From Candidatus Brocadiaceae bacterium S225 (GTDB lineage Bacteria > Planctomycetota > Brocadiia > Brocadiales > Scalinduaceae), in contig SMSL01000006.1 of NCBI GenBank assembly GCA_007859995.1, forward strand, positions 62,001 to 126,000: a stretch of DNA of 64,000 nucleotides. Direction: 5' to 3'. Below, piece by piece: positions 1-64,000 of this stretch. Position 1 is the first letter of the stretch. Each line of letters starts with the position of its first letter. Below the pieces are notes generated by a model. The model saw only the letters and a list, made by a program, of their open reading frames with translations, had not been told where the DNA came from and made no database searches. Position numbers and translations under genes: made by a program.

Positions 1-87
1 TGATTTTGCATTGTTTTTCAATCCATTTATCGAGTTCTCTGTTTTGGCCGCATTTAACATGAACTCGTTATTGAATGGTATTTCCAT
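1..87 (-). CDS. Probable FlgJ-like rod-binding protein, N-terminal fragment
   Basis: A reading frame opens at an ATG 26 bases after the flgI stop and runs off the window edge, so only 29 residues (starting MEIPFNNEF) are visible. A purine-rich AGGGA lies about 8 bases before the ATG. The visible part is polar with no signal peptide. FlgJ commonly follows flgI, and its N-terminal rod-binding domain is cytoplasmic-looking at the start, so FlgJ is the best positional guess. The residues seen are too few to confirm it; another flagellar protein is possible. Confidence 0.45.
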   Translation of the reverse strand, partial: MEIPFNNEFMLNAAKTENSINGLKNNAKS

Positions 88-113
88 TTTATTTCCCTGT
101 GATATTGTTAATG

Positions 114-1235
114 TTACATAATTATAAGTTCTGCATGAAGTGCACCTGCTGTATGTATGGCCTGGAAGATTGCCATGAGATCTCTTGGCGTTACTCCAAG
201 AACATTTAATGCACGAGCTATTTCTGATATACTTACGCCATCAGGTATTATGTGTAGTTTTGCTTCCTCTTCTTCGACATCAATGGTTGTACGATCCAGT
301 TCTTTGGTAGTTGCACTGTCCGGGGCAAAAGAACCGGGTTGAGATGCCTCGGTCTTTTCACTTATTGTGATAGTGAGGCTGCCGTGTGCAACTGCAACCG
401 TAGAGATTTTGACATTTTCCCCGGCAACAATTGTTCCCGTTCTTTCGTTGATAACCACTCTGGCTATAGCATCCGGTGTAATCGGCAATTCTTCAATTTT
501 GGAAATAAACTGAGTTACCATTTTCATCGTTCTGTATGCCGGTGGCGGTTTGATTTCTATTTCTGCCGCGCTTACTGCCAGAGCGGAATCAGGGTATATC
601 GCGTTGACAACATCCATTAAACGTGTAGCTGTGGTAAAATCTGTATCTTTTAAGGTCAACCGGATAGAGTTTTCATGAAAAAGATGAACAGGTATCTCCT
701 TTTCAACCATTGCACCGCCAGGTATGTTAGCAGTTGTAGCTATATTTTTTCTTTTGTCAGCGGCTTTTCCACCAACACTAAAACCACCTCCGAGGGATAG
801 AGGCCCCTGTGCAACCGCATATACTTCATTGTCAATTCCTTGAAGTGTAGTGTGTACAAGAACGCCACCTTCCAGGCTTTTAGCATCACCAATTGACGAG
901 ACAAGGACGTCCATTCTATCTCCGGGTTTAGCAAAAGGGCGTATACTTGCTGTTAACAGAACTCCTGCAATATTTTTCGAATTAAAATCAGCCGCAGTTA
1001 TAATTGCACCAAGTTTTTCAAATACATTCTTCGCCAGCTGTTTTGTAAAATCAATTTTGTCTCCTGATCCACTTAAACCGATTACGAGACCATAGCCGAA
1101 TAAATAGTTTTCTCGCATACCCTGAACATTTGCAACATCCTTGATGCGTGTGGTTACGCTTCCCTGTACTGGAGCAAATGAGGAGAATAAGAACGTTATA
1201 ATTAAAACAATAATATAAAATTTAGATCGAAACAT
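114..1235 (-). CDS. flgI: Flagellar P-ring protein FlgI
   Basis: FlgI polymerises into the periplasmic P ring around the flagellar rod, in the peptidoglycan layer. The 373 residues match the usual family length. A signal peptide covers about residues 1-26 (hydrophobic IIVLIITFLF core). Family signatures follow, including RIKDVANVQG, the GYGLVIGLSGSGD segment and a C-terminal region ending in the LGVTPRDLMAIFQAIHTAGALHA block. It is separated from flgH by 280 bases holding its own -24/-12 element, so it probably starts a separate unit with the flgJ-like gene. A P ring implies a Gram-negative envelope with peptidoglycan, notable if this is a planctomycete. Confidence 0.96.
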   Translation of the reverse strand: MFRSKFYIIVLIITFLFSSFAPVQGSVTTRIKDVANVQGMRENYLFGYGLVIGLSGSGDKIDFTKQLAKNVFEKLGAIITAADFNSKNIAGVLLTASIRPFAKPGDRMDVLVSSIGDAKSLEGGVLVHTTLQGIDNEVYAVAQGPLSLGGGFSVGGKAADKRKNIATTANIPGGAMVEKEIPVHLFHENSIRLTLKDTDFTTATRLMDVVNAIYPDSALAVSAAEIEIKPPPAYRTMKMVTQFISKIEELPITPDAIARVVINERTGTIVAGENVKISTVAVAHGSLTITISEKTEASQPGSFAPDSATTKELDRTTIDVEEEEAKLHIIPDGVSISEIARALNVLGVTPRDLMAIFQAIHTAGALHAELIIM

Positions 1236-1297
1236 AAATTTATCCCTTAAGCGCTGATTAAAATAATTTTGTATTACAGAATTTGTTTAGTTAAAAA

Positions 1298-1314
1298 AGC
1301 AATAATTGTACCAA
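1298..1314 (-). promoter_or_regulatory. Candidate sigma-54 (-24/-12) promoter of flgI
   Basis: On the minus strand the sequence reads TTGGTAC-AATTA-TTGCT. The invariant GG and GC dinucleotides are 10 bases apart, the spacing required for RpoN, and -12 TTGCT matches the consensus. Predicted transcription would start near 1287, about 50 bases before flgI. Very similar elements precede flgF, fliK and the TPR gene at 62964. It was seen by eye; no score was computed. Confidence 0.6.
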
Positions 1315-1515
1315 AAACAAATTAATTTCAAATAATGCTAAGGCATTGATTTCCTATCGCTTAGGGAGTTGTCAATTAACCTGCATATTGATGTTAAGAA
1401 ATAAAGTAGTCAATTATTGCACAGGATGTACATTTTTTCCCTAATGGCTGTACTTCCTGGAAAAGCGAGGAATTAATATTGTATTACAGGCACCGAAGAT
1501 ATAACGTTTATGAGT

Positions 1516-2181
1516 TTAGAATGGCCAGATAACATCTTTGATTCTGTTAAACCAACCTTTAGATCCTGCTCTGGTAAGCCAACCTTTACCGGTAAGTCCA
1601 AAAAGGACGTTAGACATCTTACTTGATGCTACAGTATTGGCGGTTGTTATATCGATAGGTCTGGCGATGCCAGTGAGTGTCAGGGTATATTTTTCCTTGT
1701 TTACAGCTATATCCCTCTTTCCTTCAAGGGCAAGATTGCCGTTGTCCAGCACTTCCACTACCATTGCCGTAATTGTTACAGATACAGACTTGTCGACATC
1801 ATTAGAGCCTCCACCACTAAAGGCTCCGGTGTATTCAGTTGAGAATGTGTTAGCTGCTCTACTATCCTGGATCCTGGCATTACGTCCGCTTGATAGTGCA
1901 TGCCTGAGACCTGTCATAAAGTTGTCATTGTCAATTGATCCGGAGGACGAACTGGTGTTATCAGTAGTATTTGTTTCGGTATTAAGAATATTAGCCGTTT
2001 CTGAAACTGTTACAGTAACAATATCACCGACTCTTTTGCCTCTATTGTCATCGAAAAGGTTATAGTTAACTGTGGCTCTCTTCTTCCATAACGAATCAGC
2101 GTGAATGGCGTTACAAACAACAGAAAGAACGCATATTACTATAATGAAGTTAAGAATTGTTTTTTTGCGTAGTCTTATCAT
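1516..2181 (-). CDS. flgH: Flagellar L-ring protein FlgH
   Basis: FlgH forms the outer-membrane L ring of the flagellar bushing. At 221 residues it has normal length and carries the family blocks DSLWKKRATVNYNLFDDNRGKR and VGDIVTVTVSETANI near the N terminus, and GNLALEGKRDI in the second half. Most FlgH proteins are lipoproteins; here the signal region ends SVVCNAIHADSLW, where Cys23 is preceded by Val-Val rather than a small residue. The lipobox is therefore atypical, and cleavage by signal peptidase I after AIHA looks equally likely. It lies 27 bases downstream of flgA in the flgF-flgG-flgA-flgH run. Confidence 0.94.
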   Translation of the reverse strand: MIRLRKKTILNFIIVICVLSVVCNAIHADSLWKKRATVNYNLFDDNRGKRVGDIVTVTVSETANILNTETNTTDNTSSSSGSIDNDNFMTGLRHALSSGRNARIQDSRAANTFSTEYTGAFSGGGSNDVDKSVSVTITAMVVEVLDNGNLALEGKRDIAVNKEKYTLTLTGIARPIDITTANTVASSKMSNVLFGLTGKGWLTRAGSKGWFNRIKDVIWPF

Positions 2182-2208
2182 GAATCTCCCTCGCGTATCT
2201 TGAAATAG

Positions 2209-3195
2209 TTAATATACTACGTGGACGCTATCAGAATTGATAATTGCTCCATAAAGCATTTTTTTTGAATTTAAATTTTTTACCTTTATAACCTCGCCTT
2301 TATATCCTGCCTGTTGTGCCAATCCTTTTGTAACAATTTTAAATCCGCTTCTCTTAACAATTAATTTTACCAGACTTCCCTGTTTTATTGTTGGAGGAGT
2401 TTCCACAATATTATCGGTAAGTATGGTGTTCGCCTGAACTGATGCTATAGTGGTCATGTCTCTCAAATCATCGATGCTGGAGAATGTCATACCACGAATT
2501 TTTGTAGTATCTCGTCTTGCAATGAACAGGTTTTCTCTCGTTAACTGTTGTTTGCGGCCCATTCTTCTTTTTGCAATTACAACATATTCAAATACCCTGA
2601 CGTTGAAATAAACCGGAACTTTGAAAAAGCGTTTGCTATCTGATGACGCACTGACAATTAACTCAATTTTTCCTCTGTCTTTACTGGTGTCTATAAGGGT
2701 AACAAAAAAATCAATTTTGTCCCTGCTTTTTGGTATCCATTGATCAGCAGGAACTCTCCCCAGTTCGACAGTTGTCTCTTTTTCATCCATTAGCAAATAA
2801 TCTAATAAATATTCTTTTGCTCTCTGCGCAATTTCAAGACCCTTGATTTTTGTTGATTCAACAGAAACCAGTGATGATTCCGCACCGTTAAAGGATACAT
2901 CGGATACATCTACATTTGAAGACGTCAGACGCATTCTTATAAAACTCAGGTTTATTCTTCTTTCACTGTTTGCTCCGGGAGCATTGCCAATTGCAATGCC
3001 TTTGATCTTGTTAACCAAATCTTCATCATCACCGGTAACAGTTGATATGTCTTTAATGGTTATTTCATTACCTTCCAGGATAACTTTATCCTTTAAACTT
3101 ATTTCGACTTTGCCTGCTGTTACATTAGGCAAAAATGTAAACATAATTAAAAATGAAAACGATGTCATTCTTATTATCATTGGTTTGTTCCTCAA
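2209..3195 (-). CDS. flgA: P-ring assembly chaperone FlgA
   Basis: FlgA is the periplasmic chaperone that helps FlgI assemble into the P ring. A signal peptide covers about residues 1-28 (FSFLIMFTFLPNVTAG). The C-terminal half contains the SAF/ChapFlgA region: VVIAKRRMGRKQQLTRENL, the RGMTFSS segment, then VKLIVKRSGFKIVTKGLA and a VKNLNSKKMLYGAI block near the end, all typical. At 328 residues it is longer than the roughly 220 of enteric FlgA because of an N-terminal half, as in many non-enteric bacteria. It sits between flgG and flgH with gaps of 37 and 27 bases, supporting one transcript. Confidence 0.92.
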   Translation of the reverse strand: MRNKPMIIRMTSFSFLIMFTFLPNVTAGKVEISLKDKVILEGNEITIKDISTVTGDDEDLVNKIKGIAIGNAPGANSERRINLSFIRMRLTSSNVDVSDVSFNGAESSLVSVESTKIKGLEIAQRAKEYLLDYLLMDEKETTVELGRVPADQWIPKSRDKIDFFVTLIDTSKDRGKIELIVSASSDSKRFFKVPVYFNVRVFEYVVIAKRRMGRKQQLTRENLFIARRDTTKIRGMTFSSIDDLRDMTTIASVQANTILTDNIVETPPTIKQGSLVKLIVKRSGFKIVTKGLAQQAGYKGEVIKVKNLNSKKMLYGAIINSDSVHVVY

Positions 3196-3232
3196 AAAGG
3201 TAGTATGGAAAACTGATTATTTCTTTTTATAA

Positions 3233-4015
3233 TTAAACAATACGGTTTGTAGCCTGCAACATATCGTCACTGGCCTTAATAGCTTTTGCGCTTGTTTCAT
3301 ATGCTCTTTGCGCGACAATGAGGTTTACCAGTTCTGTGACAACCTCAACATTTGAACTTTCTCGAAACCCCTGTAAGATTTCTCCTATGCCATTCTGACC
3401 GGCTGTCCCGGTAGTTGGAGTACCGGATGCAGTTGTTTCTCTATAAAGATTCTTTCCCAGGCTTTCAAGACCTGCGGGGTTTGCAAATGTGGCCAGGGTA
3501 ACACTCCCTACAGATGAAGTACTTCCATCTGCACTTTGGGTAGAAATTGTGCCATCGGATCCAATAGAAATACTTGTCGCTGTAGTCGGAATAGTAATTG
3601 ATGGTTCTAGTTTCAGGCCTTCAGAGCTTACTATCTCTCCGGTGCTGTTAAGTTGAAAGGTTCCGTCCCGTGAGTAGACAACGGTTCCATCTGGGTGTGT
3701 TATCTGAAAAAAACCGGACCCCTGTATTGCCCAATCAAGCGACCTTCCAGTATTCTCTGCAACACCTTGACTAAATACCTTATTGGTTGCAACAACTCTG
3801 ACTCCACTACCAACCTGTAGCCCGGTAGGTGATTGCACCCCAGTGGCGGACTCTGATCCTGCAGCTGTAAATTTGTCATATAATAAGTCCTGGAAATTGA
3901 CCTGTACTCTCTTGTAACCGGTAGTATTAACATTAGCCAGATTATTTGAAATTACATCCAGGAGGAACTGGTGTGCTTTCATACCAGTTGCACTTGTGTA
4001 CAATGCTTTCATCAT
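3233..4015 (-). CDS. flgG: Flagellar distal rod protein FlgG
   Basis: FlgG builds the distal rod. The 260-residue length is exactly typical. The N terminus (MMKALYTSATGMKAHQFLLD then ISNNLANVNTTGYKR) is the conserved D0 rod motif, and the C terminus (GFRESSNVEVVTELVNLIVAQRAYE, then SAKAIKASDDML) is the matching D0 helix. The mid-region LDWAIQGSGFFQI is shared by FlgF, FlgG and FlgE. It lies 43 bases downstream of flgF. Two in-frame ATGs open the gene (MMKAL); the second may be the true start, but the difference is trivial. Confidence 0.97.
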   Translation of the reverse strand: MMKALYTSATGMKAHQFLLDVISNNLANVNTTGYKRVQVNFQDLLYDKFTAAGSESATGVQSPTGLQVGSGVRVVATNKVFSQGVAENTGRSLDWAIQGSGFFQITHPDGTVVYSRDGTFQLNSTGEIVSSEGLKLEPSITIPTTATSISIGSDGTISTQSADGSTSSVGSVTLATFANPAGLESLGKNLYRETTASGTPTTGTAGQNGIGEILQGFRESSNVEVVTELVNLIVAQRAYETSAKAIKASDDMLQATNRIV

Positions 4016-4058
4016 GGTTTGTGTCTCCTTTACTGAAAAATTTCTGTATTAGTTAATA

Positions 4059-4772
4059 CTAGATATTTTGATTGGATATTAATCGTTCCATTAAGTCACT
4101 GAACGTTTTAATAACGTTATTGCTTGCTTCGTAACTCCTCATGTTAGTTATCATATCAACCATTTCTGTAACGACACTAACGTTTGAACTTTCTAAATAG
4201 CCCTGTGCAACATTAAATTTTGCTTCTCCGGTATTATCTATCGAATCCTCAGGAGCGGCGAATGTAGAATCTCCTGTTGGTTCAAGTTTGGTAAGATCAT
4301 TGAAGTTTGTAATCGTCAACCTTCCTATTTCCTTGCCGTTTATATTAATAATGCCTTTTTTGTCTATTATGATTTCACCTCCACCTTTGGGTATAACTAT
4401 TGGTCCGGCTTGCCCTAATACCTTTGCTCCTGTGTCGGTTACTACTTCACCGGTATTTGAAATCTGGAATTGGCCGTTCCTTGTATATCGTATGCCTTTT
4501 GCCGTCTCTAATGCAAAAAAGCCGTCTCCGTCAATTGCCATATTAAGTGTGTTACCGGTATATGTGAGATTGCCGTAAGAATAATCAATGCCGTAATTTG
4601 TCTGTATGGTGCTTGTTTCAGTGCCATTAGTTTCTGACATAATTGTTTTAAAAGAAATCATGTTCTTTTTGAAACCGACAGTATTAGCATTTGCGAGATT
4701 TCTTGCTATGGTTTCCTGCACATTGGCATAAGCATCCAGACCGGACGAGGCTAATTCAATTTCATCAATCAT
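4059..4772 (-). CDS. flgF: Flagellar proximal rod protein FlgF
   Basis: A rod protein of the FlgF/FlgG family at 237 residues, the length expected for FlgF. It has N-terminal ARNLANANTVGFKKN, the LNMAIDGDGFFALET core and the C-terminal YLESSNVSVVTEMVDMITNMRSYE helix. It is the first gene of flgF-flgG-flgA-flgH. FlgF is preferred over FlgG because the next gene downstream is the better FlgG match and this one is shorter and more diverged. A candidate -24/-12 promoter lies about 130 bases upstream. Confidence 0.93.
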   Translation of the reverse strand: MIDEIELASSGLDAYANVQETIARNLANANTVGFKKNMISFKTIMSETNGTETSTIQTNYGIDYSYGNLTYTGNTLNMAIDGDGFFALETAKGIRYTRNGQFQISNTGEVVTDTGAKVLGQAGPIVIPKGGGEIIIDKKGIININGKEIGRLTITNFNDLTKLEPTGDSTFAAPEDSIDNTGEAKFNVAQGYLESSNVSVVTEMVDMITNMRSYEASNNVIKTFSDLMERLISNQNI

Positions 4773-4901
4773 TTTTCGGCCTTTCTTATTATTTTTATTA
4801 ATATGTTAGTGGTAGGCGTTATCATATGTGTTCTAATTTCAGAATTTCTTGTTGTTTTGTATAGTAATTATTAAATAAAATAAATGACTGTCTTTAGTGT
4901 T

Positions 4902-4919
4902 CGCTAGATTTATGCCAAA
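4902..4919 (-). promoter_or_regulatory. Candidate sigma-54 (-24/-12) promoter of flgF-flgG-flgA-flgH
   Basis: On the minus strand the element reads TTGGCAT-AAATC-TAGCG. GG and GC are 10 bases apart as RpoN requires, and the -24 half is one base from TTGGCAC. The predicted start near 4891 would give a leader of about 120 bases. The -12 half TAGCG departs from TTGCW but is the same variant as at the promoter near 63040, and TAGC is shared with the fliK promoter. Confidence 0.55.
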
Positions 4920-5246
4920 ATTGATTTAAAAAAAATTAATTTATAGTTGTCTGTGTAAAAGCTGTAGTGTTTGAGGCTTATGCGATTTAGACTGGTCTTT
5001 ACTATATATTATTGGAGTGGTATTATCAGTTCTTTGAAAGTTCCAGGACAATTATTTCCACAATTTGTAGAAAAAGCTTCCACCCTTCTGGTTTTCAGGT
5101 AATTTGATACGTACTATTACGATGGGTGTTAAGGATGGTTGTTTACCTTTTGTGATTGTGGCAGAGTTATCACTATCATATATAAATAAACAGGGTTTAA
5201 TTTATTGGGATTTCGACTGGATTAGCAGATATGTCGAGTAAATAGA

Positions 5247-5298
5247 ACGAAGCCTGAATCGAACGATTTGTTAAGTAGTCGCTCTATTCAGGCTTCGT
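5247..5298 (-). terminator. Hairpin terminator downstream of flgE
   Basis: A perfect 13-base inverted repeat (ACGAAGCCTGAAT with ATTCAGGCTTCGT) encloses a 26-base loop, starting 14 bases past the flgE stop. Read on the minus strand it is followed by a modest T-containing stretch rather than a clean T run, so termination efficiency is uncertain. An mRNA-stabilising 3' hairpin is an alternative. Confidence 0.6.
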
Positions 5299-5311
5299 GT
5301 CCTCTACTTGA

Positions 5312-7336
5312 TTATCTTACTATATTAACCAGCTCCTGTAGGACCTCATCAGTTGTCGTTATAGTACGTGAATTGGCTTGAAATGCTCTCTGTGCGACAA
5401 TTAATTTAGTGAACTCCTCTGCTATATCAACGTTAGAGGATTCTAAAACACCGCTGATAATGCTGCCTACTCTTCCTGATTGTGCAGTAGTCAGGGTGGC
5501 GTCGCCGGAAGCAAGGCTTGTAGATAAGAGATTGTTTCCATTTGTTGATAACCCGGCAGGGTTACTAAAGGTTACTAATTGAAGCTGTCCCACCGTCTTT
5601 GTCTCACCGTTAGTGAATAGCGCAACTACTGTTCCATCCGGATTTGTTGTTGTAGAAGAGAAGAAACCTTCTTCATGTCCATCCTGGCTAATTGATGCAG
5701 CTGATGATGTACCGCCAAATTGGGTTATGCCGCCGAACGTATTTGGTGTGCCAAAGTCAAGAGTTACCGTCTGTGTAGTAGCATCCGGATAGGTTATTGT
5801 TATGGCTGATGTTCCGGTAATAGAAGAAAACGAGCCGTCTGCATTAAAGGTTACGGCCGTAATCGCATCAGTAACAGAACCTTCAACGGCTTTCATAGTC
5901 GGTGTCAAATCCCATGTGTTGCTGGCTGTCTTTTCAAAAGTGAGGGATATCAGATGGGATGAACCCTGGGTATCAAACACCGGTATGCTGGTAACATATA
6001 CGTCTCCAGCTCCAGCGGTACTAGTAGTAAAACTACTGAAAGCTGTGACACCTGTGTTGGTTGTTGCATCAGTAATATTTATTGACAGTTCTGATTGACC
6101 AGCTGGATCTGCAGTAACGAGCAGATTGCCGCTTGTATCAATTGATGCTGCTGCTGTACCGAAATTTGAAGTAATAAAGTCCCTGAGAGCACCCAATGTT
6201 ATACCATCCTGCCCGGTTCCCGTTCCGTAAACGAAGCTTTTTGTCAGGGTGGTACCATTATGTTCTGTACCAACGACATTAATCTTATCGCCTGCAACAT
6301 AATCTGTAGTATTGAGGGTAAGGTCGTTCAAGTCTGCAACCGCCATGGAATCAGTCATTACACTGGTATCATTAGCGGTGTTTGTGGTAGCGACAGTAAC
6401 GGTCAGAGATGTATCGGATGCGATTGCTGAAATTGTTCTTGTCTCTCCTGAAACGGTTATCTGATCACCGACTGCCAGCTCTTTTGTAAAGAGAGTACCG
6501 ACTCCCGTGACTGTTGTAGATGCCGCAGGGTCAATTGAGCCTGTCAGTACGCCAGTACCAGCTGTTAGTGTCGCATCAGCAGCAGTGTCTGTAAAGGCTG
6601 CATCAACTGTTAAAGCCGTATCGCTTGTAATTGTAACAACTTTTCTTATCTCTCCGTTGACGTTTATCTTGTCACCAACAGCCAATTCGGTTGTAAAGGC
6701 GGTACCTACTCCCGTGACTGATGTAGCTGCGGCAGGGTCAATTGAACCGGTCAGCACACGTGTAGTTCCGGTCCCCACTACGGTATACGGACCGGATGTC
6801 ATAACCTGGTTAACCGCTCCCATAGTATATTCAGAATTTAGATTTCCTGATAAAGATGATTTTGTTGTAGCCTTACCTGCTACAGTTGAGTTAACAGGAA
6901 CATTTATAGCGGTTCCGGAAGTACCTTTTACTTTGAAACCGGTTCCTGAATCAACAAGATCATTATTTTTGTCCAGATTGAATGAACCTACCCTTGTGTA
7001 AAAATCCTGAAAAGAATTCGTTAGCATAAAAAACCCATCACCCTGTATTGCAAGGTCAGTTGGACGTCCTGTAGGTGTCATATTGCCCTGAGAATAATCC
7101 TTATCAATACTTGAAACGGAAGTACCGGTACCAACCTGTATTGGGTTTTTCCCGCCAACTCCATCAGATGGTGACTGCGCAGATCTTATAGTTTGTGTTA
7201 ATTCGTTAGCAAAATTAACACGGGATGCTTTAAAGCCGGATGTATTTAAGTTGGCCAAATTATCTCCAATTACGTTTAGCGAAACTTGTGACGTTTTTAG
7301 ACCTGATATTCCCGCGACTAGTGATGATGTCGACAT
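5312..7336 (-). CDS. flgE: Flagellar hook protein FlgE, long variant with internal repeat
   Basis: FlgE polymerises into the hook. Conserved ends are clear: N-terminal LVAGISGLKTSQVSLNVIG then DNLANLNTSGFKASR, and C-terminal GVLESSNVDIAEEFTKLIVAQRAF with TTTDEVLQELVNIV. The LAIQGDGFFML core is present near residue 100. At 674 residues it is far longer than the roughly 400 of enterics. Part of the extra length comes from a 69-residue unit repeated in tandem, each beginning VLTGSIDPAA and containing TELAVGD or KELAVGD (bases about 6348-6761). The insert sits in the exposed middle domains. It follows flgD by 31 bases and ends at a hairpin. Confidence 0.95.
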   Translation of the reverse strand: MSTSSLVAGISGLKTSQVSLNVIGDNLANLNTSGFKASRVNFANELTQTIRSAQSPSDGVGGKNPIQVGTGTSVSSIDKDYSQGNMTPTGRPTDLAIQGDGFFMLTNSFQDFYTRVGSFNLDKNNDLVDSGTGFKVKGTSGTAINVPVNSTVAGKATTKSSLSGNLNSEYTMGAVNQVMTSGPYTVVGTGTTRVLTGSIDPAAATSVTGVGTAFTTELAVGDKINVNGEIRKVVTITSDTALTVDAAFTDTAADATLTAGTGVLTGSIDPAASTTVTGVGTLFTKELAVGDQITVSGETRTISAIASDTSLTVTVATTNTANDTSVMTDSMAVADLNDLTLNTTDYVAGDKINVVGTEHNGTTLTKSFVYGTGTGQDGITLGALRDFITSNFGTAAASIDTSGNLLVTADPAGQSELSINITDATTNTGVTAFSSFTTSTAGAGDVYVTSIPVFDTQGSSHLISLTFEKTASNTWDLTPTMKAVEGSVTDAITAVTFNADGSFSSITGTSAITITYPDATTQTVTLDFGTPNTFGGITQFGGTSSAASISQDGHEEGFFSSTTTNPDGTVVALFTNGETKTVGQLQLVTFSNPAGLSTNGNNLLSTSLASGDATLTTAQSGRVGSIISGVLESSNVDIAEEFTKLIVAQRAFQANSRTITTTDEVLQELVNIVR
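6348..6761 (-). repeat. Two-copy 207-base tandem repeat inside flgE
   Basis: Two adjacent 69-codon units align without frame change. Diagnostic matches are ACTCCCGTGACTG at 6501 and at 6708, exactly 207 bases apart, and the following GCAGGGTCAATTGA blocks. The protein copies share LTGSIDPAA, TVTGVGT or SVTGVGT, ELAVGD, and SDTALTV or SDTSLTV. DNA identity is partial, so the duplication is not very recent. The unit resembles short beta-rich modules found in phage tail and hook proteins (inference). Confidence 0.8.
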
Positions 7337-7367
7337 TGTTTACTCCTTTCTAAAAGCATTAGAATAT

Positions 7368-7745
7368 TTATTTGTTCTCAAATATACCTGTTACATTGGC
7401 TATTGGAATCTCTCTATTTTCTATTACGACTGAAATTGAGTCGTCAAGTGTCATTGCACCTTGTATCACTCCTTCATCTGTACCTCCGAGGACCGGATCG
7501 ACAAATGTAGCCTTCTTTCCAATGAACTCACTACCTCCTGTCAACTGTTGAAATTTCATTGTATCTGCAAACGATGCATTGAGGCTGGTAAGTTGTTCAA
7601 CGGAACTGAATTGAGCCAGTTGTGCTATGAACTCATGTCCCTTTAAAGGGTCCATAGGGCTCTGGTTTTTAAGTTGTGCTACAAAAAGTTTCAGGAATTC
7701 ATCTTTACTTACGGCTGGACTGGCCATTGCTGTTGTAGTGCTCAT
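7368..7745 (-). CDS. flgD: Flagellar hook-cap/scaffold protein FlgD, short form
   Basis: FlgD caps the growing hook and is required for FlgE assembly. The diagnostic N-terminal segment is present: SKDEFLKLFVAQLKNQSPMDPL, then EFIAQLAQFSSVEQLTSLN. The remaining part (FIGKKATFVDP...) is a short beta region. At 125 residues it lacks the C-terminal Tudor/FnIII-like domains of the roughly 230-residue enteric protein. Short FlgD proteins are known in many phyla, so it is probably functional. It sits between fliK (13 bases) and flgE (31 bases). Confidence 0.93.
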   Translation of the reverse strand: MSTTTAMASPAVSKDEFLKLFVAQLKNQSPMDPLKGHEFIAQLAQFSSVEQLTSLNASFADTMKFQQLTGGSEFIGKKATFVDPVLGGTDEGVIQGAMTLDDSISVVIENREIPIANVTGIFENK

Positions 7746-7758
7746 AATTATCTCCTTT

Positions 7759-9831
7759 TTATACTAAATAGTTAATTTGCGTTGGTTCCGTATTATTTGG
7801 CATTGCCTCTTCGACTAAATTATCTTCATGATACTCGCTTTCCTGTTGTAAAAAATTTTGAGTGCTTTTATTCTTTGAGTCTGGATGAAAATTTTTGTTC
7901 ATAAAGTCCATTTTATTATTTTCTTTATCTTGCAACGAAACATCGAGTTTGCCGACATCTATGCCTGCATTAGAAATAAGCTCTCTCAACCTTGGAATGT
8001 CTTTTTCAATAGCATCCTTTACTGATGATCTTTCGACGGTAATTTTTGTCTCTAAAACATCATCTTCAACTTTAAACTCCAGTTTGATAGTTCCAAGTTC
8101 AGGCGGACTAAGCTGCACTTTGACTTCAGACGTGCCTCCTTGTGTATATAATTTTGCACTTTGAACAATATTGTCTGCGACATCATTGCCTATTATTCCT
8201 AGCGGATTTGCAGCGCTGTTAACCTGCAATAAAGTATTATTAAAATTTGTTTCCGGTCTGATTTTTTGATTATTGTTAACAGTATTTGAGCTGAAATTAT
8301 TATTGGTATCAGTTCCTTGATTATTAAAGGCAGAGTTATCAGATGATGTATTTGACTGCATTGCAGCTCCGACAGTATTAACATTGCTATTGCTTGTAAG
8401 CGTTGTATTGTCAAGCAATTTAGTTGGTTTGGATTCGGTTGTATTTGCACGCGCTTCAAATGTTTCAGGTGCCTCTTCACTTTCAATTTGTGCCTGCAGA
8501 TTTTTATCTGTGGTTGAAGATAAAGACTTGTTCTGATGCTGTTCTTTTAACATCTCATCTGTTTTGTTGTTACCGCTCTCATCAGTTTGTGATGAAGTGT
8601 TGAGATTTATAATTTCGCTTCCTGCTTTTTCGATTGCAGGAACAGGATTTTGGGCTCCCTGATTATTAAAGGTAGGGTTATCAGATGATGTATTTGACTG
8701 CATTGCAGCTCCGACAGTATTAACATTGCTATTGCTTGTAAGTGTTGTATTGTCAAACAATTTAGTTGGTTTGGATTCGGTTGTATTTGCACGCGCTTCA
8801 AATGTTTCAGGTGTCTCTTCACTTTCAATTTGTGCCTGTACCAGATGTTGTGTCTGCAGATTTCTGTCTGCGGTTGAAGATAAAGGCTTGTTCTGATGCT
8901 GTTCTTTTAACATCTCATCTATTTTGTTGTTGCCGCTCTCATCAGTATGTGATGAAGCGCTGAGACTTATATTTTTGCTTCCTGCTTTTTCGATTGCAGG
9001 AACAGGATTTTGGATTCCTTTAATATTATCTTTATTTTCACTTAAAATGTTCTCTGAAGGTGTAGTCGCATGACTGGCTGATAATCTGGATTGCTGAAGT
9101 ATAGCGCTCTCCACTCCACTCACTTTTGCCGTTTCAGACAGACCAGGGTTGGTTATAATATCTACTATTTTCTGATCGCTTATTTTTGTATTGCTTAGCG
9201 CCGTATTTAATTTATCTGAAAGAGTGGTTTGTAACAGTTCCTGTTCAATATCTCCTGGTATCTGCTGTGCCATATTTGTAGTAGCCTGTGTTGTGCTCAA
9301 TTTGTCTGATAGTGGTACTGCAGGTTCCGGAATCAAGTCTCCAGTCTGTTTTTGTGCTATGTTTAAATTTGCTCCGCCAGGTGATTTTAATTCCGGATTG
9401 TTGAGATGAGGAGTTTCTAATAATGTGTTTGCCATTATCTGTGCAGTTGATATTTTTTGATTAGAAACTTTATTGATAATGCCGTTTGTAAATTCATTCT
9501 CGTTTATCTTTTGATTAATTTCAGGGTTTAATTGTGTATGATCGCCATCGGTTTTAGCGGTCTGATTGACTTTAATTTCTAACGAGAGCGGCTCTCTTCT
9601 GTGATTAATATCATCAGTGTCTTTTATATTAGCTGATTCTGATGGATTATAGGTGGCGGTTTGTTCATCAGACGTTTGAGTATTTTCCATTGAATTCAAC
9701 AGCCTTGCATGAAAACGGTCATTGTCATGATGTTCACTTATTGAGCTGTTGGTACTCTTCAGTCTGCCTGTACCCGGTAACTCTTTTGTTGAGAGCGATC
9801 CAAGTAATGAGTTTATAGATTTATCAGACAT
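7759..9831 (-). CDS. fliK: Flagellar hook-length control protein FliK, with internal duplication
   Basis: FliK is the secreted ruler and substrate-specificity switch for hook length. The C-terminal Flg_hook domain is recognisable at about residues 545-640 (VQLSPPELGTIKLEFKVEDD, later SNAGIDVGKLDVSLQD). The rest is a low-complexity, Asn/Thr/Ser/Gln-rich, probably unfolded ruler region. It contains a nearly identical duplication of about 114 residues (each copy has ANTTESKPTKL and NTVGAAMQSNTSSDN). The 690-residue length is large compared with about 400 in enterics, in keeping with the long FlgE. It is first in fliK-flgD-flgE, behind a candidate -24/-12 promoter. Confidence 0.9.
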   Translation of the reverse strand: MSDKSINSLLGSLSTKELPGTGRLKSTNSSISEHHDNDRFHARLLNSMENTQTSDEQTATYNPSESANIKDTDDINHRREPLSLEIKVNQTAKTDGDHTQLNPEINQKINENEFTNGIINKVSNQKISTAQIMANTLLETPHLNNPELKSPGGANLNIAQKQTGDLIPEPAVPLSDKLSTTQATTNMAQQIPGDIEQELLQTTLSDKLNTALSNTKISDQKIVDIITNPGLSETAKVSGVESAILQQSRLSASHATTPSENILSENKDNIKGIQNPVPAIEKAGSKNISLSASSHTDESGNNKIDEMLKEQHQNKPLSSTADRNLQTQHLVQAQIESEETPETFEARANTTESKPTKLFDNTTLTSNSNVNTVGAAMQSNTSSDNPTFNNQGAQNPVPAIEKAGSEIINLNTSSQTDESGNNKTDEMLKEQHQNKSLSSTTDKNLQAQIESEEAPETFEARANTTESKPTKLLDNTTLTSNSNVNTVGAAMQSNTSSDNSAFNNQGTDTNNNFSSNTVNNNQKIRPETNFNNTLLQVNSAANPLGIIGNDVADNIVQSAKLYTQGGTSEVKVQLSPPELGTIKLEFKVEDDVLETKITVERSSVKDAIEKDIPRLRELISNAGIDVGKLDVSLQDKENNKMDFMNKNFHPDSKNKSTQNFLQQESEYHEDNLVEEAMPNNTEPTQINYLV
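8315..9013 (-). repeat. Tandem in-frame duplication inside fliK (342-360-base period)
   Basis: Copy one (about 8315-8653) and copy two (about 8657-9013) are very similar in DNA; long runs, such as those starting at 8319 and 8661, match with few changes. The period is 342 bases at one end and 360 at the other because one copy has an extra 18 bases encoding six residues near TQHLVQ. Both periods are multiples of three. High nucleotide identity suggests a recent duplication or ongoing gene conversion. Confidence 0.92.
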
Positions 9832-10252
9832 TTTTTAAGTAAGAGATTTACAATGAATTAAGTTTCAAAATGATAGTAAGATTGTGAGTGTAATAAGCTA
9901 GCATTGTGCCAAAGTGAATTTATTTAAATAAACGTCATGAATTTTTTGCCTTTAAGATATTTATATTCTTTCGTGACTGGGAGTTAAGAAAAAATAAATT
10001 TTCTTCAGATGAGGCGATTAATATTTATTGTTCTGATAATGAGGGATGTTTGGAATCAGTTTTTACCCTATGTTACGGAAAAAAGTTTCCTGATACAGGT
10101 TGTAGTTATCCATAATAAATGAAGCAATGTTTAGTCGCGGAGACCATGGATGGTTTAGTTGTTAGTAAAAGTAAGATTTTAAATCGTGTGGAGAAGAACG
10201 GGTGGGTAAAGCTTGTATGTAAGGTGTCCCCGGTATGTGAAAAATAGCGGCT
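9832..10252. other. 420-base intergenic region upstream of fliK
   Basis: Apart from the -24/-12 element at 9896-9912 I see no gene or strong hairpin. The stretch between about 9960 and 10250 would be the place for activator sites acting on the sigma-54 promoter, but no obvious repeated site was seen. Confidence 0.5.
9896..9912 (-). promoter_or_regulatory. Candidate sigma-54 (-24/-12) promoter of fliK-flgD-flgE
   Basis: On the minus strand the element reads TTGGCAC-AATGC-TAGCT. The -24 box TTGGCAC is a perfect match, GG and GC are 10 bases apart, and the -12 box differs by one base from TTGCT. The predicted start near 9885 gives a leader of about 54 bases. This is the best of the four similar elements in the window. 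Confidence 0.68.
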
Positions 10253-10918
10253 TTAGAGGGAGTCTACCATGTAATGTGCGGCAAATTGTGCATATCGCTT
10301 CATTGACAGTAGTATGATCTTCCAACCATATAATGATTGTTTTCTTTTATAGTGCTGTTTATAGTATGTTTTAACAAGTTTTATCACTGATGCCTCACTA
10401 CTGTCGAATATGGCATCCGAACTCCACATAATGTTGCCGGAGACAGCAGAAAACATTCCGATTTTTATACCTAAAACAGGTGGTTCGTATGGGTGATACT
10501 GAGTAATTGTACCAAAAATAATTGCATCTACTTTATATCTTCGTTTTGCTTCCTCAATAGTTTCAGATCTTATCAGACCTCTGTTCCAGATGTCCTTTTG
10601 TTGTGAGAGTATATCCTGAAATCCCTGAGGTACTATAATTTCAAATTTAGCACTCTTTTGTAATTCAATATTAAAAGCCTCTGTGACTTCATCAACAACT
10701 TTGTCTCTTTGAGATTCAATTGTGAATGGAAGTAATAAAACCCTGTGTAATCTGGTATTAAGGTATTCTTCTGATTTATGATAGTTGGTTGTATCATATT
10801 CTTTCGTATAAAATTGTTCACGTACAATGCCTTGCATGTCTGACACCACGCAACCTGTGATACTTGTTAAAGTTAAAAAGCATAAAAATGCTATTGATAT
10901 GGTACTGTATGTTTTCAT
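10253..10918 (-). CDS. CsgG/TolB-N-like lipoprotein of unknown function
   Basis: A 221-residue exported lipoprotein. The signal peptide ends in the canonical lipobox ITGC (Cys about 23), so it should be lipid-anchored. The body RVLLLPFTIESQRDK, VVDEVTEAFNIELQKS, FEIIVPQ, and then YKVDAIIFGTITQYHPYEPP has the alternating pattern of the CsgG/LpoB/TolB-N fold (a strand, a helix after a conserved Pro-Phe, and the G-x-I strand). Such proteins assist outer-membrane or envelope assemblies; FlgO/FlgT-like flagellar proteins share this fold, and it lies upstream of the flagellar cluster. A flagellar role is inference only. Confidence 0.6.
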   Translation of the reverse strand: MKTYSTISIAFLCFLTLTSITGCVVSDMQGIVREQFYTKEYDTTNYHKSEEYLNTRLHRVLLLPFTIESQRDKVVDEVTEAFNIELQKSAKFEIIVPQGFQDILSQQKDIWNRGLIRSETIEEAKRRYKVDAIIFGTITQYHPYEPPVLGIKIGMFSAVSGNIMWSSDAIFDSSEASVIKLVKTYYKQHYKRKQSLYGWKIILLSMKRYAQFAAHYMVDSL

Positions 10919-11000
10919 GTTCGTCAGGATGGGATATGATTAATATACAATTGTTTATAGTTAAAACTATAACACATTATGTATAGTTTTATGTAGTATG

Positions 11001-11873
11001 TTATTCTTCATTTTTTTTCAGTTTTTCAATTTTTAATTTATACAACTCTTGCTGAACTTTTGTCTCAGATATCTGTACCTTTAAAAGTTCTTTTTTAATG
11101 GGGAGTAGCTCGTTTTCAGCGGCAATTGCCCTTGATTCCGTTTCTTTTACAGTAGACTCTAAAACATTAATTTCCTTTAATAGATTATCAATATTTTCTT
11201 GCAATGATTTTTTGCTGTTTGCAAAATCATTTTCAACCTTTTCTTTGGCTGTTTGCAGGTCAGCCAACTCTTCATTCAGCGATTTTACTTTATTCTCTTC
11301 TTCCTCCAGCCTGGCTTCTAATTTTTTAATTTTTTTTAATACTCTTAGTTCATCATCTCCGTCTACTATTCCCAATGCAATTGTAGATCCATCTGACAAA
11401 TAACCAGTTCCTGGCCTTGCTGCAACAGCTTCTGCTACCTGAAAGGCAGATATTTTTTTACTAAGTTCCTCTACCAGGATATCTGTCTTTTTTCTCTCAT
11501 TTTTTTCTTCCTTCAGCCTGGCTTCTAAATTCTTAACTTTTTCAGAAACTTCTAGTTCACCGTCTCTATCTACCATTTCCACGCCCATCGATGGCCATTC
11601 TGATAAATATCCTTTTCCTGACATGTCGGGTGGTTTGTTTTGGGGTTTCCCGGCCATGGTAAAAGGAATGCCCTGTTTTGCATCAGTCTCATCTGCCCTG
11701 ATTTCATTATTTATCACGGAAGGTTTATTTGACCCAGTTTTATCCTTTTCTATATCAGAACTAGAGGATTTTGACGGTTTTGGCATAGTGAATGTGCATC
11801 CATTAAATAATAGTGTGGAGAGGCACATAAAAGACAGTATGCATTCTTTTAATCTGTAGTTGGTTTTTGGCAT
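11001..11873 (-). CDS. Coiled-coil lipoprotein with duplicated module
   Basis: A 290-residue protein with a lipoprotein signal (lipobox LFNGC, Cys about 26), then a Ser/Lys-rich linker and two copies of a roughly 70-residue module. Each copy begins GYLS, passes through a VDRDGEL or VDGDDEL acidic turn and runs into a Lys/Glu-rich coiled coil (KNLEARLKEEKN, KKLEARLEEEEN). The C-terminal 120 residues are an extended coiled coil ending in Lys/Glu repeats. It is probably a periplasmic spacer or tether anchored in the membrane. No family recognised. It lies 82 bases upstream of the preceding lipoprotein gene in the same direction, so co-transcription is plausible. Confidence 0.6.
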   Translation of the reverse strand: MPKTNYRLKECILSFMCLSTLLFNGCTFTMPKPSKSSSSDIEKDKTGSNKPSVINNEIRADETDAKQGIPFTMAGKPQNKPPDMSGKGYLSEWPSMGVEMVDRDGELEVSEKVKNLEARLKEEKNERKKTDILVEELSKKISAFQVAEAVAARPGTGYLSDGSTIALGIVDGDDELRVLKKIKKLEARLEEEENKVKSLNEELADLQTAKEKVENDFANSKKSLQENIDNLLKEINVLESTVKETESRAIAAENELLPIKKELLKVQISETKVQQELYKLKIEKLKKNEE

Positions 11874-12249
11874 AAATAATCCAGCTTTTCTAAAAATTAA
11901 GAGGAGTTTTTTTGAGAGTTAAAGCTTCCTCGTCTAGCCTAATTGGTTCTATACATATATAATATAAATTCAAATGTCAATATTTTTCATCACTATATTC
12001 CTATAAAAAAAATATATCCTTCTGTTTGGCTTAATACTTGATTTTATAACATGCTTAACCTAGAATGCTTTTCACATTTTTTTATTACACCTAAATTGAT
12101 GCAGATAAGGCATAAACGTTCAGGCGGATTAGACGGCCATGTAAAGAGAGGACTTGCTTAACGCTGCTCAGTAGATTAGTGATATTGGATTAAGCAGGAT
12201 ATATTATAGAAAAGAATAGGATTGTTATTAAAGGTATTACGGAATAATT
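11874..12249. other. 376-base divergent intergenic region
   Basis: It separates the minus-strand lipoprotein from the plus-strand aminotransferase, so it should hold two divergent promoters. It is very AT-rich (for example the TATATAATATAAAT stretch near 11955). I see no convincing gene or terminator. Confidence 0.5.
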
Positions 12250-13548
12250 ATGAGAAATAATATTGTACACGCAGGTGCACATGAACTTCAGTATGAGATA
12301 CGTGAAATTGTAGCAGTTGGGAATATTTTGAAGGATATGGGGCTGGAGGTTTGCTGGGAGAATATTGGCGATCCTGTTCTCAAGGGAGAAAAGATTCCGT
12401 CATGGATCAAGAGTGTGATAAAGGATGCGGTTGACCTCGATTCATCATTTGCTTACAGCCCAACAAAAGGCCTGGAAGAAACAAGGATTTTTCTTGCAGA
12501 AATATGTAATAGACGAAAAAAGGTACAGATAACAGAAGAAGATATTATTTTCTTTAATGGAATTGGAGATGCAATATCCAAAGTCTATAATTACTTAAGA
12601 AAAGAAGCACGGGTGATTGGCCCTTCGCCTGCTTATTCTACCCATTCGTCAACAGAGGCGGCTCATGCAGGCGCAGATCATCTAATGTATAAATTAGATC
12701 CGAAAAATAATTGGATGCCGGATATTGATGATCTGCGTAATAAAATAATAAATGATAAATCAATATCCGGGATATTAATGATAAATCCGAATAATCCGGC
12801 GGGTACTGTCTATTCAAAGGATGTAATGGTGGAGGTCGTGAGAATTGCGGAAGAGTTTGATCTGTTCATTGTGTGCGACGAAATATATTTAGAAATAACG
12901 TATAATGGGAAAATACCTACTCCATTGAGTGATGTTATCAATGGTGTATGTGGGATATCGATGCGCGGGATTTCAAAGGAGCTTCCATGGCCTGGTGCAA
13001 GATGTGGTTGGATAGAGGTATATAATAGAGGTAATGATCCAATGTTCAGAACATATATTGAGACGATATTGAATGCAAAAATGCTTGAAGTTTGTTCGAC
13101 AACACTTCCACAGACTGTTATACCGTCTTTATTGTCTGACCCGCGGTATAAAGAATATCATTCCGAAAGAAATAAACAATACGAAGCAAAGTCTAAATTT
13201 GCTTATGACGCTCTGGTTGGGATCGAAGGCGTAATAGTGAACCAGACCGATGGCGCATTTTATATGACGGTTGCTTTTGATGATGGCGTTTTGAACGATA
13301 AACAAATGCTTGTGATTAGTAATGACAAAATAAGAAATTATATTGAAGCTAGCGTGTGTAATGTTGCACTTGATAAGAGGTTTGTCTATTACCTGCTGGG
13401 CACGACAGGTATTTGTGTAGTGCCATTGACCGGTTTTAGCTGCGATATATACGGATTCAGGGTGACATTGTTAGAGGCGGATATGGAAAAATTTGAATGG
13501 ATATTTAAAACAATTGCAGAAAAGATAAAAACTTATTTGAACTCCTGA
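12250..13548 (+). CDS. PLP-dependent aminotransferase, class I/II
   Basis: A fold-type I aminotransferase of 432 residues. Seen motifs: NPNNPAGTVYS (residues 180-189), the cofactor aspartate in CDEIYLE (Asp210), the Schiff-base lysine in SKELPWPGARCGW (Lys243) and the late Arg-containing segment YGFRVTLLE. The N-terminal YEIREIVAVGNILKDMG and WENIGDPVLKGEK resemble AlaA/AspC-like enzymes that accept alanine or aspartate, but substrate cannot be read from sequence. It stands alone, with 305 bases before the next gene; its neighbours include a glutamate-synthase-like protein, so amino-nitrogen metabolism is plausible. Confidence 0.88.
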   Translation: MRNNIVHAGAHELQYEIREIVAVGNILKDMGLEVCWENIGDPVLKGEKIPSWIKSVIKDAVDLDSSFAYSPTKGLEETRIFLAEICNRRKKVQITEEDIIFFNGIGDAISKVYNYLRKEARVIGPSPAYSTHSSTEAAHAGADHLMYKLDPKNNWMPDIDDLRNKIINDKSISGILMINPNNPAGTVYSKDVMVEVVRIAEEFDLFIVCDEIYLEITYNGKIPTPLSDVINGVCGISMRGISKELPWPGARCGWIEVYNRGNDPMFRTYIETILNAKMLEVCSTTLPQTVIPSLLSDPRYKEYHSERNKQYEAKSKFAYDALVGIEGVIVNQTDGAFYMTVAFDDGVLNDKQMLVISNDKIRNYIEASVCNVALDKRFVYYLLGTTGICVVPLTGFSCDIYGFRVTLLEADMEKFEWIFKTIAEKIKTYLNS

Positions 13549-13853
13549 TGTCTCATTATCTTATTGTTAGTAGCTCTCAATCAATGTAAACATTCTTACC
13601 TCCCTGCCCATGCGCAATAATTGCGTAAATTATTTATGGACAAGACCGGAAAAGGCGCTAATATTGCGTGATGTATTAAATAAATTAGCATTGCAAAATT
13701 ATTTTGCTTCTTCATGATTGGCGGTAACACCCTGTTATTATTAGCCATACATGTGAGGAGCAGATTTCTGAAATGAATAAATTTGCAATGGTATAGGCTT
13801 TGCTCTTTCCCAAAAGTAATAATTATTTTAACACTTTTTCGGAGGGGTAAGTT
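13549..13853. promoter_or_regulatory. Intergenic region with two AT-rich palindromes upstream of the diiron gene
   Basis: This 305-base gap contains a 13-base palindrome CGCAATAATTGCG (13613-13625) and a 15-base palindrome GCAAAATTATTTTGC (13693-13707), about 80 bases apart. Both are symmetric around one base, the shape of dimeric-regulator operators. They lie 150-240 bases before the next ATG. AT-rich palindromes arise easily by chance, so this is weak. Confidence 0.3.
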
Positions 13854-14564
13854 ATGGCAGTATCAGCTAGTGATTTTGTAGACAAGTTGCAGCAGGATTG
13901 TTTGGATCATCCGGCATTACATCATTCATATTTGAAGAGGTTCGAAAACAGAGAACTGAATAAAGGTCATATTAAGTTGTTTGCCGAGCAGTACTATTGT
14001 TTTTCGCGTCATTTTTCCAGATATCTGGCTGCTTTGGTTGCTATTACGCCGGATGAAGGTGCGAGAGCTCCATTAATCAAAAATCTTGGTGAAGAGTATG
14101 GCGCTCGACAGGAAGATGGCCAGGAGATGGATCCGGAATTGACACATCCCGCAATTTTCAGAGGATTTCTAAGATCAGTCGGGATTGATACCTCTCCGGA
14201 AGCACTCGCAGCAATTAAACCGTTACCGGAAACAAAGCTTTTTGTTGATAAGTATCTGAATATCAGATATCTCAATTATATAGAAGCTTTTGGAGCTCTG
14301 GGACCTGGGACCGAATATATAGTTCCTCAGATGTACACAATAGTACGTGAGGGTTGCCGGGGCGCGGGACTGACAGAGGACGATGTGCTTTTCTTCTCTG
14401 CTCACATTGAGTTGGATGTGGAGCATGCTGAAGGTATTAAGGCTTCTTTGATTCCGTTTGTTGATTCTGAGGACCACCAGGAGTTAATGAGATACGGTGC
14501 AATGGATTTTCTTGATGCAAGATGTGTTTTATGGGATGGACTGGAAAGAGCCAGCAAGTTCTAA
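13854..14564 (+). CDS. Heme-oxygenase-like diiron oxidase, CADD/PqqC-related
   Basis: A 236-residue all-helical protein of the TenA/PqqC/CADD superfamily. Candidate metal ligands are visible: Glu80 or Glu81 in LGEEYGA, His98 in THPAIF, Glu154 in GPGTEYIVPQ, and the HX3DX2H helix with His184, Asp188 and His191 (AHIELDVEHAEG). This set matches the diiron site of CADD, the Chlamydia protein, and its Nitrosomonas relative, which make p-aminobenzoate from one of their own tyrosines. Tyr26 aligns with the self-sacrificing tyrosine of CADD by my recollection, but the position of its amine-donor lysine looks like Gly167. Role uncertain. The ribosome site GGAGGGG precedes the ATG; a strong terminator follows. 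Confidence 0.8.
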   Translation: MAVSASDFVDKLQQDCLDHPALHHSYLKRFENRELNKGHIKLFAEQYYCFSRHFSRYLAALVAITPDEGARAPLIKNLGEEYGARQEDGQEMDPELTHPAIFRGFLRSVGIDTSPEALAAIKPLPETKLFVDKYLNIRYLNYIEAFGALGPGTEYIVPQMYTIVREGCRGAGLTEDDVLFFSAHIELDVEHAEGIKASLIPFVDSEDHQELMRYGAMDFLDARCVLWDGLERASKF

Positions 14565-14882
14565 GTATAACAAGGAGTTTTTAGTGTTCCCCGTTAGTAA
14601 GCTCATACGTTGTGTTGCAATGCTATGAGCTTCTAACGGGGTTTTTTTATGTAAAAAATCAACTGAGATGTTAAGTCGTATATCACCTTACGTTGCGATA
14701 AGCTAACTTCTTCCTTGAATTTAGTTTAAAATTTGCTATATTTCTCGGTACGCGTTAAAAATTCGTTGAAATTCAGGGAAAAATATATTCTGTAAGAGAT
14801 ACAATTGCTACAAGGATTTTCGTAAATATTTACTAGTATGTAAATAATAAAACATTTTTTTAAATGAACAGGAGGCCTTTAA
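14565..14882. other. 318-base intergenic region
   Basis: It contains the terminator at 14589-14648; the rest is AT-rich and must carry the promoter of the FMN protein gene. I could not pick one promoter with confidence. The ribosome site AGGAGG at about 14871 is strong and sets the next start. Confidence 0.5.
14589..14648 (+). terminator. Strong rho-independent terminator after the diiron oxidase gene
   Basis: An 18-base-pair stem with one bulged base (CCCCGTTAG-t-AAGCTCATA pairing with TATGAGCTTCTAACGGGG) is followed directly by seven T residues. It begins 25 bases past the stop codon. It closes the transcription unit and separates it from the FMN gene. Confidence 0.93.
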
Positions 14883-16463
14883 ATGGGAAGTTTGCAAATA
14901 CCGAATAAATCGGCAGCAACCGGGACGAGAACAAGGACCGGAAGCGATGTCTTGCCGCAAAGTGGGATGTGTGTCGTTTGTCTGGACGGTTGTCCAGGAT
15001 ACTGTGAAATTGGTCTATCGGCGATGAGGGGACCGGAAACAATATACCCTATACCATTTGGGAAAAGTACATCCAGTGGAACAAAAGATTATCCTGTCGA
15101 CTATTCACACTTTAACATTGCTGGAACTATTTCCGGTCATCACCAGAGAGAGTACGAACAGTTTGTAAACGTAAATGTTGAAACACGTTTAGGTAGAGAC
15201 AGAGGCCTTAAGTTAAAATTCCCATTGATCTGTACAGGTTTGGGTTCCACACAGATTGCAAAGAATCATTTTGCTGATCTCGGGGCCGGTTCTGCTATTT
15301 GTGGTACCGGAATCGTAATCGGTGAGAATGTTGTAGGGATGGATGAGACATCAAAATTTGACTCTAATCATAAAGTTACAGAATGCAAGGAGCTTGAAAG
15401 AAGGTTTAAATCTTTTAAGGACAACCAGAAAGACGGTTATGGCTTTATCGCTATTCAGGCTAACCCGGAAGATTGGAGATTGGGGGTCCTTGAGTATAGT
15501 ATGAATACACTGGGTTCTGATGCCGTTGAGTTGAAATGGGGGCAGGGCGCTAAGAACATAGGAGGTGAAGTTAAGATCTTTAACCTGGAGAAAGCAATAC
15601 TGTTGAAAAAGAGGGGATATATTGTAATCCCTGATCCGGAAGATCCGATTGCCCAGGAAGCTTTTAAAACAGGTGCTGTTGAGGGCTTTGAGAGACATAC
15701 GAGGGTAAGGCCAATATCGGAATATCTGCCAAGAGCGATTGATGATTTTGGTAAGCAGGTAGAACACCTGAGACATGCCGGCGCTAAATATGTTTTCCTG
15801 AAGACAGGTGCATATAGACCGTCTGATCTGGCAAGGGCCATCAAGTTCTGCTCGATTTATAAACTTGATGTTTTGACCATTGACGGCGCCGGCGGCGGGA
15901 CAGGCATGAGCCCATGGAGAATGATGAATGAATGGGGTGTACCGACCGTTTATCTTGCAGCTATGACTTATAATTTCTGTAAAAGGCTGGCAGACAAGGG
16001 AGAGTATGTGCCGGACATAATTCTGGCCGGAGGTCTTACAGCCGAAGATCATATTTATAAATCATTCGCACTGGCTGCGCCATTCGTAAAGGCTGTTGGT
16101 ATGTCCAGGTCAACAATCTGTGCTACCATGGTTGGAAATACCACTGGCAAGTCAATTAAAGAAGGTAAGATCCAGAAACCTGCTTCAGCGCATGGAGATT
16201 CTCTTGATAAGATTTTCTATTACTCCTCAAAAGTCAGAGAGGAATTTGGCGAAGTTACTCCGGGTGCATTGGGTATGTATTCCTATTATGAAAAAATGGC
16301 AATGGGTCTTCGACAATTAATGGCGGGATCAAGGAGATTTGAGCTAGGTGAAATTACCAGGAATGACATTTTTGCGTTGACCAGGGAAGCTGCTGATATT
16401 ACCGGGATCAATTATATTATGGATTGGGAGAATGAAACATCGGAAGCAATCCTGGATGCATAA
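14883..16463 (+). CDS. FMN-binding glutamate-synthase-like protein with N-terminal Cys cluster
   Basis: A 526-residue protein resembling the FMN/synthase domain of GltB but standing alone, without a glutaminase domain. The FMN-barrel signature is clear: VLTIDGAGGGTGMSP around residue 335, followed by a DIILAGGLTAEDHIYKSFAL strand-loop typical of phosphate binding. Residues 30-41 hold CVVCLDGCPGYC, a CX2CX3CX3C cluster that could bind a [4Fe-4S] centre; classical GltB has its cluster elsewhere. Archaeal-type GltB-like proteins have such mixtures. The reaction cannot be assigned; glutamate synthesis is possible but unproven. AGGAGG lies 7 bases before the ATG. A terminator follows. Confidence 0.82.
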   Translation: MGSLQIPNKSAATGTRTRTGSDVLPQSGMCVVCLDGCPGYCEIGLSAMRGPETIYPIPFGKSTSSGTKDYPVDYSHFNIAGTISGHHQREYEQFVNVNVETRLGRDRGLKLKFPLICTGLGSTQIAKNHFADLGAGSAICGTGIVIGENVVGMDETSKFDSNHKVTECKELERRFKSFKDNQKDGYGFIAIQANPEDWRLGVLEYSMNTLGSDAVELKWGQGAKNIGGEVKIFNLEKAILLKKRGYIVIPDPEDPIAQEAFKTGAVEGFERHTRVRPISEYLPRAIDDFGKQVEHLRHAGAKYVFLKTGAYRPSDLARAIKFCSIYKLDVLTIDGAGGGTGMSPWRMMNEWGVPTVYLAAMTYNFCKRLADKGEYVPDIILAGGLTAEDHIYKSFALAAPFVKAVGMSRSTICATMVGNTTGKSIKEGKIQKPASAHGDSLDKIFYYSSKVREEFGEVTPGALGMYSYYEKMAMGLRQLMAGSRRFELGEITRNDIFALTREAADITGINYIMDWENETSEAILDA

Positions 16464-16508
16464 GTTTATTTAAATAGTAAAAATAAGAATCGAATTTGCA
16501 ACATTAAT

Positions 16509-16553
16509 AAGGCCGTATAAGGAACATAGAAAACCTTATACAGCCTTTTTTTT
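16509..16553 (+). terminator. Terminator abutting the start of the next gene
   Basis: A stem of 14 positions with one mismatch (AAGGCcGTATAAGG pairing with CCTTATACaGCCTT) is followed by an unbroken T run ending at 16553. The next ATG is at 16557, only three bases beyond the T run, so the hairpin occupies the space where a ribosome-binding site would sit. Confidence 0.88.
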
Positions 16554-16556
16554 AGA

Positions 16557-17969
16557 ATGGGAAAAAATATAGTTATTCACGCCTTAATCATTTCATTCGT
16601 ATTTCTTGCGTTTTCAGTTGTCACCATCGCTGAAGAACAAGACGGGGGAGCCGTACCGGTTTCTCCAACCGGGCACGAAATCAGTGGTAACCAATGGCTA
16701 TTCGTAATCGGAATCGACTCTTATGCGAACCTGCCACGCTTGAACACCTCAGTAAATGACGCGAAAGCAGTGAAAGACATCTTGCTGGAACGATATTACT
16801 TTGATGACTACCATGTAATCGAACTTTATAATGATGAGGCTACCAGAAGGAACATACTTGGCAAGCTGAGATATCTGACCAGAAGGGTCGGCCCGGAGGA
16901 CTCCGTTGTAATTTTCTATTCGGGGCATGGTGGCCTGGATTCGTCTAAGCGTGAGGGCAGTTGGATACCCGTTGAAGGTAGTACTGAGGACAGTTCATCG
17001 TGGATTACGAATAAGGATATTTATAATTATTTAAAGGTTGGTGCTATTCAGGCAAAACACGTTCTGCTTATCGTTGACTCATGTTTTTCAGGTGATTCAT
17101 TCAGGAGTTATCGTGGGAAGGCGGCAAGGGTTACGGACGAGGTCATTAAGCATGCATATAATCAGGTGTCGCGTCAGGTCATAACATCAGGAGGGATAAA
17201 ACCCGTGGTAGAGGACGGACCGAGCGACAACAGTAACTTTACGCGTTTTCTGATAAAAGGTCTGGAACGAAATAAGAAACCGTTTCTCGTCCCTTCTGAA
17301 TTGTTTAAAAGCTTAAAAGTTGGATTAGAAAAAAACAGTAGTCAGGAACCGGGATTCGGAACACTAAATGATAAAGGTGGGCAGAAGGGGGGTGAACTGG
17401 TCTTGTTTTTGGACGGTGAAGAGCTGGCGCGTCTTAATAAGATTAAATGGCAGGACAGGTTTGCCAGGAAGAACCTGCGTTCATCATACCGGGATTTAAC
17501 AGTGACTCAGATGCAATCTATGCCTCATGTTGAAATTCGAGAGGAACAGGAGTGGGGTTTTTACGGACACAGTACAATTCGGCACCAGTATGAGGCAAAA
17601 TCGATAAATTATGACGAAGTGGTTATTGATCATGCGACTGGTTTAATGTGGCATCAGAACGGATCAGAAAGATTTAAAGACAAGGATAAAATAGCAGAGT
17701 GGATAGATAATCTGAATCTGAAAGGTTACGCGGGGTTTAAGGACTGGCGTCTGCCAACTGCAGAGGAAGCAGCATCGCTTCTTGAACCTGAGCAGAAGTT
17801 TGGTGATATGTATGTAGATACAGTCTTTGATAACAAGCAACCATGGATCTGGACGGGAGACAGTTTCGGATATGATGCGGCATGGGCAATTGGCGCGAGT
17901 TACGGCAGCGTGTTCTGGAGTAAATTTAATGAATACTACTCTATACGTCCGGTTCGATCAATGGAATGA
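16557..17969 (+). CDS. Secreted caspase-like (peptidase C14) protein with C-terminal DUF1566-like domain
   Basis: A 470-residue exported protein. Residues 1-25 form a signal peptide (IISFVFLAFSVVTIA). Residues about 45-290 are a caspase/metacaspase domain: LFVIGIDSYANLP, catalytic His124 in FYSGHGG and catalytic Cys176 in DSCFSGD, both intact. The C-terminal part (about 350-470: DHATGLMWHQNG, GFKDWRLPTAEE, PWIWTGDS, YSIRPVRS) matches the DUF1566/Lcl-like C-type-lectin-style domain. Metacaspase-like proteases cleave after basic residues; the lectin-like part may target it. There is no Shine-Dalgarno site because a terminator hairpin ends three bases upstream, so translation from this ATG may be leaderless or depend on read-through. 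Confidence 0.88.
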   Translation: MGKNIVIHALIISFVFLAFSVVTIAEEQDGGAVPVSPTGHEISGNQWLFVIGIDSYANLPRLNTSVNDAKAVKDILLERYYFDDYHVIELYNDEATRRNILGKLRYLTRRVGPEDSVVIFYSGHGGLDSSKREGSWIPVEGSTEDSSSWITNKDIYNYLKVGAIQAKHVLLIVDSCFSGDSFRSYRGKAARVTDEVIKHAYNQVSRQVITSGGIKPVVEDGPSDNSNFTRFLIKGLERNKKPFLVPSELFKSLKVGLEKNSSQEPGFGTLNDKGGQKGGELVLFLDGEELARLNKIKWQDRFARKNLRSSYRDLTVTQMQSMPHVEIREEQEWGFYGHSTIRHQYEAKSINYDEVVIDHATGLMWHQNGSERFKDKDKIAEWIDNLNLKGYAGFKDWRLPTAEEAASLLEPEQKFGDMYVDTVFDNKQPWIWTGDSFGYDAAWAIGASYGSVFWSKFNEYYSIRPVRSME

Positions 17970-18064
17970 GTTGTATTTACCTATACGTGAGTGGTTTTAT
18001 GGAAACACACATGCCTGTAGATTGTTAGATAATAATAGTGTCGGAAGGCCTGTCCGGCTTATTG

Positions 18065-18715
18065 TTATTTTGCCGCTTCTATCCTTTTGAACACATCATC
18101 AGACGCTTTTCGTAATTCAGAAAGGCTTTCAGGTCTCTTGCCGATTGTATCTTCTATCTTAAATGGTTTCCCATAAATCATCTTTATCCGGTGTTTTCCC
18201 GTCAGCAGATCAAATACCTTTCCACCCACAACACTTACAGAGCCGTCCAGATTGGACTCTATTTTAAGTGGCACAATCAATTTATTGCTTTTAGTGGCTA
18301 TATACGAAATCCCTCTGCGCGGTCTGCTCTTGGCGCCTCTGTTTATGGCGCCTTCCGGGAATATGACTACTCTCTCACCATTGGCTAATAGATTTATCAG
18401 TGGCCTGCCAGATAATTCCAGGTCTCTTCCCTCATGCGCACGAACAGCTCCAACAAATCGATAAAAAAATAATATCTTATAAAAATAGTCACTAGCCATG
18501 TAATAAAGTGGAAAATATTTCAAACGAAAAGGAATGGCAAGAGAAACAGATATGGGGTCAAGATATGAAACATGATTTACCGCGATTATGAAGGAATCGC
18601 CAGCTTTTTTCAGATTATCAGTTCCGCTTACCTTAAAATTAAGGAAAATTCTGAATAATAGCATAAAGGGCCAATATACCGATAGTTGTATTATTTTTAT
18701 AATGATTATACGCAT
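18065..18715 (-). CDS. 1-acyl-glycerol-3-phosphate acyltransferase (PlsC-like)
   Basis: A 216-residue membrane-associated acyltransferase. The catalytic HX4D motif is NHVSYLDP at about residues 47-54, and the glycerol-phosphate-binding FPEGAINRGAKSRP lies near residue 120. An N-terminal hydrophobic stretch and a YFPLYYMASDYF segment fit a monotopic enzyme. The family transfers an acyl chain to lysophosphatidate or related lysolipids, the second acylation of phospholipid synthesis. It is convergent with the caspase-like gene. The exact acceptor is not determinable. Confidence 0.87.
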   Translation of the reverse strand: MRIIIIKIIQLSVYWPFMLLFRIFLNFKVSGTDNLKKAGDSFIIAVNHVSYLDPISVSLAIPFRLKYFPLYYMASDYFYKILFFYRFVGAVRAHEGRDLELSGRPLINLLANGERVVIFPEGAINRGAKSRPRRGISYIATKSNKLIVPLKIESNLDGSVSVVGGKVFDLLTGKHRIKMIYGKPFKIEDTIGKRPESLSELRKASDDVFKRIEAAK

Positions 18716-18866
18716 TTTTATTTAATCCGGGAAAACAGACGCACAAACAAGTAAGCTTTTTACGTTTTTATTTTATTGTGAGAAACTATCACATCTATCT
18801 CTACATATCTATATACTATCTTTTTTTTTAGCCTTGTGTATTAGAGTAACAGTTCCGGTGTATAAG

Positions 18867-20627
18867 TCAAATTGATTCGATTTGTGAGAGGTTTACAGGC
18901 AAGGTTACAATAAAGCTTGTTCCTGCCCCGGGAATGTTCTTAACATCTATTTTTCCATTATGTAAGAGTACAATGTGTTTTACTATAGACAATCCTAAAC
19001 CGGTTCCTCCCAGTTTTCTAGACCTTGATGAGTCTACCACATAAAATCTTTCGAATATTCGGGATAAATGCTCCCGCGGAATACATATTCCCGTATCCGC
19101 TATTTCTATTATTACCGTATCATTATTATGGCTTAAGGTTATTACAACTTCTCCTCTTTCCGTATATTTAATGGCGTTATCAATCAAGTTAATAAATACC
19201 TGCTCCAGTTTAAAAGGATCAGCTTTAATAATAGGCAAATAATTATCCGCATTAAATTTTAGAACAAGATTCTTTTCTTTTAAACCATGTTCAAATATTT
19301 TTAAAATGTCTTCTATTAAGTCCTTTAGATTTACCTTTTCCCATTCCAGGCTGTCTGATCTCCCTTCAAGTTTTGATAGTAATAGTAAATCATTAACAAT
19401 TCTTATGACCCTGTCAGTATGTCTATTAATGATATTCAGATAATGTTGGTTTTCAATATCATAGTTTGTGTCTTGAAGGGTTTCTACAAACCCTTTTATT
19501 GCCGTGAGCGGTGTGCGTAACTCATGGGAAACATTGGTGACAAAATCCTTCTTTGTTTTTTCCAGGTTCTTGATCTTTGTTATATCATGCAGGGTTAGCA
19601 CTATGTCTTCCTTGTTAGAGACGAAAGTCGCGCTACATAAAAATATTCTGCTGTTTAACTCTATTTCATCAACTATGCTGTTTTGCTCACTTCTTACTTT
19701 TTTTATTAATTCATCAAATCTGGTTTTTCTTAATACTTCCCAGTATAACTTTCCTTTTACAGAGTTATTTTGGACGGTTTTTCTAAAGCTTTCGTTACTT
19801 ATTGAAATAACCCCTTCTTTATCTATTACACATAGCCCTTCATTAATTGATGATATTATGCTGTCAAGTTCTTCTTTCTGATGGGACAGTTGTGTAAATA
19901 ATGTATTAATCTGATCTGTCATATAATTAAAACTATCTGCCAGCTCTCTTATTTCGCTTCTACTTTTAAGGACAACCTTTGTGCTGAAATCCCCTTTAGC
20001 AACTCTGCCTGAAGCGATAGCTAATTCGTTAATAGGTCTTGAAAAATTACGGGAAAACAGAAAAGCGCCTATTAATAAAATTATGACAATAATTACTGCA
20101 ATCTTTACAATGTTCATTTTTAAATTATTGAGTAGTGTATTTATTTCTTTCAAAAAAAGACTTGCCCTTAAAACTCCGTAGACTTTACCACCTTTTTCAA
20201 TCGGCACTGCTACGTATAACATTTCTTCTTTTACCGATGCGCTGTATCTCAACGACTTTCCAAAACCGTATTTAATAGCCTGTATTATCTCAATCCTGCC
20301 CTTATGGCTCGCCATTAACTTTGGGTTTTTTTCAGAATCAGCAACGACTCCTCCTTCAGGGTTTATGATCGTGATCCTTGTATTTGTCTGCTTTCCCAAC
20401 TCTTTTATGAGGGTGTCAAGTCCTTCAATTTGGTTGTTTTCTAAAAGTGGGGATATTTTCAGTTTTAACGTAATGCAGAAATTTTTCAGATTATTGGTTA
20501 ATGTGTCTATATGATGATCTCTTATTGCTCTAAAGGATAGTGGAAATGTAATGGCAAGTATTGCGATGACGATCAGCAGATACCCACCAAATATTTTTAC
20601 AAATATTGAATTTTTCATTTCATGCAT
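18867..20627 (-). CDS. PhoR-like sensor histidine kinase
   Basis: A 586-residue membrane sensor kinase: TM1 about residues 12-31, a periplasmic sensor of about 140 residues, TM2 about 173-195, a HAMP region, a PAS domain, HisKA with the phospho-accepting His in NVSHELRTPL near residue 366, then the HATPase with N-box (INLIDNAIKYT) and G-boxes (GTGLGLSIVKH). This order and the partner match PhoR, the kinase for phosphate starvation, but the ligand is not shown. Its ATG overlaps the stop of the response regulator (TAATG), so the pair is translationally coupled. A second ATG three codons in could also serve. Confidence 0.93.
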   Translation of the reverse strand: MHEMKNSIFVKIFGGYLLIVIAILAITFPLSFRAIRDHHIDTLTNNLKNFCITLKLKISPLLENNQIEGLDTLIKELGKQTNTRITIINPEGGVVADSEKNPKLMASHKGRIEIIQAIKYGFGKSLRYSASVKEEMLYVAVPIEKGGKVYGVLRASLFLKEINTLLNNLKMNIVKIAVIIVIILLIGAFLFSRNFSRPINELAIASGRVAKGDFSTKVVLKSRSEIRELADSFNYMTDQINTLFTQLSHQKEELDSIISSINEGLCVIDKEGVISISNESFRKTVQNNSVKGKLYWEVLRKTRFDELIKKVRSEQNSIVDEIELNSRIFLCSATFVSNKEDIVLTLHDITKIKNLEKTKKDFVTNVSHELRTPLTAIKGFVETLQDTNYDIENQHYLNIINRHTDRVIRIVNDLLLLSKLEGRSDSLEWEKVNLKDLIEDILKIFEHGLKEKNLVLKFNADNYLPIIKADPFKLEQVFINLIDNAIKYTERGEVVITLSHNNDTVIIEIADTGICIPREHLSRIFERFYVVDSSRSRKLGGTGLGLSIVKHIVLLHNGKIDVKNIPGAGTSFIVTLPVNLSQIESI

Positions 20628-21352
20628 TAGGCAGACTCGCCGTGGCGAGCTTCCAGTTTATATCCTACACCTCTAATATTCTTTATGAACTGACCAGCTT
20701 TACCCAGCTTTTCTCTTAAATTCTTGATATGTACATCTATAGTTCTGTCTAAAACAATTTTTTCATCTCCCCATAAATGGTCTAAAATATCATTCCTTGA
20801 AAATACTTTGTTTTTGTTTGAGATAAAAAGTTTTAATATTCTGAATTCGGTAGAAGTTAATTCTACCTTTTGTCCTTCAATCGCAACTTCATGCTTCTCA
20901 ATGTCTATGATTAAGATTTCACCGATATTAAATTTTCCGGATTCATTTGTTTTCTGACGTCTTCTTAACACGGCTTTTACCCTGGCAACCAACTCTCTTG
21001 GCGAGAATGGCTTAGTCACATAGTCATCAGCACCAAATTCTAATCCGAGGATCTTGTCTGTCTCTTCTCCCTTCGCCGTAAGCATTATGATAGGTATGGA
21101 TGAGTAATCGTTTCTCTTTTTCAGGTTTTTACATATTTCAATGCCATCGGCATCTGGTAACATCAAATCTAAAATAATAAGATCTGGTATCTGCCCGCCA
21201 TCCTGACAATGTCCATCAGACATACCAAGAAATCTATATAAACCTTCTGCGTCAGAGAATTCCCTGACCTTAAACATTGCCTTCTTAAGATGAATTGACA
21301 CCAACTCTACAATGTCAGGTTCGTCATCGATTATTGCTATTAATCTGCTCAT
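20627..21352 (-). CDS. OmpR/PhoB-family response regulator
   Basis: A 241-residue regulator. The REC domain has the acidic pocket (IDDEPD), phospho-acceptor Asp in LIILDLMLPDADG, Thr in MLTAKG and Lys in DDYVTKPFSPREL. The C-terminal winged helix contains VELTSTEFRILKLF and DRTIDVHIKNLREKLG then IRGVGYKLE, as in PhoB. An insertion in the REC domain (GLYRFLGMSDGHCQDGGQIP, between helix and strand) is slightly longer than usual. It is upstream of and coupled to the PhoR-like kinase. The nearby Pho-type genes that would confirm phosphate control are not in this window. Confidence 0.92.
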   Translation of the reverse strand: MSRLIAIIDDEPDIVELVSIHLKKAMFKVREFSDAEGLYRFLGMSDGHCQDGGQIPDLIILDLMLPDADGIEICKNLKKRNDYSSIPIIMLTAKGEETDKILGLEFGADDYVTKPFSPRELVARVKAVLRRRQKTNESGKFNIGEILIIDIEKHEVAIEGQKVELTSTEFRILKLFISNKNKVFSRNDILDHLWGDEKIVLDRTIDVHIKNLREKLGKAGQFIKNIRGVGYKLEARHGESA

Positions 21353-21789
21353 ATTTGGTTAGATATTAAGTGGAATGACAAAAGATAGACTTTAAAGTGC
21401 CAGTTATTAAGCACATCAGCGAAAATATTTCAAGAAATTTTTTCGTATTACAATATACTTTGCTTTATTTTCAAAGAAAAGTTAAATATAAATTTGGTTA
21501 TTATTTTTTAATAACAGTATAGGTAATCATTATTAATCTGGTCGTATATACTCAATTATGAATAATTATCAGGAAATATTCAGTTATTTGTTCTAAATTC
21601 AGGAATTGAAGAAACATTTAGCCATTTATTCTGGTTATTACATTAAATTGATAATTCTATTTCGATTTAAAAGTTGAAAACAATTTTAGTTTTTGTATAA
21701 TCTCAACAAATCTGGTAGCAACGGCATATAGTTTGCCGCTACTTGCAGCAATGTTATATTCTTTTTAATGTTTATTAGGAAAATCTAAA
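21353..21789. other. 437-base divergent intergenic region
   Basis: It separates the PhoB-like regulator from the DksA-like gene. A strong sigma-70-type promoter for the latter is seen (21674-21701). The rest is AT-rich without a gene; I did not recognise a Pho box. Confidence 0.5.
21674..21742 (+). promoter_or_regulatory. Sigma-70-type promoter and leader hairpin of the DksA-like gene
   Basis: TTGAAA at 21674-21679 and a perfect TATAAT at 21696-21701 are 16 bases apart. Transcription would start near 21708 and give a leader of about 80 bases. The leader can fold a small hairpin (GGTAGCaaCGGC with GCCGCTAC, 21714-21742), with CGGC/GCCG as its core. No known riboregulator is recognised. Confidence 0.6.
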
Positions 21790-22266
21790 ATGAGCAAAAA
21801 ATTCATAAATCAATTAATGGAACGTCTTAAAGATAGAAGGCAATACCTTTTAGGAGAGGTAAAGCAGAGGCTAAAGGATTTTAAGAATTCTGGAACAGAC
21901 AGGCTTTCAGATACCGCAGATATAGCGTCTAACATGATAGATGATGAAAGTGTTATGTCTATTGCGCAAGGCGAAGCTAAAGAAATTGAGCAAATAGACT
22001 ATGCTTTAAATAAAATTAAGAACGGTAAGTACGGTAACTGTGAAAATTGTGGTAAGAGTATAAATAAAGAGCGCTTAATGGCCATACCTTTTGTAAGTCT
22101 TTGTATCAAATGCAAGGAAGATGAAGAACGGTATGAAGGAAGTAGTATTGGCAGGGATGGTTATAGATTTGATTCCCTTGAGTATTCGGGTATTGATACG
22201 GACGACGATAAAAAATCTAATGTGCGAAATTTTGATCTTAGTGACATTAATCCGTATGATAATTAA
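21790..22266 (+). CDS. DksA/TraR-family RNA polymerase-binding protein
   Basis: A 158-residue member of the DksA/TraR family. The zinc finger is of C4 type: Cys84, Cys87, Cys105 and Cys108 (CENCGKS, LCIKC). The coiled-coil tip carries DTADIA, matching the DXXDXA motif that DksA inserts into the RNA polymerase secondary channel. The C-terminal 45 residues are an acidic extension not present in enteric DksA. The expected role is ppGpp-linked control of rRNA and amino-acid promoters. It is monocistronic with its own promoter and a downstream hairpin. Confidence 0.87.
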   Translation: MSKKFINQLMERLKDRRQYLLGEVKQRLKDFKNSGTDRLSDTADIASNMIDDESVMSIAQGEAKEIEQIDYALNKIKNGKYGNCENCGKSINKERLMAIPFVSLCIKCKEDEERYEGSSIGRDGYRFDSLEYSGIDTDDDKKSNVRNFDLSDINPYDN

Positions 22267-22346
22267 ATTATTCAAATTTTATTAAAACTTAGAAATCTTT
22301 ATTTACACGTTAATCGTGACCGCAAAAGTCTCTGAATCATTTATTA

Positions 22347-22380
22347 GTAGGATGGAAATGTACCCATCCTACAGTTTGTT
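22347..22380 (+). terminator. Hairpin downstream of the DksA-like gene
   Basis: A perfect 9-base stem (GTAGGATGG with CCATCCTAC) around an 8-base loop, followed by AGTTTGTT. The T tract is interrupted, so it is a moderate terminator. It sits 80 bases past the stop codon and could also serve the convergent kinase gene. Confidence 0.55.
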
Positions 22381-22459
22381 AGATTCATTCCGAAACCCAT
22401 ATTTATAAACTCTTTAATTGGATAGGTTGTGTTGTCTGGCAGAATAAATAGTTGCGTTT

Positions 22460-24529
22460 TTAAATTGAGACTATTGTCTGGTCATTTGGTATAGTAAAAC
22501 AGAATCGCGTTCCTCTCCCTCTGGCGATAGGACTCTCTATCCATATTTTCCCCTTGTGCAACTCTACGATTTTCTTGACGATTATCAGACCAACACCCGT
22601 ACCTTCTGTTTCTATTTGCTGAAGTCTGGTGAATATCTTGAAAACATTCTCATGGTACTCTTTTCTAATACCTATGCCGGTATCTTCAACAAAAAACTTA
22701 TAATAACCTTCACTTTTATCGCACCCAATTGTGATTTGCCTCTGTTTGTCATCGCCCATGAATTTGATGGCGTTAGTAACTAAATTGTAAAACACATCTC
22801 TTATTCTTTTTTCATCACACAAAATTATAGGAAGGTTGCCTCTGATTGATATATTAATATTGTTAGACTCTATCTTGTCTTTTAAGGTTTCTAATACATT
22901 CTTCACAAGATTGTCACTGGCATTGTCTTTAAAATCGTATGTTATCATGCCAACCTTGGCGACTTCTAGAATTTCTTGAATTCTGTTTGACATTATGTCT
23001 ATGTTTGCCTTTATCCTGTTTGAGAATCTCTTGCCTTTCTCATCATATGTGTCCTGATAGGTTTCGTATAGCCGTGTGACATAACCATTAATTGAAAACA
23101 ACGGCTCTTTTAGATCATGAGAAACAGTATAAACAAAATCGTTTAGTTCTTTATTGATTTTTTCTACTTCTTTAGATTTTTCAATCAGTAGCTCTTTTGC
23201 TTTTTTTTGATTTGTAATATCTCTGATTATTGCAGTAAAGGCATTATGTCCATCCTTGGTTTTCTGACAGGAGAGAGACATTTCAATTGGAAACTCAATT
23301 CCATCTTTTGTCTTTCCGGAAAATTCTATAACTCTATCTATAATATCTGTTTGGCAAGATTCCAGAAATCGCTCCACTCCTTTACGATATTTCTCTATAT
23401 GTCTTTCCGGAATAATAGTCGATACAGGCTTTCCTATGATTTCCCTCTTTGAAAACCCGAATATTTTCTCGGCAGATTTATTCCAGATTGTAATTTCCCC
23501 TTTTTCGTCACAAACAATGGCATCCTGTGCTGTTTCTATCAGTTTACGATATTTTTCTTCAGACGCTTTAAGTGTATCATCGGCTTTTTTATGGGCTATT
23601 GTATTGGCTAGAAGGTTTGATGCGGAATGGAGAAAGTTGATATCGTTCTTACTAAAGATCTTGCGTTTTGATGAGTGCGTCTCCAATACACCCCAGGGGG
23701 CATCTTGACCCTGAATGAGAATACTCATTCCGCAGACAATTTTATGGTCGTGTAAAAGTTGAGTATCAGTGAACCGCGTTTCAGTATTTAAATCATTTAC
23801 GATGACTGGTTTGCTTGAATTCAATGTGTACCCCTCCTGTGTTTCCAATCCTGTTTCAATCTTGGTATGTCTTATAAGGTCTTTTGTCCATCCAACACTT
23901 GCTAAAAGAAGCATGTTCTTGCCATCAGGCAGTAGTTCGAGAACTTTGCAATATTCATTACCAAGCGTTGCCGCAACTTTATTTACAACCTCATTCATAA
24001 AGTCATTCGGATTCTTACTCAACAGGGCTTTATGACCAAGGTGGGCTATGACGTCCTGTTGACGAACACGCATTTCCAATTCTTTTTCAATACGATTCCG
24101 CTCAACTATCTCTTTCTTTAACTCTGTAACAAGCATTCGCCTGTCTTCATCCGCTCTGTGCCTGTAAAGAGCGAGCTCAATAACCATATGCAATTCATCT
24201 TTGTTGAGAGGTTTCGTTAAGTACCCATATGGATTTGTTGATTTTGCTTTTTCATAAACCGATTTTTCTACATGAGATGTAAGGTATATCACAGGAACAT
24301 TAAATCTGGTATTTACTACCCTGGCCATTTCAATGCCATCAATTTTACCTTGTAATGAAATGTCCACCAAGACTAAATCAGGACAACCTTCATCCTCTAC
24401 ATTTTGAATAGCTTGTTCTCCTGATGACATTATTGAAGTCACATCATACCCCAACGTCTCCAGATATGCCTGTAAAGATCTTGCAGTTAGAATTTCATCT
24501 TCCACAACCATTATGCATTTTTTTTTCAT
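22460..24529 (-). CDS. Hybrid REC-GAF-PAS histidine kinase
   Basis: A 689-residue soluble signalling protein. Order: REC domain (1-120, VVEDE pocket, phospho-acceptor in LVLVDISLQGKIDG, Lys in YGYLTKPLNKDEL), a coiled linker, GAF about 165-315, PAS about 325-450 (ITIWNKSAEKIFGFSKREIIGKP), then a kinase core with NDFVYTVSHDLKEPLFSINGY (His phospho-acceptor) and HATPase boxes (NLVTNAIKFMG, GTGVGLIIVKKIVEL). It has no membrane segment, so it senses an internal signal or receives phosphate through the REC domain. Bacteriophytochrome-like kinases share the VSHDLKEPL form. It is monocistronic, with 102 bases to the upstream flavoprotein gene. Confidence 0.9.
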   Translation of the reverse strand: MKKKCIMVVEDEILTARSLQAYLETLGYDVTSIMSSGEQAIQNVEDEGCPDLVLVDISLQGKIDGIEMARVVNTRFNVPVIYLTSHVEKSVYEKAKSTNPYGYLTKPLNKDELHMVIELALYRHRADEDRRMLVTELKKEIVERNRIEKELEMRVRQQDVIAHLGHKALLSKNPNDFMNEVVNKVAATLGNEYCKVLELLPDGKNMLLLASVGWTKDLIRHTKIETGLETQEGYTLNSSKPVIVNDLNTETRFTDTQLLHDHKIVCGMSILIQGQDAPWGVLETHSSKRKIFSKNDINFLHSASNLLANTIAHKKADDTLKASEEKYRKLIETAQDAIVCDEKGEITIWNKSAEKIFGFSKREIIGKPVSTIIPERHIEKYRKGVERFLESCQTDIIDRVIEFSGKTKDGIEFPIEMSLSCQKTKDGHNAFTAIIRDITNQKKAKELLIEKSKEVEKINKELNDFVYTVSHDLKEPLFSINGYVTRLYETYQDTYDEKGKRFSNRIKANIDIMSNRIQEILEVAKVGMITYDFKDNASDNLVKNVLETLKDKIESNNINISIRGNLPIILCDEKRIRDVFYNLVTNAIKFMGDDKQRQITIGCDKSEGYYKFFVEDTGIGIRKEYHENVFKIFTRLQQIETEGTGVGLIIVKKIVELHKGKIWIESPIARGRGTRFCFTIPNDQTIVSI

Positions 24530-24631
24530 ATTTATTAATGATTGATTTTATTAACCATTCGCTATCAGGAAGAGAAGCGAAGTACCAAACTTGCCGAAGT
24601 AGCGGCCACCGGGTACTCATGCACATGTATA

Positions 24632-26023
24632 TTATTTTTTATCGTTGAGGTGAAACACACGTTTAATGATATCCATGGCTAACGCTTTTATCGTAACGGG
24701 TATTAATTTAATCTGGAATATCGGATTCAGCGCCTGTATCAATATTTTATGATATGGAGCATCTCCTGTGACCATATTCCAGAGAAGTGTGTTGAGATGG
24801 TTTGCAATCCAGGAACCCCTCTTGTCTTCAACGTAGGAGAGACGAGCTTTGACCAGCCAATTCTGTCTGGTAATAAAGTCGCTGATTGCCAGAATTATTT
24901 CTCCAAGTCTATTGTCCATGGCAAGTAGTTTCCTGGCAGGTTTATAATAATGCCCGGCAAAGTCTTCACTGGAAATACCGTATTCAAATGCTGCCCGTAC
25001 TGCTAACTGTGAAGTCATATAGGCAGATTCCAGACCATTTTTAAAAATCCTTGATATACTGGCATCACCTACAAGAACAAGTCTATCAGTGAAGGGGTTT
25101 TTTGCATGTGAAAGTACAATTTTAGGCAAACACATACAGAATTTTTCAGGCATTTCCCAATTATGAGGTAAATTCTTACGGACAGTCGGATGATTTATAA
25201 AATCAATGAGATCATTGCTTGTCAAATTTCTTGATCCTACCAGGCTTACTGTAACATAATTGCCTTTTGGTACCATCGACGCAAATCTGAATGGCTCAAT
25301 TCCAAGTGCGAATACATGTATGTTGTCCTTAAAAGAGCTCTTTATGAAAGCGGGGTCTAATGGTATTTCCATTTGACATGTTCTAATAGTTTTCGGGGAT
25401 ATGTAACCAAATTTCAAGTTTTCTATTTTCTTGGCCATATTGGAATTAATACCAAATGCACCCACCACTAAATCTGCTTCCATTTTATTACGCTGGTCAC
25501 CCTTTCCATAGATTACGGTTGCAGGGGTATTAATGTTGGAAGATAAACTTATATCCTGTACCGTTTCTGAGATTACGGTTACACCCTGTTTAATGACATG
25601 GTTTAACAGGAAATCATCAAAACTATGGGATTCTGTGTGAGTGCTGTAAAGAGGGCCATTGCCGCGGTATACCGCCATAATACTGCTTTTGGTTGTCTGG
25701 TCTGGTTTGTACAACTCAATGCCATATTCTTCAGTATGGAAATAATATCCTTTAATTTCCTGTCGAATAATACTTTCCGGTAAAATAATGCCGTCCCTTG
25801 TAAGTTTTGCATGTAAAGTGCCTGCGATGACGGCGGCGCTCATATTACATCCACTGGGACCTCTCTGGCTGAAATCCTTGCTGTTGAAGATTGTTATCTG
25901 AATATTTATTCCAAGTCTTTTTGCTTGTCGTATTGCATCGTTTGCAAAAAAACTTCCTGCCGGACCGCCTCCGATTATGGCGATTCTTGAGTTGTTAGTT
26001 AAATGTAACCGTTTTTCAGTCAT
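24632..26023 (-). CDS. FAD-dependent oxidoreductase, geranylgeranyl-reductase-like
   Basis: A 463-residue flavoprotein. The N-terminal dinucleotide motif is IAIIGGGPAGSFFAND, and a second FAD segment is FTDRLVLVGDASISR near residue 315. An RGPSGCNMSAAVIAG loop follows the first domain; a Cys at this place is seen in geranylgeranyl-reductase-like enzymes. The C terminus is basic and amphipathic. Substrates in this family include isoprenoid chains and halogenated or hydroxylated aromatics, so the reaction is not assigned. Isoprenoid or lipid reduction is one possibility. It faces away from the thioredoxin reductase gene. Confidence 0.7.
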   Translation of the reverse strand: MTEKRLHLTNNSRIAIIGGGPAGSFFANDAIRQAKRLGINIQITIFNSKDFSQRGPSGCNMSAAVIAGTLHAKLTRDGIILPESIIRQEIKGYYFHTEEYGIELYKPDQTTKSSIMAVYRGNGPLYSTHTESHSFDDFLLNHVIKQGVTVISETVQDISLSSNINTPATVIYGKGDQRNKMEADLVVGAFGINSNMAKKIENLKFGYISPKTIRTCQMEIPLDPAFIKSSFKDNIHVFALGIEPFRFASMVPKGNYVTVSLVGSRNLTSNDLIDFINHPTVRKNLPHNWEMPEKFCMCLPKIVLSHAKNPFTDRLVLVGDASISRIFKNGLESAYMTSQLAVRAAFEYGISSEDFAGHYYKPARKLLAMDNRLGEIILAISDFITRQNWLVKARLSYVEDKRGSWIANHLNTLLWNMVTGDAPYHKILIQALNPIFQIKLIPVTIKALAMDIIKRVFHLNDKK

Positions 26024-26379
26024 TTTCAGGATTACTATTAAAAGTTATAAGATGCACAGTTCTAAACGTTAAAAGTGTGTTTATTTGTAAAAAAATAGTA
26101 TATGTATAGACAATTCATAAGAAGAGACGGTAACGGTATATTGTTAATATTCTATCGATTACTATAGCAAAACCCTTATGGAGATTCTACTTATAAATCA
26201 ATTATGTGATCAGTTACAGGGAGGATATTATAGTATTTCATATAATGACAATAATTTCGTATGATCTATATTTGCATTTAAAAGTAATGCATGATAAAAT
26301 TCTGAATTTTAACGTATAGGGTGTCTCTGTCGGAATATTGTCGGCTGACATTAATACACTTTTTTATGGGAGATGTGAT
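26024..26379. other. 356-base divergent intergenic region
   Basis: It lies between the flavoprotein and trxB. It is AT-rich, and no hairpin, repeat or small gene was recognised. A longer trxB frame opens at TTG 26338, but the ribosome site argues for 26380. Confidence 0.4.
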
Positions 26380-27339
26380 ATGGCAGAGAAGATAGTAATC
26401 ATTGGCTCCGGTCCGGCGGGATGGACTGCTGCCATCTATGCGGCAAGGGCTAATCTTGATCCGGTTGTTTATGAGGGAGAACCTTCAAACATAATGGTAC
26501 CGGGTGGTCAGCTTATGTATACTACTGAGGTAGAAAATTATCCGGGATTTCCCTCTGGTGTACAGGGGCCTGAGATTATGGAACTATTTAAGCAACAATC
26601 TCAAAGGTTTGATACTAAAGTACTTACAGAAGATATTACATCCGTTGATTTCAGCACCCATCCTTTTAAATTAAAGAGTTCTGAAGGCAATGATATAGAG
26701 GCATTGAGCGTTATCATTGCCACCGGCGCAAGGGCAAACTGGCTGAACTTGCCGAATGAACAACGTCTTGCAAAATCTGGCGGTGGAGTGAGTGCGTGTG
26801 CTATATGCGATGGTGCGCTTCCCGGATACAGGGATAAAGTGCTGGTAGTTGTCGGAGGAGGAGATTCTGCAATTGAAGAGGGTCTATATTTGACAAAGTT
26901 TGCAAGTAAGGTAATCCTGGTTCATCGTCGCGATGAACTCAGGGCAAGCCCGATAATGCAGGAACGTGCTAAGTCGAATCCAAAGATTGAATTCAAATGG
27001 AACTCTATCGTTACAGATGTTATGGGTGACAAAATAATCTCTGGAATACGAATTCAAGATACAATTAGTAACGAGGAATCAGAGCTTGACTGTGGAGGGT
27101 TGTTTATTGCAATTGGTCACACTCCGAATACTTCATTTCTTGGTGATAGTTTAGAATTAGATGATAAGGGTTTTATCGGTACTCGTCAGTCATGGAGGAC
27201 AGCTACAAGTACGGTGGGGGTGTTTGCTGCCGGTGATGTCATGGACCCTTATTATAAACAGGCAATTACAGCTGCCGGTACAGGTTGTATGGCCGCACTT
27301 GAGGCAGAAAGATGGCTCACACATGAGGGGTTGGTGTGA
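26380..27339 (+). CDS. trxB: Thioredoxin reductase
   Basis: NADPH-dependent reduction of thioredoxin. From ATG 26380 the protein is 319 residues, the family norm. It has the FAD motif IVIIGSGPAGW (5-15), the redox CAIC (Cys140, Cys143) followed by DG, the NADPH motif VVGGGDSAIEEG and the C-terminal GVFAAGDVMD. The upstream TTG that would add 14 residues is rejected because a GGGAG ribosome site lies 7 bases before ATG 26380 and the family begins right at the FAD strand. It is followed by a bidirectional terminator shared with the convergent peptidase gene. Confidence 0.95.
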   Translation: MAEKIVIIGSGPAGWTAAIYAARANLDPVVYEGEPSNIMVPGGQLMYTTEVENYPGFPSGVQGPEIMELFKQQSQRFDTKVLTEDITSVDFSTHPFKLKSSEGNDIEALSVIIATGARANWLNLPNEQRLAKSGGGVSACAICDGALPGYRDKVLVVVGGGDSAIEEGLYLTKFASKVILVHRRDELRASPIMQERAKSNPKIEFKWNSIVTDVMGDKIISGIRIQDTISNEESELDCGGLFIAIGHTPNTSFLGDSLELDDKGFIGTRQSWRTATSTVGVFAAGDVMDPYYKQAITAAGTGCMAALEAERWLTHEGLV

Positions 27340-27353
27340 TGTATAATCGGGGA

Positions 27354-27387
27354 ATTCAAGGATTGAGGAATTTCTCAATCCTTGAAT
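27354..27387. terminator. Bidirectional terminator between trxB and the M20 peptidase
   Basis: A perfect 14-base stem (ATTCAAGGATTGAG with CTCAATCCTTGAAT) with a 6-base loop fills the 47-base gap between two convergent stop codons and touches the stop of the peptidase gene at 27387. No long T run follows on either side, so efficiency is uncertain. Its position and symmetry fit a shared terminator. Confidence 0.75.
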
Positions 27388-28502
27388 CATTCAACAAGCA
27401 GTTTTCGTTTTAAATAAAGCTCATAGACGCGATAAAATGTTTCCATTGAGCTGATATCTATCCACTCATCAAGTGAATGTAATTCTCCGACAATCGGTCT
27501 GGAAATGATAACGGGAATACTATGGCGTCCAATAAAACGTGCGTCACTTCCGCCATCTTCTTTCTTCTGTATAGTAGGCATGCCTGTTATTTCCTCGGAA
27601 ACTGCAAGGTAGAGAGGGTCTGGTGTAAACCGTGTTGGCTCTGCACTCATTATCGTATGTGTGTCGACTTTGTCTCCTAATATATTGAAGATACGGGTTA
27701 AGATTTCCTTGGTAGTGTGGGGGGTGGGAAAACGTATATCCAGAGTCCCTTCCGCTTCTGATGGTATGCAATTGACAGTTTGATTCGGTGTTTTAATGAT
27801 TGTGAGTGCGCAGGTGGGGTGCCAGTGGTCTTTATCTTTGTTTAAAGAATCAAAGTCTTTCCGCAGACGGGAGACCGCGTCCACAAGTCTTTCAAGGGGG
27901 TTGTCTCCCAGCCACGGACGAGCCGCATGTGCAGAGTGTCCGTTGCATTTAACTGTTAAATGAAGTATACCTTTTTCTTCAATAGTTATCTCATTCAGAG
28001 ACCCTCCGTCAGGTACTAAAGCGACTTCACACCTGAGCCCAATTTCATCAAATAAAAAACGCATGCCTGCATCTCCACCGCGCTCTTCATCAGATGTAAT
28101 TGCCAGCCCGAGTGGCAGGTTATCATGTTTCATATGAAATTCCATAAAAACTTTCAAAAGAATTGCCAGGGGGCCTTTCATATCACCGGATCCCGGTCCT
28201 ATTATCTTACCATCAGTTATATGTGAACAATAGCAATGGGAGTCAGAATGCGTTATAACATCAAGGTGACCGCAAAGCAGGATTTTAGGTTTGTCTATTT
28301 TTTTTGGAAGCACAACTAAAGAAGTAATACCGCGATGATAATGTTTCTTTATGGCGACAGTATCAAGTGATTCTAAGTGGTTGATTATAAACTCAAAACA
28401 GTGTTCGATGTCATCCGGCCGAGACTCATCACTGGGGATCATGATTAAGTCCCTTGTTAATGCCACTAGTTTTTTCTGTAAACCTGTTAAATGTTTTGTC
28501 AT
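27387..28502 (-). CDS. M20-family metallopeptidase (ArgE/DapE-like)
   Basis: A 371-residue zinc amidohydrolase of the ArgE/DapE/ACY1 group. Metal and catalytic motifs are present: LLCGHLDVI (metal His and catalytic Asp), GPGSGDMKG (bridging Asp), TSDEERGG (catalytic Glu pair) and VALVPDGGS. A central dimerisation region with HSAHAARP follows. Family members remove N-acetyl, N-succinyl or other N-acyl groups or cut dipeptides; substrate cannot be read here. It follows the ATP-grasp gene after 123 bases in the same direction, which suggests a make-then-trim partnership. No canonical arg or dap genes are nearby. Confidence 0.85.
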   Translation of the reverse strand: MTKHLTGLQKKLVALTRDLIMIPSDESRPDDIEHCFEFIINHLESLDTVAIKKHYHRGITSLVVLPKKIDKPKILLCGHLDVITHSDSHCYCSHITDGKIIGPGSGDMKGPLAILLKVFMEFHMKHDNLPLGLAITSDEERGGDAGMRFLFDEIGLRCEVALVPDGGSLNEITIEEKGILHLTVKCNGHSAHAARPWLGDNPLERLVDAVSRLRKDFDSLNKDKDHWHPTCALTIIKTPNQTVNCIPSEAEGTLDIRFPTPHTTKEILTRIFNILGDKVDTHTIMSAEPTRFTPDPLYLAVSEEITGMPTIQKKEDGGSDARFIGRHSIPVIISRPIVGELHSLDEWIDISSMETFYRVYELYLKRKLLVE

Positions 28503-28625
28503 TGTTTACTTCTCTTATGATGAAGAATAATTTTTACTATTTCATGGATTAAAAAATTTGTTGTATTTTAATAATGCCTCAACTTTTAATCGTAAATTGA
28601 AATTCTGAAATCTAAGATTTAGTTT

Positions 28626-29990
28626 TCAATCACGATCATAATACCAGCTTAATGGAAGTATAGACTCTATTTGTTTCAGTATGAGCAGGCAGTCATCTAG
28701 GTTTTTTGCAAGACAGAGAAATTGTCCTTTTTCTACATTACCATCTTCATTAATATTAAAGTTTATAGGCAAAACACCTTGCTGCATGCCGGGATGGAAA
28801 AGGTAGCCTGTCTGGTCGAGCATCTTCATTAAGCTTGTATCTTTCAGCGGTCTGGCAAACCGTACATTTCTCATTAACCATGCATCATGTGGAAGGAAAT
28901 GTCTTGCTATTACAGATGGATACGTAGCTCCCGTAATCCGCGCATTTATTTCACACACTCTTACTTCCATGTTGCCACAGTTTTCAACAACCAGGAAATC
29001 AACACTTGCCGTGCCTCTGTATCCCTGTTCGTGAAGCCAGGAGCCGGCAGCCGCTGCCTGACGAAACAATTCTTCGTAAAGCAGGTCTTCCTTGATAAGG
29101 TAAGGCGGAGGTGAGAGATTGCCTTCATGGATGCTATCCGCATTAAGAATCTGCTCCGTAATGTCATAAAGGGATACTGTACTGTCATTCAGGAATAATT
29201 GAATACTGGGCGATCCCATATGACATATATTGGCAACCGTTTCATCAAGCCACCCCTGTACCATACAAGGACCTTCAAAAAAGAAGTGATCCGGAATAGA
29301 ATCAGTATTACCGGAATTAGTTGATAAATTGGTCATGCCAATACCGGAAGCACCGATTTGCGCCTTGACTACCGCCTTTTTATATCCCTTCTTACGGAGT
29401 GTGGCAATACAAGATGGTACATCATCAGGTGACGACGCAGGTAATGTGTCAAACACAGGAAAGCCCTTTTCAGAAAGACTGTTATGGAGTAGGAGTTTAT
29501 TATTTCCCTTTTTACTGCCTTCCAGACTACTTATGGTTGGCTTGTTAAGAGTTTTTGCAAGATTCGTAAGAATACTATCGCTTACAAACCCGTCAACCCA
29601 TGTCGCGTTATGTTGATGGATCATAGTTAGCGTTGGGCTTATTTCATCATGTATTAACTTATCAGCTTGATTATGAAGAGTATCATAAACGGAATGTGAT
29701 AGGATTGTAATCTTAGGAAGACTCAAGTCAAGGTCTTCTTCGAAATAACGTAGCAGTGTTTGGTCAGGGGGCTTTTCCAGTACAAGGAGATTATTATCTC
29801 CTTTGAATATAATATTAATAATCGGTATGAGCCGTCCCCCATAGGTATCAACACCTCTAATCTGCTGTTTAAGTCTGTTCAATCCCTCGATGTTGTCATA
29901 TAAAATTGAATGCATATTGGCAAAGAAAATAACATTTCTATCCCAAAATGCCGGCAATTGTCCTGGTATATTTTTGATTTCTACAGTCAT
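28626..29990 (-). CDS. ATP-grasp family ligase of unknown substrate
   Basis: A 454-residue ATP-grasp enzyme. The nucleotide-binding lysine strand reads KAVVKAQIGASGIGMTNL, the hinge region FFFEGPCMVQGWLDE, and the metal-binding end VRVCEINARITGATYPSV (the Glu/Asn/Arg set typical of the fold). Before it lies a roughly 150-residue domain (FANMHSILYDNIEGLNRLKQQ) that could be the pre-ATP-grasp domain seen in peptide ligases of the pheganomycin PGM1 kind (inference). ATP-grasp enzymes join a carboxylate to an amine through an acyl phosphate. Adjacent to an M20 peptidase, a small amide or peptide product is likely, but unidentified. Confidence 0.72.
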   Translation of the reverse strand: MTVEIKNIPGQLPAFWDRNVIFFANMHSILYDNIEGLNRLKQQIRGVDTYGGRLIPIINIIFKGDNNLLVLEKPPDQTLLRYFEEDLDLSLPKITILSHSVYDTLHNQADKLIHDEISPTLTMIHQHNATWVDGFVSDSILTNLAKTLNKPTISSLEGSKKGNNKLLLHNSLSEKGFPVFDTLPASSPDDVPSCIATLRKKGYKKAVVKAQIGASGIGMTNLSTNSGNTDSIPDHFFFEGPCMVQGWLDETVANICHMGSPSIQLFLNDSTVSLYDITEQILNADSIHEGNLSPPPYLIKEDLLYEELFRQAAAAGSWLHEQGYRGTASVDFLVVENCGNMEVRVCEINARITGATYPSVIARHFLPHDAWLMRNVRFARPLKDTSLMKMLDQTGYLFHPGMQQGVLPINFNINEDGNVEKGQFLCLAKNLDDCLLILKQIESILPLSWYYDRD

Positions 29991-30372
29991 GTTTGTCTCT
30001 ATTAAATTAGTAACAGATTGCTATTGTATCATTATATAATACTGATTGATAGTATTTCACTCGACACCAATCAGGTATGTAAATGTTCAACCGCATGTAC
30101 GTTAAACTAAGATTTCGTTTTTCTGCATTATATTGAGTACCAAAGTATGATTGACGGTTATTTGACGGTTATTAAGATTTTTTGATTTTATCTTGACATT
30201 TTTGGATTTTACCTTTGCCATTATATTGATTAAACCGTACAATCACACCACAAGACTGCTTATTCGTAAGCATGTGTTATTGCCGTACTTATATCGATCT
30301 TAAACAGTGATATCAGCCCGATGAGATTTCGGGTGGAATGGGATATACATAACTCGTGAAAGGGACAATGAA
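29991..30372. promoter_or_regulatory. Upstream region of the molybdoenzyme gene with tandem 11-base repeat
   Basis: In this 382-base divergent gap the sequence TTGACGGTTAT occurs twice head to tail (30151-30161, 30162-30172). The 11-base spacing places both on one DNA face, as for a regulator bound as a tandem dimer. About 30 bases further is TTGACA at 30193, but no good -10 box lies at the proper distance, so the promoter itself is unresolved. A response regulator encoded just downstream could be the binder (inference). Confidence 0.4.
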
Positions 30373-32481
30373 GTGACCGTCCAATGGAAGAAGACAACGT
30401 GTTCTTATTGTGGTCTGGGCTGTGGTTTGATGGTTGGCCTGGATGACGGTAAGGTTGTTGATATTAAAGGGATGAAGGGGCACCCTGTAAACGACGGAAT
30501 GGTTTGTACCTTGCCCGCTAATTATGTACCCATATTTGAGGCAGAGGGTAGATTAAGCGATCCGATGATTCGGCGTGATGGTAAGCTCACACAGGTAAAC
30601 TGGGACGAGGCAATCAATCATGTCGCTGGCGGGTTAAAAGGAATTATTGATAGACACGGCCCGAACTCGATTGCGCTATACATGGGAGGAACGTGTCTCA
30701 ATGAGGAGTATTATATAGCTAACAAATTTATGAAAGCGGCAATTGGTACTAATAACATTGAGTGTACTACGCGCCTTTGTACGTCAAGTTCTGCAATGGG
30801 TTTTATATCGACAATTGGGGCTGATGCTCCGCCTGCCTGTTATGACGATGTTGAAGAAGCAGATCTTATATTTATTGCAGGCAATAATATGGCTGTTTCA
30901 GTTCCCGCAATTTTTGCACGAGTTCGTGCTGCAAAGAAAAAAAATGGAACGAAAGTGATAGTCGTAGATCCACGCAAGACTGAAACCGCTTTAATTGCCG
31001 ACATTCATCTCCAGATACAACCCGGCACTGACGTTGCCTTGAACAATGCATTGGCCCATGTCCTGTTTGAAGAAGGTTATGTAGACGAGGAATCCGTTGG
31101 AAAAGTTGCCTCTGGCCTCAGTGATCTGAAAAAACTTGTAAAAAGGTATGCTCCATTACGCGTCTCCCAAATTACCGGTTGCCCGGAAGACCAAATCAGA
31201 GAAGCCGCCCGTCTCATCGGAAGATCTAAAACAATGCTTGTTTCCTGGTTCCAGGGCTATGGCCATTCAACACAATCGGTATTTAAAAACAATACTTTAC
31301 ATAATCTATGGTTGTTGACAGATAACTTTTGCCGGCCTGGCGCCGGGCCACTATCGATTACCGGTGAATCTAATGCCCTCGGCAACAGGTGGGTGGGAGG
31401 ACTTTCACATTTACTTCCGGGAATGCGTATGGTAATTAACTCACAACACCGGCAAGAACTAGCTGACTACTGGGGAATTCCGGTAGAGAAAATGCAATCG
31501 ACTCCCGGAAGGTCTATTATAGAAATGATAGAAGGTCTCCACTCCGGAGACGTGCGTGCGTTGTGGATTATTTCAGCAAACCCTGCTGCATCTTTGCCTG
31601 ATACGAAATGGGTCAGGGATGGTTTGTCAAAAGCGGAACTGCTTATTGTCCAGGACATATTTCATCCAACAGAATCAACCATGATGGCAGATGTTGTTTT
31701 TGCAGGCGCGCACTGGATTGAAAAGACAGGCACTTTTATCTCATCAGAACGCCGCATAGAACTTGTAGATCAGATAGTCGAATCTTATGGTAATGTAAAA
31801 CCTGATTATGATATTATTTGCAGGATCGCAAACGCAATGGGCTTTGAAAATGATTTCCAATATGCTTCGTCAGAAGAAGTGTTCGAGGAACTTAAGAAAA
31901 TAACTAAAGGACGGTTATGTGATATGAGTGGCGTGACATATGAACGGTTACGCAATAAGGTTGGTCTTCAATTACCATGTCCAACAGAAGACCACCCGGG
32001 AACAGAGCGTTTATTTACAGACCGGCAGTTCCCCAGGCCAGACGGACGTGCTGCATTATTGCCTCGGGAGTACAAGAAGCCATGTGAAATACCGGATAAA
32101 GAATATCCTTATATTCTTATTACCGGACGTTTGCAATGGCATTTCAATACACGTACTCGAACCGGTCGTGTATCCAGTCTTGACTCTAAGGCACGGGACA
32201 ACTTTGTTGAAATTAACCCTGTCACTGCTTCACAACTGGATATAGTTGATGGTGATGAAGTAGAGGTGACTTCGCGAAGGGGGTCGGTTAGTGGCGCTGT
32301 ACGCATTATTGACAGTATGCTGCCAAATACAATATTCATGCCGATGCATTTCGGCAACACATTAAATGTTGGTGATGGAAGACTGGCAAACTTACTTACT
32401 AATCATGTATGCGATCTGCATTCTAAACAACCTGAATACAAGTATAGTGTTGTAAAAATATCTAAAGCAGATCAAACGTAA
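30373..32481 (+). CDS. NasA/NarB-like molybdopterin oxidoreductase
   Basis: A 702-residue molybdoenzyme of the assimilatory nitrate reductase/formate dehydrogenase group. The [4Fe-4S] motif is Cys10, Cys13, Cys17 and Cys45 (CX2CX3CX27C). Cys136 in TTRLCTSSSAMG is the probable molybdenum ligand, as in NasA/NapA. GESNALGNRWVGGL resembles the NasA GEANALG loop, and the C-terminal MPMHFGNTLN region fits the dinucleotide-binding domain. The usual CxKG after the fourth Cys is replaced by CTLPAN, so the conserved electron-path lysine is missing. Start is GTG 30373 (AAAGGGA 8 bases upstream); the nearby ATG 30368 stops after two codons. Nitrate reduction is likely but unproven. Confidence 0.8.
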   Translation: MTVQWKKTTCSYCGLGCGLMVGLDDGKVVDIKGMKGHPVNDGMVCTLPANYVPIFEAEGRLSDPMIRRDGKLTQVNWDEAINHVAGGLKGIIDRHGPNSIALYMGGTCLNEEYYIANKFMKAAIGTNNIECTTRLCTSSSAMGFISTIGADAPPACYDDVEEADLIFIAGNNMAVSVPAIFARVRAAKKKNGTKVIVVDPRKTETALIADIHLQIQPGTDVALNNALAHVLFEEGYVDEESVGKVASGLSDLKKLVKRYAPLRVSQITGCPEDQIREAARLIGRSKTMLVSWFQGYGHSTQSVFKNNTLHNLWLLTDNFCRPGAGPLSITGESNALGNRWVGGLSHLLPGMRMVINSQHRQELADYWGIPVEKMQSTPGRSIIEMIEGLHSGDVRALWIISANPAASLPDTKWVRDGLSKAELLIVQDIFHPTESTMMADVVFAGAHWIEKTGTFISSERRIELVDQIVESYGNVKPDYDIICRIANAMGFENDFQYASSEEVFEELKKITKGRLCDMSGVTYERLRNKVGLQLPCPTEDHPGTERLFTDRQFPRPDGRAALLPREYKKPCEIPDKEYPYILITGRLQWHFNTRTRTGRVSSLDSKARDNFVEINPVTASQLDIVDGDEVEVTSRRGSVSGAVRIIDSMLPNTIFMPMHFGNTLNVGDGRLANLLTNHVCDLHSKQPEYKYSVVKISKADQT

Positions 32482-32492
32482 ATATAATCCCT

Positions 32493-33599
32493 ATGGATAA
32501 TACTCCAAATATAGCTGAGTTAGAATCGACGAAAAGGACGGTCAAATATTTTGAAGGATTATTACGTTCTACTCCAAATGGTGTTGTCGTTACAGACGCA
32601 TCGCTGAATATAGTTTTAGTTAACGAAAGATTCAGCTCTTTCTTTCGACAAAGTTGGCGGGATGTTATTGAGACAAACTTGTTTGTCTGGCTTCAACAAC
32701 TAGATGAAGGATCTATAGAGTTATGGACAAAATTGATGGAAAGTGTCTATCGTGATGGTTATTGTTGTGATGTTAATTTAATGATGACATCAACTGAAGG
32801 TGTAAAGTGTCTAAGTGTTAATGCTTCACTTGTGGCACAGGAGTCTACAGAAGACTATGGCATGATAATAAGTAATTGGCGTGATATTACTAAACAGATA
32901 GAGATGGAAGAACAAATTGCGGCGTCCGAACGTCTTGCCGTTTTGGGTAAGTTATCAGCCAGTATTGCTCATGAAATACGAAATCCCCTGGCTGCAATTG
33001 ATATTTCTGCATTAAACCTGAAAAGGAAGCTCAAAGGTGCAGATAATAAGACCAAGTCTCAAATAGATCGAATAATCAAACAGGTTAAGGAAGCGGTTGA
33101 TACTATCCAAAGCCTGCAAGATCTCGTAAAATTGGAAGCGCCTAACAAAAGAAGATGGGATATAAGCGATATTATTTGGAATGTAATAGACGAGTCAGAG
33201 TTACCACAAAGTGTGCATCTTATTAAATCGATGACGAAAAACGAATTATTCGTAGATGTAGATGAAAAGCAAGTATCTATTGTATTAAGAAATATTTTGA
33301 CTAATGCCATACATGCAATGAATAATCAAGGTACAATCTGGATAAATGCTTACAAGGAAGGAGATGATAATGTCAAGATTTCAATAAAGGATTCAGGATG
33401 CGGCATTACGGCTGAGAACATAAATAAAATCTTTCAGTCGTTCTATGGAACGAAGGTAAAGGGTTTTGGTTACGGGCTTACAATATGCAGAATGATTATG
33501 GAAAAACATGGAGGTACAATTGATGCAAAGTCAGAAGAGGGTGAAGGTGCAACTTTCATATTAAGCTTTCCATTTGCTGATACTGGGCGTTCAATTTAG
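32493..33599 (+). CDS. PAS-containing NtrB-like histidine kinase
   Basis: A 368-residue soluble kinase. An N-terminal PAS (about 15-130: RSTPNGVVVTDASLNIVLVNERF) is followed by HisKA with LSASIAHEIRNPLAAIDIS (phospho-accepting His near 160) and a HATPase (NILTNAIHAMNN, DSGCGI, GFGYGLTICRMIMEKHGG). The AHEIRNPL form is typical of NtrB/AtoS/ZraS-type kinases. It starts 11 bases after the molybdoenzyme stop, so it is almost certainly co-transcribed, and it may report on redox or nitrogen status. It has no membrane segment. Confidence 0.9.
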   Translation: MDNTPNIAELESTKRTVKYFEGLLRSTPNGVVVTDASLNIVLVNERFSSFFRQSWRDVIETNLFVWLQQLDEGSIELWTKLMESVYRDGYCCDVNLMMTSTEGVKCLSVNASLVAQESTEDYGMIISNWRDITKQIEMEEQIAASERLAVLGKLSASIAHEIRNPLAAIDISALNLKRKLKGADNKTKSQIDRIIKQVKEAVDTIQSLQDLVKLEAPNKRRWDISDIIWNVIDESELPQSVHLIKSMTKNELFVDVDEKQVSIVLRNILTNAIHAMNNQGTIWINAYKEGDDNVKISIKDSGCGITAENINKIFQSFYGTKVKGFGYGLTICRMIMEKHGGTIDAKSEEGEGATFILSFPFADTGRSI

Positions 33600-33648
33600 A
33601 TAAAAGACATCATATAACTTGACAGTTTGTAAATCAAAGGAGTTGATT

Positions 33649-34386
33649 TTGAAGACTAATAGAAGGATTCTTGTAGTGGACGATAACATAGACTATTGTG
33701 AAGGTATAATTGACTTTCTGGAAATGGAAGGTTTTGATGCGATAGGAGTGCATGATGGTTTCAAGGCTCTTGAGGCAGTCAAAAAAGAGGTGTTTGACAT
33801 GGTGCTGATGGATGTCAGAATGCCCGGGATGGACGGGGTTGAAACTTTTCAGAAGCTTAAATCTGTTTCTCCTGGAACTCCTACTATTCTGATGACGGCG
33901 TTTGCGGTAGAAAGCCGTATCAGGGAAGCGTTGCGAAATGGAGTATTTGGTGCTTTTCAGAAGCCCGTTGACAATGAAAGACTTCTTTGCAGTATAAAGA
34001 AGTCTTTTCCTGGCGGAGCAGTGGTTATGATAGCTGACGACGACAAAAAACTCTGTTCAAATCTACTTAGTAAGTTTGCTGAAAAGGAATACAGGGGAGT
34101 GGTTGTTAGAAATCACGAAATGGCAATACGTATGGCAAGTGAAAAAAAATTCGATATCATTCTTATTGATATGAAACCGAAAGACATAAATGGCTTTAAA
34201 ACATATCAGAAAATTCGTGATTTTCGGCCTGATGTAAATATTATAATTGTTACGGATAACAAAAAGGAAACTGAAGATCTAATTGATCAGATCCCAAAAA
34301 ATGATGTTTGCGTATTTCTTGAAAAGCCATTAGATATCGATAACCTGCTTGAGGTTGTACAAAAGACACTGGATGATAGGTGCTAG
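33649..34386 (+). CDS. Double-receiver response regulator (REC-REC)
   Basis: A 245-residue protein made of two receiver domains and no DNA-binding domain. REC1: ILVVDDN pocket, acceptor in MVLMDVRMPGMDG, Thr in LMTAFA, Lys in FGAFQKPVD. REC2: MIADDDK pocket, acceptor in IILIDMKPKDING, Lys in FLEKPLD; both seem competent. I prefer the TTG at 33649 because AAGGAG lies 6 bases before it and REC1 starts right after; a longer frame from TTG 33619 exists. It probably acts as a phosphate relay or sink between the adjacent kinases. Confidence 0.85.
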   Translation: MKTNRRILVVDDNIDYCEGIIDFLEMEGFDAIGVHDGFKALEAVKKEVFDMVLMDVRMPGMDGVETFQKLKSVSPGTPTILMTAFAVESRIREALRNGVFGAFQKPVDNERLLCSIKKSFPGGAVVMIADDDKKLCSNLLSKFAEKEYRGVVVRNHEMAIRMASEKKFDIILIDMKPKDINGFKTYQKIRDFRPDVNIIIVTDNKKETEDLIDQIPKNDVCVFLEKPLDIDNLLEVVQKTLDDRC

Positions 34387-34460
34387 AAAATGATCTCTTC
34401 ATAATGTTGGTTATCACCGGATCTGGATTTTACTTGTATTATTAAATTTAGAGAACACAA

Positions 34461-35621
34461 ACGACGGAAACAAAAGTCAGTATATTAGTTGTTGATGATA
34501 ATGAAGATCTTTGTGATGGTATTAAGGAGTATCTTGAACTTGAGGGATATTTGGTTGAGTATGCTAATAGCGGTAAGGATGCTATTACCATATCACATAA
34601 CAATAGATATGACATCGCCCTTGTGGATATTATGCTGCCGGATATGCAAGGTACTGATCTCGTAAAGAAATTAGCAGTTATGTTACCGTCAACGGATTTT
34701 ATACATATAACGGCACATGCTGCTCTTGATAGCGCGATTGAAGCAGCGCGTCAAGAACAAGTCGTATCCTACGAGACAAAACCATTAGATATGGATCACC
34801 TTCTGGTCGTCCTCAAGCAGATCATGAAACGTAAGAAAATGGAGGACGCACTCTTGCAGGCAGAAAAATTAAAGTCAATCGGGACGATAACTGCCGGAAT
34901 TTCCCATGAGTTTAATAATATACTCGCAATTATCTCCGGTAATGTGCAGCTAATGAAGAGATCTTATAAAGATCATGAAGAGTTGGTTAATGCACTGGAT
35001 ATTATTATGAAGGCGACCAATGATGGAGCTGAAATATCCAAAAAAATGTATAATTTTGCTAAAACAGAAGTAGGCAATACAGAATACGTAACTTATGATT
35101 TAAGTGATTTAATTAAGCAGTCGATTGAATTCACTATGCCCAGGTGGAAAAATATGGCTCAGGCCAATGGTCTAAATTACCATATAGACATAGAGGGTAT
35201 CAGGGGAATATCAGAAGTGCGTTGCAATTCTGCAGAAATAAGAGAGGCGTTTGTAAATATAATAAATAATGCCCTCGATGCAATGCCTGTCGGTGGTAGA
35301 ATTTCATTTAGTACGTGGAACAGAGATGATTCCGTGTTTGTCAGTGTCTCTGATACTGGCAAGGGCATGACAGAAGATGTAAGGAAGAAGGTATTTGATC
35401 CTTTTTTCACTACACGAAGACCTCAAGGTACCGGATTGGGAATGAGTATAGTTTATAGTATACTATCCAGACATAATGGTAAAATAGAGGTTGAAAGTGA
35501 GATTGGAAAGGGCAGTACATTTAATCTTCAATTGCCGATAGTTTCAAGAGCAGATAGTACAAGAGCAATTCCTGAAACGGAACAAGAATCAAAAAGCAGT
35601 GGTCACATTAAATCAGTTTGA
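34461..35621 (+). CDS. REC-histidine kinase with apparent non-canonical start
   Basis: About 386 residues if it begins at ACG 34461. The conserved receiver start SILVVDDNEDLC is encoded from 34479, with acceptor Asp in ALVDIMLPDMQG. A kinase core follows: GTITAGISHEFNNILAIISGNVQL (His), FVNIINNALDAM and GTGLGMSIVYSIL. Between the upstream in-frame TAG (34449) and the TTG at 34551 there is no ATG, GTG or TTG. That TTG would delete the first strand and acidic pocket of the receiver, so translation must begin further up, possibly at ACG. A base error or a decayed start are alternatives. It follows the REC-REC gene after 74 bases. Confidence 0.75.
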   Translation, partial: TTETKVSILVVDDNEDLCDGIKEYLELEGYLVEYANSGKDAITISHNNRYDIALVDIMLPDMQGTDLVKKLAVMLPSTDFIHITAHAALDSAIEAARQEQVVSYETKPLDMDHLLVVLKQIMKRKKMEDALLQAEKLKSIGTITAGISHEFNNILAIISGNVQLMKRSYKDHEELVNALDIIMKATNDGAEISKKMYNFAKTEVGNTEYVTYDLSDLIKQSIEFTMPRWKNMAQANGLNYHIDIEGIRGISEVRCNSAEIREAFVNIINNALDAMPVGGRISFSTWNRDDSVFVSVSDTGKGMTEDVRKKVFDPFFTTRRPQGTGLGMSIVYSILSRHNGKIEVESEIGKGSTFNLQLPIVSRADSTRAIPETEQESKSSGHIKSV

Positions 35622-35689
35622 TAAAAAATCTATGTTATTGTAGGATTGTGACATCGTAATTAATATTTGTTTTTAAAGGGCATTAATCT

Positions 35690-36220
35690 ATGCAGAGAAC
35701 AGTGGATATAAACACGTCTTATGAAGAGCTGCCTTTAGTCAATCCGGATGCCCCAAAGGTTGAAAGCCGTAGAAGTAAAACAGCTACAACTCCTTCAGCA
35801 GAGTCTATAAAACAGGATCATGAAGATGCAGAAATGATAATGAAGCATGTAGACTTGGGAGATCCGGTGAAAGCTGAAGACAGGATTGAAGTAAATGAAA
35901 AATTCTTGATTGATACTATGCCTGGAAAATCCTCTAAACCGGCGACTACGGGGCAGGGCGGTTTGAGAAAACCTCATTACACACGCCTTTTCGTGCTAGA
36001 TAACAAGATAGTCTTTCAGGCGGCATGCTGTATGCCGTTGAGAGTTGTTGCCGCGAACCTGGATGGTGATACAGTATCAGGGAAAGTCTTGTATAGTACC
36101 CACTCAGATAATGAAGGTGGGAAATTAGTCTATGAATTCCGGGGAGAAGGTTCGGAATTGATAATAGATGTAAAACGTGGTGACAGCACCAGGGCGCAAC
36201 GTCTTTTTTTTAAGATATGA
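35690..36220 (+). CDS. Uncharacterised 176-residue protein
   Basis: I do not recognise this protein. The first 90 residues are polar and probably disordered (many Ser, Thr, Lys, Glu). The C-terminal half has a regular alternation of strands (YTRLFVLDNKIVFQAACCMP, VSGKVLYSTH, KLVYEFRGEG, LIIDVKRG, RLFFKI), like a small beta barrel or PilZ-sized domain. There is no signal peptide or membrane segment. It is the last gene of the molybdoenzyme-kinase run, 68 bases after the REC kinase, so it may be part of the same signalling output. Confidence 0.6.
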   Translation: MQRTVDINTSYEELPLVNPDAPKVESRRSKTATTPSAESIKQDHEDAEMIMKHVDLGDPVKAEDRIEVNEKFLIDTMPGKSSKPATTGQGGLRKPHYTRLFVLDNKIVFQAACCMPLRVVAANLDGDTVSGKVLYSTHSDNEGGKLVYEFRGEGSELIIDVKRGDSTRAQRLFFKI

Positions 36221-36254
36221 ATAAATCATAACATCAAAAAACCTGCAGTAGAAT

Positions 36255-37574
36255 TCAAGTCAATTCCGGAGTTTTGCTATTCTCTTTTACAAAGCACAAG
36301 AGTACAATTCCTATAATAAAGAAACCGACTAGTGATAAAATTGCAAGTCGGGATGTTCCCGTAATCTGACGAATAACTCCGAATACAAAAGGCCCCCAAA
36401 TAGCCGAAAATTTTGCAAAAACAGAGTAAAATCCAAAAAATTCAGCCGATTCTTTAACGGGAATCATTGCTCCATAAAAAGACCTGCTTATCGCTTGAGA
36501 GCCGCCAAGAACAAAACCTACAGCTATCCCCAGTATCCAGAAGTCAAGAGCGCTGGTTATAATATATGCATAGCATAAGATTCCCAGCCAGAGAAATAAA
36601 ACGAAGATTAATATTCTCTTTGTGCCAAAAGTTTTAGATATCCTGCTGAATAACAGTGCACCGCCGATCCCGATAAATTGTACCAGTAATAGAGTACCCA
36701 TAAGAGTTTCATTCTTGAGTCTCAGTTCGTCCTTTCCGTAAATCGTTGCCATCCTGATAACCGTATGTATGCCATCGTTATAGAACATAAAGGCTATCAG
36801 AAAAATTGCAAGGTTACGGTGCCTTTTGGCGCTCAAAATAGTGCGCCATGTTCGAGATACTCCGAATCTTAGATATGCCCATGGATTATTATCACTTCGA
36901 TATTGCTGAGGAGCGTTTTTGTTTTTCCCGGGTTCATGCAGCCAGGCAAGTGTGATTAGTGAAAAACCTGCCCACCAGACTCCTGTAAACAACAGGCTTA
37001 TTCTTACTGCCATTGTTTTTTCAATGCCGATCTTGTTATGAGTAAGGATTAAGATTATACAGATTAAGAACTGCAGACCGCCTCCCAGATATCCATAAGC
37101 ATAACCTCTACCTGAAACCTGATCAATCTCACTCTTTGTAGCAATATGAGGGAGAAACGCGTCATAAAAAATATTCGCACTGATGAAGCAGGTATTGGCA
37201 AGGAAGAAAGAGACCATCGTCATCCATACATCACCACTCTGACTGAAAAACAGAAGCGCGGTAAACAGACTGCCTCCAAAACAGAAACTCATCAAAAATC
37301 TCTTTTTTGATTTTGATATATCAGCAATTGCACCAAGGATTGGAGCTGATATAAATACCAGGAGAGCAGTCGTTCCAGCAAGAAAAGCCCATAGTGTGGT
37401 TGCATTAGTAGATATTTCAATGCCACAGAACCTGAAAACCCATCCGTCCGTGGGGACGATAACAGTGGCGAAGTATATTGGTAAAAGAGCAGCAATAACT
37501 GTTGTTGCAAACGCAGAATTTGCCCAATCGTACATATACCACGCAAAGACATTCCTTTTTTTGTCACTTTTCAT
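36255..37574 (-). CDS. MFS transporter, UMF1/Atg22-like family
   Basis: A 439-residue integral membrane protein of about 12 predicted helices. The opening NVFAWYMYDWANSAFATTV is the hallmark of the UMF1 (unknown major facilitator) family related to Atg22 effluxers. A cytoplasmic loop (HEPGKNKNAPQQYRSDNN) splits the two halves and GGSQAISRSFYGAMIPV is a conserved late motif. Substrate unknown; amino-acid efflux is known for the yeast relative. It is convergent with the preceding operon (34-base gap). Confidence 0.88.
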   Translation of the reverse strand: MKSDKKRNVFAWYMYDWANSAFATTVIAALLPIYFATVIVPTDGWVFRFCGIEISTNATTLWAFLAGTTALLVFISAPILGAIADISKSKKRFLMSFCFGGSLFTALLFFSQSGDVWMTMVSFFLANTCFISANIFYDAFLPHIATKSEIDQVSGRGYAYGYLGGGLQFLICIILILTHNKIGIEKTMAVRISLLFTGVWWAGFSLITLAWLHEPGKNKNAPQQYRSDNNPWAYLRFGVSRTWRTILSAKRHRNLAIFLIAFMFYNDGIHTVIRMATIYGKDELRLKNETLMGTLLLVQFIGIGGALLFSRISKTFGTKRILIFVLFLWLGILCYAYIITSALDFWILGIAVGFVLGGSQAISRSFYGAMIPVKESAEFFGFYSVFAKFSAIWGPFVFGVIRQITGTSRLAILSLVGFFIIGIVLLCFVKENSKTPELT

Positions 37575-37810
37575 AAGCGTATTCTATAACCAATGCGGAC
37601 CAATAATCTCAAATCTCTGTCTGGCGGTAGTCTGAGTATTTCGTAAGTCTGAAATATTATTCTCTCTTTACAATCCTGAGAGAAAATAGTAGATTTGCCT
37701 GAAAGCGTTTCTTTAGATACAAATTATACATGGTGTTTTATTTGTCAGCATTATAGACTTTTCCATCAGTTTATCATCAGAAAAAAGAGGTTACTATATC
37801 AAGTAAAATT

Positions 37811-38569
37811 ATGAATAAGAAAAGGTATGAGAGCAAAAGTGTTGTATCTGCCTATATAAATATGAGATTGCAGAATCCTGAAGTAATGATCATTGTAAAA
37901 CACAGGGAATCCATTTCAGGAAAACACGTACTTGATATTGGATGTGGTAGCGGTAGAACAACAGCGATTTTAAAGAATCTGAGCAGTGGTTACGTTGGCC
38001 TTGATTACTCATTAGAAATGGTAGAATCATGCAGGAAGAGATTTGAAGGGGTTAGCTTTTTACATGGTGATGTGAGAGACATGAGTGAATTTAAAGACGG
38101 GGAGTTTGATTATGTAATGTTTTCATTCAATGGGCTTGATTCAATTAACCATGAAGAGAGGCTTAACGGTTTAATGGAGATTCGACGTGTGCTTAAGCAG
38201 GAAGGGCTTTTTGTCTTTTCCTCACATAATAGAAACCACAGATATGCAATATCAAATCCGAAAATGAAATTTTCAACAACTCCTTGTAAGCAAGTCGGGA
38301 ATATTATTAAATATTTTGTGTCCATACGTAACCGCTTGAGGAATAAAAACCATCAGGTATTTAAAGACCAATATGCAATCATAAACGATGTAGCGCACGA
38401 CTATGCCATGCTGACGTATTATATAGATAAAGTGAATCAGGTAAAACAACTTGATGATATGGGATTTGAGACTATTGAGATGTATGATACTCTGGGAAAT
38501 ATGCTGGACATGGACAGTGTTGATAAGGACAGTGCGTGGATATATTACGTGGCTAAAAAATTTGTTTAA
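37811..38569 (+). CDS. Class I SAM-dependent methyltransferase
   Basis: A 252-residue methyltransferase with motif I VLDIGCGSGRTTAIL (about 38-52), the acidic strand YVGLDYSLEMVE and motif IV FDYVMFSFNGLDSI. The second half (LRNKNHQVFKDQYAI) is of unknown specificity. Similarity is to the Methyltransf_11/25 group, which covers lipids, quinones, sugars and small metabolites. It is divergent from the UMF1 transporter and alone on its strand. No substrate can be inferred. Confidence 0.82.
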   Translation: MNKKRYESKSVVSAYINMRLQNPEVMIIVKHRESISGKHVLDIGCGSGRTTAILKNLSSGYVGLDYSLEMVESCRKRFEGVSFLHGDVRDMSEFKDGEFDYVMFSFNGLDSINHEERLNGLMEIRRVLKQEGLFVFSSHNRNHRYAISNPKMKFSTTPCKQVGNIIKYFVSIRNRLRNKNHQVFKDQYAIINDVAHDYAMLTYYIDKVNQVKQLDDMGFETIEMYDTLGNMLDMDSVDKDSAWIYYVAKKFV

Positions 38570-38712
38570 AAAAAGATAAATCGAAAGAACTCGGTCCATT
38601 CCCGGAAGGTCAAATATAAAGCCTCTGCACTTCAACCTTTTTTTGAAAATTATAATATTTTATAAAATATGTTACTGCGCAGGAACTATAGAGTAACATG
38701 TTATACACCTTA

Positions 38713-39579
38713 TTATTTTCTCCTCGCGGAAATTATGCGTTCCTTCCCCTGCAGATCTTCTATCTTTTCTATTTCGTTGTAATGTGATTCATTTTGCATA
38801 AGCTTTATAATAATATTCGCCTGTGTCTCTCCAATTTCAGTAACCAGATAACCTCCAGGCCTTAACCAGTCTGCGGCATCTTTGATTATTTTTCTGAAGA
38901 AATATAATCCGTCTTCACCGCCAACCAGTGCTTGCCGTGGTTCATGTTCTTTTACTTCTGGCTCTAATTCATTCCACTCTGATTCACTTATGTATGGAGG
39001 ATTTGAAACAATAAAATCTATATGTTCTTTTTCAACGCGGTTAAAGAATGCTTCAAAGAAGTCTCCGTGCAGGAGGTGCACTTTGTCAGCAACCCCATGT
39101 GCTTGAATATTTTCTTTTGCGAGTGATAAAGCATCCTGTGAGATATCATTTGTATATACTACAACTTTACTCAGGTTTTTAGCCAGAGATACGGCGATGT
39201 TGCCTGAGCCGGTACCTATTTCCAGAATGATTATACTCTTGTCTGAAAATTCCTTATCATTTGCTTTGCTCAGGACTGTTTCTACAAGTATTTCCGTTTC
39301 AGGTCGCGGAATTAATACCCGTTCATCAACGGTAAACTCGAGTGACATAAACTCTACCCGTCGCGTAATATATTGCAATGGAACATGACTGGCTCTTTTA
39401 TATATTAATTCGCTGTAATTGCAGATGTCAGCTTCATCAATAATATTATCCGGATTTGTATAGAGGCAGGCCCTGTCGCACGATAACGCATATGCCAAAA
39501 GTGTATCGGCATCTGTTTCTGGAAATTCAATTTCAGATTTCTTTAATATTGCAATTGCCCATTTCAGACTATTACGAAT
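38713..39579 (-). CDS. prmC: Release-factor glutamine methyltransferase PrmC (start uncertain)
   Basis: PrmC methylates the Gln of the GGQ motif of release factors. It has the signatures ILEIGTGSGNIAVSLA and the catalytic NPPYIS, and lies just downstream of prfA, the standard order. The only regular start, TTG 39498, would cut off the first 27-28 residues; the frame upstream of it (TIRNSLKWAIAIL, then FPETDADTLLAYAL) is typical PrmC N-terminal sequence. No ATG, GTG or TTG exists there. I place the start at ATT 39579, which follows an AAGG sequence and gives 288 residues, the family norm. The precise start is inference. Confidence 0.88.
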   Translation of the reverse strand: MRNSLKWAIAILKKSEIEFPETDADTLLAYALSCDRACLYTNPDNIIDEADICNYSELIYKRASHVPLQYITRRVEFMSLEFTVDERVLIPRPETEILVETVLSKANDKEFSDKSIIILEIGTGSGNIAVSLAKNLSKVVVYTNDISQDALSLAKENIQAHGVADKVHLLHGDFFEAFFNRVEKEHIDFIVSNPPYISESEWNELEPEVKEHEPRQALVGGEDGLYFFRKIIKDAADWLRPGGYLVTEIGETQANIIIKLMQNESHYNEIEKIEDLQGKERIISARRK

Positions 39580-39622
39580 TGTATTTGCCTTTTTAATATC
39601 TCTTATATTCTTAATAAGGGTT

Positions 39623-40720
39623 TTACAGGGTTTCGGCTAATTCCTTCATTTTTTCCTGCTTTCCGTATTCTGTCATTGCCGCAATCAAATCGTCAATTTC
39701 TCCAAGCATTATTTTTTCCAGATTGTATAGATTGAGATTTATCCTGTGGTCAGTTACTCTGTTTTGGGGGAAGTTGTATGTGCGGATCTTTTCACTTCTG
39801 TCTCCGGAACCGATCTGAGAACGTCGTGTATTATCACGTTTGTTTTTGGTCTGCTCCTGATAAAAAGTATAGAGACGGCTTCGAAGTACACGCATTGCTT
39901 TCGCACGGTTTCTGTGCTGAGATTTTTCATCCATGCACTTGACAACCAGGCCGGTAGGCAAGTGGACAATCCTGATTGCAGAACTGGTTTTGTTGACTTT
40001 CTGTCCTCCTGGTCCGGATGATCGAAACGTGTCAACAGTTATGTCTTTTGGGTCAATATTAACATCAACGTCTTCTACCTCCGGTAAGACAGCGACTGTT
40101 GCTGCCGAGGTATGTATCCTTCCGCTCGTTTCTGTTGAAGGAACTCTCTGCACTCTATGAGTTCCGCTTTCAAAGCATAACTTGCTATAAACCGATGGCC
40201 CTTCAATGGAAAAGGTTACCTCTTTAAAGCCTCCAATTTCTGTAAGGCTGGAGTCCATCATTTCTATCTTCCATTTTTGTTTTTCCGCATATTTTGAGTA
40301 CATCTTAAAAAGATCTGCAGCGAATAGCGCTGCCTCATCGCCGCCTGTTCCAGCACGGATTTCCATTATCGCACTCTTAGTGGCATCACCACTTTCCATA
40401 TAGAAACACCCTTTAACCTCTTCAAAAAGTTCTATTTCTTTCTCTTCAAGGCTGTCCAGTTCATCCCTGGCCATTTCATATAAATCTTTATCGCCACTAT
40501 TTTCGGAAATGATTGTACTTGCCTCTTCTTTTTGTTTGAGTGTTTTATCCAGTAGTAGATATTTGGTTACGAATTTTGACAGCTTGCCGTGTTCTTTTAC
40601 ATAAGAGGTATATCTGGTATTGTCCGCAATAATCTCCGGATCAGATAAATGTTTTTCCAGTTCATTATTACGCTCAAACATCTCCTTCAGCTTCTTTAAC
40701 AGTTTGTCGTTAATCTGCAC
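39623..40720 (-). CDS. prfA: Peptide chain release factor 1
   Basis: RF1 recognises UAA and UAG and releases the finished chain. The peptidyl-release GGQ lies in [16 protein letters not shown], and the codon-recognition PxT appears as [13 protein letters not shown], the RF1 form (RF2 has SPF). At 365 residues it has normal length. Its start overlaps the end of rpmE by 11 bases, and prmC follows, so rpmE-prfA-prmC is a conserved translation operon. Confidence 0.97.
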
Positions 40721-41015
40721 TACCGATCTCCGGTTTTTCTTCTACGGCAACAGCCTCCTGGGTATCAGAATTACTACTTTCGACTGAATTACCGGAACCA
40801 CCTTTAGCTGAATCTTGAGTCCATTTGAATTTCTGTTTAAATCTTTCAACCCTTCCGGCACTATCAACAAATTTCTGTTTTCCCGTGTAAAAAGGATGGC
40901 ACTTAGAACATACTTCGACATGAATTTTGCTTTTTGTTGACCGTGTTACAAAAGATTCGCCACAACCGCAGGTAACAGTTGTCTCCATAATTTCAGGATG
41001 TATTTCTTTTCTCAT
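40710..41015 (-). CDS. rpmE: 50S ribosomal protein L31 with C-terminal extension
   Basis: L31 of the zinc-binding type: Cys16, Cys18, Cys36 and Cys39 ([21 protein letters not shown]). The core ends near residue 67; an extra 34 residues, rich in Ser and Glu, follow ([17 protein letters not shown]...), making 101 residues instead of about 70. The tail overlaps the prfA start. The start has a GGAGA site 9 bases upstream. A structured leader and promoter lie upstream (41057-41148). Confidence 0.95.
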
Positions 41016-41056
41016 TTGAGCTTGTCTCCATTAATTAAAATATCTAAAAAATTTAT

Positions 41057-41091
41057 AACACTTAGAATGCCTGTGCAATTCTATAAGTGTT
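41057..41091 (-). promoter_or_regulatory. Leader hairpin upstream of rpmE, attenuator-like
   Basis: Inverted repeat AACACTTAGAAT with ATTCTATAAGTGTT (two-base bulge) around a 9-base loop. On the minus strand it is followed by ATAAATTTTTTAG, giving a terminator-like shape inside the transcribed leader. No minus-strand gene lies upstream that would need a terminator. It could be an autogenous leader recognised by L31, as described for other phyla, but no motif match was tested. Confidence 0.5.
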
Positions 41092-41119
41092 TATCTACGG
41101 TGGATTTAATTAATTTTTC

Positions 41120-41148
41120 ATGATATCAAAGAATATGTATTGTTGCAA
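41120..41148 (-). promoter_or_regulatory. Sigma-70-type promoter of rpmE-prfA-prmC
   Basis: On the minus strand TTGCAA (41148-41143) and TATCAT (41125-41120) are separated by 17 bases, a good match in both boxes and spacing. The start would be near 41113, about 98 bases before rpmE, placing the hairpin 41057-41091 inside the leader. Confidence 0.55.
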
Positions 41149-41352
41149 TGATAAATATTGGAAATATTCAGTTGTGTTTGGTTAGGTTTCTGCATAGTAC
41201 TTAGCACATACTCTTCGCAATTACAGAGTTTCCGTTTTACTCTTTCATCATAATATATTTGACGTATTGTACTGCAAACACATGACTTGTGAAAATTTTT
41301 ATCTATATTTATTTTGCTTAGTTAAAACTATTATGTAAAATGTAATTTTCTC

Positions 41353-42906
41353 GTGGTTGTATCTATAAAAAAGACTGGAGTTAATCTTTTGCTTGATAAA
41401 GCTGAGTTAAGATCACACAATCTGGTGCACATTCTATCAAATATCGGTAGTCCAGATATCCTGTTAATAGGGGATTTTATGCTTGATAAATATGTATGGG
41501 GTGAGGTCAAGCGCATATCACAGGAGGCACCAATACCTGTACTGAATGTAACATCCGAGGAAATAAGGCCTGGTGGTGCAGGAAGTGTTGCGAATAACCT
41601 TGCACAACTAGGGGCTAATGTCTGTTGTTATGGTGTGATTGGCAATGATGATGAGGGCAGGCGGTTATTAAATAATTTAAATGGTATTGGAGTAGAAACG
41701 GACGGCATTGTACAGGCTTCGGATAGGCCAACGACCGTAAAGGTCAGAATGATGGGCCATCTTCAATCAGCGGGGAAAGGAATTCAACAGCTTTTAAGAA
41801 TTGATTATGAAAAGGTCGATGACATTGAAGATGAGATACAGGATGAAATTATCAGTAAGATAGAGAGCAAGGTTCAACATGTTGACATAATATTGATATC
41901 CGATATGAATAAGGGTGTTCTGTCCTGCCGTATTCTTGAAACGGTTATCAGATTGGGTAAAGATAATAACGTGCCGGTGATAGTCGATCCGAGGCTTTCA
42001 AATGATTATACAATTTATAAGGGCGCAACGGCAATTACACCTAACCGTTTCGAAACAAAACTGGCAACCGGGATTAAAATAACAGACGTTAACAGCATGA
42101 GATCTGCTGGAAAGAAGTTGTTGGAAGAGTCTCTCTTTGAGTATGTTATTATAACGGCTGATAAGGATGGAATGTTTTTGTATAGAAATGACGGATCATG
42201 TGATCTAATACCTACTGTGCCTAAAGATGTTTACGATGTCAGTGGCGCAGGAGATATGGTTTTGAGTGTTTTTGGTTTTGTGGTAGGAAGTAAGAGTAGT
42301 TTTGAAGATGCGGCAATGATTGCAAACATTGCCGCCGGGATAGAGGTTGGTAAGATAGGTGCCGTTCCAATTAGTAAGAGTGAGATACTGAGTGAACTTA
42401 TGGGAGGGTCAAATCCTCTTTATACAAAAATTAAAGTTTTGGATGAGTTGGAAAAAATACTCAATGATCGCAGAGGACGTAACGAGAGAATTGTGTTCAC
42501 GAATGGATGCTTTGACATACTTCATGTCGGTCATATAGAATATCTTAAATTTTCAAGACAACAGGGTGATGTGCTGGTAATTGGCTTAAATACTGACAGG
42601 TCTGTAAGAGAGCAAAAAGGTGAACAGAGGCCTTTTGTTTCTGAAGATGAAAGAGCAAGGTTAATTTCTGCGCTGGAAGACGTAAGCTATGTGATTCTTT
42701 TTGACGAACTAACACCTGATAAACTAATAAAAAGACTTAAACCGGACGTCCTTGTAAAAGGGGAAGATTGGAAAGAGAAAGGGGTGGTAGGCCGTGAATT
42801 CGTTGAATCTTATGGCGGTAAAGTGATTTTGGCTCCCTTTGTTAAAAACGCTTCAACAACTGATATTGTTACAAGGATTATAGAACGGAATAATAATCTG
42901 CGGTAG
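41353..42906 (+). CDS. hldE: Bifunctional heptose-7-phosphate kinase/adenylyltransferase HldE
   Basis: HldE phosphorylates D-glycero-D-manno-heptose 7-phosphate at C1 and later activates heptose 1-phosphate with ATP, for LPS inner core. The N-terminal ribokinase-like domain (residues 1-345) has LIGDFMLDKYVWG, RPGGAGSVANNLA and the catalytic YDVSGAGDMVLS. The C-terminal nucleotidyltransferase starts FTNGCFDILHVGHIEYL near residue 383 with the HxGH motif. At 517 residues it is slightly longer than the enteric protein (477), by an N-terminal extension. The start is GTG. gmhA follows, so the heptose pathway is clustered. Confidence 0.94.
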   Translation: MVVSIKKTGVNLLLDKAELRSHNLVHILSNIGSPDILLIGDFMLDKYVWGEVKRISQEAPIPVLNVTSEEIRPGGAGSVANNLAQLGANVCCYGVIGNDDEGRRLLNNLNGIGVETDGIVQASDRPTTVKVRMMGHLQSAGKGIQQLLRIDYEKVDDIEDEIQDEIISKIESKVQHVDIILISDMNKGVLSCRILETVIRLGKDNNVPVIVDPRLSNDYTIYKGATAITPNRFETKLATGIKITDVNSMRSAGKKLLEESLFEYVIITADKDGMFLYRNDGSCDLIPTVPKDVYDVSGAGDMVLSVFGFVVGSKSSFEDAAMIANIAAGIEVGKIGAVPISKSEILSELMGGSNPLYTKIKVLDELEKILNDRRGRNERIVFTNGCFDILHVGHIEYLKFSRQQGDVLVIGLNTDRSVREQKGEQRPFVSEDERARLISALEDVSYVILFDELTPDKLIKRLKPDVLVKGEDWKEKGVVGREFVESYGGKVILAPFVKNASTTDIVTRIIERNNNLR

Positions 42907-42974
42907 ATAGTCCATCGAGAGTATATTCATTATTAAAATGCATGGGAATAGCAAACAAAGCGCGTTAAATATAT

Positions 42975-43544
42975 ATGAAAAAAGAAATTGAATCATCCTT
43001 GAATGAGAGCATAAACATTAAGACTGAACTCCTTTCGAATAGCGTAGAAACAGTTGCTCAAATTGCAAATATATTAATAGAAGCATTCCAGGCAGGTCAC
43101 TCGCTGTTCCTTATGGGAAATGGTGGAAGCGCCGCAGATGCACAACATATTTCCGGAGAACTTGTTGGCAGATTTAAAAAAAATAGAAAACCATTGCCCG
43201 CGCTCGCACTAACCACAGATACCTCTGTGCTGACAGCAATTGCTAATGATTTTGGATATGATCACTGTTTTGAGAGACAGGTAGATGCATTTGTTAAGGA
43301 CGGTGATATTGTCATTGGCTTAAGTACAAGCGGCAATTCATCAAGTATCATAAATGCTGCTCTAGTAGCGAAAGGAAAGGGTGCAAGGACTATTGCCTTT
43401 ACCGGTAAAGATGGCGGCAGGCTTAAAGATCACGTTGATGTATGCCTGGAAATTCCTTCAACAGATACGGCGCGCATACAGGAATGCCATATAACAATCG
43501 GCCATATTCTTTGTTCAATAATAGAAAAAGAATTATTCAAGTAA
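42975..43544 (+). CDS. gmhA: Phosphoheptose isomerase GmhA
   Basis: Converts sedoheptulose 7-phosphate to D-glycero-D-manno-heptose 7-phosphate, the substrate for HldE. At 189 residues it has normal length. SIS-domain motifs: LFLMGNGGSAADAQHISGELVGRF, then ALTTDTSVLTAIAND and GLSTSGNSSSIINA, and the late IQECHITIGHILCSIIE with metal-binding His. It is 68 bases after hldE. Together they show the cell makes ADP-heptose for LPS or glycan. Confidence 0.95.
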   Translation: MKKEIESSLNESINIKTELLSNSVETVAQIANILIEAFQAGHSLFLMGNGGSAADAQHISGELVGRFKKNRKPLPALALTTDTSVLTAIANDFGYDHCFERQVDAFVKDGDIVIGLSTSGNSSSIINAALVAKGKGARTIAFTGKDGGRLKDHVDVCLEIPSTDTARIQECHITIGHILCSIIEKELFK

Positions 43545-43585
43545 TTTTTGCGATAACACATGTTAGGTGATTGGGGGGGTACTGG

Positions 43586-44425
43586 ATGGCAAAGGCAGAT
43601 AAGATGTATATTCGGTTCTGGGGTGCAAGAGGTAGTATAAGTACACCGGGAAAAGAGACCGTTAAATATGGTGGAAATACAGCGTGTATTGAAATCAGAT
43701 GTGGTAAAGAAATATTCATCCTCGATGCCGGTAGTGGTATCAGGGAATTGGGCAACAAAATATTAACGGAAAAGCCTCAGCACATTAACATCCTGTTTTC
43801 CCATTTTCATTGGGATCATATACAAGGATTCCCGTTCTTTGCTCCGGTATTTAATAGTAAATATTCAATTACCCTGATTGGCGAAAGAAAAATGAATTTT
43901 ACTCTGGAGCAGCTGTTTACTGCACAATTGATGTTTCCGTATTTCCCACTGTCATTGTCAGAATTGAATGCAAAAATAGGCTTTCATGAAATAACAAAAA
44001 TCGACAGTATAAAAATAAATAACGTAACAATTAAACTTGCGCGTCTGCACCACCCCGGGGGTTGTATCGGGTATAGGATTGAATACGGTGGTAAGTCCTT
44101 TGTTTATGCTACGGATACTGAACATTTCAGTTGTGTGGACAAATCATTACTCAAACTGGCTTTAAATGCGGATGTTCTTGTTTATGATTGTGATTATACC
44201 GATGATGAGTATTCCGGCGAAATAGGGCCTCCAAGGACAGGTTGGGGGCATTCTACCTGGTCGCATGGGGTCAAAGTCGCGAAAGCTGCTAAAGTAAAAA
44301 AATTTATTTTGTTTCACCACGATCCGTCGCATGATGACAAGTTCATTGATAAGCTTGAGAGAGATGCAAAAAAAGAATTTAAGGAATCATATGCTGCGTA
44401 TGAAGGTATGGAGTTAAACCTTTAA
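43586..44425 (+). CDS. Metallo-beta-lactamase-fold hydrolase
   Basis: A 279-residue MBL-fold enzyme. The metal-binding HFHWDHIQGFPFF (HxHxDH) and the downstream HHPGGCIGYRIEYGGKSFVYATDTEH segment are intact. Another His pair is in FILFHHDPSHDD. It resembles the phosphodiesterase (PhnP/RNase Z-like) arm of the superfamily, which hydrolyses cyclic nucleotides or nucleic acid; substrate unknown. I place the start at ATG 43586, which has a GGGGGG ribosome site 8 bases upstream, instead of TTG 43571. It follows gmhA closely. Confidence 0.85.
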   Translation: MAKADKMYIRFWGARGSISTPGKETVKYGGNTACIEIRCGKEIFILDAGSGIRELGNKILTEKPQHINILFSHFHWDHIQGFPFFAPVFNSKYSITLIGERKMNFTLEQLFTAQLMFPYFPLSLSELNAKIGFHEITKIDSIKINNVTIKLARLHHPGGCIGYRIEYGGKSFVYATDTEHFSCVDKSLLKLALNADVLVYDCDYTDDEYSGEIGPPRTGWGHSTWSHGVKVAKAAKVKKFILFHHDPSHDDKFIDKLERDAKKEFKESYAAYEGMELNL

Positions 44426-44497
44426 AAACAGATGAAAATCATGTCCTCTGAATTATTCAAATATTACGTTCCGGATGTAATACTGCGGCCAAATGAT

Positions 44498-44815
44498 TTA
44501 TTTCGTCTCTTCATTGAGCCAGGATAGATACTTTCTGGAGCCATCTATTATTGGCATGGCAATAATTTCCGGTACATCATAGCTGTGTAGCTTCTCAACT
44601 CTTTTTACAATTTGTTTAAAAAGTTTTTGCCTGGATTTCAGTATCATCAATACTTCTTTGTCATCACATACCTTTCCTTGCCAGCTATAAATTGAACGAA
44701 TGGGAGAAATAATGTTAGAGCATGCCACTAATTTTTCTTCAACCAGGGCGCGTCCTATCTTTTTTGCTTCACTTATTGAACCGGCGGTAATATAAATTAC
44801 TATATGGTTTGGCAT
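44498..44815 (-). CDS. cutA: Divalent-cation tolerance protein CutA
   Basis: A 105-residue trimeric ferredoxin-like protein with the CutA blocks IVIYITAGSISEAKKIGRALVEEKLVACSNI, then YSWQGKVCDDKEVLMILKS and YDVPEIIAMPI. Cys32 in VACSNI is the usual conserved cysteine. Copper-binding and signalling roles are proposed in E. coli, but its function is not settled. It lies between two plus-strand genes. Confidence 0.94.
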   Translation of the reverse strand: MPNHIVIYITAGSISEAKKIGRALVEEKLVACSNIISPIRSIYSWQGKVCDDKEVLMILKSRQKLFKQIVKRVEKLHSYDVPEIIAMPIIDGSRKYLSWLNEETK

Positions 44816-44909
44816 TTTTGATATTCAGATTATCTGTTACTGAAGGCTTTTATCAGTATACCAGATTAATTAATATTGACAATACGATTTCGCCATTGAG
44901 CTATAAGAA

Positions 44910-46067
44910 ATGAAATATATATCAGACGAACTAATCAAAATCAGGGAATCAGGTCTTTACAGGGATCTGACAGTGGTAGGAAATGCGCAGGATTCTCATA
45001 TAGAAATAGAAGGCAAACCATTTCTCTCTTTTTGTTCAAATAATTATCTTGGTCTTGCAAACCATCCATCTGTTGTTAAAGCTGTTAAAGATGCAGTAGG
45101 AAAGTATGGGTGGGGGGCCGGTGCGTCAAGACTGGTATCCGGGAACATGACATTGCATGAAGTACTTGAAGGCGCAATTTCAAGATTCAAGGGAAAGGAA
45201 GCGGCCATTGTCTTTCCCACAGGATATATGGCGAATTTAGGTGCCATCACATCATTGGTATCCAACGGTGACCTGGTTATTTGTGATAAACTAAACCATG
45301 CCAGTATTATAGATGGATGTAGATTGTCAGGGGCAGACTTCAGGGTTTATGCACATTGCAATATGGAGAAACTTGAAAACATACTTAAAAAAGCTTCAAA
45401 GTATAATCGTAAGCTGATTGTTACTGATTCAGTATTCAGTATGGATGGAGATCTGGCGCCTCTTCCGGATATTGTACGTGTCGCTACAGAATATAATGCT
45501 CTGATAATGGTGGACGAGGCACATGGTACCGGCGTTTTTGGTAAAAATGGCAGAGGGGTTGTTGAACATTTCAATTTGAATAAAGAGATAGATGTTATTA
45601 TGGGTACTTTGAGTAAAGCCATTGGAAGTCTGGGTGGTTATGTCTCCGGTGACATCGATTTGATTAGTTATCTGAGAAACAAGGCAAGGTCTTTCATGTA
45701 TACAACAGCGCTTCCACCTGCCGTATGCGCTGCGTCTATTGCAGGTATAAACTTAATACAGGGGGATCATTCGATGCGAGAGTCACTCTGGTATAACGTT
45801 CGTTTTATAAAAGACAAACTGAGATCGCTGAACATTAACATGATATCGTCAGAAAGTCAGATTATTCCGATATTGATAGGGGATGCACAAAAGGCAGTTG
45901 AAATTTCAAAGTTGCTTTATGAGAGAGGTGTCTTGATCCCTGCCATTCGTCCGCCGACCGTTCCCGCCAATTCCAGCCGTCTTAGAATGACGGTTATGTC
46001 ATCACATACGCAAGGTGATTTAGAATGTTTAATTGAAGCTCTCAGCGAAAGTTTGGTTAGCAGATGA
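44910..46067 (+). CDS. BioF-like alpha-oxoamine synthase
   Basis: A 385-residue PLP enzyme of the AONS/KBL family. Motifs: FCSNNYLGLANHP, GWGAGASRLVSGN, VDEAHGTGVFGKNGRGVVEH and the Schiff-base lysine in GTLSKAIGSLGG. Such enzymes condense an acyl-CoA (or acyl-ACP) with an amino acid: BioF makes the biotin precursor, KBL cuts 2-amino-3-ketobutyrate, others make sphingoid-like lipids. The ending RPPTVPANSSRLRMTVMSSHT favours BioF, but no other biotin gene is seen, so the product is left open. Confidence 0.86.
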   Translation: MKYISDELIKIRESGLYRDLTVVGNAQDSHIEIEGKPFLSFCSNNYLGLANHPSVVKAVKDAVGKYGWGAGASRLVSGNMTLHEVLEGAISRFKGKEAAIVFPTGYMANLGAITSLVSNGDLVICDKLNHASIIDGCRLSGADFRVYAHCNMEKLENILKKASKYNRKLIVTDSVFSMDGDLAPLPDIVRVATEYNALIMVDEAHGTGVFGKNGRGVVEHFNLNKEIDVIMGTLSKAIGSLGGYVSGDIDLISYLRNKARSFMYTTALPPAVCAASIAGINLIQGDHSMRESLWYNVRFIKDKLRSLNINMISSESQIIPILIGDAQKAVEISKLLYERGVLIPAIRPPTVPANSSRLRMTVMSSHTQGDLECLIEALSESLVSR

Positions 46068-46420
46068 AGGAACGGGAACAATCGTGAAGTTCATAACAAA
46101 GATGAATTGTGGCCACAAGCGCAAGCATTTTAAGCTTTCCTCGCCAAGGCACGCCTCTGGATGCAAGGGCGGTATTGGACGGGCCGACACATGATGGAGA
46201 GACATATTTTCCGTATGTAGAACAAGTATTGAATACGTATCGATGATTAAAGAGTCGGTTAAAAGAGCATTGTATGATAGTGCGTGTGATAGCAAGGATT
46301 TGAAAGATAAGTTTATTGACAAACTTGGATTAAAAGCAATAATGTAACGTCGCCCTTCGGTTGAAAGGGTGATAAAACGATTGAAGTGTGATTTTTTTCT
46401 GTTTTCTTGGCATCATTTTG
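46068..46420 (+). pseudogene. Degraded transposase remnant, left of the polysaccharide locus
   Basis: No intact frame, but transposase-like pieces read out in different frames: DGPTHDGETYFPYVEQVLN about 46178-46245, IKESVKRALYDSACDSKD then LKDKFIDKLGLKAI about 46240-46345, and SVERVIKRLK about 46356-46385. The last piece closely matches PSVERMIKRLKWD at 59355-59400 (DNA CCTTCGGTTGAAAGG followed by TGATAAAACGATTGAAGTG). The fragment therefore shares an IS family with the remnant at 58690. Stops and frame changes make it inactive. Confidence 0.65.
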
Positions 46421-46480
46421 AAATATTATGCAAATTTTTTTGCATTGAACGCTTTTTTTTTGAGTTTATGCGGAGGCTCT

Positions 46481-46630
46481 ATGGTTCGGCCTGTAAAAAT
46501 CAGTGTTAAAGCAGTGATACCCGCCCAACAAACTGACGGGCAGGCGATCACTGTACTCCAAAAAAGAAGATTTGTTTTTGCATTTGAAAATTATCGTTCC
46601 CAGGTGGATAAATGGAAGCATGGTGCTTAA
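46481..46630 (+). CDS. Possible 49-residue small protein
   Basis: An ATG with an ideal ribosome site (GGAGG, 7 bases upstream) opens a 49-residue frame, beginning MVRPVKISVKAVIP and ending FENYRSQVDKWKHGA. It is basic with no membrane segment. The frame holds the imperfect inverted repeat CAGTGAT...ATCACTG, and it lies next to a transposase remnant, so it could be debris instead of a gene. No family recognised. Confidence 0.3.
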   Translation: MVRPVKISVKAVIPAQQTDGQAITVLQKRRFVFAFENYRSQVDKWKHGA

Positions 46631-46783
46631 CATACAATGCCACAACTACTTACAGTTGCTGGCCGGAATATCACATCTTCATAGACTATACGAGCAATAG
46701 CTGTCTTCATAACTTTATGCCCATAAATCCAGCTCCTGTTTACAATTAGATTAAAATTCACCATAAATTTTATGAAAAAAGTA

Positions 46784-46812
46784 TTGACAAATTGTTTCCT
46801 TCTTGCTAACCT
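46784..46812 (+). promoter_or_regulatory. Sigma-70-type promoter of the Ig-like membrane protein gene
   Basis: TTGACA (46784-46789), a 17-base spacer and TAACCT (46807-46812). The -35 is perfect and the -10 fair. The start would be near 46819, giving a leader of about 130 bases that ends in an AAGGGGG ribosome site before ATG 46951. Otherwise 46631-46950 has no gene that I recognise. Confidence 0.5.
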
Positions 46813-46950
46813 CCGTTTCGTATAAGTATTATATATATAATTGTTGATCAATAAGTCTTAGTCGTCACGGTATTATTTGACGTGCTGTGCGGTATTTTAA
46901 TAGGAAAGATTTTATCTCTTAAAATTATTTGATGGAAGGGGGAATATTTG

Positions 46951-47466
46951 ATGTTAAGAAGATCATATGTTTTTCGGTTGGTAATTGTGTGTGCCTTAGG
47001 CATGTTGCCGTTTTTAGGTCACTCAGGTAGCGTGTTTGCAGCAAATGTTGGAATAATTCAGGGAAAGGTGACTGGGCAGAGGACTAATGCTGCGGTGAGA
47101 GGTGTAGATATACAGATTACAGATTTACAGGGTAAGGTAGTAAAAAATGTCAAGAGTCGGCAAGATGGTACATTCACTGTATCGCAGGTACCAACAGGCC
47201 AATATAACGTAAAAGCTGGTGATGCACCGGCAAAGAGTATACAGATTGCGATGTCGCCACCGGTTACGCAGGTAGATTTTCAGGTGCCGGAAAAGGGTTA
47301 CACCGTATTTGCCGGTACGGGAATGAGTGCGGGGATGCTGGCTATCGTGGGTGTGTCTGCTGCTGCCGCTATTGCTGGAATTGTAATTGCGGTCGATGCC
47401 AAAGATGATGCTGATGACAATGAAGACGAGATAGATGATTTACGCAGACAATTAGCATCACCTTGA
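46951..47466 (+). CDS. Exported Ig-like (carboxypeptidase-regulatory) protein with C-terminal membrane segment
   Basis: A 171-residue protein: a signal peptide (about 1-31, ending FAA), a transthyretin/carboxypeptidase-regulatory-like domain (about 33-115: GIIQGKVTGQRTNAAVRGVDIQI, DGTFTVSQVPTGQYNVKAG), one Gly/Ala-rich transmembrane helix (about 122-147: SAGMLAIVGVSAAAAIAGIVIAV) and a short very acidic tail (DAKDDADDNEDEIDDL). Start ATG 46951 follows AAGGGGG. It has its own promoter and a strong terminator, so it is monocistronic and probably well expressed. Function unknown; a surface or envelope structural role is a guess. Confidence 0.7.
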   Translation: MLRRSYVFRLVIVCALGMLPFLGHSGSVFAANVGIIQGKVTGQRTNAAVRGVDIQITDLQGKVVKNVKSRQDGTFTVSQVPTGQYNVKAGDAPAKSIQIAMSPPVTQVDFQVPEKGYTVFAGTGMSAGMLAIVGVSAAAAIAGIVIAVDAKDDADDNEDEIDDLRRQLASP

Positions 47467-47523
47467 ATATGTTACTTTGTTTTTGTGAGTAGTTATGGTG
47501 GTTTGAATTAAGTGTGGTTTATG

Positions 47524-47566
47524 TAGCCTGTCTGTAAGATAAATATACAGACAGGCTATTTTTTTT
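47524..47566 (+). terminator. Strong rho-independent terminator
   Basis: Perfect 13-base stem TAGCCTGTCTGTA with TACAGACAGGCTA, a 9-base loop and a run of eight T. It lies 58 bases past the stop of the Ig-like protein gene and isolates it from the polysaccharide genes downstream. Confidence 0.93.
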
Positions 47567-47599
47567 AAATACCTAAATTGAACAATTTTATTTCCTATA

Positions 47600-47710
47600 C
47601 TGTAGTGGCCGCCTGGGTGGGTGTTCGTTCTCACCCGATGGGTGCAATATGGGTTTCACGTAAGTTGCGCAACCTTATAGGATGCGGCTGCTTAAATCGC
47701 TCGATTTAGG
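47600..47710. repeat. Diverged copy of a hairpin-forming intergenic repeat
   Basis: In the 358-base gap 47467-47824, after the terminator, the stretch ACTGTAGTGGCCGCC ... CACCCGATGGGTGCAAT resembles the stretch near 53130-53185 (TATAGTAGCCGCA ... CACCGATGGGTGCAT) and has inverted repeats of its own (GGGTGggtgttcgttcTCACCC). It is probably a REP-like dispersed element. No transposase is attached. Confidence 0.45.
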
Positions 47711-47824
47711 AAATGGTAGTTTTTATTTTGTGATATTGGTTTTTGATGATTTGGAGTTTAGATTTCTCAAATGTTCTGTGTCTGGTGAACGTGATGAGTA
47801 GGTTAACTTTAAGGGTAAAAGGCT

Positions 47825-48343
47825 ATGCAGAAATTATTCAGAGTAATATTCATTTTTATGGTTTTTCATTGCGGCTTTGCGTTTTCGGATGTTTATGCTG
47901 GGAAATATGATCATAATGATTTCTCGATTGATGTACCAGGGGATTGGGTCAATATGGGTAATGTGCATATAGAAGGGGTAAAGGCCGCATTTACAAAGGA
48001 AGTGGATGCAGAGATAACACCCATTATATTGATTGCAATTGATGGCAGTGTGGGTGGTAGTACAATAGAAAATATCGTTGAAAAGGCGGTAAAAATAGTC
48101 ACCTCTACAATTCCGGATGCCAAATTTCTTTTTGAGCGTGACGTGTACACAGGAAGTATAAAATGGCGTGAAATAATATACCAATATTCAGATGCAGGAT
48201 ATTCATTCCAGGTCGTACAATATCACACCGTAAACAACAAAAAACATTATGCTTTTACTGGACAAAGTCTTCAAACTGACTTTAGAGGATATCTTTCTGA
48301 TTTTAGAAAAACTTTCAATACCTGGAAGTTTAAGGCAGATTGA
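47825..48343 (+). CDS. Exported PsbP/DcrB-like protein of unknown function
   Basis: A 172-residue protein with a signal peptide (about 1-26, ending VYAG) and a single domain with the PsbP/DcrB/DUF1795-like pattern: KYDHNDFSIDVPGDW near the start, FTKEVDAEITPIILIAID, KFLFERDVYTGSIKWREI and, at the end, YLSDFRKTFNTWKF. This fold binds envelope partners in several systems, but nothing specific is known here. It precedes the CsgG-like lipoprotein by about 170 bases. Confidence 0.6.
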   Translation: MQKLFRVIFIFMVFHCGFAFSDVYAGKYDHNDFSIDVPGDWVNMGNVHIEGVKAAFTKEVDAEITPIILIAIDGSVGGSTIENIVEKAVKIVTSTIPDAKFLFERDVYTGSIKWREIIYQYSDAGYSFQVVQYHTVNNKKHYAFTGQSLQTDFRGYLSDFRKTFNTWKFKAD

Positions 48344-48516
48344 AGAGACCTCTACAGTCATATATGGTCCGGTTAGGTTAAGTCGCTAATTTACAGCCTG
48401 ATAATAGCAATGACCTTTTCAAAACTCGGCAAAATTTGGAGCAGATCAAGGCTATTGATGAGTCTCGCAAACAAAACCTTAAATTAGTAAAAGATTACTT
48501 AGTAAAGGATTACTAC

Positions 48517-50394
48517 ATGTCGCATAAAAAAAAACCATTTCCGTGTATTCTGTTTATTCTCGCCGTGTTGTTCATGGTAGTGCCGTTATGCGGTTGTAAT
48601 AAAGGCATTAAGAGATTTGTTAAGAATGAACTTTCAGGCAACCACAATAGTAACGATGTTTCCGCTGAAAAAACTGATATCTTCGGCGACAATGTTGAAG
48701 TTGATAGAGGTGTGAATGAACGGAGCGCTAAAGACGAGGTAAAGTCTCAGGGCATTATACCTGCGGATAAAAATAAAAGAGAAAAACGGTATTTGAAATC
48801 TGTTAATAAAGAACCCTTTTTAACAGAGGGAACAGTAGTAAAGAAAACAACTTCTGTCACCGCGGGTAACGAAAAAACACTCTTGTCCGGGGAAACAAAT
48901 TCAGTATCTGTACATGATGCAGGTAACGGGCAACGTAATGAAGCCGTAAGTGTTGAGGATAAGATTAAAAATCTTGTCAGCTGTATGGCAATGGCAGTGC
49001 CGGTGACGGAGAAATTGAAAGTATCAATAGTTGAGTTTCCCAATTTTGATGGTGAAACTACTGACTTTACCAGGTTCCTGTATGAAGAATTGGTTGTTTC
49101 ATTTGCATCCGATCCAAAGTTTGAAGTTGTGGACAGATTGCATACAATTATTGGCAAGGATAGTGAGGAGATCGATGCAATAGTGACAGGCTCTATTATG
49201 GATCTTCATGACAGCGTTAAAATAAATGCGCGTCTTATGTTAAAGAAAACCGGTTTGGTTTTGACAGCCGTATCAACTACGATGCCGAAGGACAAGGCGG
49301 TGGAAAGGCTCATAGGAAAGAAACGCAAGGTTGTAGCGGCTAAGGCTACAGTGAACAGTCTATACTCTCAAATCGATGATCTTGCAAGGCAGATTGTTGA
49401 TTGCCTGCAGCAAGGCGAAAGATACAAAATAGTATTACTTGAATTTACCGAACTGAATGGCAGAACGAATGCATTTAGCAGATTCTTGTCTCAGGAGTTG
49501 GTTACAAGAATATTCATTGCTGACAGTAAAAGGATTGTAATAGTAGATAACAATCTTGTCGGCAAATTTGTAGAAGAGCATAATATTTCTCTGGACGAGT
49601 TGACCTATCCGGAGTTTTCTAAACAACTTTTCGATTCTCTTGGCGTCAACATTATTACGAAGGGAGTTATTACGGATCTGGGTAACAGCATAAAACTAAA
49701 TGCCCGTATACTGACCGCTGAGACAGGTTCTTTATATGGTGTTGCTGCGATTGACATCGTAAAGGATGAGAAATTAGCAAAACTAATGGGTGAAAACGTT
49801 ATGATCGACAATAATAAGGTTGAGGCTCAAAAAATTAAGATAAAAGAGGGGCACGAAAAGGCGAGCTCTTCGTTCACAAATGATGCTGTCTTTTTTAAAG
49901 AAGATTTCTCTACCTGCGAAGAGGGGCAACCGCTTCCTGAGTGGGGAGAAGGCCTGATTGTAAAGAGGGATAAAGATAATAAATATTTTCTTACATCAGA
50001 TGTTGATAATTTTTCAGTTGCTGCGAGAGAGGTTGATTTCCCTGAAGAGTTTTTCTTTGAATTCGAAGTGAAAGGGAACACTAAGTATTGGAGTTCTATA
50101 AGATTTAAAGATATAGATGGGGATGAGTTTCAGGTGTCGTTCCGGCTTTTCCAGAATTTATTGAGTGTAACATTGCCGGGTCCTAAGCAGGTTAAGACGG
50201 AAGTTGACATAAATAACTATGCCAAGATTAAAATCATTAGAAAGAACAAGTTATACGAATTACATGCGAACGGTTCATTGTTAATAGTGGGTTCATATTC
50301 TAAATACAAAGAATTTAGATCTTTTGAAATTCACAGCGCCTTCAGCAGATTTCAATTTACAGGTTTTATAGGTAATAACTTGGTAGAAAACTGA
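48517..50394 (+). CDS. CsgG/FlgO-like lipoprotein with two repeats and a C-terminal jelly-roll-like domain
   Basis: A 625-residue lipoprotein: the signal ends in lipobox PLCGC (Cys about 27). After a polar linker come two copies of a CsgG/FlgO-like unit (about 180-300: LKVSIVEFPNFDGETTDFTRFLYEEL; about 325-440: YKIVLLEFTELNGRTNAFSRFLSQEL), each ending in an INARLM/LNARIL strand. The last 160 residues (VFFKEDFSTCEEGQPLPEWG... NYAKIKIIRKNKLYELHANG) look like a LamG/DUF1080-type sugar-binding jelly roll. Start ATG 48517 follows AAAGGA and matches the lipoprotein signal; TTG 48436 is rejected. Its stop overlaps the next ATG (TGATG). Confidence 0.72.
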   Translation: MSHKKKPFPCILFILAVLFMVVPLCGCNKGIKRFVKNELSGNHNSNDVSAEKTDIFGDNVEVDRGVNERSAKDEVKSQGIIPADKNKREKRYLKSVNKEPFLTEGTVVKKTTSVTAGNEKTLLSGETNSVSVHDAGNGQRNEAVSVEDKIKNLVSCMAMAVPVTEKLKVSIVEFPNFDGETTDFTRFLYEELVVSFASDPKFEVVDRLHTIIGKDSEEIDAIVTGSIMDLHDSVKINARLMLKKTGLVLTAVSTTMPKDKAVERLIGKKRKVVAAKATVNSLYSQIDDLARQIVDCLQQGERYKIVLLEFTELNGRTNAFSRFLSQELVTRIFIADSKRIVIVDNNLVGKFVEEHNISLDELTYPEFSKQLFDSLGVNIITKGVITDLGNSIKLNARILTAETGSLYGVAAIDIVKDEKLAKLMGENVMIDNNKVEAQKIKIKEGHEKASSSFTNDAVFFKEDFSTCEEGQPLPEWGEGLIVKRDKDNKYFLTSDVDNFSVAAREVDFPEEFFFEFEVKGNTKYWSSIRFKDIDGDEFQVSFRLFQNLLSVTLPGPKQVKTEVDINNYAKIKIIRKNKLYELHANGSLLIVGSYSKYKEFRSFEIHSAFSRFQFTGFIGNNLVEN

Positions 50395-51827
50395 TGTGGA
50401 TTAAACGATATAAAAAGCGCAGCTTGTTGATGGCATTAGTAACTGCTGTTGTTGGCTTTTTACTTTTTGTATCTGACGGCCGGGCTCTAAACGCGGATAG
50501 TGACCCATTCAATAATGCTGTCAGGATAGTCAAGGTAAAAGCCGTTGCAGATGAAGAGTTTAGAAAAAGTCCGAATTGGGTGGAAGAGATAGAGGAAAGT
50601 TTTAAGAGGTCATCAGCTTTCTATGAGGAACAATTCGGTATTAAATTCGAGTTAAAGCAAATTGGTGAGTGGATCTCAGATAATAATACCAAAAATATTC
50701 AGAAGCTTTTAAGGCAATTGAAAGATCAAGTTGGGAAAGAGGGCGGCGATCTTGTCGTCGGGTTTACCAGGCAGAGTACAAATATGGCTGAATGTGTTTT
50801 TAACAGGGCGGCATTAGGGGTTGCATTGCCGTTTAATGATTATGTCTTGGTGAGGGTGAATAAGAATGCAGACTTTAATTACCACGTGATGGCACTGGTA
50901 TTAACCCATGAATTGGGACACGTCTTTGGAGCACTGCATGTCGATGATTCTTCCTCGATCATGAATCCTTCTCTCAATGATAGCAGTATTTTTCGGTTTG
51001 ATGATAATAACAGGGAGTTGATTAAGCTGACAAGGTTTGTGGATTTAGATAAAGGAGTTATGTCTATTAATAAAGAGTATCTTGATCGGATAGTCACTAT
51101 ATACAAAGATAGTCTGAAATATGATTTTGAGAATGCGTCCAGGCACCTGCTGATTGGTTCTATATACAATGATCTGGGGTTTATAGATGAAGCTATTTCC
51201 GCATATAAGGAGGCTCTGAAATTAGATCGGAAAGATCCTGAATCACTTACCCGTCTTGGTATGGCTTATGCCGAAAAAGGCTTATTGGATGAAGCAATCG
51301 CGGAATTAAGCAAGGCCGTCAGATTTGATTCCATCGATGGCGTTGCTCATGTTAACCTGAGTACCGTGCTTGTCAGAAAAAACATGCTGAATGAGGCGGT
51401 GGATCAACTGAAAAAAGCCATAGAGATTAATAATGACAACCCTGACGCACATTGTATGCTGAGTGGGATTTATATTCGGGAAGGACTATTCGATGAGGCT
51501 GTTTACGAGTGTAAACTGGCATTGAAAATACGCCCTGCCTATGCAAATGCTCATTATAATATGGGTATTGCCTATCACGGCAAATTGATGTATGATAATG
51601 CTGTAAGCGCTTACAAGGAAGCTATTAACATTGAAAATAATAACTTGATGGCACGGAATAATCTCGGTATAGCTTACTATGAACAGGGGCTTCTGAACGA
51701 GGCGGAATCGGAATACTTGAAATTACTGCAAATAGATCCGGTTAATGAAATGGCGATTAACAATCTTGAGGCAGTGTTACTTGCAAAAAGGGAGGCGTTA
51801 AGATGCGAGACGGTACGGAAAGATTAA
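50394..51827 (+). CDS. Exported metzincin-type metalloprotease with TPR domain
   Basis: A 477-residue protein: an N-terminal hydrophobic signal (LLMALVTAVVGFLLFV), a zinc protease domain with HELGHVFGALH at residues 172-182 (HExxHxxGxxH) and a Met-turn SSIMNPS at 187-193, both hallmarks of metzincins (archaemetzincin/matrixin-like), then about six TPR repeats (235-465, for example ISAYKEALKLD, AISEL-type units, NLMARNNLGIAYYEQG). Zinc ligands His172, His176 and His182 and catalytic Glu173 are intact. It is translationally coupled to the CsgG-like lipoprotein and overlaps the Wza-like gene by 25 bases, so it belongs to the export locus. Substrate unknown. Confidence 0.83.
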   Translation: MWIKRYKKRSLLMALVTAVVGFLLFVSDGRALNADSDPFNNAVRIVKVKAVADEEFRKSPNWVEEIEESFKRSSAFYEEQFGIKFELKQIGEWISDNNTKNIQKLLRQLKDQVGKEGGDLVVGFTRQSTNMAECVFNRAALGVALPFNDYVLVRVNKNADFNYHVMALVLTHELGHVFGALHVDDSSSIMNPSLNDSSIFRFDDNNRELIKLTRFVDLDKGVMSINKEYLDRIVTIYKDSLKYDFENASRHLLIGSIYNDLGFIDEAISAYKEALKLDRKDPESLTRLGMAYAEKGLLDEAIAELSKAVRFDSIDGVAHVNLSTVLVRKNMLNEAVDQLKKAIEINNDNPDAHCMLSGIYIREGLFDEAVYECKLALKIRPAYANAHYNMGIAYHGKLMYDNAVSAYKEAINIENNNLMARNNLGIAYYEQGLLNEAESEYLKLLQIDPVNEMAINNLEAVLLAKREALRCETVRKD

Positions 51828-52990
51828 TAACCGGAATAACCGGAAAGATACTGGCTATTGTAATATTTAACCTGTTATTCCTCTTTAACAATTTGATACA
51901 GGCACAGCCAGCCAATTGGCCTCCTCAATCTTCAACTGCGAATAAACGTACATCGACATATGTGATGCCGGTTGCAGGAGCATTGCAGGGAGGTCCAAAC
52001 CGGACTTCTTCAATTCTGGGAGAAGACTATTTGATTGGGTCCGGGGACGTGCTTGATATAAAAGTATTTGATTCGGAAGATTTAAATAGAAAGGTGCGCG
52101 TCGGGGGGGATGGTTATATCAGCCTGCCATTGATAGGGAGCATAATAGCCGGTGGTTTAAGCGTTCCGGATCTCGAATTTAACATTGCTTACGAATATTC
52201 ACTGAAGTATCTGAAGGATCCGCAGATATCCGTCTATGTACTGGAGTTTCATAGTAAGAGAGTAGCGGTATTGGGCGAAGTTAAAAATCCGCAGTTGCTG
52301 GAAATGACAAGAAACAAGAGTAATCTGCTGGAGATGATAAGCTTATGTGGAGGCGTTACAAAAGATGCCGGAGATCTGATTTACATAATACGGCCGACTA
52401 CACAATACAACAGTGTCGATAATAACCGTAGCACTGCTCAATATAACGATGGGCGCAACAATGGATATGGCATGGAGGCATATGACAGTGGAGGTGATGA
52501 GGCCGGTTGGGAGGATGAAGACTACCTGCGAATCAGGGATGAGGTTATTACCGTCAGCGTCTCAGAGCTTGTTAAATATCAGAATCCATTGTCAAATGTG
52601 GAGGTTCTTCCCGGTGATATGATAAGCATACCGCCTGCGCCCTTCTATTTTGTATTTGGGGAAGTGGACAAACCCGGGGCTTTTATGTTAAAGCAGAAGA
52701 TGACCGCTTTACAGGCCATATCACAGGCAGGCAAGTTTTCAAACATTGCAAAAAATAAAATTAAGTTGATAAGGGAAGATATCGACACCAGAGAAAAAAT
52801 AATTACCACCCTGGACATCAAAAAGTTGGCAAAAGGAGAAGATGAAGACATAAAGATCATGGGAGGAGATGTCCTTCTTGTCGGCAAGAGTACAATGAGA
52901 GAGGTGCGCGGTCAATTATTGGCTTTCTCAAATACTGCTCTTTCTGCCTTTACATCTGCCTATGCGTACGAATCTGTCCGGGATCGATAG
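51803..52990 (+). CDS. Wza-like polysaccharide export protein
   Basis: A 395-residue outer-membrane-type exporter. A signal (about 14-34) ends in AQA; there is no lipobox Cys, unlike classical Wza. The poly_export domain (YLIGSGDVLDIKVFDSEDLNRKVRVG, SLPLIGSI) is at about 75-155, followed by SLBB-type segments (VAVLGEVKNPQLLEM and, near 285, FVFGEVDKPGAFMLKQKM). Between them is an odd polar insert, Asn/Gly/Tyr/Asp-rich (NNGYGMEAYDSGGDEAGWED). It overlaps the protease gene by 25 bases and precedes the Wzc-like kinase. Confidence 0.88.
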   Translation: MRDGTERLITGITGKILAIVIFNLLFLFNNLIQAQPANWPPQSSTANKRTSTYVMPVAGALQGGPNRTSSILGEDYLIGSGDVLDIKVFDSEDLNRKVRVGGDGYISLPLIGSIIAGGLSVPDLEFNIAYEYSLKYLKDPQISVYVLEFHSKRVAVLGEVKNPQLLEMTRNKSNLLEMISLCGGVTKDAGDLIYIIRPTTQYNSVDNNRSTAQYNDGRNNGYGMEAYDSGGDEAGWEDEDYLRIRDEVITVSVSELVKYQNPLSNVEVLPGDMISIPPAPFYFVFGEVDKPGAFMLKQKMTALQAISQAGKFSNIAKNKIKLIREDIDTREKIITTLDIKKLAKGEDEDIKIMGGDVLLVGKSTMREVRGQLLAFSNTALSAFTSAYAYESVRDR

Positions 52991-53324
52991 TTTTTAGAGT
53001 TTACGACATAGAGTACAAAAGCACACCTGAAGGTTTGCCATACGTATCTCTTTTCGATTCATTCGGTTTAGATGCTTAAAGAGCCGGAACCAAATGTTTA
53101 ACACCTATATTGAGCGATTCTATTCCATATGTTATAGTAGCCGCAGGCTTTAGTCTGCGTGCCCCATCACCGATGGGTGCATGTGTATTCAGTGTAAGGG
53201 TGGATTATGGCGAATCCACCAATAATAGATCATGATTTAAGGTGGATTCGCAATCGCTTAATCCAACCTACGCTAATTTCAAAAGTTGTTGGTTTTTTGC
53301 CTTTTAAAACCTGACCTGACTTCC
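52991..53324. repeat. Intergenic region built of REP-like hairpin repeats
   Basis: This 334-base gap contains at least three hairpins: CGCAGgctttagtCTGCG (53142-53159), CCCATCaccGATGGG (53163-53177) and GGTGGATTatggcgAATCCACC (53199-53220), followed by GGTGGATTCGC (53241) and TTAATCCAACC (53259). The second shares GATGGGTGCA with the stretch near 47640. It is likely a cluster of dispersed repeats. A wzc promoter was not found. Confidence 0.6.
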
Positions 53325-55535
53325 ATGAAAAACGATTCATATCAAAATCAAACCGAAGATTCTTTTTATAATGGAGAAACCGCCTTCCTTGAGGAGATTA
53401 ATCTCAGAGATTACTTTCGCGTGGTAATGCACCGTAAGTGGGTCATTATGGCGATATTTTCAATTACGGTGCTGCTGGTCACACTTTACACGTTCAAACA
53501 GAAGCCTGTTTTCCAGGCCGTTACTACGATCAGGATATATAAAGATGCGCCAAAGGTGCTCTCATTCGAAGATGTGGTGAATACAGGGGGTGGCTTGGCG
53601 GACTTTTACAAGACCGAGTGTGAGGTGCTTCAGAGCCGAACACTGGCCAAGAGGGTTATTAACAGGTTAAGGCTTGATCTGCATCCTGAGTTCATCGCTA
53701 AGCTTAAAACTAAAGAGAGTGATGCTGATAAGCCGGTTAGTGTAGAAAAGCTGGTAACTATTTTTTTGAATATGATCAACATAGAGCTTGTCAGAAACAG
53801 TCAACTTGTAAAACTCAAGGCTGAAACCGGATCACCTGGATTGTGTGTAAGTATAGTAGACACCCTTGCAGATGAGTACATCAAGAAAAATCTGGAAGAC
53901 AAGGTATTAACCACGACAGGGGCGACGGGCGAGATCGGTAAACAACTGAAAGAGATCAAAAAGAGGATAGAAGATTCAGAAAAGGAGTTGTACAAATATG
54001 CGCGTCAGAATGATATTGTGGCTATGGACGCAAGTCAGAATATATTTATGAAAGAGCTGATCACGATTTCAGAGGAATTGACAAAGGCAGAAGCCGTGCG
54101 TATTGCTAAAGAGGTAAGATTCCTGGCAGTGCAGAATAGTGATGACCTGTCATCTCTGCCCGGAATAACAGATAACGTGTTAATTAATGAGTTAAAACTG
54201 GAATATACAAAGCTTCAGGCGAAGTATGCCGGTGAACTTGACAGGGTAAAGGAGGATTACCCGTTGGTGCAGAGGATGAAGGCAGAAAAAGATTTTATCG
54301 AACAGCAGATAAATAGTGAGCAGGGTTGGGTGGCGAAGGCAATTAAGGCCGAATATCAGGAGGCTGTTGGTAAGGAGAGAGGACTTCGGCAACGCCTGGA
54401 GGAACTTAAAAGAGAAAACAATGAGTTGGAAGGGAAATCCATTGGCTATAAGGTTCTGAAACGTGAGGTAGATGCAAATACACTGTTATACGAAGGGCTG
54501 CTTCAAAGGATGAAAGAGGCGGCGGTATCCTCTGAAATCAAGACCACAAATATTCAAGTCGTTGACAAGGCTGTATTGCCAACAACGCCCATTAAGCCGA
54601 AGAAAAAATTGAACGTACTTCTTTCTATGATTGTAGGGTTGACACTGGGAACAGGCATAGCCTTCTTTCTGGAATACCTGGATAATACTATTAAGAGTGC
54701 CGATGATGTCGAGAAACACCTTAAATCTACAGTATTAGGCGTGCTGGAGAAGGTGGCTGTGGATAAGGATGAGGTGCAGAACTTCGATCTTATTTCACAC
54801 GAATTGCCCATGTCAACGTTTGCGGAAGCCGTGCGTAATGTAAGGACAGGTATCATGCTCTCATCTACGGACAATCCCAAGAAAATAATACTGGTCACGA
54901 GTACAACTCCTGGTGAGGGAAAAACATTCGTTGCCGGCAACCTTGCTATCGTAATAGCAAAAACCGGCAAGAAAACGTTGATTGTGGACTGTGACTTTCG
55001 CAAGCCCCGCGTACACAAAGCCTTTAATATCGAGACGATGCCGGGTTTGAGTAATCATTTCGTTGGAGAGGGTGATCTGGACTTAATCATTAAGCCTACG
55101 GCCATACCCAACCTCAGTGTCATCACATGCGGCCTTATACCCCCAAACCCTTCAGAGATGTTGGGATCTCACAGTATGGAACAGTTTTGCATGGAGGTAA
55201 GGGAGAGATTTGATACTGTTATATTTGATACGCCGCCTTCTCTGGCAGTTACCGATACGGTTATCCTCTCTAACATAGTTGACGGAATAATTTATGTAAT
55301 CAAATCAGGTGTGGTTGCAAAAGAGGCAGCTAAGAGATCACTCTCTCAATTTGCAGGCAAGAAGGGTGAAGTATTAGGTGTAGTGATGAATAGCGTAGAC
55401 GTTGCCAAGGGCGGCTATTATCAGTATGGGTATCAGTATGGGTATCAGTATGGGTATGGGTACGGTGAAGATACCGGTAAGAAAAAAGGACTAATAGAGA
55501 GAATGAAGGGAAAAATAAAATTGAAAAATGTTTGA
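53325..55535 (+). CDS. Wzc-like polysaccharide co-polymerase/tyrosine kinase
   Basis: A 736-residue inner-membrane protein of the PCP-2a/BY-kinase type. The Wzz domain begins after ISLRDYFRVVMHRKW with TM1 (WVIMAIFSITVLLVTLYTF), then a long coiled coil and TM2 (LLSMIVGLTLGTGIAFFLEYL). The cytoplasmic kinase has Walker A TTPGEGKTF (near 527), Walker A' LIVDCDFRKPR and Walker B VIFDTPPSL. The C terminus is a tyrosine cluster (GGYYQYGYQYGYQYGYGYG), the autophosphorylation site in this family. Start ATG 53325 is chosen over TTG 53286. It controls chain length and export with the Wza-like protein. Confidence 0.92.
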   Translation: MKNDSYQNQTEDSFYNGETAFLEEINLRDYFRVVMHRKWVIMAIFSITVLLVTLYTFKQKPVFQAVTTIRIYKDAPKVLSFEDVVNTGGGLADFYKTECEVLQSRTLAKRVINRLRLDLHPEFIAKLKTKESDADKPVSVEKLVTIFLNMINIELVRNSQLVKLKAETGSPGLCVSIVDTLADEYIKKNLEDKVLTTTGATGEIGKQLKEIKKRIEDSEKELYKYARQNDIVAMDASQNIFMKELITISEELTKAEAVRIAKEVRFLAVQNSDDLSSLPGITDNVLINELKLEYTKLQAKYAGELDRVKEDYPLVQRMKAEKDFIEQQINSEQGWVAKAIKAEYQEAVGKERGLRQRLEELKRENNELEGKSIGYKVLKREVDANTLLYEGLLQRMKEAAVSSEIKTTNIQVVDKAVLPTTPIKPKKKLNVLLSMIVGLTLGTGIAFFLEYLDNTIKSADDVEKHLKSTVLGVLEKVAVDKDEVQNFDLISHELPMSTFAEAVRNVRTGIMLSSTDNPKKIILVTSTTPGEGKTFVAGNLAIVIAKTGKKTLIVDCDFRKPRVHKAFNIETMPGLSNHFVGEGDLDLIIKPTAIPNLSVITCGLIPPNPSEMLGSHSMEQFCMEVRERFDTVIFDTPPSLAVTDTVILSNIVDGIIYVIKSGVVAKEAAKRSLSQFAGKKGEVLGVVMNSVDVAKGGYYQYGYQYGYQYGYGYGEDTGKKKGLIERMKGKIKLKNV
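55419..55454 (+). repeat. Three-copy 12-base microsatellite encoding the tyrosine cluster
   Basis: TATCAGTATGGG is repeated three times exactly, followed by TATGGG, inside the Wzc-like gene. Each unit encodes Tyr-Gln-Tyr-Gly. Slippage would add or remove tyrosines in steps of four codons without breaking the frame. Confidence 0.9.
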
Positions 55536-55650
55536 TATGTGTGTCTGGAAAACTGAAGAAAAAACAGCGGACATCGAGGTGAAATGATACATTTTTTAAC
55601 TGCGAACAACCTGCCTTGACGGATTAAATAACTAATGACGGCGAAGCATT

Positions 55651-57204
55651 ATGGCTGATAAACTGATGTTGTCTAAATTCCCAAAGATTGCCGATGCAAT
55701 CATAGAGTGGGGGATTATATTCCTTTTGGTATCGACGCCTCTTGCACTGCCAACGAGGTACGGAACAGTGCATCTCTGGGTATATACCATAATAGAACTT
55801 ACCATATTCTTCCTGATAATAATATGGTTACTAAAGCGGACTATGATTACCGCTGGTTCAAACTCCGCAACTCGCAATCCGCAATCCATCAACCGTTTCG
55901 GTTTTGCAAAGACACCCTTGAATATCCCAATTCTGTTATTTGTTGGGCTTGTCATTTTCCAGCTTGTGCCATTACCATCAAGAATCCTCAACTTCCTTAG
56001 TCCAAATACCCACCATTTATACAGTATGGTATTACCCCTGTACTCGACGGAAAAGTCTGTTCATACGAAACCCGAAACTCGCAACCTGGAACCCGCAACC
56101 CGAACCCTGCAACCCGAAACCCGCACCCCGCAATCGTCAATCCGGTTTCCCATCAGCATATACCCGTATGCTACTAAAATCGAGTTCTTCTTAATCCTTG
56201 CTTACATCGGGATGTTTTTTCTGGTAACGAATACACCGGGTATAAGATTAGATCGTATTATACTTGTCATAATGAGTGTCGGTTTTTTAATCTCATTCCT
56301 GGGAATTCTACAGAAGTTTACCGGAACCTCAAAAATATACTGGTTGATAGATTCGCCTAATGCGAGTCTTTTTGGCTCTTTCATAAATCGTAATCATTTT
56401 GCCGGTTATATTGGGATGGTGATACCACTCTCCTTTGGTCTTCTGATCACAAGATTTGAAAGTATGGCCTTTCATAAGACCATGTCATGGCGTTCAATAC
56501 TTGCAAAATTTGAATCCCGCCTCTTGGGAAACATCTTGATGGTATTTGCCATTATGACTATGGTTTCAGCCCTCTTCATTTCCCTTTCACGTGGAGGAAT
56601 TCTGTCCCTAATGGTTTCAATAATTGTTTTTGTTGCCTTTATCAGCCTTAGCAGGAGAGCAAGGAGCATTGTCGGTAAAGGACGAAAAGTAACCATTACT
56701 ACTTTGTTACTGGCCTTTGTATTTCTGATGTGGCTCGGAGTCGGTTCCATCCTGGAAAGGCTTTCAAACCTTTCGTCACCCTCCAGACACGAAGTTACTC
56801 AAAATACAATTAGCATGGCTGAAGACTTTCCTCTCTTTGGAACAGGTCTTGGCACCTTTCAGTATCATTTCCCGAAATATAAAACCCTAGAAGGACAACT
56901 TTATTGGGACCATGCGCATAATGATTATGCCGAGCTTCTTTCAGATAGCGGCCTTATAGGATTTCTAATAGTAGCATGCGGCATTATTTTTTTTATTTGG
57001 CAGACACTGGTAAGATGGTGGAAAAGTAAAGATCCGTACGTCATGGGAATTACTCTGGGAGGATTTTGTGGTATAATTGCGATCCTCAGCCATAGTATTG
57101 CTGATTTCAATCTGCACATTCCGGCAAACGCCCTTTTCCTCTCCTTTATACTCGGCCTTACCTGGATTGCCGTTAATGCAAAAAGCACGCAAATGGAGGA
57201 ATAA
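55651..57204 (+). CDS. O-antigen ligase/polymerase-like membrane protein
   Basis: A 517-residue polytopic protein with about 10-12 hydrophobic helices. The Wzy_C/O-antigen ligase signature is near residues 255-330 (FINRNHFAGYIGMVIPLSFGLL, LFISLSRGGILSLMVS) and in the HAHNDYAELLSDSGLIGFLI loop, which carries His residues important in WaaL. Two hydrophilic loops contain a Thr-Arg-Asn-Pro-Gln low-complexity insert (TRNPQ, TRNLEPATRTLQPETRTP) that looks like translated repeat DNA (55850-56150). It is downstream of the Wzc-like gene and probably polymerises or ligates the glycan. Confidence 0.87.
   Translation: MADKLMLSKFPKIADAIIEWGIIFLLVSTPLALPTRYGTVHLWVYTIIELTIFFLIIIWLLKRTMITAGSNSATRNPQSINRFGFAKTPLNIPILLFVGLVIFQLVPLPSRILNFLSPNTHHLYSMVLPLYSTEKSVHTKPETRNLEPATRTLQPETRTPQSSIRFPISIYPYATKIEFFLILAYIGMFFLVTNTPGIRLDRIILVIMSVGFLISFLGILQKFTGTSKIYWLIDSPNASLFGSFINRNHFAGYIGMVIPLSFGLLITRFESMAFHKTMSWRSILAKFESRLLGNILMVFAIMTMVSALFISLSRGGILSLMVSIIVFVAFISLSRRARSIVGKGRKVTITTLLLAFVFLMWLGVGSILERLSNLSSPSRHEVTQNTISMAEDFPLFGTGLGTFQYHFPKYKTLEGQLYWDHAHNDYAELLSDSGLIGFLIVACGIIFFIWQTLVRWWKSKDPYVMGITLGGFCGIIAILSHSIADFNLHIPANALFLSFILGLTWIAVNAKSTQMEE
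55850..56150 (+). repeat. Low-complexity CCCGCAAYCC-type repeat within the O-antigen ligase gene
   Basis: Two patches (about 55860-55890 and 56068-56135) of short imperfect units such as CCCGAAACTCGCAAC, ACCCGCAACCCGAACC and CCGCAATCC are in the coding sequence. The units differ in composition from the surrounding AT-rich gene. They encode Thr/Arg/Asn/Pro/Glu loops between hydrophobic helices and look like inserted or expanded repeat DNA tolerated in loops. Confidence 0.7.
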
Positions 57205-57450
57205 GGGATTTTTATAGAAACCTAGCCGGATGCTGCTGAAAAATAACAACTATAAGGAAGCCAGGAATGCAGGAGAAAAGCAACAGGAATAAAGCAGGTC
57301 TGATACTAAATACTGGCGTTTTTTTTATCTTTCTGATTATTTGAATTTTAATATTTTACATTTGTGATTTGGTTATATATCCGTGTCTATCCGTGGTTAA
57401 ATGTGTTCTATTTGTGTCAATTCATGAAATTCATGTCTGAGGAATCGTAA

Positions 57451-58605
57451 ATGTCTGGAACAAGATCAATACTCAAACCTGAAATTATAGTGTGGTTATC
57501 TCTCATTGTTATCACAATATTAGTGTCGGTCTTTGCGGTTAAGAATTTGGTCGGTAGTCTCTACTACATTACATGGAAAGATTCGCCTCAGAAGGCTGAT
57601 GACAGTGTGTCGGTACTGGAAGAAAAAACAGCAAAACTTATTCCCTCTAATTCAAATTCATTTTATGAACTCGGAAGGCATTATCGTAAGATAGCATATA
57701 CTGCAGTTTCCGATGAGGAACGGACAATGGGGTTTAATCTGGCTGAAAAATACCTTATAAAAGCTATATTACTACAACCTGGCAATAGCTACTATCTGTC
57801 TGAATATGCGCGAGTTGCCGGAGGCATGGGAGACATTGACAGGGCGATAAAGTATTTTGAAATATCAGTATCTTTGTCAAAAACCGATGCGGTTATACAC
57901 TCGTTATATGCAAGCTGGTCTTTAAATAATGCTAAAAAAATTTTCAGGATTGAGGATCTGGACTTTCTTGTGATGATGTACAAAAATCCTGAGGAAGTGG
58001 TCCCCTTTTATGAGGAACGGCTGATAGGAGGAATCATGGTTAAAATGTTTATTAGTATTGCCGAACGAGAATGGGGTGAGGCATTGCGGTTAGGTATTCG
58101 CAAGAGCCGAAGTACATACAGAAACCTTGGTGACTTGTATTTGATGACGTTCAGGCCTGATAAAGCGATCGAAAATTATAAAAAGTCAGGAGACAGCATT
58201 AGATTGATAAATAGCTATTTCGTGGAACAGGATTTTGATAATGTTTTTAATCTGGTTAAAAACCTCATAGAAACTAACAATCGTGTCTTCTGGTCAAGAT
58301 GGGACGAAATCAGGAAGCTTCTTAACAAGGCCGCTGTCTTTGACTTGGGTGGCTATGAGGCATACTATTGGCTAGGTAAAGGATATTATCAACAATACAT
58401 GTTTGAAGAGGCTATTGAGAATCTAGAAAAAGCAACTACCCTGAAACCTGGCCATGTTGATGGCCATTTCTTCCTTGCTAAATCATATGAAGCAGTAAAA
58501 AAAACGGACATGGCTATTAAAGAATACACAGAGGTTTTAAAGATAAAACCAGGCCACAAAGAAGCAACTGTACAGTTAGGCAACGCCATTAAAAGCAAAT
58601 TATAA
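57451..58605 (+). CDS. Membrane-anchored TPR protein
   Basis: A 384-residue protein with one N-terminal transmembrane helix (IIVWLSLIVITILVSVFAV, about 12-30) and a TPR-rich outer part (for example LAEKYLIKAILLQPGNSYY, DIDRAIKYFEISVSL, YYQQYMFEEAIENLEKATTLK, DMAIKEYTEVLKIKPGHK). There is no catalytic motif. It is the last gene of the polysaccharide locus, 246 bases after the ligase gene; TPR proteins at this place often scaffold export or polymerisation (inference). Confidence 0.75.
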   Translation: MSGTRSILKPEIIVWLSLIVITILVSVFAVKNLVGSLYYITWKDSPQKADDSVSVLEEKTAKLIPSNSNSFYELGRHYRKIAYTAVSDEERTMGFNLAEKYLIKAILLQPGNSYYLSEYARVAGGMGDIDRAIKYFEISVSLSKTDAVIHSLYASWSLNNAKKIFRIEDLDFLVMMYKNPEEVVPFYEERLIGGIMVKMFISIAEREWGEALRLGIRKSRSTYRNLGDLYLMTFRPDKAIENYKKSGDSIRLINSYFVEQDFDNVFNLVKNLIETNNRVFWSRWDEIRKLLNKAAVFDLGGYEAYYWLGKGYYQQYMFEEAIENLEKATTLKPGHVDGHFFLAKSYEAVKKTDMAIKEYTEVLKIKPGHKEATVQLGNAIKSKL

Positions 58606-58689
58606 CCTAGCCTGGTCGAATCAATACATAATCAGCGTTGTTCGGTTAGGTCTTTGCGTATGGACACTATGTAGTTTCTCTTTAGCAAA

Positions 58690-59440
58690 ATGTCAAAGAA
58701 GCAGGAGAAAATATCTACTATTTTACAATAAGATATGAGTTTTTAGAAAAGATAGCAGAAGATTTCAATACACCAAAAAGTTCTCCTGCCGGAGCAAATG
58801 GGATGACAATAGAGCAGGTGGTAAGGGTCGCAATTTTAAAGCAGCTACGTCAGTTAGGCTATGAGGAACTCTACGATGAATTGAATGATAATATAAGTTA
58901 CAGGCGTTTTGCAAAGATCCATAGAGGGAGAAGTGCCAAAAAAAATGACGTTGAGTGAAAATATTAAAATAATATCACCGTCAGGATGGGAATAAATACG
59001 CAAGGTAGCAATAAAAACTGCAAAAGATCTGGGTGTGGAGAGTAATATACATCATCCGACTGATGGAGAGTTATTGTGGGATTGTGTAAGGGTAATAGAT
59101 TGCATAATAGAAGGAGTAATCTGCAAGGAAGGACATGAGATGGATTACAAAGGAATGTGTTATAAAAATGAAAAATTCATTTATTATGCTCCAACGGATA
59201 CAGATGGTGAATCCGTGTGCTCAACATGCTCTCACCAGATAGAGTGCTGTCCCAATTCGTTAACTGGCAGGAAGGTTAATATATCGTTTGGATTGTTGCC
59301 TCACATAGACACAGAAGACCCTCCGATGGCAAAGAGATTCAAGGCAATAATGACACGTCTCCCTTCGGTTGAAAGGATGATAAAACGATTGAAGTGGGAT
59401 ATGAGTGATGATCGTTTAAGCAAAAGAGGTAATCTTGCTT
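58690..59440 (+). pseudogene. Degraded transposase remnant, right of the polysaccharide locus
   Basis: A plausible start (MSKKQEKISTILQ) at 58690 meets an in-frame TAA after 13 codons, then continues as DMSFLEKIAEDFN and MTIEQVVRVAILKQLRQLGYE to a second stop near 58958. The frame resumes as KDLGVESNIHHPTDGELLWDCVRVID (about 59020-59105), typical of IS transposases, with a Cys-rich part (VCSTCSHQIECCP) and TRLPSVERMIKRLKWD. No intact catalytic frame remains. It shares the PSVER segment with the remnant at 46068. The IS family name was not determined. Confidence 0.78.
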
Positions 59441-59441
59441 T

Positions 59442-60977
59442 TCAGACCTCTTGTCTATCAAGTTTTCCCAGAATATTTTCCTTCTTAATACGAAACTTTT
59501 CATTGCCCGGCATAATATTCAGGGCATTCTCCACAGAGTACAGCGCCTTCTCGATTTCTCCTTTCTCTGCCATGGCACAAGCTAGATTAAAATGTGCCTG
59601 GCTATGTTCCGGCATAACAGCCAACAATTCTTTATACAACCCGATGCACTCATCGATCAGTCCCTGATTCCGAGCCATTGATGCCAACTGGAAGAGCGTA
59701 CCTGAATGCCCTGGACTCAGTGCCAGGGCATCCTGAAATCTCTCAATAGCGAGATCGATCTGTCCGAGTTTTTCGAGGGTCTTGCCACATTCATAATGAA
59801 GTTCACAGTTATCAGGGTCCTTCTCTAAAGCAGCGACAAGTGCATTCAATGATTGGACAGAATTTTCAACCGGCTCCTGGCCACGAAGTATTTCCAGCCT
59901 TTTCCTTGCAAGTTCAAAATCAGGATCAATATCTAATGCTTCCATATATTGCTCTTCGGCCTCATCAAAAAGATTCTCTCTTTCAAGGTTTATTCCGTAA
60001 TTGTAACGAAGTGTATGCCTTCTTGGATTATGATGAATGGCTTCAACAAAAAGGTGCCTTCTCCGGTCAAAAGTTCCACTCTGTCGCTCAAGTATCTGGG
60101 ACAGATTGTTGTACGCTCCCGTGTATGTAGGATCCATTTTAATTATTCTTTCATATATCTCGCCTGCTTCCTGCATTCTGTTTAATCGGTACAACGCAAT
60201 TGCGAAATTAAAGGCCGCCCTGATATTCTTTGGAGAGATTTCATAAGCGCGTCTTAATACCTTTTCTGCTTCTTCCGCTTGTCCCAGTTCCAGGTGCACC
60301 ACCCCGAGTTCGCAAAGTGTATTATCATCAAATGGTTGGTCTTTAAGTTTGTCATATCCAATTTGCAGGTACAGTTCCTGTTTTTTCTTTAAGGACTCCG
60401 GGCCCAATATATTGCCATAATGGTGTATCGGTATGTCAGTGGTTACTATCCGCTTTTTTCGAGACAAGAGATCTATTTCCACCTGTTCATGTACTCTACC
60501 CTTAAAACGAATTTGCCTATTATTCCTGAAAAGTCTAACGAGATGAGAAGTAATATAACCATGGCATCCACGGGCAAGTTCCGTTTTTTTCTCCAGGGAT
60601 ATCCAATCTGCACATGTACTCTGTTTCAGATATGTGCGCTGCACCAGGCGATATGCGTCCACATTTTTTGCGACTATTAATTGCCTGATACGAGAGTGGT
60701 CATTGACATCAAGTGCCTCATCTCCATCCAGGACCAGGATCCACTCACCGGTAGCATATTTAAGTGATTCATTCCTGGCTGAGGAAAAGTCATTGTTCCA
60801 GGGAAAAGCATGAGTTATAGCTCCATGTGACTGAGCTATTTCCTTAGTCCTGTCAGTAGAACCGGTATCGACTACTATAATCTCATCTACCAGAGTCAGT
60901 ACGCTTTCCAGGCAAGAGTTAAGATTCGCCTCTTCATTTTTTACAATCATACAAAGTGAGAGTCGGTTTTTTTTCAT
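59442..60977 (-). CDS. TPR glycosyltransferase, family 2
   Basis: A 511-residue protein. The N-terminal 230 residues are a GT-A glycosyltransferase: RLSLCMIVKNEEANLNSCLES, VDEIIVVDTGSTDRTKEIA and the metal-binding WILVLDGDEAL. The C-terminal half has about seven TPRs (NLSQILERQ, EEQYMEALDIDPDFELARK, AIERFQDALALSPGHSGTL). Such fusions resemble glycosyltransferases that modify proteins or flagellin. It overlaps the upstream TPR gene by 44 bases, so the two are one unit. Its stop abuts the transposase remnant; the C terminus looks natural. Confidence 0.88.
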   Translation of the reverse strand: MKKNRLSLCMIVKNEEANLNSCLESVLTLVDEIIVVDTGSTDRTKEIAQSHGAITHAFPWNNDFSSARNESLKYATGEWILVLDGDEALDVNDHSRIRQLIVAKNVDAYRLVQRTYLKQSTCADWISLEKKTELARGCHGYITSHLVRLFRNNRQIRFKGRVHEQVEIDLLSRKKRIVTTDIPIHHYGNILGPESLKKKQELYLQIGYDKLKDQPFDDNTLCELGVVHLELGQAEEAEKVLRRAYEISPKNIRAAFNFAIALYRLNRMQEAGEIYERIIKMDPTYTGAYNNLSQILERQSGTFDRRRHLFVEAIHHNPRRHTLRYNYGINLERENLFDEAEEQYMEALDIDPDFELARKRLEILRGQEPVENSVQSLNALVAALEKDPDNCELHYECGKTLEKLGQIDLAIERFQDALALSPGHSGTLFQLASMARNQGLIDECIGLYKELLAVMPEHSQAHFNLACAMAEKGEIEKALYSVENALNIMPGNEKFRIKKENILGKLDRQEV

Positions 60978-62964
60978 AGTATTTCAGAGATAGTGTCTTT
61001 GTATTATTGATTTTTTGTAATAACGCGTCTTTCACCTTTTTGAACAAGTCTGCCCAATCATTTAATTTAGTTTGCCTGAACAAACGCATTTCCGGATACC
61101 ATGGGCTGTCATCACGGTTGAGCAGCCAGCGCCAGTCCGGCGCAAAATGTAAAAGATTCCACACCGGTTTACCAAGAGCTCCGGCCAGATGTACGACTGC
61201 AGTATCAACTGAAATAATAAGATCAAGATTTGCTATTACAGCGGCTGTGTCGGCAAAGTCTTTTATCTGATCATTCAGATTAACGATTTCCGTTTTATTG
61301 AGTGAATTGTCAACTTCCACAGATGCCGGTCCTTTTTGAAGACTATAAAAGGTAGTTCCATGAATATCTAATAAAGAATAAAAGTCTTCCAGAGTACAAG
61401 AACGAATGCGGTTTTTTTTGTTGTCAGCGTTTCCCGTCCAGACTATACCGACTTTAAAATTACTATCATTATCGAGTCTGATACCCCATAGTTTTGCCAA
61501 TCCTGGATCAGCCGTAATGTAAGGTGTGTTTGATGGTATTGAATCATGTGTGGTTCCAAATACTCCTGGTAAGCTTAATATAGGGAGTTGAGTATCAAAC
61601 TTGATATCTGGTTCAGGTGTTTTTTCGATAATCTTATCGATCCATGCATAATTTTTCAGTAGACGATTCAGGCTATTGTGACACTCAAAAATAACCTGGC
61701 CTCCTTGTGCTTTTACCATAGGCAGGTAGCGTATAAATTGGATAGTATCCCCAAAACCTTGCTCTGCATGTACCAGAATAGTTTTGCCATTGAGAGGTGA
61801 TCCGTCCCATTTAGGTTTGTTGAAGTTTCTCAGACTATGAGTCTTTGTTCGAAGTCTCCACTCATTTTCTATCCAGCCTTCTTTATAATTGCCGGTCAAC
61901 AATAATGCAAAAGACTTGTTTAAATGTGCTTCCGCATAATCAGGATCAAGTTCTATTGCCATGTCATAACTCGTTATCGCTTCTTCTATCATCTCCCGCT
62001 TCTGGAGTATTGCACCGAGATTGTTGTGTAGTTCTGCACTGCCAGGATCAAGTGTTACTGCCTGACGGCAGTGAAAGACTGCTTCATCGGTGTTACCCTG
62101 TTCCTGTAAGGTCGTTCCAAGATTACTGTGTGCCCTGGCATGATCCGGCTTAATATTTATAGCTTGTTTGTAGTTTGTTATTGCTGCGTCAAACTTACTT
62201 TCCTCTTGAAGTACTGTACCAAGGTTATTGTAAGCCTCAACGTATTCCGGCTTAAGTATAATTGCGTGCCGACAGTACCTGGCTGCTTCGTCAAGCCTGC
62301 CAAGCTCTTTAAGTGCAGAACCAAGGTTACTGTATAACTCGGGATTATCTGGTTTTAGTTCTATTGCATTTTTATAGCTTACAATTGCTTTTTCAAGCTG
62401 ATTCATTTCTTGAAATATCGTACCGAGGTTGTTGTGCGCTTCAGCATAATGCGGGTTTAATTCTATTGCCTTGTTACAGTTGATCAACGCTTCTTCCAGC
62501 TTGCCGGATTCCTTGAGCGCTGAGGCAAGATTACTATATACCCGGTATTCTTCCTGATTTAGTTTTATTGCTCTATTGTAGCTTTCTACTGCTTCATCAA
62601 GTTTGCCGATTTTTGTAAGAACTGCGCCAAGATTATTGTGGATGTCAACATTAGTCGAATCAAGAGCTATAGCGCGTTTAAGACTTTTTATTGACTCATC
62701 AAATTTGCCCTGTTCTTGAAGGATTATGCCAAGGCGACTATGTGCTATTGCATGATACGGTTTGAGTTTTATTGTTTCTTTAAGAAATTTTATCGCTGCA
62801 TCTGGGTTTCCTGATTGTAAATATAAAGTACCAAGTAGAAATGCTATGTCAACATGATGTGGATCCTCTTTTAATATCTTCAGATATAATACTTCAGCTT
62901 TTGCAAGATCTCCTGCCTGATGATAGTCGAATGCCTGTTTAGGTAAATCTCTGGTTTGCCCCAT
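60934..62964 (-). CDS. TPR protein with C-terminal glycosyltransferase-9-like domain
   Basis: A 676-residue protein. About 11 regular 34-residue TPRs (residues 5-385, each close to AHSNLGTTLQEQGNTDEAV) precede a C-terminal domain of about 280 residues: LVHAEQGFGDTIQFIRYLPMVKAQGGQVIFECHNS, WTGNADNKKNRIRSC and DLIISVDTAVVHLAGALGKPVWNLL. This is the TPR-GT9/GT41-like arrangement used in O-glycosylation and in heptosyltransferase-like enzymes. The gene is first in a two-gene unit behind a candidate -24/-12 promoter, as in the flagellar units. Substrate unknown. Confidence 0.87.
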   Translation of the reverse strand: MGQTRDLPKQAFDYHQAGDLAKAEVLYLKILKEDPHHVDIAFLLGTLYLQSGNPDAAIKFLKETIKLKPYHAIAHSRLGIILQEQGKFDESIKSLKRAIALDSTNVDIHNNLGAVLTKIGKLDEAVESYNRAIKLNQEEYRVYSNLASALKESGKLEEALINCNKAIELNPHYAEAHNNLGTIFQEMNQLEKAIVSYKNAIELKPDNPELYSNLGSALKELGRLDEAARYCRHAIILKPEYVEAYNNLGTVLQEESKFDAAITNYKQAINIKPDHARAHSNLGTTLQEQGNTDEAVFHCRQAVTLDPGSAELHNNLGAILQKREMIEEAITSYDMAIELDPDYAEAHLNKSFALLLTGNYKEGWIENEWRLRTKTHSLRNFNKPKWDGSPLNGKTILVHAEQGFGDTIQFIRYLPMVKAQGGQVIFECHNSLNRLLKNYAWIDKIIEKTPEPDIKFDTQLPILSLPGVFGTTHDSIPSNTPYITADPGLAKLWGIRLDNDSNFKVGIVWTGNADNKKNRIRSCTLEDFYSLLDIHGTTFYSLQKGPASVEVDNSLNKTEIVNLNDQIKDFADTAAVIANLDLIISVDTAVVHLAGALGKPVWNLLHFAPDWRWLLNRDDSPWYPEMRLFRQTKLNDWADLFKKVKDALLQKINNTKTLSLKYYEKKPTLTLYDCKK

Positions 62965-63033
62965 ATCTATATATTTAAGGAATTTTATTCCGCAATTTTA
63001 TGTAAAGTAACACCGTATTATTGATATTTATTG

Positions 63034-63050
63034 CGCTAAATACATGCCAA
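63034..63050 (-). promoter_or_regulatory. Candidate sigma-54 (-24/-12) promoter of the TPR-glycosyltransferase unit
   Basis: On the minus strand TTGGCAT-GTATT-TAGCG. It has the same two half-sites as the flgF element (TTGGCAT and TAGCG) and exact 10-base GG-GC spacing. The predicted start near 63023 gives a leader of about 59 bases. The rest of the gap 62965-63399 is AT-rich with no gene. Confidence 0.58.
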
Positions 63051-63399
63051 AATGAATTTCGGTCTACAATTTGTGTATACCAGTTTAGAAATATACTATT
63101 ATTACGTCTGTTAAGAACATCAGTTGTAGGAATTTAGTTCTAAGATTGTCTTATAAACAACAGGACTATTTTGGTGTATATTCTATAATGTATTATATTC
63201 CTGTGAGTTGTGATCTGTTTTTGCACCTGAATTAAATAGTTGATCAGAGGCACTCTTAAATATTTTGCATTCAGAAAAAAAATTCTTCGAAGGTTTGTTT
63301 TTTATAAATGTTCCCTTTGTTGATTATTTAGTTTTTCCTGTATAAAATTTCACCATTTTAGAAAATTTTTTCCACTTTATAGAAAAACTATTAATATAA

Positions 63400-64000
63400 A
63401 TGATTAACTACTATTCTCCTTTAAAGTCGGGGTGTGTTGCAGAATATGGCGATAATCCGCGGAATGAGCTTATAGACCTGATCAAGGTAGTACCTGAACA
63501 GATATTTGAAATTGGATGTGGCTCCGGTGCGACGGGTATGGCCATTAAACAGAAATTTCCGGATGCAAAATATATAGGGATGGACTCTAACAAAGATGCC
63601 GCAGAAATTGCACAGACACGATTGGACAAGGTTATTGTATCTGATATTGATAAAGTACCATTAGATACTTTTGAATTAGAGAAGGGATGTTTTGATCTCA
63701 TTATCTGTGCTGACATTCTGGAACATCTTTATGATCCGTGGAAGATCATCAATGACCTACGTGGCTACCTTACGGCAGATGGGAGAATTCTTGCCAGTAT
63801 TCCAAATGTACAGTACATCGAACATATAGTCAATGTGCTGGATGGTAACTGGAAATATGAAGACCATGGTCTTATGGATGCGACACACATTCGCTTTTTC
63901 ACTCTGAATGAGATAATTAAAATGTTTAACGGAACAGGTTACAATATAACGCATTGTAGTGGCATATCGAATCCGAAAATGAACAGTGATACATGGCCAA
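63400..64000 (+). CDS. Class I SAM-dependent methyltransferase, N-terminal part
   Basis: A frame opens at ATG 63400 (MINYYSPLKSGCVAEYGDNP) and is open to the window end, so the C terminus is missing. Motif I FEIGCGSGATGMAI, the acidic YIGMDSNKDAAE and motif IV CFDLIICADILEHLYDPW are clear, followed by ASIPNVQYIEH and DATHIRFFTLNEI, typical of sugar/surface-glycan Methyltransf_23 proteins. It is divergent from the glycosyltransferase unit and may decorate the same glycan (inference). No good ribosome site is seen. Confidence 0.85.
   Translation, partial: MINYYSPLKSGCVAEYGDNPRNELIDLIKVVPEQIFEIGCGSGATGMAIKQKFPDAKYIGMDSNKDAAEIAQTRLDKVIVSDIDKVPLDTFELEKGCFDLIICADILEHLYDPWKIINDLRGYLTADGRILASIPNVQYIEHIVNVLDGNWKYEDHGLMDATHIRFFTLNEIIKMFNGTGYNITHCSGISNPKMNSDTWP

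Follow-up and report, generated by a model that had tools for sequence, protein, structure and literature searches.

A metzincin-TPR protein encoded directly upstream of one clade of OPX genes in polysaccharide export loci of a few anammox bacteria

In a few anammox genomes, a gene encoding a metzincin domain followed by TPRs lies directly 5' of an OPX (Wza-type) gene, which suggests a protease dedicated to the export machine. The case examined here comes from a stretch of 64,000 nucleotides (the window), which in all likelihood belongs to a Candidatus Scalindua (Brocadiales). Our preferred, though still tentative, reading is that the locus is a polysaccharide export cluster with a CsgG-type outer-membrane part and an accessory metzincin-TPR protease dedicated to this OPX clade. 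The cluster core of this anammox bacterium (OPX, Wzc, Wzy_C and a TPR protein) would be of the Wzx/Wzy type; the CsgG/FlgO-type protein would be an outer-membrane-associated part of the machine, working like HfaB in the holdfast exporter or PelC in the Pel exporter; and the metzincin-TPR protein would serve this OPX clade as an accessory zinc protease of the envelope, possibly with roles divided as in BepA, between a protease domain and a TPR dock at a site of outer-membrane assembly. That the metzincin is docked through its TPRs on the OPX apparatus, and governs by proteolysis how the channel is assembled or opened or what it carries, is a doubtful extension of this reading.

Table 1. Genes of the export locus in the window and domains of two of their products.
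Feature	Position	Strand	Basis
Small secreted-looking protein, CarboxypepD_reg (transthyretin-like) domain	46948..47466	+	Pfam 2.6e-09
Secreted-looking PsbP-like protein	47825..48343	+	Conserved across three Scalindua loci and in G020; accompanies CsgG-like gene
CsgG/FlgO-type lipoprotein-like gene	48517..50394	+	Reading frame in window
Two CsgG/FlgO-type domains of its product; C-terminal domain	~residues 145-280 and 281-425; ~456-625		Pfam, hhalign, Foldseek on low-confidence model
Metzincin-TPR gene	50394..51827	+	Reading frame in window
Metzincin (HELGHVFGALH, SIM Met-turn), then TPRs; N-terminal signal/anchor sequence	~residues 44-215, then ~247-470		Pfam, alignment, model
OPX (Wza-type) gene	51803..52990	+	Reading frame; Pfam Poly_export and SLBB; alignment
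Wzc-type chain-length regulator/tyrosine autokinase	53286..55535	+	Pfam Wzz, GNVR, AAA_31; NCBIfam eps_fam above cut-off
Wzy_C (O-antigen ligase/polymerase-like) membrane protein	55651..57204	+	Pfam Wzy_C 4.6e-22
TPR protein of export locus	57451..58605	+	Pfam TPR in window, L013, L014, L015; in 4/4 metzincin loci

The reading frames agree with the gene overlaps described in an earlier note on this DNA: the spacing is -1 (TGATG) between the CsgG-like and metzincin genes, and -25 bases between the metzincin and OPX genes. The equal production of the three genes that the note derived from these overlaps is not implied by overlap alone. A promoter and terminator scan of the sequence gave results at chance level (39 against 37.4 expected, and 11 against 10.1 expected).

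The Wza-Wzc export setting that had been claimed is confirmed by Pfam, which identifies OPX, Wzc-type and Wzy_C genes, the first encoding a Wza-type export protein; the Wzc-type, Wzy_C and TPR neighbours are supported by Pfam in the window and in the three other metzincin loci. Pfam gave no match to Wza_C in the OPX protein, either over its whole length (E <= 1) or in its last 79 residues (E <= 0.1); the classes of OPX proteins were defined with the additional help of fold recognition (PMC9603273). The rest of the cluster is most likely an ordinary Wzx/Wzy-type polysaccharide export locus. An XrtA/PEP-CTERM locus was ruled out, because there is no exosortase at the locus and the matches to the XrtA system (pepcterm_export, PrsT, pepcterm_TyrKin, pepcterm_ChnLen and PEP_O_lig_1) are below the NCBIfam cut-offs. 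Exosortases are encoded on another contig (C26) in the window's genome (G000) and at two places in G010: on C13 and, about 60 kb from the locus, on its own contig (C45). G008 and G028 gave none.

The proposal of a zinc protease with TPRs is borne out by matches above the Pfam cut-off to Reprolysin_5 (E 8.1e-13), Peptidase_M10 (7e-06) and Reprolysin_3, with the TPRs C-terminal to them. The HExxHxxGxxH motif and the downstream Met, whose loss had been named beforehand as counting against the proposal, are intact in all four aligned proteins. When residues 1-239 were scanned alone, M12/M10-type families were found and no M48 at E <= 0.1; the best PDB profile match was a venom metalloproteinase (E 0.0085). 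In the structure model, pLDDT is mostly 88-97 in the TPR blocks and 26-66 in the metzincin blocks, where the order of helices and strands is compatible with a metzincin fold; a Foldseek search with this model returned TPR-type proteins among the best 50 matches, as judged by their titles. The metzincin-TPR protein is probably a protease, cutting some protein at the exporter. Its N terminus appears signal-like by eye. The N-terminal lengths of the metzincin-TPR proteins vary, so that secretion and membrane anchoring are both compatible with them.

The distribution of the genes was studied in 62 genomes of the order Brocadiales (38 of high quality), including 13 of the genus Scalindua, with the window's genome counted. 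The metzincin-TPR gene is present in just four of the 62 (two of the 38 high-quality ones), and therefore polysaccharide export in general does not need the protease. In all four carriers, which belong to two families, it adjoins an OPX gene of one and the same clade on its 5' side, the two genes overlapping by 25, 16 and 1 bases in Scalindua and being separated by a 286-base gap in G028 (Ca. Loosdrechtia). This OPX clade (membership at E <= 1e-60, 62 genomes searched) occurs in five genomes, four of which have the metzincin; the fifth, G020, has the clade without it. Three of the four metzincin-TPR cases come from a single genus, Scalindua.

The order CsgG-like/metzincin-TPR/OPX, whose uniqueness to this genome the earlier note had named as refuting, is found in 3 of the 13 Scalindua genomes, the window's included. 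Within the genus, NG86 dN/dS ranges from 0.11 to 0.22 in pairs of CsgG-like, metzincin and OPX genes; over the whole metzincin-TPR protein it is 0.15-0.19, and over the metzincin domain 0.11-0.20. These ratios are rough because dS (0.97-2.3) is near saturation. The recurrence of the order, together with the low dN/dS, indicates an arrangement that exceeds chance.

BepA of E. coli is described as an M48 protease that is targeted by its C-terminal TPR and acts on outer-membrane protein assembly (PMC7950410). The metzincin-TPR protein has the same layout, an N-terminal zinc metalloprotease and a C-terminal TPR; however, BepA is of the M48 type and has no tie to a polysaccharide export locus. One could imagine a strict analogue of BepA, dedicated to quality control, whose sole task is to clear rings of OPX or CsgG-like protein that have stalled or been assembled wrongly, and which matures no cargo. 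While this layout and the linkage of the metzincin to a single OPX clade would suit such a role, the window's genome already has a gene for a separate, general M48-TPR protein (at G000:C16), so that a BepA-like duty of the metzincin-TPR protein could be partly redundant, and the metzincin is missing from one of the five genomes with this OPX clade; we consider quality control alone unlikely.

The profile search for the metzincin-TPR protein covered a sample of Planctomycetota, and beyond this phylum two pattern scans of named genomes; the scan with one sequence returned 27 stretches and no relative, and that with an alignment returned two loci. Distant planctomycete relatives share a related metzincin domain; unlike the proteins described here, they lack both a TPR and an OPX neighbour at the four loci examined (L060-L063), and in one of them (L022/L061) HExxH is replaced by HSFGH. 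These relatives, and the signal-like N terminus, would fit a secreted degradative protease that acts outside the cell and merely shares the operon, but the location beside one OPX clade in two families, and a TPR fusion found only beside OPX among the loci examined, make this very improbable.

A further comparison is offered by Pel export in Pseudomonas, which involves a ring of the lipoprotein PelC, a TPR protein (PelB) and a periplasmic enzyme acting on the glycan (PelA) (PMC12141448). The resemblance is that a lipoprotein, TPRs and an enzyme, here only putatively periplasmic, come together where the polysaccharide leaves the cell; in contrast, Pel export is synthase-dependent, with a beta-barrel and a glycan enzyme, whereas here there are OPX, Wzc and Wzy_C genes and a predicted protease. 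Since Pel export uses a TPR scaffold, the TPRs of the metzincin-TPR protein, its best-modelled part, might themselves be the working part, as a periplasmic scaffold for the polymer, with a vestigial metzincin; the distant relative with HSFGH would fit this. The catalytic motif, intact in all four proteins, and the low dN/dS of the metzincin domain argue against such a scaffold, which we regard as improbable.

The CsgG-like protein belongs to the CsgG/FlgO/LpoB/PelC superfamily by sequence profile and fold. Its match to FlgO scores 26.7 bits (E 5.5e-06), where Pfam requires 22.6, over a matched stretch of only residues 216-260, and a solved FlgO-domain protein matches it with E 5.9e-06. The double domain that had been proposed is upheld by hhalign (domain 1 against domain 2, alignment over seven homologues, 99.8%) and by matches at E <= 0.1 to FlgO in 7/7 homologues; CsgG is matched in 4/7. 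With the predicted model of the whole protein, which is of low confidence (pLDDT 42.8), Foldseek retrieved LpoB (3.8e-06), GNA1162 (3.2e-04), CsgG (5.0e-03) and, among the weaker matches, PelC (E 1.7e-02), with unrelated proteins interspersed. The sugar-binding-like C terminus of the earlier note could not be confirmed: only sub-threshold Pfam matches were obtained (3keto-disac_hyd and DUF1583_N, best E 0.01), in three of seven homologues, the three Scalindua proteins not being among those matched. A signal peptide and an LCGC lipobox were recognized by eye; C27 of the lipobox is kept in the three Scalindua proteins, and no such Cys was seen by eye in the homologues of G045 and G053.

A CsgG-like gene was found at an OPX locus in all seven genomes examined, of ten with any match. 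The coupling of CsgG-like protein and protease that the earlier note proposed stands in part: the order is close-packed in all three Scalindua metzincin loci, but each gene occurs without the other. In G028 the protease lies upstream of OPX with no match to the CsgG-like profile, and in G020, G045, G042 and G053 a CsgG-like gene lies near OPX, Wzc-type and Wzy_C genes with no metzincin match. An obligatory pair is therefore ruled out, and the two proteins are attached to the OPX locus independently.

These separations also bear on a single unit of CsgG-like protein, protease and OPX, in which a surface protein would be exported or anchored by a CsgG-like ring and matured by the metzincin. HfsD of Caulobacter is a Wza-type protein. 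HfaB, a CsgG-like outer-membrane protein anchoring polysaccharide, is described as dependent for its placement on this OPX exporter, with which contact is thought to occur (PMC6707917). Here, too, a CsgG-like, putative outer-membrane protein is encoded beside a polysaccharide exporter, and an anchoring role may be suggested by analogy; the differences are two CsgG/FlgO-type domains, an extra C-terminal domain and the added metzincin-TPR protein. The tight gene order and the two small secreted-looking proteins encoded just upstream would suit an HfaB-like unit, although not only do both genes occur apart, but the metzincin-less G020 also retains both small proteins, and we do not think a single unit probable. 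The first of them, aligned in three Scalindua loci and G020, accompanies the CsgG-like gene; it contains a hydrophobic stretch rich in Gly and Ala and ends in a conserved Ser-Pro; for the PsbP-like one, Pfam gave no match in the window copy and a match slightly below cut-off (E 1.7e-04) in the L014 homologue.

As the earlier note supposed, the locus may process or anchor a surface protein or glycan during export. To the best of our knowledge, the glycan is what accessory enzymes of polysaccharide exporters work on; a conserved protease with a TPR dock, encoded immediately 5' of the OPX gene, would suggest that a Wza-type exporter can be controlled by proteolysis. Among the literature matches listed, from a coverage that leaves out most subscription papers, a metzincin or metalloprotease with TPRs at a polysaccharide export locus was not found. 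Two separate attachments to a similar core are seen, a CsgG-superfamily protein (in seven anammox genomes examined) and the metzincin-TPR protein (in four), in bacteria whose surface matrix is described as shaping their biofilms (PMC7482068). As to the Wzc-type gene, comparison with L014 by eye makes an ATG at about 53325 a more probable start codon than the TTG of the listed frame.

The window contig (G000:C6, in an assembly of 2.96 Mb) carries adjacent genes for a CsgG-like lipoprotein-like protein, a metzincin-TPR protease and a Wza-type (OPX) export protein, whose reading frames overlap, as the earlier note had claimed, by 1 base at the first junction and by 25 bases at the second. Genes for two small secreted-looking proteins lie upstream of the CsgG-like gene, and genes for Wzc, Wzy_C and a TPR protein downstream of the OPX gene. 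We propose that this OPX/Wzc/Wzy_C export cluster would carry two mutually independent attachments, the first a CsgG-superfamily protein, the second a protease with a TPR dock, whose docking, activity and substrate we infer.

Positions in the window of the three overlapping genes
Gene	Position
CsgG-like	48517-50394
Metzincin-TPR	50394-51827
OPX	51803-52990

The metzincin was found in 4 of the 62 genomes of the order Brocadiales and in 2 of the 38 high-quality ones (E ≤ 0.001), namely G000, G008 and G010, i.e. 3 of 13 genomes of the window's genus (most likely Ca. Scalindua), and G028 (Ca. Loosdrechtia), which belongs to another family. A search of named genomes with the window metzincin retrieved Candidatus Scalindua sp. 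OFTM180 (L016) and Candidatus Loosdrechtia aerotolerans (L017), taken as the same records as G008 and G028, respectively. In all four genomes the metzincin gene is immediately upstream of the OPX gene, with Wzc-type, Wzy_C and TPR genes (Pfam) downstream. The OPX clade of these loci (E ≤ 1e-60) occurs in five of the 62 genomes, the fifth being G020, where a profile search found no metzincin match. Pfam returned no Wza_C match for the window OPX protein; the OPX classes are those of PMC9603273, which were drawn up with the help of fold recognition as well.

The CsgG-like profile matched 10 of the 62 genomes, weak matches included (E ≤ 0.001). In each of the seven strongest-matching genomes (G058, G037 and G014 being left out), no more than about 7 kb separates the CsgG-like gene from an OPX gene, as judged with profiles derived in part from these same sequences, and Wzc-type and Wzy_C genes (Pfam) are nearby in all seven. 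The protease occurs without the CsgG-like protein in G028, and the CsgG-like protein without the protease in G020, G045, G042 and G053. The coupling of CsgG-like protein, protease and OPX protein advanced in the earlier note possibly holds within Scalindua, where the gene order is kept in all three loci with the metzincin. In G053, the OPX match is divided between two frames (L059:1695-2656), by either a frameshift or an assembly error.

The CsgG-like protein clearly holds two CsgG/FlgO-type domain copies (99.8% for copy 1 against copy 2, hhalign). FlgO was matched in 7 of 7 homologues and CsgG in 4 of 7 (E ≤ 0.1), and a solved FlgO-domain protein matched with E 5.9e-06. The structural model is of low confidence (mean pLDDT 42.8); its top match is LpoB (E 3.8e-06), followed more weakly by GNA1162 (3.2e-04), CsgG (5.0e-03) and PelC (1.7e-02). 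Because unrelated proteins, e.g. ribosome-assembly factors, are interspersed in this list, the assignment of a CsgG-type fold rests first on the sequence profiles. The C-terminal 170 residues can be aligned across all seven homologues, but the sugar-binding character that had been ascribed to them was not confirmed: no family scored above its cut-off, and matches to 3keto-disac_hyd or DUF1583_N (best E 0.016 and 0.01, both below their cut-offs) appeared in three of the seven, none of them among the three from Scalindua. The lipobox, read by eye, is present in Scalindua and absent from the G045 and G053 homologues. Precedents for such an attachment are the Caulobacter holdfast anchor HfaB, which relies on HfsD for its placement (PMC6707917), and PelC, a twelve-subunit ring sitting on PelB (PMC12141448).

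The protease matches Reprolysin_5 with 49.5 bits (cut-off 27), and Reprolysin_3 and Peptidase_M10 also above their cut-offs, followed by TPR models; residues 1-239, scanned separately, gave the same three families and no M48 match. All four aligned proteins share HExxHxxGxxH and the Met without exception, and the other three are 64, 62 and 51% identical to that of the window. Within the genus, dN/dS (NG86) ranges over 0.11-0.20 when the metzincin domain is taken alone and over 0.15-0.19 across the whole protein, values that are rough given dS of 1.2-2.3; pairs involving G028 had no usable dS and were excluded. Compared with the window, the listed frames of G008 and G010 carry 53 and 33 additional N-terminal residues, respectively (counted on the alignment), and the protein may thus be secreted or anchored.

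The layout has a precedent in BepA, whose TPR directs the protease to outer-membrane assembly partners (PMC7950410), although that protease is an M48 and the present one a metzincin. M48 genes are present in all eight genomes searched, and since the window genome encodes a separate M48-TPR lipoprotein-like protein (G000:C16), the metzincin-TPR protein comes in addition to it rather than in its place. Against the proposed reading of the cluster count the rarity of the gene, with three of its four cases in one genus, the 79% completeness of the window genome, and the model, which is confident for the TPRs (blocks mostly at pLDDT 88-97) and not for the metzincin domain (26-66).

Among 392 sampled genomes of Planctomycetota, 15 gave metzincin matches; three of these belong to the order and the remaining 12 are distant, with a best E of 2.7e-17. 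The 19 kb around four matches (L060-L063, from three of the 12) contained neither OPX (profile) nor TPR (Pfam) at E ≤ 0.01. HExxHxxGxx[HD] occurs, in any frame, in 6 of 13 distant loci (two sharing one genome), always with a final His. In the G221 relative (L061:9011-11812), which also has an NPCBM domain, HSFGH replaces HExxH, and this is possibly a pseudo-protease. In a sample of like kind, the CsgG-like profile (E ≤ 1e-15) matched seven of 392 genomes, six of them from the order; in the seventh, G228, and in G037 the match covers one domain only. A metzincin at a polysaccharide export locus was not found in the literature searched, which mostly excluded subscription papers; anammox surface glycoproteins are the subject of PMC5088730, PMC10202920 and PMC7482068.

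In the Scalindua loci and in G020, the CsgG-like gene is accompanied by both small upstream proteins; neither was matched by profile in L015, L057, L058 or L059. A small transthyretin-like protein (46948-47466) has a Gly/Ala-rich hydrophobic segment and a Ser-Pro end conserved in four of four aligned loci, perhaps a sorting or anchoring tail. Both Scalindua relatives have a NusG-family gene that precedes the cluster (L013:17244-17732, minus strand, assigned by eye; L014:7111-7599, plus strand, Pfam NusG 1e-20). With this gene as query, tblastn gave no E better than 0.31 in the window, where loss or relocation of a specialised antiterminator is possible.

Genes located a few kb ahead of the export cluster encode a protein with PfkB and cytidylyltransferase domains (41353-42906) and a SIS_2 protein (42975-43544), which we take to be HldE-like and GmhA-like; they are possibly genes for ADP-heptose synthesis. 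Beyond the cluster, a family 2 glycosyltransferase domain fused to TPRs (59442-60977, minus strand) adjoins a 676-aa TPR protein (60934-62964). A 65-bp direct repeat (46328-46392 and 59336-59400, 89% identical, 13 kb apart) brackets the cluster, and its right copy is inside a frame (59035-59667) with a weak ISNCY transposase match, far below cut-off; a single insertion sequence may therefore have left a remnant on either side of the cluster.
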